Part shown: in pieces, positions 1 through 64,000 of the stretch | Layout of the letters: the number at the start of each line of letters is the position of its first letter | Position numbering within the stretch: position 1 is the first letter of the stretch | NCBI GenBank assembly: GCA_964036195.1 | Contig: OZ038454.1 | Coordinates: 20,074,315-20,138,314, forward strand | Length of the DNA: 64,000 nucleotides | Source: Sphaerolaimus hirsutus | Taxonomy: Eukaryota; Nematoda; Chromadorea; Monhysterida; Sphaerolaimidae | Reading direction: 5' to 3' | Position numbers and translations under genes: made by a program | Notes under the pieces: model-generated | Database searches by the model: none | Seen by the model: only the letters and a program-made list of their open reading frames with translations | What the model was told of the DNA's origin: nothing

Positions 1-181
1 GAGACCGGTCAGCCGAAAAGATATGTTGTGGAGGGAAAATGCGCGCTTGCGCGCAAAATTTTTTCAAGCTGTCGATAAAATCATCGTCTGAAAGTGCCAT
101 TTCTGGCACATTTTTCGGTCCGGCACGGGAAGGGGGGGGGGGGCGGCCGCCCCCCCCGCCCCCCCCCTGGCTACGTCCTTG
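1..181. mobile_element. Right-hand fragment of a CAGGGACGTA-family hAT-like MITE
   Basis: The window opens inside this element. It shows the internal palindrome GCGCGCTTGCGCGC near 40, a G/C homopolymer tract at 130-167 and the end CTGGCTACGTCCTTG. The same order is seen in the complete copies at 28380, 38275, 42508 and 43102. Its left end and left target duplication lie outside the window. Confidence 0.75.
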
Positions 182-626
182 CACAATTTTCTAGATGGCA
201 ATTGCTCAACACAAACACTGATACATCTTTCTGAATACTCAAATAAGGTTTACGTACTTGAATTGTTTCAAAAAAGCTGCTTGGATAAAGTGTCCATGCA
301 AGCTTGATGAGTACGGTAGTACTTATGCCATACATTACGTGCGCGGGCAATGAACTAAATATCATGGACAAGTAAATTTATTATTAATTTATATCAGGGT
401 TGTTCATCCTTACTAATGGTGCATGGATTTACCAACCCGTTGAAAAAGAGCGAGTAACAGGCATAAAATAATGAAAGCATTTTAAGACTGCTCACTGATC
501 TACAAAATCCTATTGAAAAAAAGTCCAAGGGGGTGTTTTTCGCGCCACATATGTTTGATCCAGACGCTATACAAGGGGGTGTCCTCGGTGGTTTGCAGAT
601 TTGGTAAATTGCTACTCCGGCAGAAT

Positions 627-1290
627 TAGGGTTGGAAAAAAAACGTTTTTTTTAACTCGATGTTTTTTTTTAAAAAAACAACGTTTTTTTAAATAAAAAA
701 CGTTTTTTTTAAAAGCTCCCAGATATGACCTTGTGTCAACATATATAGGTATATCAGACAGTGGCAATACTCAATGATGTTATATATGACCATATAATGG
801 CTGTGGAGCCATGGGATAGCATTATAAGTGGTGATTTGTGTCAAAAATATCCATTTTTTGTCGACATATCGTTCATATATCGCCTTATAGTCAAATGTTC
901 ATGACTTCAGGTAAAGTTTGGCATGGAATAGTGATCAAACAAGGTTAAAAAAGGAGCTTGTTACTTTGGGAGTGAAGTTACACACTGTGGAGGTACATGG
1001 AAGCATATTATCTCAATATTATATAGTACAGAAGCATATGACGGCTTATTAACCCATGGTAGCACATAGAAATGGATACTTTGATACTATAAATGCCACA
1101 AAACCAATGAAAACAACCACCAATGTCAATTTGTGTGTGAAATTGCGCGCTTGCGCGCAAAAATTTTGCAAAATACCTAGTGCTTAGTACTGAAAATTTT
1201 GGTCGATGTTTTAAAAAAAACAAAACATTTCGGACGTCATGTTGTTTTCAAAAAAAAACGTTTAAAAAAAACAAACATCGGCCAACCCTA
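627..1290 (+). mobile_element. hAT-like MITE, TAGGGTTGG family, copy 1
   Basis: The 664-bp element starts TAGGGTTGG and ends CCAACCCTA. Both sides carry the direct repeat GGCAGAAT (619-626 and 1291-1298), an 8-bp target duplication as made by hAT transposases. Each end has runs of A/T with ACGTTTTTT palindromes, and an internal GCGCGCTTGCGCGC block sits near 1147. There is no transposase reading frame, so it is non-autonomous. Related copies lie at 6081, 7346, 12043 and 47464, and a diverged one at 39629. Confidence 0.9.
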
Positions 1291-1347
1291 GGCAGAATAG
1301 ATAGCTTGAAGTTTCCCCGGATGCGACGGGGCTTGAGAACATGAGGG

Positions 1348-1479
1348 TAGGGTTCAAACGGGATAGACTTTTCGGGATCGGGACTGGTTTTTCGAGATTT
1401 CGGGATCGGGATTGGGGTCACGGGATCGGGACCACAAAATCCCGGAATTTCTCGGGATCGGGATCCCGTTTGGACCCTA
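1348..1479. mobile_element. Short copy of the GGGATCGG-rich hAT-like family
   Basis: It starts TAGGGTTCAAACGGGAT and ends ATCCCGTTTGGACCCTA. Between these are hexameric GGGATC repeats. No convincing target duplication is seen (CATGAGGG against CATTAAAT), so this is probably an internally deleted or recombined copy of the elements at 27147 and 32023. Confidence 0.7.
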
Positions 1480-2056
1480 CATTAAATTAGGTTCACATAA
1501 AGTTTCTAACGGGACCATGGTTTGGATGGTTTGGCATATTGATTTACGGGCCTATACATACATTTACCTAGTTGTTTTTAGCTGCATAGTTTTAGCAATT
1601 TTTCCCCTTCTACGCCTTGAAAAAGCCTATATATTGAGCCATACGTTACCCCTCCAAGTGAAATTCAGTTATCTATCCCTCCGGAGGAGCGATTTGCTAT
1701 CTATCTAAAAAAACTCCAGGAAGGGTCTAGGTAAATCTATTTAGGATACCCCTGATTCATGGGTAGTCATAGTTCCTTGTCAACATACAAAATGACAGCA
1801 AAGTAAAATCTGTGAAGTATCTGTATGCAAAGTTGGCAAGACAACATAAACACTAATTGAAAAGCTCAACTATATTTTACATATGTAAATATTCATGTGT
1901 TATTGGTAGTTAAAGGTGCTGCGGGAAGCTGACTTGCATGCATTAGTTGAAACGTGTGTGTCAACTGATCTGTGTCAACTCAGATTTCGGCCTCACTTGT
2001 CGCAGAGCGTTCACGCAAACATGCAAACGCACATGTGTCAACTAGTGTGTGGGACG

Positions 2057-3207
2057 CAACGATGGAAAAAACACAGAAATTGAACACAGAAACTCATTGA
2101 GTTTCTGTGTTTTTGTTTTACACAGAAACACGGAAACTCATAAATTTTGAAAAACTCAAAACTCAAATGAGTTTTTTTTTGGAGAACACAGAAACACAGA
2201 AACACGGAAACACAGAAAAGTTTTTTTTTGAATTTTTGTGTTTTTTTCAGCGAAGCGGTTGAATGCAAATTAATTCAGTTAAACTAAACAAGATAAGATG
2301 AGCATGTATAGTATGTAAATATGTACATAATGTATTCATATTTTATAATGGTACAAAAAAGCAATTCAAGATGGCATGCACATCTCATGGTGGATTTGAC
2401 AATTTAAGTTTCGACATTTAAGTATACCTTATTACCTCGAATTAACCCCCCTTGAATTAACCCCCTCAAAATGGACTGGTGAAATAATAAGCCCCCCCTC
2501 AAAATAGCGTACATGATGTAAATGAAAAAATGTACATGATGTATTTATTACTGCTAATTTGCATCGCAGCTACACATAGACTGTACTAGGTTGTGTAGCT
2601 ATCTACATGTTTATTTCAAATATATCCTGTTTGTATGCATTTATAACCTGTTTTGGGTACGTAAATGCCTACTATTTTCTATGATCCTTACAACACTTTC
2701 TGATGAAATAATAAACCCCCATGGGGGTATTTCTAGGTAAATGGTAGTTGTAGTTCAAATCAATTCCGTAGTCTTCCATACAGTGCACATCCATTGAAGA
2801 ATTTTGGAGTTTTGCGTAAATTGTCATTTCTGGGCATTTTTTTGCTGGTGTTGTGATGTTGATGTCCTCATTGTGGACATTTTTATGGACTTTTTTGACA
2901 CTTGAATGAAAACAGAAATGTTATGTGGGGTTAAAACATGTGTAAAACCAATATTTTATAAGAAAACCAGTGTTTCCAGATCGAAATACTGTAAATCAAA
3001 ATTTTTTGGGGGGAAAGTCAAATTTTTTAGAAAATACTGGAGTTTTTTAGAAAAAAACTCAAAAAACTCGAGTTTTTACAAAAAACACAGAAATAAAAAC
3101 AGAGTTACTCAAATTTTTTTCAAGAAAAAAACTCAAAACACAGGTATTCAATTTTGGAAAACTCAAAACACAGAAAGTGTTTTTTTTGGAGAACTTACCC
3201 ATCGTTG
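2057..3207 (+). mobile_element. CAACGATGG hAT-like element, copy 1
   Basis: The 1151-bp element has ends CAACGATGG and CCATCGTTG and an 8-bp direct repeat GTGGGACG on both sides (2049-2056 and 3208-3215). Both ends are rich in AACACAGAAAC and AAAACTCAAA motifs in inverted arrangement. The middle (about 2420-2760) carries remnants of a second repeat type (CTCGAATTAACCCCCC, GGGGGTATTTC). It has no coding capacity. A second copy lies in ARMH3 at 25344. Confidence 0.88.
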
Positions 3208-4542
3208 GTGGGACGCCAATAAATATATCAAGGGTACACCCTTGGTCGCAATGGGCATGCCTAATACGCACATCTGCCTGTTACGCACATTTACCCGTTT
3301 TTTCACTTGACACTTTTTCAAGTGATTTTCAGATAAGAGTGAAGTGAAAAAAAGTTGCGCAATGACATTAGTGAACACTTTTCATTTCACTCATACGTGA
3401 AAATCACTTGAAAAAGTGTCAAGTGAAAAAAACGGGCAAATGTGCGTAACGGGCAGGTGTGCGTATTAGTGCACCCTCGTGGCAACCAGTCTGCCTTGCA
3501 CTCGTTTAAATTAGTTCTTTAGTATTACTCGTTTATCTTCTGGAGACGTAAAGCTTGAAATTTACAGAAATATTCGTGACATTTCCAGTTCATAGATCTT
3601 TCCATATCAAAAAATAGATTTGGTTCCCCGGTCTATTTATACATGAGATTCCCTTGAAATAGTTTTTTTTCAATCAGGTGCAATTACGAACCGTTGGCGG
3701 GAAATATCTAAGCAATTTAAACCTAACCACAGGTTTTTCCTGCCTTATCAAACCATGGCCCATGACTCTGACATGCTACGTGCATTAGAAAGTGAAATGG
3801 GATTAACCGTATTTGCTTGAATAACTCCCTTGGAATAATTCCCCCTGTTCTATACCGTAAGATAAAATGATTACCCTTGAATTCCCCCTGTAAGTTGAGT
3901 GAGGGAAAAGTAATTAGGTAGGCATACAATAAATTTGTTGTGTCTAATTTGAAAAAAACCCCGGCATGTTATTTTGTTAATAAATCCACTGTTAAACAAT
4001 TTCCCCAATCATATTTCTTGAAATGAGGTGATAGAAACTTGCTTGAAACATTTTTACGAAATATCATTCCCCCTTTAATAATGCCGCCCACCTATAATAG
4101 ATTCCCTTAAAAAATATCTGACGAAAAGTACCCAGGGCAATTATTCGAGCAAATACGATATGCAGATCAGCTGTGCCATGAGTAAATGCGATTCAACACC
4201 TATTGCCATGGCAATTTACATAGCTGACCACGTGTATTTGTGCATGTATTTACATAAAAATGCATTCGGGTTGCTATTTTTGCAACAGTGATGCAAATAT
4301 GAAGGTCAACGAGAGGATGCGACAAACTTGGACCCTGTAAAGTGTCAAACGTCATAAAAAAATGTCAATCAAAACAAAACAAAAAGAATTTTTTTTCTCT
4401 AAACTTTGCATGAAAATAGACACTTCACCCTGCATTTGCCATTGACATTTTACATAGCATGAGCCAGCACAAACACAGTCACACTTAGTACACAAAGCCA
4501 TCAAAAACAACACTTCACACCCCCCCCCCCCAAACCCCCCAG
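3208..4542. other. Non-coding stretch before the first visible ITIH-like exon
   Basis: It holds an inverted repeat around 3296-3440 (CCGTTTTTTCACTTGACAC and its complement) and a CCGTATTTGC-type element at 3807-4158. No VIT-domain exon, no signal-peptide exon and no exon for the DxSxS motif of a von Willebrand A domain was found in 1-4542. The stretch is most simply read as a long intron. Confidence 0.5.
3807..4158. mobile_element. CCGTATTTGC-family element, degenerate copy
   Basis: The left end reads CCGTATTTGCTTGAATA and the right end TTATTCGAGCAAATACGA, an imperfect terminal inverted repeat. The interior is made of degenerate AATTCCCCC/TTGAATAAT units. The complete copy at 10909-11600 is flanked by TA on both sides, which suggests a Tc1/mariner-type origin. 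Confidence 0.6.
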
Positions 4543-7500
4543 TCAGCAATGCGTCAAATCCTGAACGACATGTGGGCGCGGCACCCGAACGACTACTTCA
4601 ACGTGCTCCTGTTCAACAAGGACGTGGACAAGTGGCGGCGCGATTCGCAGCCGGCTACTAGGGCAAACGCGCTGGCGGCTATTGATTGGATAGAGCAGCA
4701 GAAAGCTAATGGGGGTGGGTTGGATGAGATGGGGCTTTGTTTTTGGATTGGGTTTCGGTTTTATGTGGTTTATATTTAGATGTATTTAACTTGGACATTT
4801 TTCCTTGAACTGCGTCACTTATGGGCAGAGGAAGGTAATTAGTTATGTAAGTAAAGTGACACCAGGGGCCAGTTCCGCAAGTGGAAAAGTTAAGAGTTAA
4901 AAGTTAAGAGTTGAGTAAAATGGCAAGTTAAGAGTAAAGTTAAATGCTAAATGATGAGTTAAGAGACAATAGTAAATTTAAGAGTAAAGTTAAATGGCAA
5001 ATGAATAGTTATGAGATAAAAGTGTATCCAAATTTTATGTTATCGTATCCAGATCTTATGTTTTTGTATCCAAATCTTATTTTTCGACATAAGATTTGGA
5101 TACAAAAAAATAAGATGTGGATACGAAAAAAATAAGATTTGGATATACTTGCTTGACTCTTAACTTTACTCTTATCTCTTAACTAATCATTTGTCATTTA
5201 ACTTTACTCTTGTCTCTTAACTCATCATTTATCATTTACTCTTAACTTGCCATTTGTCATTTTACTCAACTCTTATGTTTTAACTCTTAGCTTGTCCACT
5301 TGCGGAACCGGCACCAGGGGGCAGTCCCAGACACGTAAGATGCCCTGTAAAATGTCAATGTCATGCAAAGCGTCAAAAGTCATGCAAACTGCCCGAACAT
5401 GGTAAACGATTTCTTATTATCTCAGTTAGATTGGGTATGTATTTACATGCCGAAGAATTGTTAAAAGTAAAGATACTTACACTCTGCACTCTGCGTTTTC
5501 GCGCCAAATTGATTAACTTGTGAATTAGGTATACCCGACAGACCGCAAAGTATGCGCAGAATCCTACCATAATTCAATGAATAAAATCTTGCGATAAATT
5601 TCGTAATTAATTATTCGATAGTGAAAACAGTGAAGCATAGTATTATGATGACAAACTGTATAATTATTGGTTCATTATTCAGGTGAGTTATGGTAGGTTT
5701 CCATACTAAGTTTGATGTCTGCCGAGTATAGGTTACAAAAAAAAATGGATAGGATACCCTACACATTGGAGAGTGCTACATGAAACATACAAGCCCATCA
5801 AACATACATGCACACAGTGTTATAGCATTGCATGAGTGCTGCAATGTGTGTACTGATAATCTGATAATTAAAGTAGCGATAATTATAATGATTGGCATAT
5901 AAGCGACTTCTATCAAGTCATACCACGAAATATCCTTTTTTCACCAAATAACATGCCATTTTTTGTTCAAATTCGACAGACCAAATTGATCATATGCATT
6001 AAGGGGGGATTATTTTCTCCTCACGCGTCTAACACGGGGAATTAATGAAGCAAATACGGTACTTTGTTACCTGAATGAACTAGGGTTGGAAAAAAAACGT
6101 TTTTTTTTAACTCGATGTTTTTTTTATAAAAAAAACAACGTTTTTTTTAAAAAAAACGTTTTTTTTAAAAGCTCCCAGATATGACCTAGTGTCAACATAT
6201 ATAGGTATATCAGACACTGGCAATACTCTGTGATGTTAAATATGACCATATAATGGCTGTGGAGCCATGGGATAGCATTATAAGTGGTGATTTGTGTCAA
6301 AAATATCCATTTTTCGTCGACATATCGTTCGTATATCGCCTTATAGTTGAATGTTCGTGACTTCAGGTAAAGTTTGGCACGGAATGATGATCAAACAAGG
6401 TTATAAAAGGAGGTTGTTACTTTGGGAGTGAAGTTACACACTGTGGAGGTACATGGAAGCACATTACCTCAATATTATATATTACAGCAACATATGTCGG
6501 CTTATTCACCCATGGTAGCACATAGAAATGGATGTTTTGATACTAAAAATGCAACAAAACCAATGAAAACAACCACCAATGTCAATTTGTGTGTGAAATT
6601 GCGCGCTTGCGCGCAAAAATTTTGCAAAATACCTAGTGCTTAGTACTAAAAATTTTGGCCGTTGTTTTAAAAAAAAAAAAACATTTCGGACGTCATGTTT
6701 TTTATAAAAAAAATAACGTTTAAAAAAAAACATCGGCCAACCCTAGAATGAACACCCCGGGAGTAATATTTCCCTTATAATTATTAACTTTTTACTTGCT
6801 TTTCAATGGGAATTATTAAAAGTGAGAAGTTCTATGACGCGTGCACATACATTTCTATAACACCGCGTGCGTGTACACGGACTTGTATGTTTCATGGGAT
6901 CCTCCCTTCACAATGGCAGCAGGGTGGTGAACTACTTATTTACGTTTAGGTAGACGTAGCCTGGACATTTTTCCCGGAACAACGTCACTAACGCGCAAAG
7001 CAAACTAATTCAGGTGTGGGGGATAGACACCGATCTGGTGCCAATCCCAAGCTCTGAAAGTGTAAAGTAAAGTGTCAATTGTAAAGTCAAATGCAAAGTA
7101 AAGTGTCAATTGTCATGCAAAGTTCAGTAATAAAATCTTTTCTTTTTTGTTTTAATTGACACTTGACTTTGCATTTGACTTTACATTTGACACTTTACTT
7201 TACACTTTACAGGGCTTGGGACTGCCCCCTGTCCGTAACAACACTCTCTCAACTATGATGATATCATACAATTAAGGCATCTGCTTGGATGAGAACACAT
7301 AGTACTTTAGATACAGATGGTTTTATGAGAATTGAGAGATGTGCATAGGGTTGGAAAAAAAACGTTTTTTTTTAAAAGCTCCCAAATATGACCTAGTGTC
7401 AACATATATAGGTATATCAGACAGTGGCAATACTCTGTGATGTTAAATATGACCATATAATGGCTGTGGAGCCATGGGATAGCATTATAAGTGGTGATTT

Positions 7501-10500
7501 GTGTCGAAAATATCCATTTTTCGTCGACATATCGTTCGTATATCGCCTTATAGTCGAACGTTTATGACTTCAGGTAAAGTTTGGCACGGAATAGTGATCA
7601 AACAAGGTTATAAAAGGAGGTTGTCACTTTGGGAGTAAAGTTACACACTGTGGAGGTACATGGAAGCACATTACCTCAATATTATATATTACAGCAACAT
7701 ATGTCGGCTTATTCACCCATTTTGATACTAAAAATGCAACAAAACCAATGAAAACAACCACCAATGTCAATTTGTGTGTGAAATTGCGCGCTTGCGCGCA
7801 AAAATTTTGCAAAATACCTAGTGCTTAGTACTAAAAATTTTGGCCGATGTTTTTTTAAAAAAAACAACATTTCAAACGTCATGTTAAAAAAACGTTATAA
7901 ATACACAAACAGTATTTTCGATAGATAACAGGTTGAAGATAGCATGCAAAAATTCGAAAATATAAGGATTTTTTCTTCGAATTATTGTTTTTTTCAAACG
8001 AAAATAAAAATATACGAAAGCACATCGTGTCAATACTTTTATACGATGTATGTATGGACAGATGCTTATATGGGCAAGTGACCGTGTAATTATGCCATAC
8101 GGTGCATTGGGGACGAATCAAGCAAGCAGATCAATGCGCACTTTCACCGTTCAAAATCTACAGTATTCAGTGCACAAGAGAGGCACTTAAAACTACAACA
8201 AAAACCGAACCACAACTCAACATAGAAACCCGCTCTCACAAGGCACAAACAACCCCCCCCCCCCACAGGCACGAACATCCACGCCGCCCTAACAGAAGCT
8301 TTGGGCGAACTAGAACGCCAGCAATCGCTGGGCACCCTGGCGAACATGGTGCTGTTCCTGACCGACGGCCAGCCCACTGTGGGCACCACCAACGAGGTGG
8401 ACATATTGAACGCTGTCGATGGAAAACAGAGACAGCCGAGGCAGGATGATCGATTCGCGATCAATTGCGTCGCTTTTGGATCGGGTGGGTTTTTGAGGGG
8501 GGGGGGGAAGGATTTGGTTGGGGAAGGATATTAGGTATACAAACGGGGGGGGGGGGGGTTAGAGAGGGGAGCTTTTGAATTATTATACCTAGTTTGAGGA
8601 AACATACCAGAGTACAATTTTACATATTATTTGCATACATAGGGGTGTCAAAACCAAACTTTAATAGAAAAAATACATACTATTTAATTAAACTAGATTG
8701 TTTCAATATTGAGAAAAAATAGGGTATAGAGCTAGAATAAATGTATAACATAAACATGGTGTGTTGTCATCTCTGAAATACTGTGGACATGTAATTGCTG
8801 TGGAGCTTTGGCTTGGCCAAATAAGGCTGTGTGACCTGAACGTGTAATTAGAGTAGTATACCTACTAGATTCGAAGAGTGCTTTGCTAAGCATGCTAGAG
8901 TATGTTAGAGTAGTATATTTAAACAAATACATTGAGTGTGATGCTTATGAAGTGTTTTGAGATTTTCACACAGTAACATGTGGTAAAACATCGGCTAGAT
9001 GGATCTTATGGACCACACCCACATAACAACGCTAATTTTCATGGCCGCATGTAGAAATGTACTTTTGTGGCAACTAACGATATCACATAAAAAATGAAAA
9101 CAACACCCTATGAGAAAAAGGTCATAAATAGCGCGCTTGTGTGCAAAAATCGCAATTTCATAAATACAGTGAATTGCTACAAAATTTTTCCATCATAGTT
9201 GTATTTACAAACAGGATTTGTAGAATCAGATTTAAAAACAAAAAATACAAAACTAAGTTGAAATGAATCAAGTGCCGTCCCTGTGTACAGTCTGCACAAT
9301 TTTTGTGAAAATCTGTAAAATGCGCGAACCCTTACCACCTTTGCCTCACCCATAGTTGTTAAAACGTATTTACGTTTACTCGATAAATATGGATACTCGA
9401 GTACTGCGTAAATACGTTTACGTTTCATCCCAAAAAAATACCGGAACTCACTTACTCGCGTACTTTTTGAAAGGACGCGAGTACAGAAAACGTATTTCAA
9501 ACAGGCTGTTTCAAGGCATAAATGAAAAAAATAGGGACATAATATCCAAAATTGCATAAAAATAGGCAAAACACATTAACTAGTGAATTTGATGGTGGAA
9601 AAGTTTGAAAATTAGTGATTTTGAGCGAAAATTGGGGCAAAATCCCTGAAAAATACCCACTTTTACGTTTTCCGGAGACAAAAGTAATTTACTCACGTTT
9701 ACTCACGAGTAAAAGTAAAAAATAAATACTTTACGTTTTCTGTACTCACCTGTGAGTATAAATTCAATACTTTACGTTTACTTTTGAAAAAGTTCAGTAC
9801 TTTTAACAACTCTGCCCCCACCATCACAGAACCAAACTTTGACTTCATTAGAACGATAGCAGCCGACAACGTAGGCCTGGCAAGGAAAATCTACATAGAT
9901 TCAGATGCCGGAGTGCAATTGGAAAGTGAGTCTACACAAATTTTGACATTCATATTTATTTATGACGCGACTATAGTGAACAAAAGGAAATGCAGTGATG
10001 TAAAAAGCGCCAGGACTTTAGCGCCAAGCGCCAGAAGGGCCATGGTGCTCTTTCGACCTGCAGCGCCAACCGCCAATGCGATTTTGCTTTGGCTGTGGCA
10101 GGAGTTTTGTTCTTGGCGCCACACAAAAATTGCCCCAAGCGCCAAAAGCGCCATGGCGCTTTTCCATACCGTAGTGCCGAGCACCAATAGCGCAAAGCGC
10201 TAAAAGCCATGGCGCTTCTACATCACTAATCCTCGGCGCCAACAAAATACAGAACATATGATTTCCTTTGAAATAAACCGCCCAGATTTCTACGACATCA
10301 TGGCCACGCCGCTGATCACCAACATGCGGGTGAAGTACCACGGAAACAACATTGAACCGGGCACTTTGGTCAAACAAGATGGAAAGCCGCTATTTAGCGA
10401 CGGGGAAGTGATGATTGTGGGCAAAATGTCCCAAAAGAATCAACCTCTCAGAGCCGAAGTTACTGGAAAATCGATGGATGACAACGGAAATGTGCAATCA

Positions 10501-13500
10501 TTGAAGTTGGAGGCTGACAGCGGGCGTAAGGCTCCGTGCTACCCCGACCCTAAGCAAGTGCCCCAGCGCAGGGGAGGTTTTGCGATACCTACAACCAGAC
10601 ACATCACGTAAGTGGCATGCCGCTTCTGGAATAGACTAGAATGTATACTCGGCAGGCACGATACTCTACAAACAGATAAGAGTTAGGTCTTCGGCTGGCA
10701 GACAGCCAACCGAGAACTTATGGAAAGCGCGATGACGACGAAGTTAGTTAGTTAGTGTTAGTTGAAGACGACGTGATGGCGAGAGATGATGATGGCGACG
10801 AAAGTGTTCGCGTCATGATTTCCTGTTTTGTGTTTCCTCCGGAAAAATGTACGGCGTAATGTCATCCGAGTATAATTGAGGAAACGAGTTGGCTTAATTA
10901 TATAGGTACCGTATTTGCTTGAATAGTTCACCCCTTGGATAATTCCCCCCTTTTAGAGACTGAAAATATAATCCGCCTCGAATAATTCCCTCTTCAGGCA
11001 TATTTATGATAAATTTGTTGTGTATAATTTTAACAAAAATGCCATGATATAGTGCCTACACACACTAGTTTTCACCGTGACTTCGTGTGAAAACTGAAAT
11101 TTTTTCAAATGCAAATGAACGAACATGGTTGAATGATATTATTTAACTTAAATTAGAATTTAAATTAATGAAAGTTAAGCCTTGAAAATTTGAAAACTAA
11201 AACACCTATAGCATACAATAAGAGTAGGCTGGATGTCGCCATGTCGCCATTTCAGTTTTCACATCAGTCACGGTGAAAACTAGTGTGTGTAGGGCCATTC
11301 TGTTAATAAATTGATAGAAATATGTTGATAGAAATTTGCTTGAACTTGTTGACGAGATAATAATTCCACAACCCTTTGAATAATTCCCCCTCTTGAATAC
11401 TTACCCCACCTCCTTGAACAATTCCCCGTCTTAATTAGTTCTTCCACTCCTTGAATGATCCCCTCTCTTGAATAGTTAAAATAATTCCCCTTTGAATAGT
11501 TCCCACCCCCTTCAATAGTTACCCCCTCTCAAATCGTTCCACCTGAAAAAAAGTCTGACGAACAAATAATTCCCCAGGGGAATTATTGGAGCAAATACGG
11601 TACGATGTACACCGATAAATGGGATAGGAAATAGCTGGACGTGTTTTTGGGGATTCAGGGATAACGAATTTGCCTCGACATGTTATACTCGGCGGACATG
11701 ATACTCTGCCCTCGCACTCATTTATGTCTCACGTTGGAAGCGTGCCAATGATGACAAAGAATGCGATTTTTGTATAAAAAAATGAAAAAATCATTGTTGC
11801 AAGTTCACGTATAGAGTTATAACAGAGTTGACTTTTTCAACTTTTTTTGAAAATCGCATGCGTAAAAAAATTGTTGGCACGCTTCCAGCGGGAACCACGC
11901 GTGCAGGATATAAAGTGACTGGAGTATATTAGAAATACCTGAGCAGAGTAATTGCTTTTACGCATTCCCTGGAGTAGAACAAACAAAAAATCATTTTATA
12001 ATAAATTAAATAAATATGTATGTTAAGTGTAGCACAACTAGGTAGGGTTGGCCGATGTTTTTTTAAAACGTTTTATTAAAAAAACGTTTTTTTATAAAAA
12101 ACACTAGGTCCGAAACGTTTTTTTTAAACATCGGCCAAAATTTTTAGTACTAAGCACTAGGTATTTTGCAAAATTTTTGCGCGCAAGCGCGCAATTTCAC
12201 ACACAATTTGACATTGGAGGTTGTTTTTATTGGTTTGTGGCATTTTTAGTATCAAAGCAACCATTTCTATGTGCTACCATGGGTAAATAAGCCGTCATAT
12301 GTTGCTGTAGTATATAATATTCAGGTAATTTGCTTCCATGTACCTCCGCAGTGTGTAACATCACTCCTGAAGTAACAACCTCCATTTATAACTTTGTTTG
12401 ATCACTATTCCGTGCGAAACTTCACTTGAAGTTACGAACATTAGACTATAAGACGATTTACGAACATGTCGACAAAAAATGAACATTTTTGACACAAATC
12501 ACCACTTATAATGCTATCCCATGGCTCCACAGCCATTATATGGTCATATATATTAGGGTGTAAACTAAGTTTTTTATCTTTTTTTGCGATCTTATAGAAA
12601 TGCACTTTTCTGCGTCCTATTCTGTTGTAAATACATTGGGCGATTTTTATGCCCTTCGAGTATGTTGGGGTTTGGGGTCTGGGCTATGACGAAAATTGTT
12701 TGTTTCCTCGAATAATCCCCCAGTCCCGAGATAAGGGGGGTCTTTAAAAAGGTCTTCCATGGACGATGTGGACATTGACATTTGAAGCTTGATCAATCGG
12801 CCATTTCTGGGCAGACTTTATTCATTCAACACTTAAACTGCTCGAGACGACATGTAGATTCCAGTTTTGTGATTGAATTAGTGATGTCTAAACTCCGTAT
12901 ACCGATTTGACCCGGTTTTTAACACGGCACAAACTTTTTTCTGAACATGTTTTTGTATAGTTTAGACTAACAGAATTCATCTGGCACAAACATGTTTTCA
13001 ATATCTTTTTCCAATCAAAAGTTATAGCACTTTTAACTCTAAGCTTTTAGTTTATTGGCATACAGAATTTAGACATCACTTATCCGATTACAAAACTGGA
13101 ATCTACAGGTCGTCTCGATTATTTTAAGTGTTGAATGAAAAAAATCGGCCCAGAAATGGTCGATTTATCAATCTTCAAAGGTCAGTGTCCACATCGGCTA
13201 TGGAAAATGACCACCTTTTTAAATACCCCCCATATCTCGGGACTGGGGGATTATTCGAGGAAACAAAAAATTTTCGTCATAGCCCAAACCCCAAACCCCA
13301 ACATACTCGAGGGGTATCAAAATCGGCCAATGTACAACATAATGGGACGCAGAAATGTGCATTTCTATGAGATCGCAAAAAAGATAAGAAACTTAGTTTA
13401 CAACCTAATATAACATCACAGAGTATTGTCACTTGTCTGATATACCTATATATATTGACCCAGAGCCATATCTGGGAGCTTTAAAAAAACGTTTTTTATG

Positions 13501-16500
13501 AAAAACGTTTCAAACAGGGAGTTGAAAAACTTTTTTTTGCAACCCTAAACACAACTATCTAGGACTATAGTATTTACACCGCCAGTTTGAGCTTGAGTAC
13601 ACTCACTACAACGACATTTTGGAGTTATTCTCCTGGCGTCGCTTGTCTCATTCCAATAGCGTACGCACTACGGTAGAACAACTAGAATTACATGTAACCA
13701 ATACAACATCCCACCATCACTCACCCACCCCGCAATTGGAAATCAACCCAAAAATCACCACTGCCAACCCCCCACAAACCGCAGTTTCTGCGGGCCGCAG
13801 TTGGACGAACCGTTCGGCGTGCCCGACGAATTCGACATCAACGGCGGCGTGCCCGGCTCGCACACGGTCGCCGGCTATATAGAACGAATGTGGGCTTACC
13901 TTACTGTGCAGAAACTGATTGAGGAGTCTAGATCGTTTTCGCTGAGCCAAGCGGAGAAGGATGAAAGGGCTGATAGGGCACTTCAGATGAGCTTGAAGGT
14001 TGGTACCCTGTGTTGTATAATTTCGCGGATGTGCTATAAAGGATGGTAAACTTTCTTGAAAAAATTGTAATTTTTCGAGGTTTTAGATGTTTCACAATTT
14101 TTCTAAAAAAGTTTTTCATATTTTTTCACAATTTTTCTAAAAAAGTTTTTCATATTTTTTGCGTTCAGTTTTCTTTTTTTAAATAACTTTTTAACTTTTC
14201 TAGTCAATTTTGACTACATATTCACGTTTTACAGCTTCCAAACTATTGTCACAGTGAAATAAAAGTTTTGAATATTCAACACGTTATTCATGTATTTCCA
14301 CGCTTTTTCAAACAAAAACACAACAAAGCGAATTCGAAAACTTACATAAAAAAATCGGAAATGTTTTTGAATTGTTTTCCACCGTCAGTACTAGGTATTT
14401 CAGCAAATTGACATGGAACTGTTAATCGCAATCGCAAAAAGCCACCAACTCGCAGTACGGCCTAGTAAACGACCTAACCTCCATGGTGGTCGTGCTGCCC
14501 GACGGCAACGAGCGCCGCTTGCAGATGCACAGCGACACTCAGACATCCGGGTCGGGTTCGGCGACGGGTTCCGGTTCCGGACCTGCTCCGGGTCCTACCA
14601 GGAGACTCGGAATTGGACCACAGGGGGATCGGAATATTGGTGTACCCGATTCTAAACCGGGTGATCTATCTATTGGTGCAACGCAAAAACCCAGCACTGG
14701 TGAGAAAGTTGGATTTTTCTGGGCTGATCAGACATTTATGAACGATCAAATTGTGTGGGTCACTCATATTGCGTGAGAGGTTTTACTGAAAATCAAATCA
14801 TTCGATCAGAAACACCCTATGTGCCCAATTTTTGAGATCACGGTGGGTGAGAATTTCAGACTGATAATCAAATGTCGAAAGCTAATATGAAAACCAGTCT
14901 ATCTCGATCTAACATGAAAGTCACGTGAAATTCGGACCCTTGCGTGAAAAGAACAAATAAGTATGAATTTAAATGAATCAAGAAAACTGACGCATGCAGG
15001 CAAACCTGGCAAATGCCCAACAGAGACAACCTTTCTCTACGATAACGAGTCGGGCGATTTAAGCCTTTTTGCACCTGGAAGAACGACCACTAAAATCATT
15101 GAGCAGATACGGAGTGAACTGGGCTCAAACGCCAAATTTCAAGTTTGTTTGTCATTGTTGTATTGGCTGCATTGTAGGTACAGTGTGGTTTGCATTGAAT
15201 GCTGGGTGATTTTGAGAAAATAGTTTATTAGTTATAATCTCAGAAAATCTCACAACAGCAAAATATAATTAAATCTCTGAAAAAAGCAGAGAAAATCTAA
15301 CTGATGTATTTTTTATATTTTCTGCCCAGTAATAAAATATAATGGAATCTTTCTGGAACAACCTGGTGCCAATCTCAGGCCCGGTAAAGAGTAAAGTAAA
15401 GCGTCAAATGAGATGTAAAATGCCATGCAAAGTGTCAATTGTCATGCAAAGTTCAGGAATAAAATCTTTTCTGTTTTGTTTTGATTGACATTTAACACTA
15501 TACTTAACACTTGCCAGGGCTTTGGAGTGCCCCCTGGAGAAATATAAATAAATCTGAATTTTTTATATTTGCTGATATTTTTACATAAATTTGAGATTTT
15601 TTATATTTTCCGATATTTTGAAAAATATAACTCTCCCGAGATTTTTTCAATGGTAACTGTGCTAAGAAATCAACTGCGCGTGACACCCTGGAATTTATAG
15701 AGACAAAACAAGAACAAGCCTTTTCCAACCGCAGTTTGGGCGCATCTCGAAAAAACGTGATGTCGGATTTACGCATAAAATAGCGGGCAGACAAACTACA
15801 TCAGCAGTCGCCGCAGCGGCCGCAGATGCCATAAAACCCGCCGCGGCCAGAACACCGAGCACAAATGGATACATCGATTTTCTGCGGTTGGTGGGGAGTT
15901 CATCGAATTGTGAATGATGGATGCTAAAAAGTGCTGAATTTTGCGTTCTGCAATCGGGTGTTTTTGGATTCGCAAATTTTAATTTTTGGTGCGGCTGAAT
16001 GTTGCACGGCACACTCAAATTTTCAGTTGCAGTTCGAACACTTTTTCAAGGGCGGAATTCAAAAGGGCGGAATTAAAAACGGGGGCGGAATCAAAAAACC
16101 TTCAAACTGCCCTTGATTTCAATTCCGCACATGAAACGTTCGAACACTTTGCACAATGCAATTGCCCCGGATTGTGCATGGGTGGAATTATTTCAGACAG
16201 GTAGGAAAGTGCAAAGTGTCTGAACCGCCCTTGGAATTCCGCCTTGGTGGAATGCAAAAACGTCCGAACTGCCCTTGACAATTTTGAGTGTGCAGTGCGC
16301 CATCTAAGCAAGAAAACATTGGGACACTTTCTAGAGGGTGGAATTCAGTTTCGGTTTACACAAATATGCCACACGGTGAACTTCAATATCTTTTAAACAA
16401 GTGGATATTACAAAAAAAATTCTCTATTCATTTTTGAAGACAAAGCCTAGATCTACCTATAAAATTTTTTTCACAAATATGTTTGGTAAGATAAATAAGA

Positions 16501-17306
16501 TGTGTTTCTCATAACAACCTTCTCTAAAGGGTGTATCTCTTAAGTCAAGGGCGGAATTGAAAGTGTCCCAATGTTTTTGAAACGTTTTGTTATGATATGC
16601 AAATGGACAAAAACTGTGTGAATTCATCCGGATTTGTGTGAATTTCATCCGAATGTCCTAAAAATGCCACATGTTCTCTAAATAAAAATGTTCGAACCGC
16701 CCTTGGAGTTCTGCCTTGGCGGAACTCAAAAACGTTCGAACTGCCCTTGAAAATTTTGAGTGTGCGGTGCGCCAATGTGTAATGTTTGAAGGAATGTTCT
16801 AGCCCCTGGTGCAATTCGCACTTAGCCCTTAGTTTTTCATCTAACATTTCAATTCGGAAAATTTTTGGACTCTGGGGACATTTTTCAAATATCCGCAGTA
16901 TTTGAACAGTTAAATATCGAGATTCGAACGATATTAAGCTGCGATTTTTAACACACTGGTATGGGAAGCATATAATATCGCATTAAATGTCACACAAATT
17001 CACCGGTTGGAACAGTGCCAAAATGCATAACCACCACATCGCAGCTACATGGTGAGAAGCAAAGACAAAGACACACTGGTCGTAGTCTTCACCGACCGAT
17101 CCACACTCATGGGCCGATTAGGCAGAACCATGTCGAGCATGCGCAACAGCTTCGGCGTCAGGATGTTGTTCGTGAACACGTCCGGCATCCCATTCACCAG
17201 CGAAAAGAGACAAGAATTGACTGGCATCGTGGGCGGCGATGGGGCCAGAGTGATTGAAAGCGCCGCGCCCATGCAGCTGGTCGCTAATATGGCTTGTGCT
17301 CCGTGA
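4543..17306 (+). CDS. Inter-alpha-trypsin inhibitor heavy chain-like protein (5' part missing)
   Basis: Exons read: 4543-4714, 8269-8484, 9830-9925, 10286-10607, 13785-13998, 14456-14699, 15000-15177 (or 15142) and 17045-17306 (TGA). Junction phases 1,1,1,2,0,1 agree across the first seven. The protein follows ITIH order. First comes the second half of a vWA domain (NDYFNVLLF; GGTNIHAAL across the first junction; VLFLTDGQPT with the late metal-site Asp). Next are the post-vWA blocks (ARKIYIDSDA, then QLENFYDIMATPLITN) and the YIERMWAYLT helix typical of the family. The exon from 14456 opens YGLVNDLTSMVVVLPDG and then has a Gly/Ser/Pro linker. The last exon (TLVVVFTDRST, FGVRMLFVNTSG) looks vWA-like. 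Secretion is inferred from the family. The join into the last exon is the weakest point: only the 15177 donor keeps frame. The introns carry most of the repeats listed below. Confidence 0.82.
4862..5318. repeat. Palindromic MITE with GTTCCGCAAGTGG ends
   Basis: The left end is CCAGGGGCCAGTTCCGCAAG and the right end CTTGCGGAACCGGCACCAGG, an inverted repeat. Inside are many AAGTTAAGAG units facing TTAACTCTTA units, and a short TTGGATACAAA hairpin at its centre. A partial element of the GGCAGTCCC family follows directly (5318-5390). It lies in the first visible intron of the ITIH-like gene. Confidence 0.75.
5530..5730. mobile_element. TA-flanked MITE (TACTCGGCGGAC family)
   Basis: About 200 bp, bounded by TATACCCGACAGAC and GTCTGCCGAGTATA. 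The interior is a foldback: CCTACCATAATTCAATGAATA faces a copy of its complement, ATGGTAGG. Other copies lie at 28818, 53812, 54791 and 58580. The TA boundary suggests Tc1/mariner mobilisation. Confidence 0.75.
6081..6745 (+). mobile_element. hAT-like MITE, TAGGGTTGG family, copy 2
   Basis: Full-length 665-bp copy with both termini and a perfect 8-bp target duplication GAATGAAC (6073-6080 and 6746-6753). It is very similar to the 627 copy throughout, including the GCGCGCTTGCGCGC block near 6600. It lies in the same ITIH-like intron as the next copy. Confidence 0.9.
7033..7226. mobile_element. GGCAGTCCC-family MITE
   Basis: A foldback with left end CTGGTGCCAATCCCAAGC and right end GCTTGGGACTGCCCCCTG. 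Inner arms are AAGTGTAAAGTAAAGTGTCA and its complement. The family recurs at 15364, 19491, 23542, 36083, 47129, 49066, 54678 and 57497. Its ends carry splice-like sequences (GTAAAG near the left, ACAGGG near the right). Confidence 0.75.
7346..7896 (+). mobile_element. hAT-like MITE, TAGGGTTGG family, copy 3 (truncated)
   Basis: It begins TAGGGTTGG like the full copies but lacks the left-end ACTCGATG hairpin. It stops after ACGTCATGTTAAAAAAACG without the CATCGGCCAACCCTA right end. No target duplication can be assigned. It lies in the same intron as the 6081 copy. Confidence 0.8.
9351..9814. mobile_element. hAT-like MITE with ACGTTTACTCG repeats
   Basis: The ends CATAGTTGTTAAAACGTATT and TACTTTTAACAACTCTG are inverted. 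Flanks GCCTCACC (9343-9350) and CCCCCACC (9815-9822) match at 6 of 8 positions, consistent with an old target duplication. The right flank lies within the polypyrimidine tract of the next ITIH-like exon (acceptor at 9829). The insertion therefore sits about 15 bp from a splice site. Confidence 0.7.
9926..10285. repeat. GGCGCC/GCGCCATGGCGC-rich intron segment
   Basis: This intron of the ITIH-like gene contains a run of AGCGCCA, ATGGCGCTT and TTGGCGCC units in both directions (about 10005-10245). The same units occur in the CAGGGACGTA MITEs and in stand-alone clusters at 47060 and 58120. They create long open frames on the opposite strand that are not genes. Confidence 0.6.
10644..10874. mobile_element. 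TA-flanked MITE, diverged TACTCGG family
   Basis: It starts TATACTCGGCAGGCACGATA and ends CATCCGAGTATA. It lies just 3' of the donor of the 10286-10607 exon. Only the termini match the family; the interior (GATGACGACGAAGTTAGTTA) is unrelated to the other copies. Confidence 0.5.
10909..11600. mobile_element. CCGTATTTGC-family element with nested MITE
   Basis: The ends CCGTATTTGCTTGAATA and TATTGGAGCAAATACGG are inverted and both flanked by TA (10907-10908, 11601-11602). Inside, 11054-11295 is a separate foldback whose arms are CCTACACACACTAGTTTTCA and its complement. The rest is degenerate TTGAATAATTCCCC. The TA flanks suggest Tc1/mariner-type transposition. Confidence 0.7.
11684..11928. mobile_element. 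TA-flanked MITE, second subfamily
   Basis: It starts TATACTCGGCGGACATGATA and ends AAAGTGACTGGAGTATA. The inner arms are CGTTGGAAGCGTGCCAATGA and TTGGCACGCTTCCAGCGGGA. A close copy lies at 52929-53188 inside another transposon. Confidence 0.7.
12043..13547 (-). mobile_element. hAT-like MITE, TAGGGTTGG family, copy 4, split by another element
   Basis: An inverted-orientation copy. Its left end is TAGGGTTGGCCGATGTTT and its right end GCAACCCTA. It is interrupted at 12553-13408 by a long palindrome. If the left end includes an extra TAGG, the flanks AGCACAAC and AACACAAC match at 7 of 8 positions. It carries the GCGCGCAAGCGCGC block at about 12180. It lies in the intron before the 13785 exon. 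Confidence 0.8.
12553..13408. mobile_element. 856-bp foldback element nested in the MITE
   Basis: It begins TTAGGGTGTAAACTAAG and ends CTTAGTTTACAACCTAA. The two arms pair over about 350 bp each, including ATTTCTATGAGATCGCAAAA, CATAGCCCAAACCCCAAACC and ACATCACT...TTACAAAACTGGAATCTACA. The flanking TATA (12549-12552 and 13409-13412) is a 4-bp duplication: the uninterrupted MITE copies read CATATATAACATC here, which fixes both boundaries. No transposase is present. The superfamily is not clear. Confidence 0.85.
15364..15537. mobile_element. GGCAGTCCC-family MITE
   Basis: The foldback runs from CTGGTGCCAATCTCAGGC to GCCAGGGCTTTGGAGTGCCCCC. Inner arms are AAGTAAAGCGTCAAATGA and ATTGACATTTAACACT. 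CTGG occurs at both outer edges. It lies in the last intron of the ITIH-like gene. Confidence 0.65.
15695..15874 (-). CDS. Possible small secreted peptide, antisense in an ITIH-like intron
   Basis: An ATG-started frame of 59 codons on the minus strand. It opens with a signal-peptide-like segment (about 26 residues: MYPFVLGV, then an Ala-rich core ending AATADVV). A short tail with three Cys follows (CLPAILC, PNCGW). A 3' splice acceptor (ACCGCAG) lies 8 bp before the ATG, and possible donors (GTAGTT, GTTTGT) follow the signal region, so this could be the first coding exon of a longer gene. The segment is GC-rich compared with its surroundings. No homologue is recognised. A chance frame is a real alternative. 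Confidence 0.3.
   Translation of the reverse strand: MYPFVLGVLAAAGFMASAAAAATADVVCLPAILCVNPTSRFFEMRPNCGWKRLVLVLSL
16002..16775. repeat. Inverted repeat with GGGCGGAATTC units
   Basis: The left arm (GGCACACTCAAATTTTCA near 16010) and right arm (GAAAATTTTGAGTGTGCGGT near 16755) are complementary. A third copy of the right arm lies near 16280. Between them AAGGGCGGAATT, AAGGGCAGTTCGAAC and their complements recur, as does TTGGGACACTTTC. No coding content. Non-autonomous transposon debris is likely. Confidence 0.6.
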
Positions 17307-17395
17307 TCTGGGAAAGGGCACAGTTTTAAAAATATATATTTGCTTGCTATTATGATGTATTTTTAACGTGACTATATTATAGCGTTTTTTTGTGT

Positions 17396-17401
17396 AATAA
17401 A
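17396..17401 (+). other. Candidate polyadenylation signal of the ITIH-like gene
   Basis: AATAAA lies 90 bp after the TGA at 17304-17306. It is the first such hexamer downstream and well placed for a short 3' UTR. Confidence 0.5.
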
Positions 17402-18065
17402 TTCATGAAAGAGTGTAATTCATGAGAAGAACCTGAGTCGTCACCAACTTATGCACCGCCGTATAATCTTAACGGGGAAATACCACGTATGACAAGTTGG
17501 CAGTTTGCCATAAAGAAACCTACCAAAAATTATTTCGCAATCGCTACAAATAAAATAGCTAAAAATAGGTATATAACCATGTATATTGACACAAATAGCG
17601 ATTATGAAGGAGAGAGTGGGCAAAATGTGGCTAATTTTAGCGATTTTGAGCACTTGAGTGATTTTGAGTGCTTTCACACTCACTTGTACAATAAGTAACC
17701 AATAACTTGGACGGGTGCCAATTTGTCATAAATAGCCCGATACTTTTAACGTTCGCACACGGACACACGGGGTTATTTGAAAGCACGACGTTAAAAGTGA
17801 AAGATTTGAAAGTTGTCGAAATTCTGGCCCGTAGCCAGCTGTTTTGGGTCAATGTAAGTTTCAGGAAAGTTAGATTTTCAGAATAGTATGTGAAACTCCA
17901 AGTGCAGTACATCACCAAAACAGTAATACGTTGAGAACGCAGCAAAAACGCCCGTTGAGTTCTTCAGTAAACTGATTGTGCCGAAAAAATGTCGATTTTA
18001 TCACTTTTCGGGCGTGTAAATCATGCGAAATATCCAAAAAAGAAAAAAGTTGAAAACGTGTACTG
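17402..18065. other. Intergenic gap between the ITIH-like gene and ARMH3
   Basis: 664 bp with no convincing exon and no well-bounded transposon. It should contain the ARMH3 promoter and 5' UTR. No TATA box or other promoter element is identified with confidence. Confidence 0.4.
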
Positions 18066-21000
18066 ATGGCAGAAATTGGCCGCGGTGGCGGTACGGGCTC
18101 CAAACCCCTGCCTAAAGTGTGGAACCATTACAAAGCCATTTTACTGGTTCGTCTTTTCAATTTTCGTTTTGGAAGTACGGGGTTTGTCTGGATGAAATAA
18201 AATCTGTCGCATTAATTTTTTATCTATACCGTATTTATTCTAATATAAGTTCGGGTCTCCAATAGGGGGTACACTTTTTGACTTTGTTTGGACCACAAAA
18301 TGAACCACGTTGTCCAATAGAATATATATTTGTAGCTCATCTTTGACACCTCACGCAATAATTATTATAGGACCTGCATTATTTCACAGTTAGACCGGAA
18401 AACCGACAGCGAGTCATTTTGGTGCGAATTGTTTCTGTTGTCCGCTCGGCCGGATTTGCTGATGCGAGCTCTGGATACTATCTCAAATGAAAAGTTTCAA
18501 AGTCTCAAGGTTTGGTAGTTTTTGTAGTACAATTTCTGAAAATCCATGAAATTTGTTTTCACATTTTTTTTCTCTCAGAAACCAGTTGGATTGCTAGCAA
18601 GTCGCTGTTGGCTGACAATCAAATCGCGAAATGACATTCGGGCGTTCAATGCATTGATAGTTAGTCATTCATTGCACCCTGGGGCTAGTTCCGCAAATTA
18701 AGAAGTGATAAGTAAAATGCCAGGTGAAATTGCCAAGTGGCAGAAGCGTAGTCAGTGAATTGAGAAGTAAAATGGCAAAAGTGAAGAGAAATTACTTTTT
18801 ATTTGTTTTTACTTCGCTTTTGCCAATTTACTTGCTATTTCACTTCACTATTGCCATTTTACTTTGCTTTTGCCATTTCACTTCTCAATTTGCGGAACTG
18901 ACACCAGGTCAAGTTGAATCGTTTTTTCCGCATCCGGAAGTAATTGGACACATTATTACGGCCGCGTAAGCGGCAATTTTGTCAGGGATTGTACATAAAT
19001 CCGGTAGTACTGTGATGGCTGAGCTAGGGTTGGAAAAAATTAACTTTTTAAACGCCTCAAATTTTTTTTTTGAAAACATGGTTCTAAAACACGTTGGTTA
19101 CAACCCGGACGCTGAAAAATTTTTTTATTTAATTTTATTTATATTACGTTTAATTTTGAAGAATTGATTTTTTCAATTTGAAAACAACGTTCTTTTAGAC
19201 ATTGTCTGCAATCGTGCGAACTGTTGGTCATCGATTGAGTACTAATTGCGATGCATTCGATACAGACAATGCTGAATTTGTCCTTGGGGATGTTGAAGTG
19301 GCACCTGTAAGTGACATCTCGTTTTATATTGTCGTCATATATTTAAATGGCTTATGATTAATTTTTCAGGATCTCATAGACAGGCTTTGCGAAATCCTTT
19401 GCACCAATGTGTCAAGTCACTTTCGTTCGGCTGCAGTCACTTGTTTACTTTCTATGGCACTTGTTGGTTTCCATTTTCAAATTCGCCAAGGTGCCAGTCG
19501 CCACCCTGTAAAGGGTAAAGAAAAATGTTGGAAATCATAAAATCTCATTCAAATTTGTCAATTGTCGTGCAACATGTCAAAAGTTTAGGTATAAAATCTT
19601 TTCCTATTTATTTAAATTGACATTTTACATGGCATATGACATTAAATTATTTTGAAGTGACACTTAGATTTCAGTTTACGCTACTTCACACTTTACAGAG
19701 TGCGGGACGGGACATCTTGAGGCCATTTTTGCTAGTGCAATAATTACACTGGGCAGTAACTTCGTATTGCGTATTTTTTATATTTTAGAAAATCGCCGCA
19801 GGTAACTGATAATATCGATCACAGCTGTTTTATGGAAATGTTGGTTGCGGCACCCACTATTTTTGATGCTTTAGTTCTGGTGAGTGGTGAGTGCTAATTT
19901 TTAGTGTAAAATTTCTGTCGTTTGGAAAGTTTTCGTATTTTTGTTTTCACGCCACCTTCTTTAAGGAAGGGATCAGTACCATTTTTTGGCAGCTACCTGT
20001 TTTATAGCTCGATTTCTGCTACGCATTGTATTTTTACTGGCAGTGTATTTATTACTGCTTTGCATGCTCAAAATTTTCATCGTAGACAATAGCCACCGGG
20101 CAACGTGCCAAATTACGACACCTCACGCGAGATGCTGCATTGTTGCTAACAATTTTAGTCAATTCTAGAAAGGATCAGGTTCGAATGGTTGTTTTCTTTT
20201 CACCAAACTATTCAATTTTTTAAAATTGAATCCCCCATTTCAGCGCACGAACGCCTGCATCGCCAAGCTGTCCATGCTCGACGATGAGATTGCACTTAGT
20301 GTGAGCTATCGTTTGATTGCCAATTTTTTTGAAAAAATATTGACTGCATGTGATTTTTGAACAGGGTCTGAGCGCTGCCTTTGCTTGGCATTTGACAGAG
20401 AGAAACGAACACCACAAACGGTTAGCTCAAAGTGCGCAGAACAAGAAAGAACAATCGAAGGGCTACTTTGCTGGATTTGCCGACTGGGTGGGCGGAGTTT
20501 TGGTGGGTGGGGACGACGATAACTCCACCATGGATGTGCAGTGAGTTTTCAGTATGGTATAAATATATTCACCATTCGATGGTTGCGTTCAACCGTGTTG
20601 TTTCCTTTGCAGTCCCGACATAGACGTCTTACTGTGCTTGTACGAGGCGGTGCACTTGAACAGGAACTTCGTCGCTACCTTGACATCCGTTTGTTATACA
20701 TTTGGGAATTTTTAGATGTGTCAGTAGCAGAATAGCAGCGTTAGATCGTTGAATTGACATAAAAATGGTTCTGTTTATTTTCAGTGAGGAATGTGTGTCA
20801 GTCTTCTCCAAGATTTTGACCCTCGCGGTAGCTGGATAGGTATCAAATCGCTTCTCCGGAGGAAAAGATAATAAAAAATCTGGGATGGTTTCACGAGGGC
20901 AAAATATAAACTGTATTTCCTCCAATTACCCCCCGGGGGGTTTATTTTTTCAGATTAGATATTTTGAGGGGGGTATTTTGTAGGGGGTTTATTATTTCGT

Positions 21001-24000
21001 TTCAATAACTAAATTGTTATCTGTAACATATACAGACATCGAAATATGCGACAAAAACCGCCATGTATAAGACTCTATAGACTTCAACAGTTAGTATTTA
21101 TGTAGATGGTATGAACCCTGTCCTAACAGAATACAGTCATTGTTTTTAACGTGTGTTCTGCGTTTCCCGGGTCACAAACCGCAGCTTCGATCATTTACGT
21201 TCTCTATACACTTAATTGGGGGGGGGTATTTTTCAAGGGGGGTATTATAGGAAATACGGTAGCTTTTTCAACGTCGAAACCCTTGGTGTATAAAGTAAAT
21301 CATGGCGACATTCAACTTCATGTATGTGATCTCAGCAGAGATTAATTTTCACTTATTAGATAATATTTTTGCTGATTTTGGTTGTCCAAAACTAAACTGG
21401 TGGAAAATATAAATGAGAAAATCACTTTATTGTATTTTACAGATCCCACATGCAAGCTGTCAGGCTGTCATCTTGTGTGAGGGTGACCCCAAGTGTTCAC
21501 TATATATACCCTAGGGGGCACCCCCCTCAGGCCACCCTTGGTGCAGAAAATAATTTTTTAATCATTTTTTTCTGGAAAATATAAATGAGAATTCCATACA
21601 AATTTTTGTTCCCGATGAAATTTAAATTTTTAATATATTTTTTTCTAGACACTTAAGACAAAAAAAGTTTTTTTGACATTGGTAGAGTGTAAGTACGTGC
21701 AACTTTTCTCCCCTCTCAGAAACCCCAGAAGCCCCACACGATGAAGGCATTGTTGATCAAATAAAAAAATTTTTTTGGAGAAAAACATAGGTTAGAAAAA
21801 GTGGACAATCCACTATCCCAAGCTATTTATGGAGCACATGGGGGCCATAATTGGCTCGCTCAGTGTCAGGGGCAACATATGGCTGCTCCTGGGTTCCGTT
21901 TTTGCACTTATGTATTTTTTATAGCAAATGATAAAAACAGCCCTGTGTAAAGAGGGCACTCGCGTGACAGCGCGTCCAGCGCCTGCAGTGTCATGATTCA
22001 AATTACAAAATACTTGTGCCCATTCAATGTGGGCACTAATTATCTGATAAAAACCTATAGGGGCCAATGGGCAATGTGCCCTGTATCTAGTGTGACTGGC
22101 CCAGACAAATAAAGAGGTCATGTCCAGAAAATCAAAAATCACAGTTTTTTTATTACAACCACAATTTAGGTAATCACAAAGTTTCAAATCATTGTTGACA
22201 TGGCTTTGTGGCACATGTCTGTATATTGGGGGTAATTTTTGTGTGGGGGTCAAAATATACCCCCTACTTACCAGTGGGTCAAAAGATGGCTTTGGGCAAG
22301 CCACAAGGAATTTTAATTTTTTGAAAGAGCACCAACACAAGTGTATTCATCACTTGTGTTGTCAGCACACCAAAAAAGGCTGCACACATTACTGCAGCCA
22401 TATTTTGTACGGTTTTTTGAAAATTCTCATTTATACTTTCCGGAAAAAAATTGGCAAAATTTTTTCATTTATCTGTAGCAGCAGAACAGGGGGGTGCCAT
22501 GGGGTGCCACTTGGCATTTATGTAGGCAAATGTTGTGGGCACCCCCACAACAAATGGCAGCCATATTGGGCTGCACGTTTCCCTGTGAGATTGTTATGGA
22601 AAATGAGGTACCTGATTTCTCATTTAAATGTGCCACCAGTTTACATAAGTCCCTATATGTAAATTTGTACTGATACAATTCTTTTACGAATGGCAGCATA
22701 GAGAAATTTTTTACGTATCGAAGGGTCAATTTGTAGCTCGCAATTATTACATGCAGGGACGTATCCAGGATTTTTGAGCGGGGAGGGCTGCTTGTTTACA
22801 GAGCCCGGCGAGCCCCCCCCCCCTAAAATTGTGTCCACAGAGTAACGGAATGTTTCCATGGCGCTGGCGCCATTCGTGGGCGCCACGCCATGGCGTCATT
22901 GGCGCTGGCGCCAGTGCCAGAAATCACTATATATGTATGTATGTAAATAAATGCACGTATACAGCGACGGGCACAATTTTGAGATCAATTTCAGGAATTT
23001 GTACCTACAGGGACCAATCCAATGGTAATTATTTATGTGTGAGGGGGTGAATGCGCGCTTGCGCGCAAAATTTTTGCACAAACATTGAAAAACGTATAGG
23101 AAAAGTTGAAGTGTTTATGCTCCAGAAACCTAAATATGAATAGGACCTGTTGTGTAGAAAGGAAATGCGCGCATGCGCGCAAATTGCTTACAAAATCGAC
23201 ATATAAATGTACCGTTCTTGGAATTTCGTTATGTTCCGCTCGGGAAAGGGGGGCAGTCTCCCCCCACCCCGCCTGCGTATGTCCTTGGTTATCACGTAAT
23301 ACCCTTCAATATATCCATGCAACCGTGGCGGCAAGACTGACTGTGCATTGACACCCCCCAGCCACCCGCCGCCGTTTCAACGGGGCACACGAGCGCCACC
23401 TTGCGCGCCAACCACCCAGACGGCCAGTCGACCAATGGCGCGAGCACTTGCGGCGACAGCGCGTGCTGCGACGGCGCCAATGGCTGCGATTCTTCGCAGT
23501 CGGTCCAGTCCAACGGCGTGCCTGCCGTAGCGGCGGCGCAGGTGCCAATCCCAGACCTTGTAAGATGACACATGTCATGCAAATTGTCAAGAGTCATGGA
23601 AAATGCCGTGCAAAATGGCGATATGAATATTTAGTTAACATTTTGCAGGGCATTTTACATGACTTTTGACACTTTGCGTGGCATTTGACATTTTACAGGG
23701 TCTGTGACTGCTCCAGGTGGCCTGCCCGCTCTTGCCCGCCTTCCTATTGCACACGTCTGTGCTGTGCCAGCAGCTCAGGGGTTGGGGGTTGTCATTCTTA
23801 TAGGGATTTTGATTTACTGTTTGCACTCTCTGACTGTTGTGATTTTTGTGCAGATCCTCGATCGTATGAGGCTGCCAAATTGGCTTTCATTACATTGACG
23901 TGCATAGTCGAGGTAAGTTCTAATATTTTGTTAAATTCGACAAATGAGCACTTTTGGGAGTCTCCAGGATTTCGACTCTTGCGGGGGTTCGATTGATAGA

Positions 24001-27000
24001 AAATTTATCATCCAGAGGGATAGAGAGCTGTACAAAAATTTGGGGGAGGGTTCGCGGGTGTTCTATATATAAATATAGGTCATTATTAGAAATTTAGCGA
24101 TTTTTAGTGAAACATTGGAGAAAATAAGCTCAAAATTTGTACCCTATAGGTAGACAGCTGAGCGATTTTTATCTGGGGGGGGTTCAGACGATAGTAGCCA
24201 GATGTTTTCCTAGGGATAGATAGATATTTATATAGCTGGGCGATTTGGTAGGGGCTGGGTTACCCCTCCATGGCAGAACCCTGGTAAAAACGATAGTCAA
24301 TTCAAGTCAATCATTCTTACTCCGTATTTATTTGCTAAATTTGAATAAATTCCACGAAGCCATACTCAGGACCAGTATTCGCTAGCGCTGATGCACGACA
24401 CACAGTGCTGCGTCCGTTGCCCCATATATTTGGCGCCAATGCGACAACGAAAAGGCGGTTTTGAATGCTCCACGCAATGTAAGCCGTGCCCGTTGGCCGC
24501 GGCACTTTTGGCGCTGTGCCAGGAATTTGTCGTCAGCCATATGACGCCCAGTGGGGAGAAGTTTCCGCACGAAATGTATGGGTGCGTTGCGTGTTTTCGA
24601 TGAAATCTGCTATTTCTGCGAAAAGTAACTCTTGTGAAAGTACAGCGGATATTGGCATGCATAAAGGAACCTACGTAAACGTATTTACATAAATTACTCT
24701 TATCATATTTATCAGATCACCAAACAAGTACCGCAACTCGTCAGTATTCCATATTTTCGAACTCGCCAGTGAAAAGTAGATACGTAACTTATTTTGTTGA
24801 GACTTTTAATGTTAGTGATGTATGGTAAAACGGTTCGCCATGTTTTCATGCATTTTACGTGTCAAACACGTCATGAATTTTTACATTGTGTTTTACTGCA
24901 TGTTGATCCAAAATCATTTAAATTGCAGATTGGTCCTCGGCTGTATACACAGACTATTGTGCTACGAGAAAAAGTGCGGTGTCAGACTGAATTATGACTG
25001 GCGATCGCTTTGGAATGGTTATAAATTTTACATTTTACTTTTTTTTGTTCACATGCCAATGAACATACATAACCCAATATGTATTTTACTTCAGCTCTAA
25101 TTGGTCTGATTCGATTCCTGGTTGCAAACGAGTCGACATTGGAACGTCACTTCAGCGTGTTGGCATTGTGCCAACGTGTTGTCCAATTGCTCAATTTATT
25201 CATAACATATGGAGATACATTTCTTCCTTCAGCACTACATTATGACCAGTTGTACTACGAGATCGTTAGACAGTCGTCTGTATTTGATGCCCTGCATTTC
25301 ACTGGTACGTTGGTTTTCGACTTGGACGACGGTGTGCCTCAGCCAACGATGGAAAAAACACAGAAATTGAACACAGAAACTCATTGAGTTTCTGTGTTTT
25401 TGTTTTACACAGAAACACGGAAACTCATAAATTTTGAAAAACTCAAAACTCAAATGAGTTTTTTTGAAGAACACAGAAACACGGAAACACAGAAAAGTTT
25501 TTTGAGTTTTTTTTTTCTCAGCGAAGTGGTTGAATGCACATTAATTCAGTTTAACTAAACATAATAAGATAAGCATCTATAGTATGTAAATAGGTATGTA
25601 CTTAATGTACGGTATTCATATTTTATAATGGTACAAAAACTAAATTTAAGATGGCATGCACATCTCATGGTGGATTTGACAATTTAAGTTTCGTCAATTA
25701 AGTATACCTTATTACCTTGAATAAACCCCCCCTTGAATTAACTCCCCTCAAAATGGACTGGTGAAATAATAAGCCCCGCCCCCCTCGAAATACCCCCCTC
25801 CGGGATGATGTAAATCATGTATCCAATGTACATGGTGTATTTATTACTGCTAATTTGCATCGCAGCTACACATAAGCTGTACTAGGTTGTGTAGCTGACT
25901 ACATGTTTTTTTTCAAATATATCCTGTTTGTTTTGTACGCATTTATAACCTGTTTTGGGTACGTAAATGCCTACTATTTTCTATGATCCTCACAAAACTT
26001 TCTGACGAAATAATGATGCCCATGGGGGTATTTCGAGGTAATATGGTAGTTGTAGTTCAAATCAATTCCGTAGTCTTCCATACAGTGCACATCCATTGAA
26101 TAATTTTGGAGTACTGCGTAAATTGTCATTTCTGGGCATTTTGTTGCTAGTGTTGTGATGTTGATGTCATCATTGTGGACATTTTTAAGGACTGTTTTGA
26201 CACTTGAATGAATACACAAATGTTATGTGGGGTTAAAACATGTGCAAAACCAATATTTTATAAGAAAACCACTGTTTCCAGATCGAAATGCTGTAAATCA
26301 AAATTTTTTGGGGAAAACTCGAATTTTTTCGGAAAAAACTCGAGTTTTTTTAGAAAAAACTCAAAAAACTTGAGTTTTTACAAAAAAACACAGAAATAAA
26401 AACAGAGTTACTCAAGTTTTTTTCTTGAAAAAAACTCAAAACACAGGTATTCATTTTTGAAAAACTCAAAACACAGAAAGTGTTTTTTTTGGAGAACTTA
26501 CCCATCGTTGGCCTCAGCGCATGTGAACTCTCAATCAAAGCTCTCAGCGCATCTATGTGGCGGCACAACGGTGGCTGGCATCTTGCCAAAATATATGAAA
26601 CGAAATCAAAACTGTATTCAAAAATCCCGTCAAATGGTTTCAGGGCTTAACAGTGGACATATTCCAGGTTGAAAGTTAGCAAGTGTGGCATGGCACGGGA
26701 AGATCTTTGATTGTGCTCCCACGCATAGGGTGCATAGTAGTGATGGAATGTCGTTATGGCTCTGGTGCAAATTTTTTGGCGCTTCATCACCAGTGCATAG
26801 ATACGCTGACATGTGCTGAGAGTTTAGATGCGCTAAGGGTTTTCCGCCACAGTGCAAACTCCTCAACACAGTCCTACGACACGTGCAAGAGTCGTCTCGC
26901 CCGAGCACGTCCACCCAGTCGACATGCGGCGGCGTGCAGCGGTCAAAGTCGCTGCCGCACCGCCTGTCCACGCAGTTGGCCAATGTGCGCTCGATTTCTA

Positions 27001-29887
27001 CGCAGCTGCAAGCGACACTGGCTGACGGCACTGGCGCCGTGCAGTGGAAAACTGAGGAGGAGGTTTGTTGAGGCGTTGATGATGTTTGGACTATCTCGGC
27101 GGACTGTGAAGTGCAACCCAAGTACAAACAATCGAACCAGTACGGCTAGGGTTCAAACGGGATTGACTTTTCGGGATCGGGATTCACTTTTTGAGATTTC
27201 GGGATCGGGATTGGTTTTTTGAGATTTCGGGATCGGGATTGGCCGGGATTGGGGTCACGGGATCGGGATCGGGATTGGCATTTTTCCGGGATCGGGATTG
27301 GGTTCTAGGGATAGAGATTTTGACCATTTTTCTGGCATTCACAGTTGTTCATAAAGGTCTCAAAACACTGTTGGATGTCAGAACAGTGGCATAAAATTGA
27401 CACTGGGGGTTTGCATCCATTTTTTTGCATGCAAAAACGTCATTATTTCACGTTTTATAATTTCCACTAATTTTTCCGGGATCGGGATCCCTGACTTGGG
27501 AGTTTCTCGGGATCGGGATTGGTATTTTTGGATTTCAAGATCGGGACTGGTGAATCCCGGAATTTCACGGGATCCGGGATCGGGATCGGGATCCCGTTTG
27601 AACCCTAAGTACGGCTCAATTTAATTAATTATGCTTCTATTTGAGATATTCAAATGTCGATTTGGGTGAATATTTCTTACAATTGATTACGCACACGAAT
27701 TAACCCTTCTAGTGTCTTTACACCCTTATATAAAATTGTATTTCCAAAATCGGTGACAATAACCGACAATTGTCAACAATTGTCAATTGTCATTTATCAA
27801 TTTATAGCCTGGTCGCTACAAATATTTTCCGGGAATATTCATTCGAAATTATGGCCTGAATCTTGTATCACTCGCCTTGTCAAAAATACCCCAATGCTAA
27901 GGAAATTTGGTTAAAAATCAAAATTTGGTATGAAAAAGCCATTTACATTGCATAAATGTTCCAAATACTTCTGGAATGGAATTTGTAATACTTATATATG
28001 TCTACTTCGTGAAGAATGACGTCATATACAGCCCCAATGCAAAGATTAGTCAAAAATACTGGCCTTTGCCTTTAATAAACAGGTAATTATTTGCTAATGA
28101 TGTAAATAAATGCCCCCATTGAATACCAACACCAAAAATTTGCGGTTAAGCTTTTACAAAAGTTTACTCGATAATCGACTGAAAAAATATTTTCAATATT
28201 ATGGTGGGAAATTGTGATTTTACCCCTCCCTCTTCGATCGATGGACTGATTACTTATTGCAAGTAAATCTGCAGAACAACTTTTTCTAATTCATCCTGCA
28301 AGTTCAAGCGAAACTGCCTATTCGTCGGTCAAATATTTCAAAAATATGATTTAATTTTTCAAGGCACATGACACGTGCACAAGGACGTAGCCAGGGGGGG
28401 CGGGGGAGGGCGGCCGCCCCCCCCCCCCTTCCCGGGTCGAACAAAAAAAAAGCCAGAGATGGCGGATCCGTAAAGCGATTTTGTCGGCAGTACGCAAAAA
28501 ATTTTGCGCGCAAGCGCGCATTTCGTCGCCACGGAGTATAGTTTGGGACAAAAAACACTCAAAATACATATGTCCCCGTCGCAGTATATGTATGTAAAAT
28601 ACATACACTGTATAACAGTGTTTGGCGCCAATGCCAACGCCAATGGCGCCATGGCGTGGCGCGTACGAATGGCGCTGGCGCCATGGCGCCATTCCTTTAC
28701 CGCTGGGGTCTAAATTTAGGGGGGGGCGCCGCCCCCCCCCCGTTTGCCGGGCTCCGTAAACAATCCGCCCCCCCCCCCGCTCAAAAATCCTGGCTACGTC
28801 CCTGCACGTGCAGTTAATATACTATGTTGGAGGGTGTGCAGAATCCTACCATAATTTATTAAAAAACTCTTGTGATAAATTTTAATTTCGTAATTTATTA
28901 TTCCGTAGTAAAAACTAAATATTATGATGAAAAAACTGTATAATTTTTGGTTCATTATTCAGATGGGTTATGGTACTTTTCCATACTAAGTGTGATGTCC
29001 GCCGAGTATACTAATAATAATTCTTTGCTACAAGTTTCTAAGAAATAAATAGAAATATGGGGCTTTTTCTGTATGAGAAAGAAATACGATATCATAAGAT
29101 CGATCCACATTGCGATCGCTTTGTCGGTTCAAGTGAAATGTATTAAAAAGTTGAATGTTTAAGTATTTTTATAATCTACCTGTCGATCCATTCACTTTTT
29201 CTATTTACTTTCAAACACATCATTTTTGCAGGTACTTGAAGTGGTGCGGCAGAGCTATGGCACTCTCAATCTGAAATTGTACGATAGTTTGGAGAAATTT
29301 GATCGATACAATGAACGGCCGCATGTGGAATTCTTCCATACAATTGTACGTGGGGCAGGTTTTTCTCTATCAGTTACTTGTGTTGTCTATTGTGGTATGG
29401 TATTCCTCGTCTAAAAGAAATAGTTAAACGTAAAATGAATTTACACCAGTTAAATATGCGGGAGTGTTGCATGCTCATATCATCATAAACTTTTTGTGTT
29501 TTTGCTATAATTGTTCACATAAAATGCGTAACAAATAAAAAAATCGTTATACCGAATTATCATTTATGATCATTTTCCAGCATTCTTGGATGCAGGGTTC
29601 TCGGGTGTAGGGGGTCGTGTGGGGTAATGTGTGTGGTTTGTGCTGTCCCTGCCTCCGGACGAGCTATTTCCAATTTATATTTACGTATCAGCCCCCGCGA
29701 ACGTCAAAGCCTTGATCGAATATAACGTCCAGCAACCACTTTAAAGTGAAGAGTTTGCAACTTGTTTCAGGTTCGTGGCGTCATAGCATTATGGCGGGCA
29801 GAATTGGACTCTAGAAGAGTCGACGCGGCCGGCGCTATAGCCGAATTGCCAACCATTCAGTTTGAGAAATTACACCCGGAGTCATAA
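18066..29887 (+). CDS. ARMH3: ARMH3 (C10orf76) orthologue, Armadillo-like helical domain protein
   Basis: Nineteen exons: 18066-18146, 18390-18509, 18579-18659, 19199-19306, 19370-19462, 19802-19879, 20086-20178, 20244-20300, 20365-20540, 20613-20688, 23362-23541, 23717-23780, 23854-23912, 24370-24581, 24929-25017, 25095-25304, 26872-27062, 29232-29345, 29771-29887. All phases agree. They give 732 aa, against about 689 aa in the human protein. Diagnostic blocks: [112 protein letters not shown]. In vertebrates ARMH3 binds GBF1 and PI4KB at the Golgi; the same role is inferred here. The exons at 23362 and 26872 encode Ser/Thr/Cys-rich linkers longer than the human ones. The start is the first ATG of a conserved-phase exon. 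Confidence 0.95.
18676..18912. repeat. Palindromic MITE in ARMH3 intron 3
   Basis: The arms are CTGGGGCTAGTTCCGCAAAT and ATTTGCGGAACTGACACCAG. The interior has AAGTGAAATGGCAAAAG facing its complement. Same family as 4862-5318, though shorter (about 235 bp). Confidence 0.7.
19491..19709. mobile_element. GGCAGTCCC-family MITE, degenerate, ARMH3 intron 5
   Basis: The left end is GGTGCCAGTCGCCACCCTGTAAAG and the right end CACTTTACAGAGTGCGGGAC. Inner arms contain TTGTCAATTGTCGTGCAA and TTGACATTTTACATGGC. The ends are more diverged than in other copies. Confidence 0.55.
20689..23361. other. Long ARMH3 intron 10: repeat remnants
   Basis: It contains a CTCCGGAGG/GATAGGTATC fragment (about 20810-20870), a degenerate TTTATT-CCCCCC/CCGTATTTCC element (about 20905-21260), AT-rich sequence with no clear boundaries (21270-22740) and a CAGGGACGTA MITE at 22754-23287. 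Open frames around 21813-22660 lie on both strands. They lack domain features and exon-like composition, and I do not call them genes. Confidence 0.5.
22754..23287. mobile_element. CAGGGACGTA-family hAT-like MITE
   Basis: It starts CAGGGACGTATCCAGGATTT and ends CCTGCGTATGTCCTTG. The GGCGCCATGG cluster (about 22858-22920) and two GCGCGC(T/A)TGCGCGC blocks (23055 and 23167) are present. At 534 bp it is longer than the other copies. Flanks ATTACATG and GTTATCAC do not match, so the target duplication has decayed or one end was replaced. Confidence 0.75.
23542..23716. mobile_element. GGCAGTCCC-family MITE coinciding with ARMH3 intron 11
   Basis: A 175-bp foldback lies exactly between two conserved ARMH3 coding segments. 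Upstream coding ends GCGGCGCAG. The element starts GTGCCAATCCCAGACCTT and ends GTGACTGCTCCAG. Coding resumes GTGGCCTGC ([14 protein letters not shown], matching the human segment). CAGGTG occurs at both edges, as a duplicated target would. Read through, the in-frame element contains stops, so it must be spliced. The outer GT and AG do this in frame. A stronger donor (GTAAGA, 23560) would add six residues. Confidence 0.75.
24003..24290. repeat. GATAGATAGCTGGGCGATTTGG repeat fragment
   Basis: ARMH3 intron 13 holds a remnant of the family seen complete at 33760-34239. It has CATCCAGAGGGATAGAGAGC, AAATAAGCTCAAAA and GGGATAGATAGATATTTAT. No inverted ends or target duplication are recognisable. Confidence 0.5.
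25344..26510 (+). mobile_element. CAACGATGG hAT-like element, copy 2, in ARMH3 intron 16
   Basis: The 1167-bp element has ends CAACGATGG and CCATCGTTG and a perfect 8-bp target duplication GCCTCAGC (25336-25343 and 26511-26518). It is closely similar to 2057-3207 along its whole length, including the internal GGGGGTATTTCGAGGTAA part. It sits 40 bp after the intron's donor and has no coding capacity. Confidence 0.9.
27147..27607. mobile_element. GGGATCGG-rich hAT-like MITE, copy 1
   Basis: It starts TAGGGTTCAAACGGGATTGA and ends ATCCCGTTTGAACCCTA, with the perfect 8-bp duplication AGTACGGC on both sides (27139-27146 and 27608-27615). Both halves consist of clustered GGGATCGGGATTGG units. The core (about 27320-27470) is unique sequence shared with 32200-32360 and 49310-49450. 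It lies in ARMH3 intron 17. Confidence 0.9.
28380..28804. mobile_element. CAGGGACGTA-family hAT-like MITE in ARMH3 intron 17
   Basis: It starts CAAGGACGTAGCCAGG and ends CCTGGCTACGTCCCTG, with target duplication CACGTGCA (28372-28379 and 28805-28812). Layout: G/C homopolymer tract, GCGCGCAAGCGCGC at about 28507, a CATACACTGTAT core, GGCGCCATGG cluster at about 28620-28690, second G/C tract. Confidence 0.92.
28818..29010. mobile_element. TA-flanked MITE (TACTCGGCGGAC family)
   Basis: It starts TATACTATG and ends GATGTCCGCCGAGTATA, with the family's interior hairpin (CCTACCATAATTTATTAA facing TTATGGTACTTTTCC). It lies 13 bp from the preceding hAT-like element, in ARMH3 intron 17. Confidence 0.7.
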
Positions 29888-32022
29888 ATGGGGTTTCTTC
29901 AGTTGATAGAATTTATTTATTTATTATTTTTATTTGTTTACCCGACGGATTCTGACATTTGCTTTCGAATGGTGGTTGGTTTCGCAATTGGTTTCCTTCT
30001 TGGGTGTAGTATCATGAAGTTACACAACTTTGGACTTGTATATTATGGGTGGGTCGCTATCGCAACTGTCTCCGACCCGCCCACAATAGCTCTACACGCA
30101 CTAGTTTACTGCCGAACTTTCGAACACTCATAAATCAGCTTTGAACGCATTAGAGTTTACCTGATTTGCGGCCCACAAAAGGTCCTGTGTCAATTTCTAC
30201 CCTTGGAAAAACGTTTTCACGTGTGTGTCAACTCAGATTTCGGCTTCACGCGTGTCGCAGAGCAATCTCCGAATGCACATGGAAATGTTGAAAAATAAAT
30301 ATTCCGGCATGTGCATATGGAATATCTCGGCGTCACAAGTAGTCGAAATCTGAGTTGACGCAGACCAGTTGACACACGTGTATCAAGTAGTCTGCGGGCC
30401 GCCAATAAGGTGTCCATCCACTATAGTTGATGGAAATGAATAAGTTCATTCCGGTGAATTCAAATGCGTTCAAATTTCAAAGCCGATTGATAGATTTTTT
30501 AAATTGGTTTAGGCGCAATTGCATCCATCAATTCTAATCTTTTGTTATTTCTTTCGCTATTCACATAAATATGGGTTACCGGTGCGGGCGCGTTGTAATC
30601 AAATTGTTGGGAATCATGCCGTATGAGGACTTGGGAACTTGCCAAATTTTTTGACATTGCTATAAATAAAATCGGGAAAAATAGTATATAACCGTGTATA
30701 TATATATACAAAAATAACGATTATGAAGGTGAAAATTAGTTAAATGAAGCATATTTTGCGATTTTTAGCCAAAAATTAGGGAAACATCGCTCGGACTATG
30801 GACGTGGGTCAAATCGATCGTGTAAGTTGTCCACTAAATAGAACAAGTCCTCGTATGTACGTGATGCGATCCAAATTGTTTCGCTACTGGTGCTGACTGT
30901 GATGTGCGCATTTTATGCCGATTTTACGTCCGCGAGATTCGTAATTTATCGCATCTACTTTAATTTTAATTTTCACGCATCCATTCAGTATTGCGCAATG
31001 AACGTGACAATTGGTTTTATCGTGTTTGTAATATTGTTTCCTTGGTTGAAGTGTTCCAAGTGTTATGCGCACGAAAGCTTCGGAGATATTTAATTCATAA
31101 GAAAAATTCTAATCCTGTTGATTGGAAAACATTTTTTAAGGAAGTAAAATTTTATGTACGATATTCAGACACTTCCACTAGAAAAATGTTGACGATTACA
31201 TAGCGGATGTTATTTGTCGTGGGGTGTCATTTCAGCGCTTATCACGCCCGCGCAAAAAGCGTCGGCATTATTCCTGCGCTTACTTGAAAATATTTTCATT
31301 ATTTTTTTTGTCGAATGCGCGGTAATTTTTTAGTATGCTTCGCTGCACAAATGGCAGTCGTATTTTGCGATTTATTTATTTTTAAAACGCCTAGAACTTG
31401 GCGCTTTCTAATGGTACAGCGCCAATGCTATATCTTTTTAATTAGTTATAGTGGTGCACCTTATCTACACAGACCGAAATATACATATGTACCATTTTTT
31501 CTCGAAATACCCCCGGGGGGAGGGGTTATCGGCGCTACGCACACTGAAGCCGAAATATTCGGCATACGCACGTTTTCATCTGCCGAATCCGAACTAAAAA
31601 AATGCTGTTCGGACGGTTTTAGACCAGCATTTTTGGGTCCAGACATTCAGCAACCGTACGAATTCGGACAAATTCGGACGGATTTAGATGATTTTCCAGC
31701 ATTTTTGGTCATATGCTGAATTTAACATTTCAGCATCTTGTGAAAAAATTGTATCCGGACACTTTCATTTCAGCAAACCAGTTCAGCAATTGGCAGAAAA
31801 TCTACTGCCGTGAAATGATCCAGATCTCATCTAGTTTTTCATACATCTTCATGAAACATTTTTTATGAACATGTATGAACATGATCTTCAAAAATGAAGA
31901 CCATAAATTTTTTTAAAAAACTGCTCATTCTTGAGATATTGTAGTTCAGCACATTTCAACAGTGTGTAAACAGAAAAAACGTACGAACCATTTTGGGAAT
32001 TTGGGCAATGTGTGTACATGAG

Positions 32023-32551
32023 TAGGGTTCAAACGGGATTGACTTTTCGGGATCAGGATCGGGATCGGGATTCACTTTTTGAGATTTCGGGATCGGGATT
32101 GGTAATTTGAGATTTCGGGATCGGGATTGGCCGGGATTGGGGTCACGGGATCGGGATTGGGATAGGCATTTTTCCGGGATCGGGATTGGGTTCTAGGGAT
32201 AGAAATTTTGGCCATTTTTCTGGCATTCACAGTTGTTCATAAAGGTCTCAAAACACTGTTGGATGCCAGAAAAGTGGCATAAAATTGACGCTGGGGGTTT
32301 GCATCCACTTTTTTGCATGCAAAAACGTCATTATTTCACTTTTTATAATTTCCACTAATTTTTCCGGGATCGGGATCCCGGACTTGGGAGTTTCTCGGGA
32401 TCGGGATCGGGATTTGAAAACTTTCGGGATCATGATTGGTATTTTTGAGATTTCGGGATCGGGATCAGGATTGGGGTTTCGGGATCGGGATCGGGACTGG
32501 TAAATCCCGGAATTTCACGGGATCCGGGATCGGGATCCCGTTTGAACCCTA
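32023..32551. mobile_element. GGGATCGG-rich hAT-like MITE, copy 2
   Basis: It starts TAGGGTTCAAACGGGATTGA and ends ATCCCGTTTGAACCCTA. The 8-bp duplication TACATGAG is perfect (32015-32022 and 32552-32559). The core is nearly identical to the 27147 copy; the GGGATC arrays differ in unit number. Confidence 0.9.
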
Positions 32552-32595
32552 TACATGAGCGAATAGTAATGATAAACATTGGAACAGCGCGTGCC

Positions 32596-33167
32596 TAGGG
32601 TGTCAAAAAAATTTTGTTATGGAAAATGGAAACGGAAATTTTTTTGCACTTGCCAGAAAACGGAAATAAAATTTCAGCAACAAGGAAAACAAGGCCGGAA
32701 AACTGGAAATGGAAAAATGAAATTTTGCCAGAAAACAAAAAAAATTGTGGAAATTTCCTGGAAATGCTAAAAATTGCTGAAATTTTGATGGAAAATGGAA
32801 AAAGTCACATAATTGAAAACCTGCATGCATGTTTACCAGTTTGGCTGAAACAGAAAACAGACAATTGAGCCAGAAAAGGGGAATATGAGGCTGAAAAACT
32901 GAAAATTGAGCCTGAAAACGGGAAAAAGGAGGAAAAACTGAAAATTCAGCCGGAAAAACTGAAAATTCAGCCGGAAAAAGGCAGAAAAACTGAAAATTTA
33001 GCCAGAAAAGGGATAATTAGCCAGAAAAACAGGAACGGAAATGGAAAAAAATTTTGTAGTCGGAAAATGGAACGGAAAATGGAAAAATTAATTCAATTAC
33101 CGGAAAACGGAATGGAAAATGGAAAAAATTTGCCTGCAGAAAACGGAAATGGAAATTTGTCACCCTA
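32596..33167. mobile_element. TAGGGTGTC hAT-like MITE, copy 1
   Basis: The ends TAGGGTGTCAAAAAAATTTT and GGAAATTTGTCACCCTA are inverted. Flanks CGCGTGCC and AGCATGCC agree at 6 of 8 positions. The interior is almost entirely GGAAAAATGGAAA/CCGGAAAACTGAAAAT units. A second copy splits the duplicated AACS exon at 50119. Confidence 0.8.
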
Positions 33168-33422
33168 AGCATGCCTGCAAACCAGATTGTTGAAAGTAAT
33201 CAATGTTTTCAAAGTTAATGTAAAATATTCATTTTTAGTCACTCCTGAGTGCAGAAAACGTATAGTAGAATTTTTTACTTTTATTTCCATGGGAAAATGT
33301 AAAAGTAAGTATTTTTGAAAACGATGACCATAATTTTCACTAGAAGTCACCCTTAACCCCAATTTTCATTCTTTTTGCCACTGCTCACATGAAGTTGTGC
33401 ATACACTGTAGCATCTGCCAAG

Positions 33423-33695
33423 CAGGGTTGGTTTTAGTAAAATAATTTTTACTGAAACTGCAGTAAAATTGTAAATAAATTATATTTTATTTTTATTTTT
33501 TTTTCAATTTTCCATTTTATTTTTATTTTTTTATTCTTCAATTTTCCATTTTATTATTATTTTATTTTTATTTTATTTTTATTTTTTATTCTTTGTGACC
33601 AGGATTAGTTTTTGTGAAATTCTTTTTACTAAAATTGTAGTAAAATTGTATAAAAATTGTATTTGATTTTTTTTTCTGAGATTTTGCCAACCCTG
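33423..33695. mobile_element. CAGGGTTGGTTTTAG hAT-like MITE, copy 1
   Basis: It starts CAGGGTTGGTTTTAGTAAAA and ends GATTTTGCCAACCCTG. The 8-bp target duplication CTGCCAAG is perfect (33415-33422 and 33696-33703). The interior is ATTTTATTTTTATTTT low-complexity sequence with ACTAAAATTGTA hairpins. Confidence 0.88.
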
Positions 33696-33759
33696 CTGCC
33701 AAGTAAAACCAATAATTATCCAAAATTTAGTTGACACAATTTTTGATGTCAACTAGTGT

Positions 33760-34239
33760 CAGGGGTATTCTAGTTTTCGGCCCTCCTGGGTGTTGGATAG
33801 ATAGCAAATCACTCCTCCGGAGGGATAGATAGCTGAAAATTTTTCTGGGGGGGGGGTTCGCGGGGGCTCAATATATAGGCATAGAAGGGAGGAAAAGGAG
33901 AAAAATTGCTAAAAGTAGGTGAAAAATGGCTAAAAATGGGTATATAAGGACATATAGTACTAAAAATAGCTCAAAATAGGCAGTTAGATGCACGAACTAG
34001 TGATTTTGGAGGTGAAAATCTATATATAGGTATGAAAATAGCGATTTTGAGCGAAAATTAGGGTATAGTTTCCCAAAAATCGCTCCAGATAGGTAGATAG
34101 CTGGCCGATTGGGGGGAGGGGTTTAGGGGATAGTAGCCCAAAATTTTGCCTCCGGGATAGATAGATAGCTGAGCGGCCTCTGGAATAGATAGATAGCTGG
34201 GCGATTTGGGGGGGGGGAACCCCCCCTTTCCTACCCCTG
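33760..34239. mobile_element. CAGGGGTA hAT-like element (GATAGATAGCTG family), complete copy
   Basis: It starts CAGGGGTATTCTAG and ends CCTACCCCTG, with target duplication ACTAGTGT (33752-33759 and 34240-34247). The interior has CTCCGGAGGGATAGATAGC, AAAATAGCTCAAAATAGG and GATAGATAGCTGAGCGG units. It has inserted into an older TAGTTGACA foldback, whose halves flank it. Confidence 0.85.
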
Positions 34240-34380
34240 ACTAGTGTGTGTGACAAGATATAATTGATGACAATTTTTGATGTCAACTTTATGACAAGAT
34301 ATAATTAGTTACATTCTCTGTACAGCATCAACTTCGGTCAATAGACAATAGTGATTATGTATATTGGATAGGGTTGGCAC

Positions 34381-34877
34381 TAGGGTCGAAATGGAATCCC
34401 GATCCCGATCCCAAAACATTTCGGGATTTGGTGGTCCCGATCCCGATCCTGAAACCTCAATCCTGAAACCTCAATCCTGATCCCGATCCCGAAATCTCAA
34501 AAGCCAATCCCGATCCCGATCCAGAAACTTTCAAAATCACAATCCCGATCCCGAAAAAATTTATACAATCCCGATCCCGATCCCAGAAAATTTGGTCAAC
34601 CTCATTAAATGCCCTTTTTGCATTAATAAATTTTAACCAATGTCCACTTTATGCCTCTTTTCTGGCATCCAGACGTGTTTTTGAGTCTGTTTTGTGAAAA
34701 CATTGGCAAAAAACGTGTATATTAGAATGTTTTCAAAAATGCCATTACCGATCCTGAAAAATGCCAATCCCGATCCCGAAAGGTCAATCCCGATCCCGAA
34801 ATCTCAAAAACCAATCCCGATCCCGATACCAAAAGGTCAATCCCGATCCGATCCCGAGATCTCAAAAACCAATCCTC
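34381..34877. mobile_element. GGGATCGG-rich element, rearranged copy
   Basis: Starts TAGGGTCGAAATGGAATCCCGATCC in a CCCGATCC array on the complementary strand, with core and second array to about 34877. The terminal GTTTGAACCCTA is missing, so it is truncated. No target duplication. Confidence 0.65.
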
Positions 34878-35539
34878 GTTTATCTTTGCATTTCAGCATT
34901 TGAGATTTTATCCTATTGCTGAATGTTTCCGCATGAAAAAGTGTACGCATCTTTTGAATGCTGAAATACATGCTGAATTGACAAACCGCCTAATTTTCAA
35001 GAGTACGGACGATTTGAGTTCAGCAAGTTTTTTTCTATTCAGCATTTAATTCGGCATTTGTCAAAAACGTGCGTATGCCGAATATTTCGGCTTCAGTGTG
35101 CGTAGCGCCATTCTTTCATAGTGCAAATTTTGTAGGGGGGAGTTCGAGGGGGGCGTTATTAATTCATAGTGGCCATTTTTAGGGGCGGTATTTTCGGAGA
35201 ATACGGCATATGATCGTCCTTGAAGTTGCTTTAAATGTTTATCAAAGCTTCATGATGAGTGAAATTTCTGCCGGGTGGCCAAAAAATGAACAAAACATCG
35301 ACAAAAAAGCGAAACTCATAAATCTGTTTTGAAAACATTTTAGTTTGTCAGAAAGCATGATTTTTAACCGCTGTCAACAGTAGTTGACAGACTCTTCATT
35401 CTGGTAAACTAAAATGCGTTCAAATCAGATTCAACGAGTTTCCGAATTTTGGCGGTGTACGAATGTGAGCAGCGCCGTAGTAACAATGGTCCTGATTAAA
35501 ATTCAGAGTGCAGTTGCAACACACGTAAAGATGTATAGC

Positions 35540-35781
35540 CAGGGTTGGTTTTAGTAAAATTGTATAAAAATTCTTAATTGTTCCATTTTATTTTTATTTT
35601 ATTCAATTTTCCATTTTATTTTTATTTTCTATTTTAGTTCATGACCAGAATTGGTTTTTGTAAAATTCCTTTTACTAAAATTGTAAAAAATTATCTTTTT
35701 TTAATTTTATTCATGTTTTATTTCATTTTTTTCATCAATTTTCTATTTTATTTATTTTTTTCTGAGATTTTGCCAACCCTG
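35540..35781. mobile_element. CAGGGTTGGTTTTAG hAT-like MITE, copy 2
   Basis: 242 bp with ends CAGGGTTGGTTTTAG and TTGCCAACCCTG. Flanks TGTATAGC and TTTATAGC match at 7 of 8 positions. Same structure as 33423-33695. Confidence 0.85.
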
Positions 35782-36082
35782 TTTATAGCGCACAAATTTA
35801 GAAGGTTAGCTCGCGCACCACCTTGGCGGCACATTTCATACATTTCGTTGACACGTCTGGCTTGCAAACTTGTTTGTCGCATATCATGATTTAATTTTTC
35901 TCACCAAAAATTGATCTTTTTTACATCATCCGGTTTCTGGCTTGTTGAATATTCCGCACAAAGATTTCCACGTTCAGCGTTTCCCACGTTCCAAAATACC
36001 TTTCGCGAAAAGGCTTTCTATTTTTCGATTTTCTTTCATTTTTTTCTCAATGTCTTCATTTCAGTTCATTTATGCCAGCCAG

Positions 36083-36250
36083 ATGGCAGTCCAGAGCCCT
36101 GTAAAGTGTGAAGTCAGGTGTCAAATTTCTTGAACAATATACAAATTTGTCAATTGTCTTGAAAAGTGTCAAACTTCAGTAATCAAATCTTTTTTGACAT
36201 TTTACATGACATTTGAGAACATGACTTTACAGGGCTCGGCACTGCCCCTA
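36083..36250. mobile_element. GGCAGTCCC-family MITE upstream of AACS
   Basis: The foldback runs from ATGGCAGTCCAGAGCCCTGTAA to TTTACAGGGCTCGGCACTGC. It ends about 60 bp before the AACS start codon and may lie in its promoter or 5' UTR. A candidate acceptor (CTTGCAGG) lies at about 36290-36297. Confidence 0.65.
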
Positions 36251-36309
36251 GTTTTACTAGAATATCTCGTTTAATCTCAATACTCCAAACTTGCAGGACA
36301 TCTCTAAAT

Positions 36310-39300
36310 ATGTCGACAAGTCCGAAATTTCGCATGACAAAGATCGCTCGCATGTCCAGCGAATCAAATGTGGACATAATCATCGCAAATGGGAACGGTA
36401 CTGATGCGACGGTCGACAGAATTTTGTGGGAACCGCCAGCCAAACCAAGAGACGATCTTCCTGTGTTGAAGTTTATCGAATTGCTGCGGGAGAAACATGG
36501 CTTTATATTTTGTTTGTTTGGGGATTGTAGTAATCTCGAGAATATTTTACATCGGCTTTTTCCGGCCCTGGGATTTTTTGGTAACTTTATTGCAGTCGCA
36601 TTTTGCGCCGCACGTTCTGTAATTTATGCTATGTGGAAATTAGCGGTGGAAAAACATCTGGAGAAGTGCGCCATTTGAACAGCAGCACGGGGGTCAATTA
36701 TGCTAGTTAAGTATAAAAAAAGTTAGAAGTGTTAAGTTACAAGTAAAGTAAAGTGGTAAGTGAAATGGTAGGTAAAATAAGGCAAAACTGAAGAACCCGC
36801 TAAAACGTTTTTTGTTTCACTTTAAGAGTTTCGTTCCGTAAGTGCATATCTCCACCAATTTAAATTTTTCAAATTCGCATTTTAAAGTTTAGCGATGGCC
36901 CGACAGCGCCATGTTTGAGCGACGGAGCTTGCCACGCACTTTTCAGATACCTGAGACTATTGCCTACATTTTTTGTATAAATGATTTTTTTGGCCGTACA
37001 GTCTATGTTGAGTTCTGTCCAGATTTGTCGGGCCAAATTTTTCAGGAACAAAATGGACAATCTGCGATTAAAACTAAAACGACTTATGAATGGTGCGACC
37101 TAGAAAAAAACCAACTGCACCATTGAAAAGCCCGTCTCGAAAAGTACACCGACGAAAATTTTTAGACTTATACGTACATACGTATCCAAATTATAGCTCT
37201 GGGCATGTTTGGAAATGCACGGACGCACTTTTGGAATGAAACTCCCATTTTGTATCTGGAGTTCTGACCGGCTCTTCAGGAGAACGGACGCACTTTTGGA
37301 ACGAAACTTTTTTTTGGAGATATGCATTTTCGAAGTGGTAATTCCGGTGGCCCGAGATGGATAAACGCACTTTCGATTTGAAAATGTCGTTTTTCTTGGT
37401 GGAGATACACACTTTCGATGTGAAAATCATGCTTTTTCTGAAAATCGGTACCAATGTATCTCCGGACCGACATGGACTATGACACCAAATTTTTTTCTCA
37501 AATTTACAAACATGTGGATGTCGAATCCACGCTTAACTCGATTTTTGTGATTTTGGCGCTTATGCACTTATGGAACGAAACTCTTCACTTGCCATTTCAC
37601 TTCTCACATTTACTTTTCTTTTTACCTTTTATTTTTCACTTACCTATTCACTTCAAAATCGACACCAGTGGCGCCCTCTTCAAAACATGCGCCAGTTATA
37701 ATTGATGCCGTCAATTTTACAACCCGAGGTAAGAGCTAGCACATTTAAGATGTTGCCATTAATTTTTACGTTTCGCAATGTTTCAGCGGACTATACCTCA
37801 CTGCACAAGTGGTCAGTGGACAACATTGATCTTTTCTGGGCTGCCGTTATCGAATTTTGCAATGTCAAATTTTCCGTCAAACCGCACACAATTTTGGAGA
37901 AAAATGTGCCCATGGATAAAGTGCCAAAATGGTGTTTGGGTGGAGAGCTGAATTATGCTGAAAATTTGCTGAATGGTGGGAAGGGCGGAGATGTGGCCTT
38001 AGTTGTAGCGAGTTTGTTCTTGCTTGATTGTTATTTACCGTGATTATGGGCCTACACTACTAGTTGATATCACAAAAAAATGTCAACTGAATGTCAACTA
38101 AAGAACACCAAAAAAAATTTATAAAGCAAATACTTCACCGAAACAATGGAAAGTGAGTTTCACCATTTAAAATTAACTATGATCGAATCTATCACATAGG
38201 AAGGTTGAAAGCACATAATTAACCAAAATTTAGTTGACACGAATTTGACCGGATCTGGCTGGGCCCTATCTGACCAAGGACGTACGCAGGGGGGGGCGGG
38301 GGGGGGCGGCCGCCCCCCCCCCGTTCCCGGGCCGGGCATAAACATTTGCCAGGAATGGCACTTTTCTTAACCGATTTTGTAGTCACTTTTAAAAATTTTT
38401 TGCGCGCAAGCGCGCAAATCCCCACCCCGTCATCCAATATGTATGTTTATACGGTCTAACAGCAATAAAAAAGTACCGAAAATGGTAATATTACTATATA
38501 TATATAGGTATAAATAGATACCTATATAGTAGACGTTGGCGCCAACGCCAACGCCAATACTGCCATGGCGCTGGCGCCTACAAATGGCGCCAGCGCCATG
38601 GCTCCATTCCTTTACTAGAGGCCCAAAATTTAGGGGGGGGGGGGGGCGCCGCCCCCCCCGTTCGCCGGGCTCCGTATACAATCCGCCCCCCCCCCCCCGC
38701 TCAAAAATCCTGCGTACATCCCTGTATCTGACTGATATAAAAACCATCAATTGACAATAATCTAAACATTCAGGAGAGGGGCTGGACTCGTTCTCCAAGG
38801 ACAGCTTAAAGTTTTCCTACGACGACATGAAACAGGCAGTTTATGCCAGAATCCACGCGCTAAAGTCGCACTTGCCCGACTTCAAGGAAGGCGATTCGGT
38901 GGCTGGCTACTTGCCAAATTCACATGAGGCTGTTTTTGCGATGCTGATGACCGCTGCGCTGGGCGGAGTTTGGGCAGGGTGTAGTCCGGATTTTGGTCCT
39001 GAGGTAATGGGACATTTTTGCAAAATACATTCGAGATTTTTGGTCTGGCGTCCAGATGGTTTACAGTTTCGCTGCGCGGAAATAGTTTTTAAAAATTTCT
39101 GTCTGCAAAAAAGGAGCCAATCGCAGACACTTTAAAGGAATTTGGGGCCCATTGTGCAATTCATATGTGGGGATCAATTTTTTTTCTTCAAACATGTTTG
39201 CGTTACGTAGCATTATTGTTTCCATAGTTGTAATTCCGCGTGCAGAACTGGACGCGGGTTCAAATTTTCCAATGTTCTTTGCATTTTTTGCGCGAACTTG

Positions 39301-42300
39301 CGAAGAGCGAGCCCCGAAATATTGGTTTCCCAGGCCGTCATCGAGCGACTGGGGCAGGTCAAACCGCGCGTGCTCTTATCCGTGTTGTCTGTCAGATACA
39401 ACGGCAAGCGGCACAGGCAGGTGGAGAAGTTGGCGCGAGTTATCAAATGTGTGTATACTATTTATTTTGATGATTTCTAACTTTAAAAGTAAATTTTTTA
39501 ACAACACGCATTTTCAGCACTGCCATCGTTGGAACTTTGCGTAATCGTTCCGTTTCTTTCCGAAACAGAAGATGCCGATGTCTCCGTAAATGATCTCGCC
39601 GTGCCCACTTCTGTCAAATGGTTGGCACTAGGGATGGAAAAAAGCGCTCTTTTTTAACGGCCCCGCTTTTTTTTAAAAAAAGCGCTGTTTTCGCTTTTTT
39701 TCAAAAAATGTCAAGACGTTACCTAAAAAGCTCCCAAATATGGTCCTGAGTCAATATATACAGGTATATCAGACAAGTGGCAGTACTTGTGATGATATAT
39801 AGCCATATAATGGCTGTGTAATCATCTGATAGCATTATAAGTGCTGATTTCTGCCAAAAAAATCCAATTTTATGTTGACTCATGATTTATATCGCCGTTT
39901 TTGAATGTTCCTTGACTGCAAGTGATTTAAGTCATGGAATAGTGCTTAAATTTGGCTATAAAAGAAGGCTAATACATGACAGTGATGTTTCACACTGTAG
40001 AAAAGTGGAAGCACGTTGGCTGGATATGTTTTACTACACTGACATATCTCCTCAACTTATTATTACTAGAAGCAATACCACTAAAATGCTACAAAACCAA
40101 TGAAAAACAACCACCAATGACAATTTGCATGTGAAATTATGCGCTTGCGCGCAAAAAAATTGCAAAATACCTAGTGCATGAGTACAAAAAATTTTGCCAG
40201 CGCTTTTTTTATAAAAAATGCGCTGGCACCCTTGCGTATTTTTTTTAAAAAAGCGGCGTTTTTTAAAAAAAGCGCTTGCCATCCCTAGTTGGCACAGAAG
40301 TTTACATCACCCAATAAAACCAGGTATTTCCCATCCAAAAGTATCCAAATCACTCAGTCTCGACCTGTCTGCATTCCTGGCGCCCGTCCCCAGCCCCCTA
40401 CCACCTGTGAAATTCACCCATTGCCTCCCCTCCGCCAGTCTGTACACGATGTTCTCTTCGGGCACGACGGGCGCGCCGAAGTGCATGGCGCACACGACGC
40501 TGGGCACGTTGCTCAAGCACAGTGAGGAGCACCGGCTGCAGCATGGCGTAACTGAGAAGGATGTGATCATGTTCTGGACGACCACTGGGTGGATGATGTG
40601 GAATTGGCTTGTCGGCGCCTTGCAGTGTGGTCCGTTTTTTTGGCTGGTCTTGTGTGGCCTGCACTATTCCGCATGTAAACCCATCCCGCATGTTGACCTA
40701 GAACGCATTAAATTATACCTGGCATTCTGAAAATTAGGGAAAATTGCTAAAAAGCGCTCCAGATAGCTAGGCAATTCGCGGAGGGGCGGGCATGTTCAGG
40801 GGAAGGTTGCCAAAAAAATTTGCCCCAGGGATAGATAGATAGCTGGGCGGTTCGTGGTGGGGTCACCCGCCCCCCTTTCTTACCCATGCGGGTATGATGT
40901 GTCTATAATTGGCCTACATGCGTGATGGGTTTATATGCGTAATAGGCTTGACCCGGTCTTGTGTGAGGTTAAATGGCCTTGTGCCGGTACACATCTGAAC
41001 CATCTAACTTACACATCTAGACAGAGTCTGCGGATAAACAGCGATTATCTACAAGTTGAATCGATAAACGTCTATCATTCAATCAGCGCGCCCGAATTTT
41101 TTTGAATGATAGTGATATTAGTTGCCGGTGACGTAGATGTCTACGCCTTTGTATTTGCCGTCCACAGTAGAGTGGGCGTGTCAAATAATGTTCTAGTCTC
41201 TTAATCCTAGATGTGTGGTGGGTAGAAGTAGATGGGTGGCGGGTTTAGATGTCTAATGGGTTTAGACGTTACTAGGCTTCAGTCAGATTCAATGGGTGTG
41301 TATTTTCTGGTATAGTTGATGTGCTTTACAATTTTGCAGGCGCGACGATCGTTCTGTATGACGGCTCGCCGTTCGAACCCAAGCCCGATTCCATGTTCGA
41401 TTTGATCGATGAACTTGGGTGCGTTCCATATTTTGTTCAGAAAAAAACCCCGGATGAAACTAAACGGTCATGTTGTGTCAATAGGGTGACGATTTTCGGC
41501 GCGGGGGCAAAGTGCTATTCTGTGTTCGAAGAAAAAGGTCTCATTCCCCGTTAGCTTAATTTAAATTACCGTATACCCTCGAATAATACCCCAGGGTAGT
41601 TATTAATCGAAAGGGAATGATTTTTCCTCCCCTCGCCAACAGGGTGTTATTCGAGGATATCGGGTGTCTTTTTCAAAGTTTTAGCAAGAAGCAAAAACGA
41701 TTTCACCAAGACAGCTTATCGCAGGCGAAACGCATTCGTTGTCCACGCTGCGCATGCTGCTGTCCACGGGCTCCGTCCTGACCAACGACAATTTTGTTTA
41801 CATGCACGACAACATCAAGCCCAATATACCAATTGGGTCTATTTCAGGTTCGTGTCGAAATGTTTACATTTTGCATTCATTTCACCTAGGAACTGTTGGC
41901 GCTTGGCACAATTTTTACTGGTGCTTAGTGATGACGCCACGCCACTAATCCGATAAATGGCACCCAAATGGCAAAAATGCAAGGAAAAGTTGCCGCCATT
42001 TATTGCGTCCGGATTCCGCATCTATTTTTGCCAGTTCTAGATCGCTCATAAATATTCAGTCCATCTGAAAACCACCCTTATCACAGGCGGCACTGATATA
42101 ATCGGCTGTTTCGTGGGGGGCAGCGAGTTGGTGCCGTGCGTGGCCGGCCAGTGCCAGTGCATTTTTCTGGGCTTGGATGTCGCTTGTCTGGATGAAAATG
42201 GTGTGTTGAGAGGTTTTGCTATTTGTTGTATACTCGGTTCTGCCTACACGTATTGGGTGTTTCACGTTTCTTCCAGGGGGGTCGGATGGGTCTACAGCCC

Positions 42301-44995
42301 GGTTTTGAGTTCTTAAACACATTCTTTACTATGAATTTAACGAAAATTTCTGACGAAAAAAGAAAACCCTCCTCAAAATAACCCCTTCGTTAAACCCCCC
42401 CCCCCAAAAAAAAAAAAAAATTCACTCGAAAAAATCACCGGGGGGGGGGTATTTCGAGGAAATACGGTATACAAACTAGTTAGTTGTTGTGAATCTGCTA
42501 TGTGAACCAGGGACGTATCCAGGATTTTTGAGCGGGGGGGCTGTTTGTTTACGGAGCCCGGCGAACGGGGGGGGCTCAGCCCCCCCCCCTAAAATTTTAC
42601 CTGTATAGTGGCGGAATGGCGCCATGGCGCTGGCGCCATTCGTAGACGCCACGCCATGGCGCCATTGGCGTTGGCGCTGGCGCCATGAACCGCTGATATC
42701 TATGTAAATATACATACATATGGAGAGATGGGCACGAAATTCAACGTATTTTACAGATATTTGAGGGTACAGCTGCCGATTTTCCAATAATTCCCGTGGA
42801 AGGTGGAAAAATGCGCGCTTGCGCGCAAAATTTTTATGTAGCACCTTGAAAATTAGTACCGAAAACGGCATTTTCCTCGATTTTTTCCGGTCTCACCCGG
42901 GAACGGGGGGGGCGGCTGCAGCCCCCCCGCCCCCCCCCCCTGGATACGTCCTTGATGTGAACGATGCAAGTAGGGGGGGGGGGGGTTTCGACGAGGGGGG
43001 TCTACTTTTTTCCTCAGCTCTCAGGTTCGGGGGTATTTCGAGGGGAGGGGTCAATTCGAGGGGGGGGGGGGTTACGAGGAAATACGGTATTCATCTCAAG
43101 TCAGGGCCGTATCCAGGGGGGGGCGGGGGGGCTGCAGCCTCCCCCCCTCCCGGGGCGAGACCAGAAAGTGACCGGAAAATGCGACTTTTTCAACTTCAGC
43201 GTAAAAAATTTTGCGCGCGAGCGCGCATTCTTCACCAAACATACGGTTATAACCATCAGATTTGCTCCATGTGACCGCAAATCATTATAAATACACTGAA
43301 TGTTGTGCTTTTTGCTGTTCTGTATGTATATTTACATACAACTACAGCGTTCCATGGCGCTGACGCCAACGCCAATGGCGCCATGGCGTGGCGCCTACTT
43401 TTGGCGCCAGCGCCATGGCGTCATTCCGCCACTATGTATCTAAAATTTTAGGGGGGGGGGGGGCTCAGCCCCCCCCCCTCGCCGGCCTCCGTAAACAAGC
43501 AGCCCCCCCCGCTCAAAAATCCTGGATACGTCCCTGTCTCAAGTACACCCACAGGTTCTCGTGTGTTCGACGAACGAGGCGAGTTGGTCTGCATGAAACC
43601 GTTCCCCTCTATGCCGAGCCATTTTTTGAACGATCCCGATGGTAAAAAGTATCACCAAGCTTATTTCGCTCGTTTCGCCGGACTTTGGTCGCACGGGGAT
43701 TTTTGCATGATCGATTCCAAAACCGGCGGGGTGGTCATGCTCGGAAGGAGGTTTGCGTCATTTCTTTTGCGTGGCAAAAATTTTGCACTGGTTGAATGAC
43801 GGATGGTAAATTTTTGGTCCAATTTGTTTCAGTGATGCCACGCTGAACCCGGGCGGCGTGCGTTTTGGAAGTGCCGAGATTTATAGAGTCGGTGAGTGGT
43901 GGTCAGGGTTTTAATGTTAAACATCACAATCTACACAATCTAGTCTTGCACTGCAATAACTTGCGCCCATCGCACTGTGTATTTGCTCGAATAATTGCCA
44001 ACAATTTTCCATGTTTAGTCTGAACCAAAATGGCATATTATTTTGTTAATAAACCATTATTTCGTGAAAGCAGTTGATATAATATGCTTGGCAATTTTGA
44101 CCAAATAATAATACCCCCCCCCCCTTGAATAGTTCCCTTCTCAAAAAAAGTCTGACGAAAAATAATTCCCAGGGCAATTTTTCTAGCAAACACAGTAATT
44201 CACATTTTCAAAATCGGCAACCCACTTTTCAGTGGATTCCCTGCCGGACGTCGCCGACAGCGTGTGCGTGTCTCAGCGACGCCAGACCGACTTGTCCTCC
44301 GAACGAGTGGTGCTGTTCGTGAAAAGACGTGACGAGGCGAAAACGCTCGATGAAAAGAGCATAAAGGCGGCGATAAGAAGCAAATTGAGTGCCAAACACG
44401 TGCCGCAGCTGGTGCTGGAAGTGCCCGACATTCCGGTTTGTAATGGGATTGAGGTTGCACGCGGATTGGTAAAGGGTCGTTTTCGAGGTTCCTGGGGTGA
44501 GACCTAAACAATTCCCGGAAATGCAAGTTTTCCCTTACATTTTTCATGGTATGTGTAAAAAATTTGCGCGCAAGCTTTGAAAGCCAAAATCCGGCCTTGG
44601 AAGACAGATTTATTCCTACATAAAGGAAGTGTCCGGACCCAGGCCCACATGTCATCATACTGGGGGGCTTCCGATGACTTTTGTAGGCAAATGTTTGGGC
44701 TTTATTTGGGTACCGGCCAAAATTTTCCGGAGTTATAGAGTTCCGGCAGAATAAAGTTTTTCATATTGAAGTGTCCGATTTTCTAAGTGTCCGAACTCAT
44801 ATGAACATGGGTGTATTTACGTGCGGTTGATTTTTCCATGACCAAAATATATTCCAGTACACGGCGAATGGCAAAAAGGTCGAATTGGCGGTGCGTGACG
44901 TCATCGAAGGTCGCCAGCCAGCGAACGAGAACGCTCTTAGAAATCCCGAAGCACTGGACCTGTTCAAAAACTTTCCAGAGTTGGAGCAGTGGTGA
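36310..44995 (+). CDS. AACS: Acetoacetyl-CoA synthetase
   Basis: Fourteen exons: 36310-36511, 37787-38011, 38774-39003, 39334-39448, 39518-39628 continued at 40296-40323, 40439-40626, 41340-41418, 41485-41549, 41725-41847, 42087-42200, 43555-43750, 43833-43891, 44233-44435, 44858-44995 (TGA). Phases agree at every junction. They give about 691 aa, against about 672 aa in human AACS. The enzyme joins CoA to acetoacetate using ATP in the cytosol, feeding ketone bodies to lipid synthesis. Adenylate-forming motifs: [13 protein letters not shown] (phosphate loop), [58 protein letters not shown], and the C-terminal NGKKVELAV with the catalytic Lys. Exon 5 is interrupted by a 659-bp transposon carrying in-frame stops. 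This allele is broken unless splicing removes the insert. The start is the first ATG of the exon and is not conserved enough to be certain. Confidence 0.93.
36695..37680. repeat. Repeat-rich part of AACS intron 1
   Basis: It contains AAGTTACAAGTAAAGTAAAG near the left and TTCACTTGCCATTTCACTT with ATCGACACCAG near the right. These look like separated arms of the family at 18676. Between them (37140-37470) ACGGACGCACTTTTGGAA and GGAGATACACACTTTCGAT recur several times. No exon is seen. Confidence 0.5.
38275..38724. mobile_element. CAGGGACGTA-family hAT-like MITE in AACS intron 2
   Basis: It starts CAAGGACGTACGCAGG and ends CCTGCGTACATCCCTG. The perfect 8-bp duplication is TATCTGAC (38267-38274 and 38725-38732). 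It has the family's layout of G/C tracts, GCGCGCAAGCGCGC (about 38402) and a GGCGCC cluster. It ends 49 bp before AACS exon 3. Confidence 0.92.
39629..40287 (+). mobile_element. TAGGGATGG hAT-like MITE inserted in AACS exon 5
   Basis: Termini TAGGGATGGAAAAAAGCGCT and AAAAAGCGCTTGCCATCCCTA are inverted. The 8-bp duplication GTTGGCAC is perfect (39621-39628 and 40288-40295). Removing the element and one duplicate restores an open, conserved reading frame ([12 protein letters not shown]). The interior is a diverged relative of the TAGGGTTGG family (AGCTCCCAAATATG, TATATCAGACA, TATAATGGCTGTG, GCGCTTGCGCGC). Perfect duplicates imply a fairly recent insertion. Confidence 0.93.
40728..41320. repeat. 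AACS intron 6: transposon fragment and TCTAGATGTG repeats
   Basis: 40728-40890 is a fragment of the GATAGATAGCTG family (AAATTGCTAAAA, GGATAGATAGATAGCTGGGCGG). 40890-41300 has scattered GTCTA/TAGAC units (ACATCTAGACAGAG, GTAGATGTCTACGCC, GGTTTAGACGTTACTAGG) with no clear boundaries and no exon. Confidence 0.4.
41550..41724. repeat. CCGTAT-family remnant in AACS intron 8
   Basis: ACCGTATACCCTCGAATAATACCCC at 41571 faces GGGTGTTATTCGAGGATATCGGG at about 41645. This is a short foldback related to the CCGTATTTGC elements. Confidence 0.55.
42508..42954. mobile_element. CAGGGACGTA-family hAT-like MITE in AACS intron 10, first
   Basis: It starts CAGGGACGTATCCAGG and ends CTGGATACGTCCTTG. The perfect 8-bp duplication is ATGTGAAC (42500-42507 and 42955-42962). 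Opposite orientation to the neighbour at 43102. Confidence 0.92.
43102..43536. mobile_element. CAGGGACGTA-family hAT-like MITE in AACS intron 10, second
   Basis: It starts CAGGGCCGTATCCAGG and ends CCTGGATACGTCCCTG. The perfect 8-bp duplication is TCTCAAGT (43094-43101 and 43537-43544). Its right duplicate ends 10 bp before the first base of AACS exon 11, so the insertion lies just upstream of that exon's 3' splice site. Confidence 0.92.
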
Positions 44996-45410
44996 TTAAT
45001 CATATTTTTACAGTGGATGCGTGTTTGCATGATTTTACAGTGGCTTTTGTATCCGATCATAATATTTTTTACTGCTAATCGCCAAATTTTTTTTCTTACC
45101 ATTCATGTCTGACGGAAAAATAATTTCCCTGGGGAATTTTGGCAGCAAATTAGAAATTTGCAATGATCAGTGCTGCTTAAAAACGTGCCGGGTCCAAATT
45201 TTTTTTCGCGCCTGTAGGTGTCCACTGTTGCGCACATGAACTGTTTTCTTTTATTGAAAGTAAAGCAGATTTTTGTAAGTGGTTATTCTGCCTCTTTCTC
45301 TCTGTGATTACATCGACCCTAGATTGTATTTTTATGCCGATTTTTCGTGTCTTTTCGGGTTTAACATAATGCAAAACCAGTTTTCTGGAGTAAGACATGT
45401 TGATGCATAG

Positions 45411-46243
45411 CATGGTTGGTTTTAGTAAAATTCTTTTTACTAAAATTGTATTTTATTTTTATTAAAATTGTATTTTATTTTTATTTTATTCATGTTTCAG
45501 TTTATTTTATTTTATTTTATTCTGAAATGTCATTAATAAAATAAAATGAAACCATTTTTACAAAAATTTTACAAATATTTTACAAAAATTTTACAAAAAA
45601 TCGGAAAACTTGGATGCAAGGACATAAAACGATGTGCACGCTAGAAGCATGTGGATGAATACAAAAAATTTTTTGTAAACTTGTGACACGGGTTGCGAGG
45701 TAGGTATTTTGTATTTTGACCCTCAGGGGGAGCTAATTGCTCCTCCCAAGGGAAGATAGCTAAAAGTGGGTTGTTGTTTTTTGGGTGGGGGGGGCTTGCG
45801 GGATTCAATATATTTATAGGCTTTTTCAAGGTATGGAACGAAGAAAATAAGAAAAAAAATCACAAATTAGTGATTTTTAAGGTGAAAATATTATAAAAAA
45901 TGTGAAAATTGGCAATTTTGAGCAACAATATTTCTCAATCACAACAATGAAAGATACAACAAGGCACTAGTTCTGCAAATTGGCAGCAAGAAACTTAAGC
46001 AACATGATAGAAAACTTTCTATAGAATTGAACAGACACTCAAATTTTTGTAAAATTTTACTAAAATTGTACAAAAATTTGAATTATTGTACAATTTTACT
46101 AAAATTTTACAAAAATTCGAATTTTAGTAAAATTGTATTTTTATTTTATTAATTTTCCATTTTATTTTATTTTATTTTATTCTCCAATTTTCCATTTTAT
46201 TTTTATTATTTTTTTATTTTTTTCGGAGATTTTGCCAACCCTG
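45411..46243. mobile_element. CAGGGTTGGTTTTAG hAT-like element, copy 3, composite
   Basis: The ends CATGGTTGGTTTTAG and TTGCCAACCCTG have a perfect 8-bp duplication ATGCATAG (45403-45410 and 46244-46251). Unit B at about 55543 has one uninterrupted ATGCATAG in matching flanks, so it is the empty site. The interior carries a fragment of the GATAGATAGC family (45715-45960) as a nested insertion. Confidence 0.92.
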
Positions 46244-46587
46244 ATGCATAGTGATAATGTTTTCTAAAATCTTGTGTGGATAAGATGCCGCTGATGTCCC
46301 GCGTTTCCCGTCTACTCTACTTTTCATTATGCTATTGTAAGATTTGGGGCTGTTTTGCCCCGGGTGCATTTTGGTGTACTTTTCCCCTAGAATGTGATAC
46401 GACAGAGTTTCTCCTTTTCAGATTTATGTGCCAGTTTTTTTCTGAATATTTATCTGGACATTCCTTTTTGTGATCCAGCCGCTTTCGGAGGAAAAATGAA
46501 AATTAATGGCGTTTTATTCTGGAGCGTTCTTTATTTTTATGCAAATTTGCTGCGACATTTTTAATGCTGAATTTAAGTAACAAAATA

Positions 46588-47002
46588 CCGTAAATTCTCT
46601 AATTGGGCGCCAGGTCACCAATAATGCGTCCTCTCCAACAGTGCGCCACCCTTGCGCACGTTGTGCGAGTATAATGCGCCACTCTCCAATAGTGCGCCAC
46701 ACTGAGAAAACAAAAAAACAACAACAAAAAAACGTCTGACTCAGATGTGTCGATCATTGAATTAGAGTAATAGGTAGCCGATTTTGCCACAGTCATTCAC
46801 TGCTTTATGGGTACTTTTGATTTATGAGATTTATCACTTTAATATGTGATGCTCACATTTCAGTTATGTTGACATTGATGTTTATGATTTGACAAAAGAT
46901 CAAATGCGCCACTCTCCAATAATATCCCATCTACAATAGTGCGCCCCCTAAAAATGTGCTGCAAACAATAGTACGCCTGGCGCCCAATTACAGAATTTAC
47001 GG
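46588..47002. mobile_element. CCGTAAATTC TA-flanked element
   Basis: The ends CCGTAAATTCTCTAATTGGG and CCCAATTACAGAATTTACGG are inverted, with TA on each side. The interior repeats AATAGTGCGCCA and GCGCCACTCTCCAATA. Tc1/mariner-like by target site. Absent from the matching place in unit B. Confidence 0.75.
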
Positions 47003-47128
47003 TATTTGCATTGTTCTCCCTAAGACGCGAACGTGTCCCAAAACTTGTGATGGAATGGCGCGCGCCATTTGGTGACCCAAAATGGCGCCAGTGTCATGGC
47101 GTTATTGGCGCCCCGTTCTCTGGCGACC

Positions 47129-48113
47129 TGGTGGCAGTCCCAAGCCCTATAAAGTGTAAAGTAAAGTGTCAAATGTAAAGTCAAATGTCAATTGTCATGC
47201 AAAGTTCAGTAAAAAAATCTTTTTTGTTTTGATTGACACCTTACTTTGCATTTGACTTTACATTTGACACTTTACTTTACACTTTGTACAAGGGGTTAAG
47301 CGCTAAAACCAGGTGCGAGGCACCTGCCAACAATTAAAGTTTACACTTTCGATTGGTTTGCCAAACCTACAATTACGTGGCAGCGGGGACAAAGGTTCCC
47401 CACCCTTATGTATTATATCTAACTGTAGTTTCTTACTTTTTTAAAATTTACAGGGCTTGGGACTAGGGTTGAAAAAAAACTTTTTTTTAACTCTGTTTTT
47501 TTATATTAAAAACAACGTTTTTTTAAATAAAAAACTTTTTTTTTAAAAGCTCCCAGATATGACCTTGTGTCAACATATATACCTAGGTATATAAGACAGT
47601 GGCAATACTCTGTGATGTTATATATGACCATACAATGACTGTGGAGCCATGGGATAGCATTATAAGTGGTTATTTGTGTCAAAAATATCCATTTTTTGTT
47701 GACATGTTCGTATATCGCCTTATAGTCAAGTGTTCGTGACTTCAGGTAAAGTTTGGCACGGAATAGTGATGAAACAAGGTTATAAAAGGAGGTTGTTACT
47801 TTGGGAGTGAAGTTACACACTGTGGAGGTACATGGAAGCACATTACCTCAATATTATATACTACACCGACATATGGCGGCTTATTAACCCATGGTAGCAT
47901 ATATTAATGGATACTTTGATACTAAAAATGCCACAAAACCAATGAAAACAACCACCAATGTCAATTTGTGTGTGAAATCGCGATTGCAAAATACCTAGTG
48001 CTTAGTACTAAAAATTTCGGCCGATGTTTTTAAAAAAAAACATTTTGGATGTCATGTTTAAAAAAAAACGTTTTAAAAAAACATCGGCCAACCCTACTTG
48101 GGACTGCCCCCTG
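47129..48113. mobile_element. GGCAGTCCC-family MITE split by a TAGGGTTGG MITE
   Basis: The left end CTGGTGGCAGTCCCAAGCCC and right end TTGGGACTGCCCCCTG belong to one element. The TAGGGTTGG element occupies 47464-48096, inserted into the GGGCTTGGGACTGCC end. 47287-47450 is additional inserted sequence of unknown type. Confidence 0.75.
47464..48096 (+). mobile_element. hAT-like MITE, TAGGGTTGG family, copy 5, nested
   Basis: The 8-bp duplication CTTGGGAC (47456-47463 and 48097-48104) is part of the host MITE's own end, which shows directly that this element inserted into it. This copy lacks the GCGCGCTTGCGCGC block found in the other copies (only GCGATTGC remains). Confidence 0.9.
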
Positions 48114-48537
48114 TGTCCATTCAATTGCCGAAATTGAATAATTGGATGAGTCTTAAAATGGCTATTTTATCAAATTCTAGAGGATTCATCTTTTTCCATC
48201 CCTTTTGAAAAGCATACACCATGGTTTCTTAATTATTATTTTACTCCAAGAAAATGTTGAGAAAAATGTACAAATTTGAAAAGAATATTTTTTATTCATT
48301 TGTATGTTTCAAAGAAAAGGATCAAGGATTTTGTAAGAAAAGTTGTGGACCAAGTGTGCGAGCCAGGTAGGCCTGCTCCCCTAGAGGCAGAGTAAAATGA
48401 TAAATGTCAAGTTAGGAGTAGGTAAAAGTAAAAGTTTGACTTTGATGGAGAATTACAAGGTAGGTACAGTTACAAGATGAAATCACAAGTGTCCACACGT
48501 CAAAAGTAACCAACAAGCGTCAGCAACCAATCATCAA

Positions 48538-48913
48538 TCAACACATGGGCGATACATCGCGGCGGCAGCCCACTATGCAACCTTGGGCATCCCGTTTGTA
48601 GGCGCAACGGGGACATTCCACCTCCACCGGGGGGCAGGACGAACGCGAATCAAATTTGGTTTCCGGGTCGGAGAGACTTTGGCGGCCCTGTGTTTTTGAC
48701 TTTGTAGGTTTTGTATTTCCTTGAAATAGCCCCCTGGGGGATGGTTTTTCAGAGTGTAATTTTGGTGAGGGTTTTTTGAGGGTTATTATTTCCCCAGAGA
48801 CTTTCGAGACTGATAATAAAGATGGGCTTTTACATGCTCACCATGCTTTTCGCGAAAACTTGCACTTGACACGATGCCAGCAACACCAAGAAAAGCACGG
48901 TTTTGCCAATCAT
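48538..48913 (-). CDS. Short secreted six-cysteine peptide, copy A
   Basis: Two exons on the minus strand: 48913-48842 (24 codons) and 48687-48538 (49 codons plus TGA), joined by a 154-bp GT-AG intron in phase 0; 73 aa. Exon 1 is a typical signal peptide (MIGKTVLFLVLLASC, then QVQVFAKSM). Exon 2 encodes the mature part, with Cys spacing C-x6-C-x2-C-x8-C-x3-C-x7-C. The core CPRCAYKRDAQGC resembles antistasin-type domains (C-x2-C-x-Y-x3-D-x2-G-C), which often inhibit serine proteases or act as signals. That assignment is tentative. A paralogue with the same exon structure lies at 56673. AATAAA follows at 48296-48291. Confidence 0.75.
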
Positions 48914-50041
48914 CCTTTTTAGATATGTTTTCGAAAATAACAGAATTTTTTTGCAAACATGCAGAATGGATGCTAGATATTTAGAATGATTTTACCGGAT
49001 TAGGTAGTTAGCTTCATGCTATGTGAATTTTAGAAACGGCGCTGTAAACTAAACACGCCAGTTCGATGCCCGGGGAAGTGTAAAGTAAAGTATCAAATAT
49101 CATGTGTAATGTCATACAAATTTGTAAATTGTCATTAGGGTTCAAACGGGATTGACTTTTCGGGATCGGGATCGGGATTCACTTTTTGAGATTTCGGGAT
49201 TGGGATCGGGATTGGAGTTTCGGGATCGGGATTGGTTTTTTGAGATTTCGGGATTGGGATCGGGATTGGCCGGGATCGGGATTGGGTTCTAGGGATAGAG
49301 ATTGTGGCCATTTTTCTGGCATTCACAGTTGTTCATAAAGGTCTCAAAACACTGTTGGATGCCAGAAAAGTGGCATAAAATTGACACTGGGGGTTTGCAT
49401 CCACTTTTTTTGCATGCAAAACGTCATTATTTCACTTTTTATAATTTCCACTAATTTTTCCGGGATCGGGATCCCGGACTTGGGAGTTTTTCGGGATCGG
49501 GATCGGGATTTGAAAATTTTCGGGATCAGGATTGGTATTTTTGGATATCGGGATCGGGATCGGGCTCGGGACTGGAACTCATGCACCCATCTCGTTGAGT
49601 TTAAATATCGTCACTACTTGAATAAGACCCCATCCAAATAACATCATCCTTTTAACTCCCCCTGTTGGCCAGGTGAGAAAAAAAATAACCCCCCTCTTGA
49701 ATAACTCCTCCCTCTGGATAAATATTTGTAATGTGTATCCACAATGTGCATTTGAATGATTTGGATGTCGATGAACATTAATTTTAGCATGAATACGTTG
49801 TTTTTGTTGTTGTTGAACTGTTAAATAACTGGATTACTGAATGTTGACGGAGTGCATTCATACAATGAATAAAGTGCAAGATCTGAGGCAAAAATACCCC
49901 CCCCCTTGGATAACATCACCTTGAATAATTCCCCCCTCATACCCTTCTGACGAAATAATAACTGCCCTAGAGTCTTATTCGAGTATATACGGTGTATAGT
50001 CAAAAAATTCACATTTCCACAATCGGCAACCCACTTTTCAG
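48914..50041. other. Junction region between duplication units A and B
   Basis: 48914-49135 matches unit B at 57355-57570 (upstream of the peptide gene, ending in a GGCAGTCCC-type fragment). 49136-49577 is a GGGATCGG element. 49590-49992 is a CCGTAT-type repeat resembling 43977-44190, in front of the AACS exon 13 copy. The unit A/unit B breakpoint therefore lies between about 49140 and 49990. Confidence 0.6.
49136..49577. mobile_element. GGGATCGG-rich hAT-like element, right end missing
   Basis: It starts TAGGGTTCAAACGGGATTGA and carries the family core, but stops at GGGATCGGGCTCGGGACTGG without the GTTTGAACCCTA end. Its left boundary follows AAATTTGTAAATTGTCAT. In unit B the same sequence runs on without the element (about 57562-57580), so the insertion is specific to unit A. 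Confidence 0.8.
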
Positions 50042-51194
50042 TGGAATCCCTGCCGGACATCGCCGACAGCGTGTGCGTGTCTCAGCGACGCCAGACCGAC
50101 TTGTCCTCCTCCGGTGCTTAGGGTGTCAAAAAAAATTTTTTACGGAAAACGGAAAGGTAAAAATTTTTCACTTTACGGAAAACGGAAAACGGAAAAGTAA
50201 AAAAAATTTCTGCTGGAAAACGGAAAACAGAAAGGTAAAAAAATTTCACTCAGCGGAAAACGGAAAATGGAAAGGTAAAAAAAATTGTCGGCCAGAAAAT
50301 GGAAAACGGAAAAATGAAATGCCGGAAAACGGAAAACGGAAAGTGAAATTTTCACGGAAACAGAAAAAATCAAGTGAAATTTGCACGGTAATAGACAAAT
50401 TTGCAGAAGGAAAACCTGCATGCAGGTTTGCCTGCTTGGCTTTGATTGTGGTATTATAGCTGTACATTCTGCAACTATGGATCATGCCAGTAACTTCACT
50501 TGCAGTTTAAGCTTAACTGAACCAACAAAAAATCATCAAAAGGTAGCAAAAATACACTACAACAACAATAAGAATTGAGCAAAAGTGAACTTTGATGTAA
50601 CTGAACAGTAAAAAGTATACTCAGCTGACTGCAAAGTATGTGTCCACAATTACTTTGTATTTTTTTACAGATTTGGATACAGATAAAAATTATGAATGAC
50701 AAAAGAACCTGGTAGTTAAAAACACCATAGTGGAAAAAAATAAATACAGATTGGAAAAACAATGGAAAAATGCCAGAAAACTGAAAATCGAGCCAGAAAA
50801 TGGAAAAATGGCCTGGAAAAATGGAAACGGAAAGGTAAAAATTTTTCAGCTGGAAAACGGAAAAATGGGCCAGAAAAACGGAAACGGAAAGGTATAAAAT
50901 TTTCAGCTGCCGGAAAACGGAAAACGGAAAGGTAAAAATTTTTCGTCTGCCGGAAAACGGAAAGGTAAAAAAATTTCGGCTGCCGGAAAATGGAAAACGG
51001 AAAGGTAAAAAATTTTCCTGCAGAAAGGCGGAAACGGAAAACGGAAACGGAAATTTGACACCCTAGTGGTGCTGTTCGTGGAAAGGCGGGGCGACGCGAA
51101 ATCGCTCGATGAAAAGAGCATAAAGGCGGCTATAAGGAGCAAATTGAGTGCCAAACATGTGCCGCAGCTGGTGCTGGAAGTGCCCGACATACCG
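50042..51194 (+). pseudogene. Second copy of AACS exon 13, interrupted by a transposon
   Basis: 50042-50118 and 51066-51194 match AACS exon 13 (44233-44435), with splice acceptor TTTTCAG and donor GTTTGT preserved. A 947-bp TAGGGTGTC element separates the two halves, and a few codons around the insertion are altered or lost. Several amino-acid changes follow the insertion (KRRDEA to ERRGDA). No copy of exons 1-12 precedes it. I read this as a decayed fragment made by tandem duplication. Confidence 0.85.
50119..51065. mobile_element. TAGGGTGTC hAT-like element inside the AACS exon 13 copy
   Basis: The ends TAGGGTGTCAAAAAAAATTT and GGAAATTTGACACCCTA are inverted. Flanks CCGGTGCT and GTGGTGCT match at 6 of 8 positions. 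Low-complexity GGAAAACGGAAAGGTAAAAA arrays surround a unique core at about 50400-50740. Longer than the 32596 copy because of that core. Confidence 0.85.
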
Positions 51195-51317
51195 GTTTGT
51201 AATGGGATTGAGGTTGCACGCTGATTGGTAAAGGGTCGTTTTCAAGGTTTTTTGTGCCGACAAAATTTTTTCCATAATCCATAAGACAAGAAAGTTCCAT
51301 AATCCCGGTATATAGTG

Positions 51318-53417
51318 CACAGTTGCGAAAGCGTATTTACGCTTAGCCGAAATACCCGGGTAAATGGGTATTTATACTTACGCTTACGCTTTCGTAAAAT
51401 ACCCTTACGCTTTATTACGCTTTCCTGGCCAAATTACCCGGATACTAAAAGCGTAAAAAAGCTTTTCACATGGCCCAGTTTTACGCTTTTGAAAAATTGT
51501 AAAACTACAAAAAATGAAGGAAAAAATACAAAAAATAGGGACTGTGTGTGTGTAGCAATACACTGGAAATAGCGGCACATGTACAGGCTGTCCGTGAAAA
51601 TAGGGAAAAATTTGTAACCCGTGTACCACGCAGATGCTGTTTTTGACGGGGTACAAAAAATGACTAACACCTAAGTTGCACTATGCAACGTGTTAGCAGA
51701 ATTACCCCACACGATGCAGTGCGTGTTAGTGTAAACATACTAACACGCAGCAAATGGTCAATTTTCGAGTGACCTCTAAATTCGGGGTAATCCCACACGC
51801 TCAAAAAAACCTATCCATTTCACAGTGTGGGTCAGTAATGTAAAAAAATTATAGATCATTTTTATTTGCATATGTGGATTCATGTGCAAAGTAAATTATT
51901 TGATTAATAATTTAAATGTGAAAGCACATAATCTCCACATATTTTGATTTTCTGTATATAATTAATTTAATTAGTTAATTTTTCGAGGGGAATCGAGGGG
52001 GGAATTTTCTCTTAAATATGTGACCCATCCATATAAATTAAAATTTCAACCCATTTGTCACCCATATAAATTAAAATTTCAACTTGCAAATGCATTTTTG
52101 AATTTTTTTGTAAATGTTTATTCATCATATAAGTGAATGAAAACAACGAAAACTCAATGCACATCCAGTGTGAGTCACCCATTATTTTTTGCTAACCACT
52201 ATGCAATGTGATGAACAGATGCAGTAACACGTTGCACAGCGTTATTGCAGTGGTACACATATTTGTTTTACACGCAATTGTGCGTACAGCGTGTTGGTAA
52301 TATTACGCCAACACGAGCAATTTTTGTCTGCGTGGTAGTACAAAAGTTGTTCACCCGCATTGGTTAACACGCTTGTTTACCACGGGGTGGACTTTCACGG
52401 ACAGCCTGCACATGTATAAATTGTGTCGCAATATGAATGTCTGGTCAATATTGAGTCGTCGAGAAATATCGGTGTGTTAGATTAGTAATTTTGGGACCGA
52501 AAATGGATTCGGACGACGATGTTGTTGCCGTCAACAGCACGAAATCCGAGACTACCAAGTGGATGTCCGAAAAATGTGACCGAGCGCTTGATTTGAAAAG
52601 AATTAACTGAACAAAAATGGAGAGAGTCGGTGATGCATTGATCTAAATGTGAAAGCATTGGTATTTTCCGATGCTCGATAACAAGAGCACTCTAAAACAA
52701 ATTTTTTACGCTTACGCTTTTTATACGCTTTCCTAGGTATTTTAAAAAGGGCCAGGCCTCCTACGCACAAACGCCCGGCACGCACAAAATTGAGCCCGCC
52801 ACGCACAAATGTCCGGTACGCACAAATCTGATGCTCTGTGCGTACCGTGAATACACGTGAATACACGTGAATTACACGTGAATGCACCCAACATGCACTC
52901 AAACACTCGGTGAGATTGGTGGCAATGTATTACTCGGCGGATATGATACTCTGCCCTTGCACTCATTTATGTCTCACGTTGGAAGCGTGCCAACGATGAT
53001 AAAGCATGCGATTTTTGTATAAAAGATGAGAGAAATCATTGTGTGAATGAGTATCGTTAGAGTAAATGAGTATCGTTAGAGAAATGACTTTTTTCAACTT
53101 TTCAACTTTGAAAATCGCATGGGTAAAACATCGTTGGCACGCTTCCAGCAGGAACCACGCGTGCAGGGTGTAAAGTGACTGGAGTATACAAATACATAAC
53201 GACTGGCACGGACACAGCAACAGTTTTGTGCATACGGGGCGTTTGTGCGTACCGGACTTTCATTTTGTGCGTGCCAGGCGTTTGTGCGCGCCGGGCGTTT
53301 GTGCGTACAGGTGCGGAGCCTTTTAAAAATACCTTACGCTTACAGTATCCATACTCAAAATTTGTAAGTTTATTTACGCTTACGCTTTCCAAAAATACCG
53401 GTATTTTAACAACTCTG
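51318..53417. mobile_element. CAGAGTTG hAT-like element with two inner insertions
   Basis: The ends CACAGTTGCGAAAGCGTATT and CGGTATTTTAACAACTCTG are inverted, and target duplication ATATAGTG is perfect (51310-51317 and 53418-53425). Both arms carry TTACGCTTACGCTTT. Element 51584-52408 is inserted in it. A CGCACAAACGCCCGGC-armed foldback (about 52745-53328) with a TA-flanked MITE (52929-53188) inside it occupies the right part. The 9351-9814 element has similar ends. Confidence 0.82.
51584..52408. mobile_element. CAGGCTGTCC hAT-like element, nested
   Basis: The ends CAGGCTGTCCGTGAAAAT and ACTTTCACGGACAGCCTG are inverted, and the 8-bp duplication CACATGTA is perfect (51576-51583 and 52409-52416). 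The interior shows inverted GTGTTAGCAGAATTACCCCA/GTGTTGGTAATATTACGCCA arms. No transposase frame. Single copy in the window. Confidence 0.88.
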
Positions 53418-53634
53418 ATATAGTGTCATATCTGCAAGAAAATGCATTGAAGTATTTATACTCGCTACTTGAGTGCACACAACTTCAGTTTTAGGTTCGG
53501 TTTCAAAACGAGTTTTCGTTATTTGGTATTCGGAATTTTATTCCGGACTTATGGAACCTTTTTCACTCCTTTTTTATCGGCACAGAAATCAGTGTAGGTA
53601 AACGTCGCTTAACGAATTTGGTACTGTGCCGGCT

Positions 53635-54555
53635 GAGTGTGCTACATTGCACATACAAGCACATATCACAGTATGTCTCCCTGCACATGCCGCAGTGCTC
53701 ATATCACAGTTTGTCTCCCTGCACATGCCCGTGGGCACAGATCACATGTCGCTGTGCTCATTGCACATACACGCGGTGCGGTGTTGTCGAAATGCGTGTG
53801 CGCGCGTGAAGTATACTTGGCGGACAACACACATAGTATGAAAACCTACCAGTATTTAATGTATAAAATCTCGTGATAAATTTTGTAATTGATTATTCCA
53901 TAGTAAAAACGAAATATTATGATAAAAATGTATAATTTTTGGTTCATTATTCAGATGCGTTATGGTAGGTTTTCATACTAAGTGTGATGTCCGCCAAGTA
54001 TACATGTATTTATCTATTATGGTCTGTTATCAGTCCCTGAAACATCAACATTCATAGTGTCTGCGTTGAATAGTGCATGCATTTTAAATCCAGTTGTTAA
54101 CAAGTTTTTGTTCAAATTGTAATTGCATGAGTCACATTTTTTGTAAGTTGATGGAAAAACCTCCATATTAATGTAAGCTATGTTAAGTCCATCCTACTCC
54201 AGATAAGTGAGGACAACAACAAAAATTTTATTGTAGCAGTTTAATAGTATATGTGACACATAAACAAATGTACAGCACATTGACAAATATACAGCCAAAC
54301 AAATATACACCTATTAACAAATATCAAAAAATGAAATCAATAGAGTTTTTGTATAATGTATAGAGATAAATACATGTACTTCACGCGCGCACACGCATTT
54401 CGACAACACCGCCCCGCGTGTATGTGCAATGAGCACAGCGACATGTGATCTGTGCCCTCGGGCATGTGCAGGGAGACAAACTGTGATATGAGCACTGCGG
54501 CATGTGCAGGGAGACATACTGTGATATGTGCTTGTATGTTAAATGTGATCCACCC
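53635..54555. mobile_element. Element with ~200-bp inverted arms and TA-MITE insertion
   Basis: The arms (53635-53811 and 54375-54555) are near-perfect complements. They contain GTGCTCATATCACAGTTTGT and CACACGCATTTCGACAACAC. The direct repeat GTGCCGGCT flanks both ends (53626-53634 and 54556-54564), an 8- or 9-bp duplication. A TACTCGGCGGAC-family MITE (53812-54002) has inserted at the inner edge of the left arm. Confidence 0.8.
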
Positions 54556-54790
54556 GTGCCGGCTTGGTGATTTGTGTTGGTTTGGTTACTCGCTTCAACT
54601 GTCACAGATTGTTTGATGTTACAAAGTACGTTTTAAACGAAACTGAGTTTACGAGTTTCAAGATCATGATGAGGATCTGGTGGCAGTCCCGCACGCTGTT
54701 AAGTGTAAAGTAAAGTTGCATGTCAAATAAAATGTCGTGCAAATTTGTCATTGTCATGTTTGAACGCTAGTCCTTAGAAACACTTCGTAG

Positions 54791-54971
54791 TATACTCGGC
54801 TGTGCGTAGAATCCTCCCATAATTTCATGAATAAAATTTCGTGATAAATTTCGTAAAGTAATTATTCCATTGTAAAACGAAATACTCTGATGAAAAACTG
54901 TGTAGCTTTGCTTCATTATTCAGACGGGTTATGGTAGGTTTCCGTAATAAGTGTCATGTCCGTCGAGTATA
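54791..54971. mobile_element. TA-flanked MITE (TACTCGGCGGAC family)
   Basis: It starts TATACTCGGCTGTGCG and ends ATGTCCGTCGAGTATA, with the family hairpin inside. It ends 52 bp before the copy of AACS exon 14; unit A has no such element at this place. Confidence 0.7.
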
Positions 54972-55023
54972 GCTCTATATGTTTACGTGCGCTTGACGTT
55001 TCCATGACCAAAATATATTCCAG

Positions 55024-55161
55024 TACACGGCGAATGGCAAAAAAGTCGAGTTGGCTGTGCGTGACGTCATCGAAGGTCGCCAGCCAGCGAACGAGAACGC
55101 TCTTAGAAATCCCGAAGCACTGGACCTGTTCAAAAACTTTCCAGAGTTGGAGCAGTGGTGA
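55024..55161 (+). pseudogene. Second copy of AACS exon 14 (frame intact)
   Basis: 138 bp with acceptor ATATATTCCAG and a TGA, collinear with 44858-44995. It differs at three positions, all third-codon and synonymous (AAG/AAA, GAA/GAG, GCG/GCT), so it encodes the same 45 residues including NGKKVELAV. No intact upstream exons belong to it. It is either a recent fragment or, less likely, an alternative last exon of AACS. Confidence 0.8.
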
Positions 55162-56672
55162 GAAATCATATTTTTACAGTGGATGCGTGTTTGCATGATT
55201 TAACAGTGGCTTTTGTATATCCGATCATAATATTTTTTACTGTTAATTGCCAAATTTTATCTACAGATGCGCTTTTCTTAGCAACCAAATGTCTGACGAA
55301 AAACCAATTCCCCAGGGGAATTATTGCATCAAATACGGTATTTACAATGATCAATGCTGCTCAAAACGTACCTGATCAAAAAACATTCGCGCCTGTAGGT
55401 GGACTGTTTTCTTTTATTGAAACTAGCTGATTTTTGCCTGTTTCTCTCTGTCCATCGCTTCTAGCTTTTTATGCCGATTTTTTGTAGCTTTTCGGGTTTA
55501 ACGTATTTGAAAACCAGTTTTCTGGACTAAGACATGGTGATGCATAGTGAATATGTTTTCTAAAATCCCGTGTTGATAAGATGCCATTGATATTCTGCAG
55601 GCTTTTTCCCATCTACTCTACTTGCATATGAAGGGTGTGCTTCTAAAAGTACCGATCTACAAATTTTTCAAATTTGAGTTAGGACCATTTTTGGGGTCCC
55701 CATAAAAATGCGCTTCAAAAATATATATAATCTGTGGGGGTGCGAAATTCAATTTTGAGTTATGGGGGGTCGAAAAAAGCAAAAAAATCGCAAAATACAG
55801 TTTTTGAAATTTTAAAAGTACCGATCTACAAGCTTTTTCAGCTTTTGTGTCTTTAAAAGTACCAATCTACACACTTTTTTCAAAATTGTTCTTTCATATA
55901 TACCGATCTGCACATTATTTTCTGTGCTTCTAAAAGTACCGATGTCAGATCGGTGTCCGGTTGCGCAAAAACTCATTTTGTGCTTTTTTATTATGGGTAA
56001 AAGTACCGATCTACAGCTTTCTGATTGTGTGCTTGAAAAAATACCGATCTACACGCTATTACCAATTTGTTCCTTTAAAATGTACTGTACTACAAAAATA
56101 CAATTCCCTAAATTTTATATAGCTAGTGTTATGGTTATAATCAATGATTATACCCATGCATGTGGATACCCAACAATATGGCCGAAATACCCTTACCCAA
56201 AATTCCCATACCCAATACCCATGTATGGGTATTACATGCTCCAAACTTTCAATCGCGATTATCTCAAAATCGATTTTTTGTAGATCGGTACTTTTAGAAG
56301 CACACCCTTCATATGCTATAGTAAGTTTTGGGGTTGTGTTCCGCCCCGGTTGCATTTTGGTGTAATTTTCTCCTAAAATGTGATACGACAGAGTTTATCT
56401 TTTTCAGATTCATGTGCCAGTTTTTCAGTATATTTATCTGGACATTCCTTTTTGTGATAAAATCGGAGGAAAAATAAAAATTAATGGAATTTTATTCTGG
56501 AGTGTTATGTGCGTTCATCAATTATGTGCGAAACGGGCGTTTGTGCGAAACTGGTTTCATACATGTGCGAAATGGGCGTATGTGCGAAACCGTACACCCT
56601 CCAAAATTACAAGTGTCTGCACTTTAAGACTAAGTAACCAACGAGCGTCATCGGCAACAAAATCAATCGATC
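55162..56672. other. Unit B of the tandem duplication, non-coding part
   Basis: 55162-55624 and 56316-56510 match 44996-45410 and 46244-46530 of unit A. 55543-55551 is the empty target of the unit A element at 45411. 55631-56309 is a foldback element absent from unit A. 56510-56600 carries GTGCGAAACGGGCGT/TGTGCGAAATGGGCGT repeats of unknown origin. Confidence 0.65.
55631..56309. mobile_element. GTACCGATCTACA-repeat foldback element
   Basis: Terminal arms AAGGGTGTGCTTCTAAAAGT and its exact complement bound 679 bp, flanked by CATATG on both sides. Unit A at about 46325 has a single CATTATG, so this is an insertion in unit B. Inside, AAAAGTACCGATCTACA-like units occur about eight times in one direction and once at the right end inverted. 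No reading frame of note. Confidence 0.82.
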
Positions 56673-57354
56673 TCACTCACACATCGGCGGCCTGCCCCAG
56701 CAGCCCACTTTGCAACCTTGGGCATCCTGTCTGACGCCGCAAGGGCCGCATGGCATCTCCATCGGGGGGCAGGACGAACGCGAATCAAATTTGGTTTCCG
56801 GGTCGGAGAGACTTTGGCGGCCCTGTGTTTTTGACTTTGTAGGTTTTGTATTTCCTTGAAATACCCCCAGGGGGATAGTTTTTCAGAGTGCAATTTTGGT
56901 GAGGGTTTTTCGAGGGTTATTATTTCCCCAGACTTTCGAGAATGATCATAATGAAGATGGGCTTTTACACACCCAAAACTGGTAATAAAACAGGATACAT
57001 TTAGACATATCGAAATGATGGCTACACAAACTAGTCTGTGTAGCTGCAATGCACATTCGCAGCAATAAAATCATGTTCGTATATTTTAATTTACATTTCG
57101 TATTTCGTATGTGACGGGGGTGTCGTACCTTAATCTAAACGGGGGTATTTCGAGGGGGTGGGGTATTTTTTTCCTCAGCTCGAAAAGACCTGGGAGTATT
57201 TCGAGGAAGGGGGCAATTCCTCGGGGGTATTTCGAGTAAATATTCTTAGGTATTCTGAAAATTGGTTGTCTTGGCTCACCATGCCTCTCGCGAAAACTTG
57301 CACTTGACACGATGCCAGCAACACTAAGAAAAGCACGGTTTTGCCAATCATCAT
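56673..57354 (-). CDS. Short secreted six-cysteine peptide, copy B
   Basis: Two exons on the minus strand: 57354-57280 (25 codons, starting with two Met) and 56822-56673 (49 codons plus TGA); 74 aa. The signal peptide is almost identical to copy A (GKTVLFLVLLASC), then QVQVFARGM. The first 20 mature residues match copy A (GRQSLSDPETKFDS). The Cys-rich half has diverged strongly (CPPMEMPCGPCGVRQDAQGC against CPPVEVECPRCAYKRDAQGC), while all six Cys and DAQGC are kept; the last Cys is shifted by one. The intron is longer than in copy A because of an insertion with CCCCACCCCCTCGAAATACC-type repeats. AATAAA lies at 56496-56491. Confidence 0.75.
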
Positions 57355-58780
57355 TTTTAGATCTGTTTTCGAAAATTACAGAATTTTCTTTGCAAACATG
57401 CAGAAAGGATGCTAGATAGAATGATTTTACCGGATTAGGTAGTTAGCTTCATGCTTTGTGAATTTTAGAAACGGCGTTGTAAACTAAACACGATCAGGTG
57501 CGCCAGTCCGATGCCCGGGGAAGTGTAAAGTGTCAAATATCCTGTGAAATGTCATACAAATTTGTAAATTGTCATGCAGTGTCCAAATTTCAGTAACAAT
57601 ATTATTATTTACATTTCAAATTGATTCTGATATTTTTATATTTCTCGTTTCATTCAAAATAATACCGTTGGAATGAAAAATGTGTGAAAAATTTGGTGGA
57701 AAAAATAGAACGGCAGCTAAAAAAAGTTGACGAAAAATAGAACGGCGCTCTCCTGTCAGAACAAATACGGTATCAGTATACCTGAATAGCCGGTCCAATG
57801 TATACTAATTGAACTTCCAATTGTGTGCCGCCGTGCATTCTCAAAAATCGGTATGCTTTAATTGTTGCTGTCGTTTGGACGATCTGCCTAAATTATTTAT
57901 GTACCTAATCATTATACAATAGGTATTTTATTTATAAGGACACGAATTCAAAATATACTTGACTTTTTTAACTTATATGCTTATAGATAAAATAAGTATA
58001 ATGTAGGTTTGATTTATCGAATGGAAATTTCCGCTAGAAATACAATAATCACGTCGCCAAAAAGTACCCTTGAATAATCCCTCCGATCACAAATATCCCT
58101 GACCGGTGATGTAAAGGCGCTACGGTGCTGGGGCCTGGCAATAGAACAAACGCAAAAAGCGCAATGGCGTTTGGCGCCACTCTGGCGTGGTGCTTGGCGC
58201 CATGACATGACCATGAAAATCGCCATACCTAGTGCTTTTTGCGTTGTTTTTTTACCTTGCGCCTAGAGCAAAACACCTGGCGCTGGCGCTTTTACACTAC
58301 GACCCTCGACGTAAGTGCGTAAAAAGTGCGATTAAGGCAACACGGTACGTAAATACAAGTGCGTAAGAACAAATACGTACATAAAACGTAAATATTATGA
58401 TCTATCGACTAGAAAATTAATTGTGGAGTGAGGCGAAATGTCGTAGAACAAAAAAAACGAGTATACGAAAAAAAAATTCAAGGCATCGCCGCCCAACGAT
58501 TGTGCACGCAATACAATTTTTTCGAATGTTTCCAGTAAAATCACATGAAATGCGTATAAATATGTACACAAATAGCTAATATACTCGGCGGACCGCAGAA
58601 GTACCTGCAGAATCCTGCCATAATTTAATGAATAAAATCTTGTGATAAATTTCGCAATTAATTATCCATAGTAAAAAAGAAATATTATGATGAAAAATCG
58701 CATTATTTTCGGCTGATTATTCGGCTGAGTTATGGTAGATTTCCACACTTAGTGTGATGTCCGCCGAGTATACACCAATA
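57355..58780. other. Intergenic gap between peptide gene B and the OATP gene
   Basis: 57355-57600 matches the upstream side of peptide gene A and probably holds its promoter. 57497-57600 has a GGCAGTCCC-type fragment. 57600-58110 shows nothing recognisable. 58120-58300 is a GGCGCCA/TTGGCGC cluster, and 58580-58772 is a TA-flanked MITE. The two genes point the same way (minus strand). Confidence 0.5.
58580..58772. mobile_element. TA-flanked MITE at the 3' end of the OATP gene
   Basis: It starts TATACTCGGCGGACCGC and ends GATGTCCGCCGAGTATA. It ends 8 bp from the OATP stop codon (58783-58781), so the start of the OATP 3' UTR must be this element. On the minus strand it offers ATTAAA (about 58629-58624) as a possible polyadenylation signal. 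Confidence 0.75.
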
Positions 58781-61700
58781 TCACAGCGCGGATGTAGCTC
58801 GTCTATCCTCCGAATGTAAATTTATGGCGCCAGGCGCTGTTGCTGGCGTCACTGGCGCTGGCGCCACGCCGGCGCGCGACAACGATCGCTTTAAAACGTT
58901 GGTGAGTAGATTCCTGCCCACGGATTGCGCCCGCGTGGCGCGAATTGAACGATTTGGTATCGACGGCACATTTTCAGATTTTTCTTGATTTTCGCTCGGC
59001 GGGGTGTACAGCAGCAGGGCGGCTATCAAGCTGATTATGATGAATATGGTGCAAATGCAACCTGAGGGGGGGGGGGGTTGGAAATTATGAGCGATGACGT
59101 TTGAAATTTGAAGTTATTTTCGTGATTATTTTGGCGGGGGGGGGGTTGCGAGGGTTCGATATGTAGGCTTTTTCGGGGCGTAGAAGGAAACAAGGGAGAA
59201 AAATCGCTAAAAGTAGGTGTAAAATAGCTCAAAATGGGTATACAAGAGCATATAGAGCACTAAAAATAGCTGAAAATAGGCAAACAAGGGACAATGCATA
59301 TGATTTTGAAAGTGAAAATCTATTCAAAAAGGTATGAAAAATTTTGAGCGATTTTGAGCAAAAAATGGGGTATAGTTCCTCAAAAATTGCTCCAGATAGG
59401 TAGGTAGCTGAGCGATTTGGGAGGGGGGAGCTTTAGGATTTAGTAGCCCAAAATTTTGCCTCCGGGATAAATAGATACCTGAACGGTTTGGGGGGAGGGG
59501 TAACCCCCCCCCCATTGGAGACCCATGCTCCGATGAACGGAAACAACAGATCCCCCAATCAACCAACCCATGAGAACTACTGCGATTGCAAGGAATTTCG
59601 TGTCGTATCTATAACACGACAGCCAGTTGTCGCAGTGGTCCCTGAGCGCCAGGCTGCAAGTCACGTCGATTATCTTACCGAACAGAATCGCACCGGGGAT
59701 CGACCCTGTGTATGATGGAAGTTGCCCAATAAATGGATTTTTGAATTTGAAGTTTTAATTGTAAACCGAATTGAGTTGACTTTGTCAACTGGTAAGTTCT
59801 TTATATAAGAAAACAGCACAACTCCGCGCCTGAATACTATTTACACTCATTAGACTCTATGGCGGAACACACACTAGTTAACACAAGTGTGTCAACTGGT
59901 ATGTGTCAACTCATGCTCACGTGTCGCAGAGCGATCTCTAAATGCACTTGCCGTAATATTTATTTTTTAAATTGCCGCACGTGAATTTGGAGATCGCTCT
60001 GCGAAACGTGAAGCCAAAATCTGAGTTGACACAGACCAGTTGACACACATGTGTCAACTAGCGTGCGGGCCGCATAAGGTCGAAACGAACACAGACCAAG
60101 TATACGCATGAACACCCAGCTGAGTCCGAGCGCGAGGCTGCGTCTGTCGAACGGCACCGATCTGAGCATGGCCTGCTGCACGGGCATGGCCGAGCCGAAC
60201 GTGGCAATGATGAGCAGCGAGAACAACAGTATGGACATGTAGAATGTGACACCGCAGTCCAGCGGGCACAGGCCTGAGGAACGGTAAGTGACGCGCGAGT
60301 AGGAAGTTTGTGAATGATTAACAGATTTCCTATACATTTTACGACGTTTCTTAAAAATTTTGCGCTCAAGCGCGCAATTTCTTCCCCATGGATTGTATTT
60401 ACAGCAGATCGGTCACTGTAAACTGATATCCTTGGAAATGAACACATTTTTGCGACATTCGCTGTATATCTATGCATATTTCATACATAAAAAGCGGTTC
60501 CTGGCGCTGGCGCCAACGTCAATAGCGCCATGGCCCCCGTAAACAAGCAGCCCCCCCGCTCAAAAATCCTGGATACGTCCCTGACTTAATCACTATTCAT
60601 CCTGATATGAAAAATTCATTCCCTTCCCTTCAAGGCACCCACACATTCTCTGAACCAACCCGAAGTAGCAGTGTTATTATATCGCTCACTGGAAGCTGCC
60701 CCAGTGGTCGCGAGCCATTCCCGAGGCAGGGCACTAGCGTTTTGTGCGGGTGCGCACCTGCAGTCGGTCCACATCTGCGTTCGGAGTAGATTGTTGGGTA
60801 ACAATTAAGGTGTCAACTCCTGTTTTCTGTTTCAGCCAAACTGGTTAACCAGCATGTTGGTTTTTCAATTATGTAAGTGTTTGCGTTACGAGCGAACTTT
60901 CTGCACCCTTTTACCATTTTCGGCAAAATTTCCGCAAATTTTTTGTTTCTGGCCAAATTTCTGCAACTTTTTTTCGTTCAAAAAATTTCCATTTCCATTC
61001 CCTGTACAAATTTTGTTTGTCACCGCAGCCGCAATCGCTAAATGACGTAAAAAATATTGTCAGATTTGTTCAGACACCATCAAAACCAACATCATTATTA
61101 TTATCGTGGGATACGCAGCCAGCGCTGCAAGCGGAGAAAAAGGAGTAGGCTCCGATAAGGCTTTCATTATTGTAATCTGCACTTTTCACGCACACCGGGT
61201 CGTATAAGGATTCACAATGGCATGGAGCGTTGCACTGGCTTCTGCGTTGGGTAAAATTTAGGGTGACACGTTTACTACTCGATAGTGTACGTCAGGGGTC
61301 TCCAATGGGGGTTGGGAGGGGGTAACCCCCCCCCCCCCATTAACCGCATAGCTATTGATCCCGGAGGCAAAAGTTTTGGATAGTATCCCCTGAACCCCCC
61401 CCCCAATCGCTCAGCTATCTATCTGTATTGGCAATTTTTGAGCGATTTTTCCCAAATTTTCGCTCAAATTTTTTGCTCCATTTTGTCTATTTTCAGCTTG
61501 AAAATCCCTATTTTGGACTACCGGGTTAACCTATTTTTCACCTTTTTTTAGCGATGTTTCACTTTCCGCCTTCTATACATTAAGGAAGTCTAAAAAATTA
61601 TGTCTGTGATTCTCAAACATGGGACACATCTTCAGAAAACACACCTGACAAATCCGCGCGGCTCCTCAACTCCTCTGTAAGGGACCGTGGCACCAACAAA

Positions 61701-63984
61701 CTCCGCCTGAGGACAAGATAGCAAAAATGCCGGCATGAAAATGAGGCAAAAAATGTTGAATATGATCGCCAAAATGAGCGCGCCGCGACAGCGCAGAGAA
61801 AATTTGCCCATTAGCCAACCGCCCAAAATATTGCCCACGAAACCGCATGGGACCAAAATGGCACCTGAAATAAAACCAACATAGCGAGGGTGAATTATAC
61901 GACGTAGGCTTACTAGCCACGAAATCCCGCTAATCATGTAGACCCACCAGTCATGTATTTTAGAGGCGAATAGCATGGGTGATTAGCATAGCACATCAAT
62001 GGATTTACATCATTAGTAGAGTAAATACAAAGCGTGGGCCACAGTCCGTGTGCACTCACATTTTTTTTGTCGCTATTTTGATAACACGGCTCAAAAACTT
62101 TGAAGAAGAATACTCCATAACAACTAATTTACGAGTGTTTCAATTTTACTTTGAGCAGAATCATTAAAAGAGTCACAAAAACAATGCTAGTGCACTCACA
62201 CTGCAGCCCGCGCTATGTACTCTACCAATCATATAAATCCACTGCCGCTAATCCCCCATGTCATGCTGATCCCCTCTAAAATACATGACTGGAGGGTCTA
62301 CATGACTAGCGGGCTTAAATGATTACAGGCACGGGGAGAATTATACACAAAAGCCGGAAACTGTAGAAAATCACACACCACAGAGCATACTGGCAGTAGT
62401 GGGGGTCATGTTGTATAGATTTTCAAACACCTTGGGCATAAATGTGGCCATAGCATTGAGCATGAACGCTTCCACAGTTTGCATCACGATCAATGCGCTA
62501 AATGTGCCATTTTGTAGAAGCGCCTGAAAATGCACAGAAATATATTTAGTACAAGCCTAGGGATGGAAAAAGTTTTTTCAACGACCGCACTTAGATGTGC
62601 TGAGGCACACCGCTTTTCAGCTACCTAATTAACTATTTATTCAACAACTGCTATATAACAATTGAGAAAAATACTGACCCAACATGCTTTGGGCAAGTCG
62701 ACCAGATTTTCACTGAACGGCGAAGTGGGCGCACTGGCATTCGCTTGATCTACATCCTTCGCACGATGTTCAGCAGCACCTGTATTTTTGTACAGGTAGG
62801 TGGAGGAGGTTTCCGACAACGGCCCCACACACGCTAGTTGACATCGACACCAAATGTCCACTGGTTCCGATCCTAATTCAAAGATTGCGTTTGAACGTCG
62901 TTCGTCCACTCGTCAGCAAGCCTTGAATCGAGTTCGGCACCACTCGACATTTGGTGTCGATGTCAACTAGTTTAGAAATAAGGGTTTTCTAGAGATGGCA
63001 GCCGAACTTTTTTTGAAAAGTTAGATTCAAACGAAGCATAAAATCCCATATTTAAAAGTTTTTGTACGGTATTTCATCGAATCGACCATCACCCTCGAAA
63101 TACCCCGATATGATTGAACTTGAACCCCCCCCCCCTCCAAAAAATCCCAAAAACAACAACTCAGTATAACCCCCAAAAATCAATCCAAAAAATAATCAAA
63201 CCAGGTAAACTTCTAGCAAAACAGAGCATGAGAGAGCCGCCAACCGCGGCGACCATGCCGCACAGCAGGAAGCCGAGCCACCACGCGCCGTACCACCGCG
63301 GGTCATCTGAGCCTCCCGATGCCAGCGAGGCACTGAGACCGGGGGAGGTATTACACTTTTTATTGCACAATGTATTTTATTTTATTTATTTTTTATTTAA
63401 TATTGAATAGTTTTTACAATGAATTGTATACTAGGATTTGGGAGGCGATGAGTTTCGATTCGGAATGGCCGAAGTTTAAAAAAAATGGAAGTTTTTTTTT
63501 CCTTCAAAAATGCCAGCTGAAATTTTCCGTACTGATTCAGTACGTAAATACTTACCGAACACAAGCACGCTGTAGCGTTGACGCCCGGTAACAACAAAAT
63601 CCACGCAGAAAAACCTACAAAGCGACAGCCGGAAACGAACACACAAAGTGCAAAATTAAAAACCACAAACCTGGGCGCACGCTTTCCCCAATCGCCCCAA
63701 ATACTCAACAACTGTCCGCCCATAATAAACCCAATAGCCGGCCCAAGAACAGCGAACGCAGTAAAAAGGCCCAAATACACGGGCGATCTTTTCTGCGTGA
63801 CGCTTTCATCCAAATAAGCCACGCCCAGCGTGTAAAGCGGCGCCGCGCCAAGTCCGACCAATAACTGGCCAAAAAGAAAAACGTAGAAATAATTGGACAA
63901 GTTCGATGTGTGCGTGTCGACGCCGGAATCGCACAGGGCTTTTGTTGTGTTGGGAATTGTGCCCGGCGCAGATGTTGAGCACAC
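58781..63984 (-). CDS. Organic anion transporting polypeptide (OATP/SLCO), 5' part missing
   Basis: Ten exons on the minus strand: 63984-63671, 63332-63202, 62779-62679, 62523-62379, 61864-61645, 61241-61091, 60774-60639, 60273-60097, 59705-59523, 59061-58781 (TGA). Phases agree; about 612 aa, lacking the first one or two membrane segments. OATPs move large organic anions such as steroid conjugates across the plasma membrane with 12 membrane helices. Visible family marks: LGVAYLDESVTQKRSPVYLG, the OATP signature DPRWYGAWWLGFL (about residues 113-125 of the fragment), FARSLPG at the start of the central loop, FMPKVFENLYN, the Cys-rich Kazal-type extracellular loop (CNAPCHCESLYDPVC, ACSAGC, TDCRC, CPLDCG), ALGLSWVFMRILGSIPGAIL and the last helix ending LLLYTPPSE. 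The exact subfamily is not assigned. Confidence 0.93.
59090..59526. mobile_element. CAGGGGTCTCC/GATAGATAGCTG-family element at an OATP splice donor
   Basis: The right end CCATTGGAGACCCATG corresponds to the end seen inverted at 61292 (CAGGGGTCTCCAATGG). The interior has AAAATAGCTCAAAATGGG, GGTAGGTAGCTGAGCGATTT and GATAAATAGATACCTGAACGG. The left boundary is not clear. The OATP donor GTCTCC (minus strand, 59522-59517) lies inside this end. Confidence 0.65.
59867..60068. repeat. CTAGTTGACA foldback in an OATP intron
   Basis: The arms CACACTAGTTAACACAAGTG and CACATGTGTCAACTAGCGTG are inverted. Between them GTGTCGCAGAGCGATCTC faces GAGATCGCTCTGCGAAACGT. Related sequences lie at 1945-2045 and 30219-30400. 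Confidence 0.65.
60345..60593. mobile_element. CAGGGACGTA-family MITE, left end missing
   Basis: It retains GCGCTCAAGCGCGC (about 60363), GGCGCTGGCGCCA and the right end CTGGATACGTCCCTG, but not the left G/C tract or terminus. It lies 46 bp from the donor side of the 60774-60639 exon. Confidence 0.7.
61292..61590. mobile_element. CAGGGGTCTCC/GATAGATAGCTG-family element, inverted copy
   Basis: It starts CAGGGGTCTCCAATGGGGGT and contains CCCGGAGGCAAAAG, CGCTCAGCTATCTATC and TTGAGCGATTTTTCCCAAAT, the complement of the copies at 33760 and 59090. Its far end is not clear. In an OATP intron. Confidence 0.65.
62833..62971. repeat. Short CTAGTTGACATCGACACC foldback
   Basis: The arms CTAGTTGACATCGACACCAA and TTGGTGTCGATGTCAACTAG are exact complements over about 25 bp, with a 90-bp loop. 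It lies in the OATP intron just upstream (in gene sense) of the 62779-62679 exon. Confidence 0.75.
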
Positions 63985-64000
63985 CTGCGATGTGTTAGAT

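Follow-up and report, generated by a model that had tools for sequence, protein, structure and literature searches.

Introners of the DNA-transposon type were reportedly described by Huff et al. in 2016. Introners form families in which numerous copies serve as introns, and those of DNA-transposon type are non-autonomous, carry terminal inverted repeats (TIRs) and a short duplication, and make an intron when they insert (PMC9860276, Gozashti et al. 2022). In Chrysochromulina, introners combine an element-borne 5' splice site with a co-opted 3' splice site, and the example given has a 4-bp duplication and no TIRs (PMC9860276). According to the available part of that paper, introners among animals and land plants have been reported in only two groups, both of them animals (PMC9860276), so that the way in which animals acquire introns is seldom seen. 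The hairpin introner elements of Amoebophrya have inverted repeats able to pair the intron ends, together with direct repeats of 3-5 nt at the exon/intron borders, and are defined among the non-canonical introns of this dinoflagellate (PMC7789003). The NuwaI group of the PHIS (PIF/Harbinger-related) superfamily is characterized by CWG duplications and by TIRs that usually start with GGG; in the available part of its description it is known only from animals, and intron creation is not mentioned there (PMC4482050). Autonomous NuwaI partners would encode a DDE transposase and a Myb/SANT protein. Among the matches listed in the open-licence literature, no link of Harbinger or NuwaI elements to introners was found; one listed paper, PMC8476143, contains both terms.

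The element considered here lies in an ARMH3 gene within a window of 64 kb, the whole stretch of DNA that was analysed. We think it probable, from the sequence evidence below, that a coding exon of ARMH3 received a NuwaI-like MITE, which is now an intron that uses the duplicated CAG as its acceptor. The putative event is the introner-like gain of an intron at a single locus, and not yet an introner family. As in DNA-transposon introners, the element is non-autonomous, has TIRs and a short duplication, and would have made an intron by its insertion, with the element bringing the 5' splice site and a co-opted site at the 3' end, the arrangement given for Chrysochromulina; in contrast to introner families, a single copy is seen serving as an intron (PMC9860276). 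The host is, judging by its genes, presumably an animal. Its duplication is a 3-bp CWG and its ends are TIRs, unlike the Chrysochromulina example (PMC9860276). It shares with the Amoebophrya elements inverted repeats able to pair the intron ends and short direct border repeats, but its intron is GT-AG and it belongs to a recognisable MITE family (PMC7789003). The CWG duplication is shared with NuwaI, and a GGG-starting TIR at one end, seen in four other family copies, may be shared as well; this element is a 172-bp MITE and the TIR at the other end starts with GTG (PMC4482050). The features of the locus are collected in Table 1.

Table 1. Positions in the window of the element, its candidate splice sites, the adjoining putative coding blocks and two further MITE copies in the gene. 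A slash marks a candidate splice junction.
Feature	Position	Strand	Basis or remark
MITE copy, 172 bp, near-palindrome with NuwaI-like ends	23542..23713	+	palindrome, fold, blastn, shared ends
Left CAG of the target-site duplication, last codon before the element	23539..23541	+	edge comparison
Right CAG of the duplication; best-scoring frame-keeping 3' splice site candidate (CTGTGACTGCTCCAG/G)	23714..23716	+	score 4.4
Donor candidate D1, CAG/GTGCCA, weak	23542..23547	+	score 2.0; GT unpaired in predicted hairpin
Donor candidate D2, CTT/GTAAGA, in frame, adds six codons (VPIPDL)	23560..23565	+	score 5.2; paired in predicted hairpin
Internal acceptor-like site TTTGACATTTTACAG/G; its use gives an in-frame TGA	23684..23698	+	score 6.2
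Upstream block, 60 codons (PPAAV...PAVAAAQ), putative variable ARMH3 linker	23362..23541	+	open frame, GC3, position
Downstream block, 21 residues, phase 0 in and phase 1 out	23717..23780	+	frame; by eye, resembles the human protein
Second-family MITE copy in predicted ARMH3 intron 18660-19198	18679..18907	+	19 and 291 nt of intron residue
Family-1 MITE copy in predicted ARMH3 intron 19463-19801	19488..19718	+	25 and 83 nt of intron residue

The whole element is one long palindrome, with arms at 23546-23617 and 23639-23710 that are 83% complementary. Its predicted RNA fold has an energy of -93.5 kcal/mol (z -12.6), a stability equalled by 0 of 200 shuffles; the predicted folds of other family copies range from -47 to -105 kcal/mol. 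The ends read GTGCCAATCCC and TGACTGCTC. In blastn searches within the 64-kb window, the element matches 5343-5394 at 88.7% over 53 bp (E 1e-13) and is similar also to 15361-15450 and 7080-7228. It is thus a short element with terminal inverted repeats and multiple copies, the properties of a MITE. A plus-strand scan for GT..AG pairs 80-500 nt apart, whose edge 3-mers had to be identical and whose 24-nt terminal inverted repeats had to agree at 16 or more positions, returned two matches in the 64 kb as a raw count, one of them being 23542-23716.

The sequence-only reading had proposed an intron of 175 bp that begins with GT, ends with AG and has CAGGTG at both edges. This description fits 23542-23716, of which the element makes up 172 bp and the second CAG the last 3 bp, and CAGGTG lies at 23539-23544 and again at 23714-23719. 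The element had also been called a GGCAGTCCC-family MITE from end to end. Its family membership was upheld because of the whole-element similarity, not because of GGCAGTCCC, a motif that is absent from this copy even with one mismatch allowed. The 9-mer itself occurs at chance level (9 matches with at most one mismatch against 6.35 expected, and at least 9 in 20 of 100 shuffles). Its count, no more frequent than chance, was dropped as evidence for the family.

Nine family copies or remnants were accepted, including the ARMH3 copy and a remnant lacking ends at about 4320-4460 (by eye, E 0.01), while weak blastn matches near 18844, 20379, 39872, 40118, 57527 and 5235 (E 0.01 to 0.4) did not enter the count. 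Besides the ARMH3 copy, readable ends are found in the copies at 5315, 7035, 15363, 19488, 36080, 47128 and 54677. One of the nine accepted copies or remnants in the 64-kb window lies at an exon edge. The splice-like ends earlier ascribed to other members are present in part of the family. In the alignment, GTAAAG occurs in three of seven left ends (15363, 36080 and 19488), with GTAAGA in the ARMH3 copy and damaged forms in the remaining three, and ACAGGG occurs in four of six right ends (7035, ARMH3, 36080 and 5315). The left ends of the family start with GTG, or with ATG in 36080. Reading inward, the right ends of 7035, 15363, 36080 and 47128 start with GGGG, and that of the ARMH3 copy starts with GAGCAG.

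An exact CWG duplication borders four of the six two-ended copies, with CTG on both sides at 7035, 15363 and 47128 and CAG on both sides of the ARMH3 copy (23539). The edges of 36080 (CAG and TAG) are one base off, and those of 19488 (AAG and CTT) show no CWG duplication; the edges used in this triplet comparison were set by the analyst. The middle bases of the edge triplets are identical in five of the six first-family copies, whereas membership of the inverted repeat would make them complementary. The element edges therefore fit a CWG target-site duplication, the NuwaI signature. CWG duplications together with GGG-starting TIRs mark NuwaI (PMC4482050), and the family is therefore labelled NuwaI-like, as its presumed transposon group. 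The TIR pattern was absent from the viral and prokaryote contigs scanned.

Other repeats occur in the same window. A second MITE family, with ends GGGCCAGTTCCGCA and TGCGGAACCGGCAC and CWG-like edges, is present at 4863-5317 and 18679-18907; its edge triplets are CAG and CAG at the first site and CTG and CAG at the second. At 5315, a family-1 copy lies immediately on the right CAG of the second-family copy at 4863-5317. At 47128-48113, a family-1 copy is split by nested insertions (by eye), among them a repeat of another family that starts with AGGGTTG and ends with CAACCCT, at about 47466-48098 (by eye). Another repeat, roughly 0.6-1.4 kb long and ending in GGGTTGG...CCAACCCT, was seen by eye at 630-1290, 6083-6745, 7345-7890 and 12046-13510, and several of its copies contain a GCGCGCTTGCGCGC core (by eye). 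Elements with GGGATCGGGAT repeats at both ends (27149-27610, 32026-32550 and 34369-34880, by eye) sit in an ARMH3 intron and downstream of ARMH3.

The host gene is identified as ARMH3 by exons downstream of the element. In Pfam, the exon at 25094-25303 matches ARMH3_C (E 2.6e-21), as do the exon at 29232-29354 (E 9e-08) and the joined C-terminal fragment (E 2.4e-46). Two of the three ARMH3 exons submitted singly matched ARMH3_C, the one at 24367-24579 having no Pfam match. Joined fragment 1, which contains both blocks flanking the element, had no Pfam match, and joined fragment 2 gave only a sub-threshold match to DUF3131 (E 0.011). A human ARMH3 query of approximate sequence gave 17 tblastn rows, nine of which are colinear and span 18408 to 29351. 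Six of these nine have E 1.2e-6 or better, and the rows at 18408 (E 0.25), 19358 (E 6.3) and 23853 (E 1.2) are weak; the other eight rows lie off the line, with E 1.2 to 8.3. None of the 17 rows covers either block flanking the element.

Fifteen other ARMH3 introns were placed by frame and homology, with boundaries between 25303 and about 26850 excluded. The resulting splice profile is small, because these 15 introns were picked by eye for GT/AG and frame. Position +5 of the donor, which was no selection criterion, is G in 14 of the 15, and their acceptor scores range from -1.8 to 9.8. Beside the ARMH3 element there is no intron residue (0 nt), whereas the two other MITE copies in the gene have residue on both sides (Table 1), the pattern that elements landing in older introns should leave. 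The copy at 19488 was weighed as another exact introner of ARMH3 and rejected: splicing at its left edge (AAG/GTGCCA) would put the following exon out of frame, and the predicted intron extends beyond the copy on both sides.

Removal of the element with one CAG, 175 bp in all, joins 81 codons without a stop, and its retention leads to a stop after VPIPDLVR. The proposal that a transposon copy forms the entire ARMH3 intron is partly supported: the location in ARMH3, the borders resembling a target-site duplication and the frame-opening removal hold, and the first base is less certain, as the donor there is weak beside D2. In the scenario we prefer, a NuwaI-like MITE would have inserted at a CAG of a coding exon, in a linker between helical parts of ARMH3, duplicating the CAG and becoming an intron. 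The second CAG, which follows the element's pyrimidine-rich right end, would then provide the 3' splice site, and the 5' splice site would be borne by the element itself. Use of D1 would restore the old mRNA exactly, and use of D2 would lengthen it by six codons. The insertion appears to have struck an exon, rather than a position beside an older intron.

The 5' edge may lie at either of two donors, the stronger of which, GTAAGA, is in frame and found 18 nt into the element. D1 has C at position +5, and 34% of GTs in the window score as high; a third donor tried, at 23518, scores 1.8. The donors at 23518, 23542 and 23560 were each joined to seven AG sites between 23634 and 23778, and the frame was kept without a stop by only three of the seven (23716, 23770 and 23773). 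Splicing to either of the latter two would remove part of the downstream block, and their scores are 1.7 and 1.3, compared with 4.4 at 23716. Acceptor-like sites at 23648 (9.9) and 23698 outscore 23716, and each gives a stop with every donor. In the predicted hairpin, D2 and 23698 are paired and 23648 is paired except for its G, while the GT of D1 and the terminal AG are unpaired. As an acceptor, the consensus ends followed by CAG score 4.2 and the ARMH3 copy 4.4, both inside the range of the 15 placed introns, and a CTG target scores -0.7.

Sequence score favours D2 and predicted structure favours D1, and the two candidates appear about equally likely. Two main workable introns are predicted, one of 175 bp through D1 and one of 157 bp (23560-23716) through D2. 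The GTAAGA may be a subfamily trait rather than a product of selection for a better donor, because the copy at 5315 also has GTAAGATG.

Of the competing explanations, the one that survives best, although we regard it as unlikely, is that the element hit the acceptor CAG of an older, larger intron running from about 20689, so that 23362-23541 is non-coding and no new intron arose. This explanation stands because the empty site, ...GTAGCGGCGGCGCAG/G, has an acceptor score of 3.3, within the range of the other predicted introns; acceptor CAGs would also be targets for a CWG-targeting element. The empty-site acceptor, however, has no pyrimidine tract, and the explanation requires an exon-like block to be non-coding. 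Neither flanking block has a match in Pfam, PDB or tblastn, and the upstream block is therefore read as coding from its composition (GC3), frame and position.

The upstream block is open, and its GC at codon positions 1, 2 and 3 is 0.62, 0.68 and 0.82. In a position-specific test it scores 5.6, a value that 8 of 5000 shuffles attain. The mirror frame on the minus strand scores 5.9, so that the position test favours the frame and not the strand, an ambiguity seen also in one or more exons with homology support (17049-17303). The 180-nt windows that are open, 9829 over the two strands, were scanned with the block's own values as cut-offs, and five merged places reach its score with GC3 of at least 0.8: the block, its mirror, an AMP-binding exon, the mirror of that exon and an OATP stretch. 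In favour of the older intron, the codon log-odds of the block against base composition are negative in the correct frame (-10.8); this is the best of the three plus-strand frames, and one minus-strand frame gives -8.1. The shuffle control for the log-odds (1380 of 2000) was computed in the wrong frame.

Against the older intron, the block has an acceptor-like site, CCCCCCAG/C, in matching phase. It also sits, in an alignment by eye, at what we take to be the place of a linker of about 45 residues in the human ARMH3 query. By eye, the downstream block resembles TSNLLITFLKYSSIVMQ, which follows that linker. The frames of the two blocks, set by the predicted outer introns, agree across the empty site, for which the chance is one in three. 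We infer that the upstream block is coding.

A further explanation, which we hold to be improbable and more so than an older intron, is that the element lies in an exon and is removed inefficiently or not at all, giving a broken allele, broken transcripts for the most part, or a truncated product of splicing at internal sites. The weakness of D1 would suit this, as would the internal sites at 23648 and 23698, which outscore the terminal acceptor and whose products with D1 or D2 contain stops. The downstream exons nevertheless still match ARMH3_C, colinear exons are found on both sides of the element, and the terminal sites are exposed in the predicted fold. The flanking frame has also stayed open although the element is about 11% diverged from its window relative over 53 bp. 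That an unrelated old intron merely resembles the family by chance, or that the assembly is in error, is very improbable, since the chance-level GGCAGTCCC count and the missing motif in the ARMH3 copy are outweighed by the blastn match to another copy, the stable whole-length palindrome and the common ends.

A wider proposal, which at present is unlikely, is that in animals transposons of the NuwaI type come ready-made for creating introns, and that many introns of this animal are former copies. At splice sites, the exon side usually reads CAG/G. An element targeting CWG would land at such proto-splice sites, so that the duplicated CAG can act as an acceptor. Under this proposal, the fixed CWG target would equal the proto-splice site in half of the orientations, and the family TIR would supply a starting GT at one end and, at the opposite end, a C-rich tract leading up to the duplicated CAG. 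The palindromic sub-terminal repeat (CCTGTAAAG and CTTTACAGG) would offer a further donor and acceptor whichever way the element is oriented. If the proposal is true, roughly one in four insertions into exons would be spliceable at once. A CWG preference that matches the exonic part of splice sites would give a mechanical reason for a given transposon group to yield introns, and could be looked for in any animal genome with NuwaI elements.

Other genes in the window include one at 4543-17305 that is ITIH-like by eye, both of its submitted fragments being without a Pfam match. On the plus strand, 36300-44500 encodes an AMP-binding enzyme that by eye looks like an acetoacetyl-CoA synthetase and whose joined peptide matches in Pfam with E 6.3e-18; its single frame at 40215-40727 (E 2.2e-6) falls just under the curated cut-off. 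An OATP transporter lies on the minus strand at 59900-62000 (E 4e-14).
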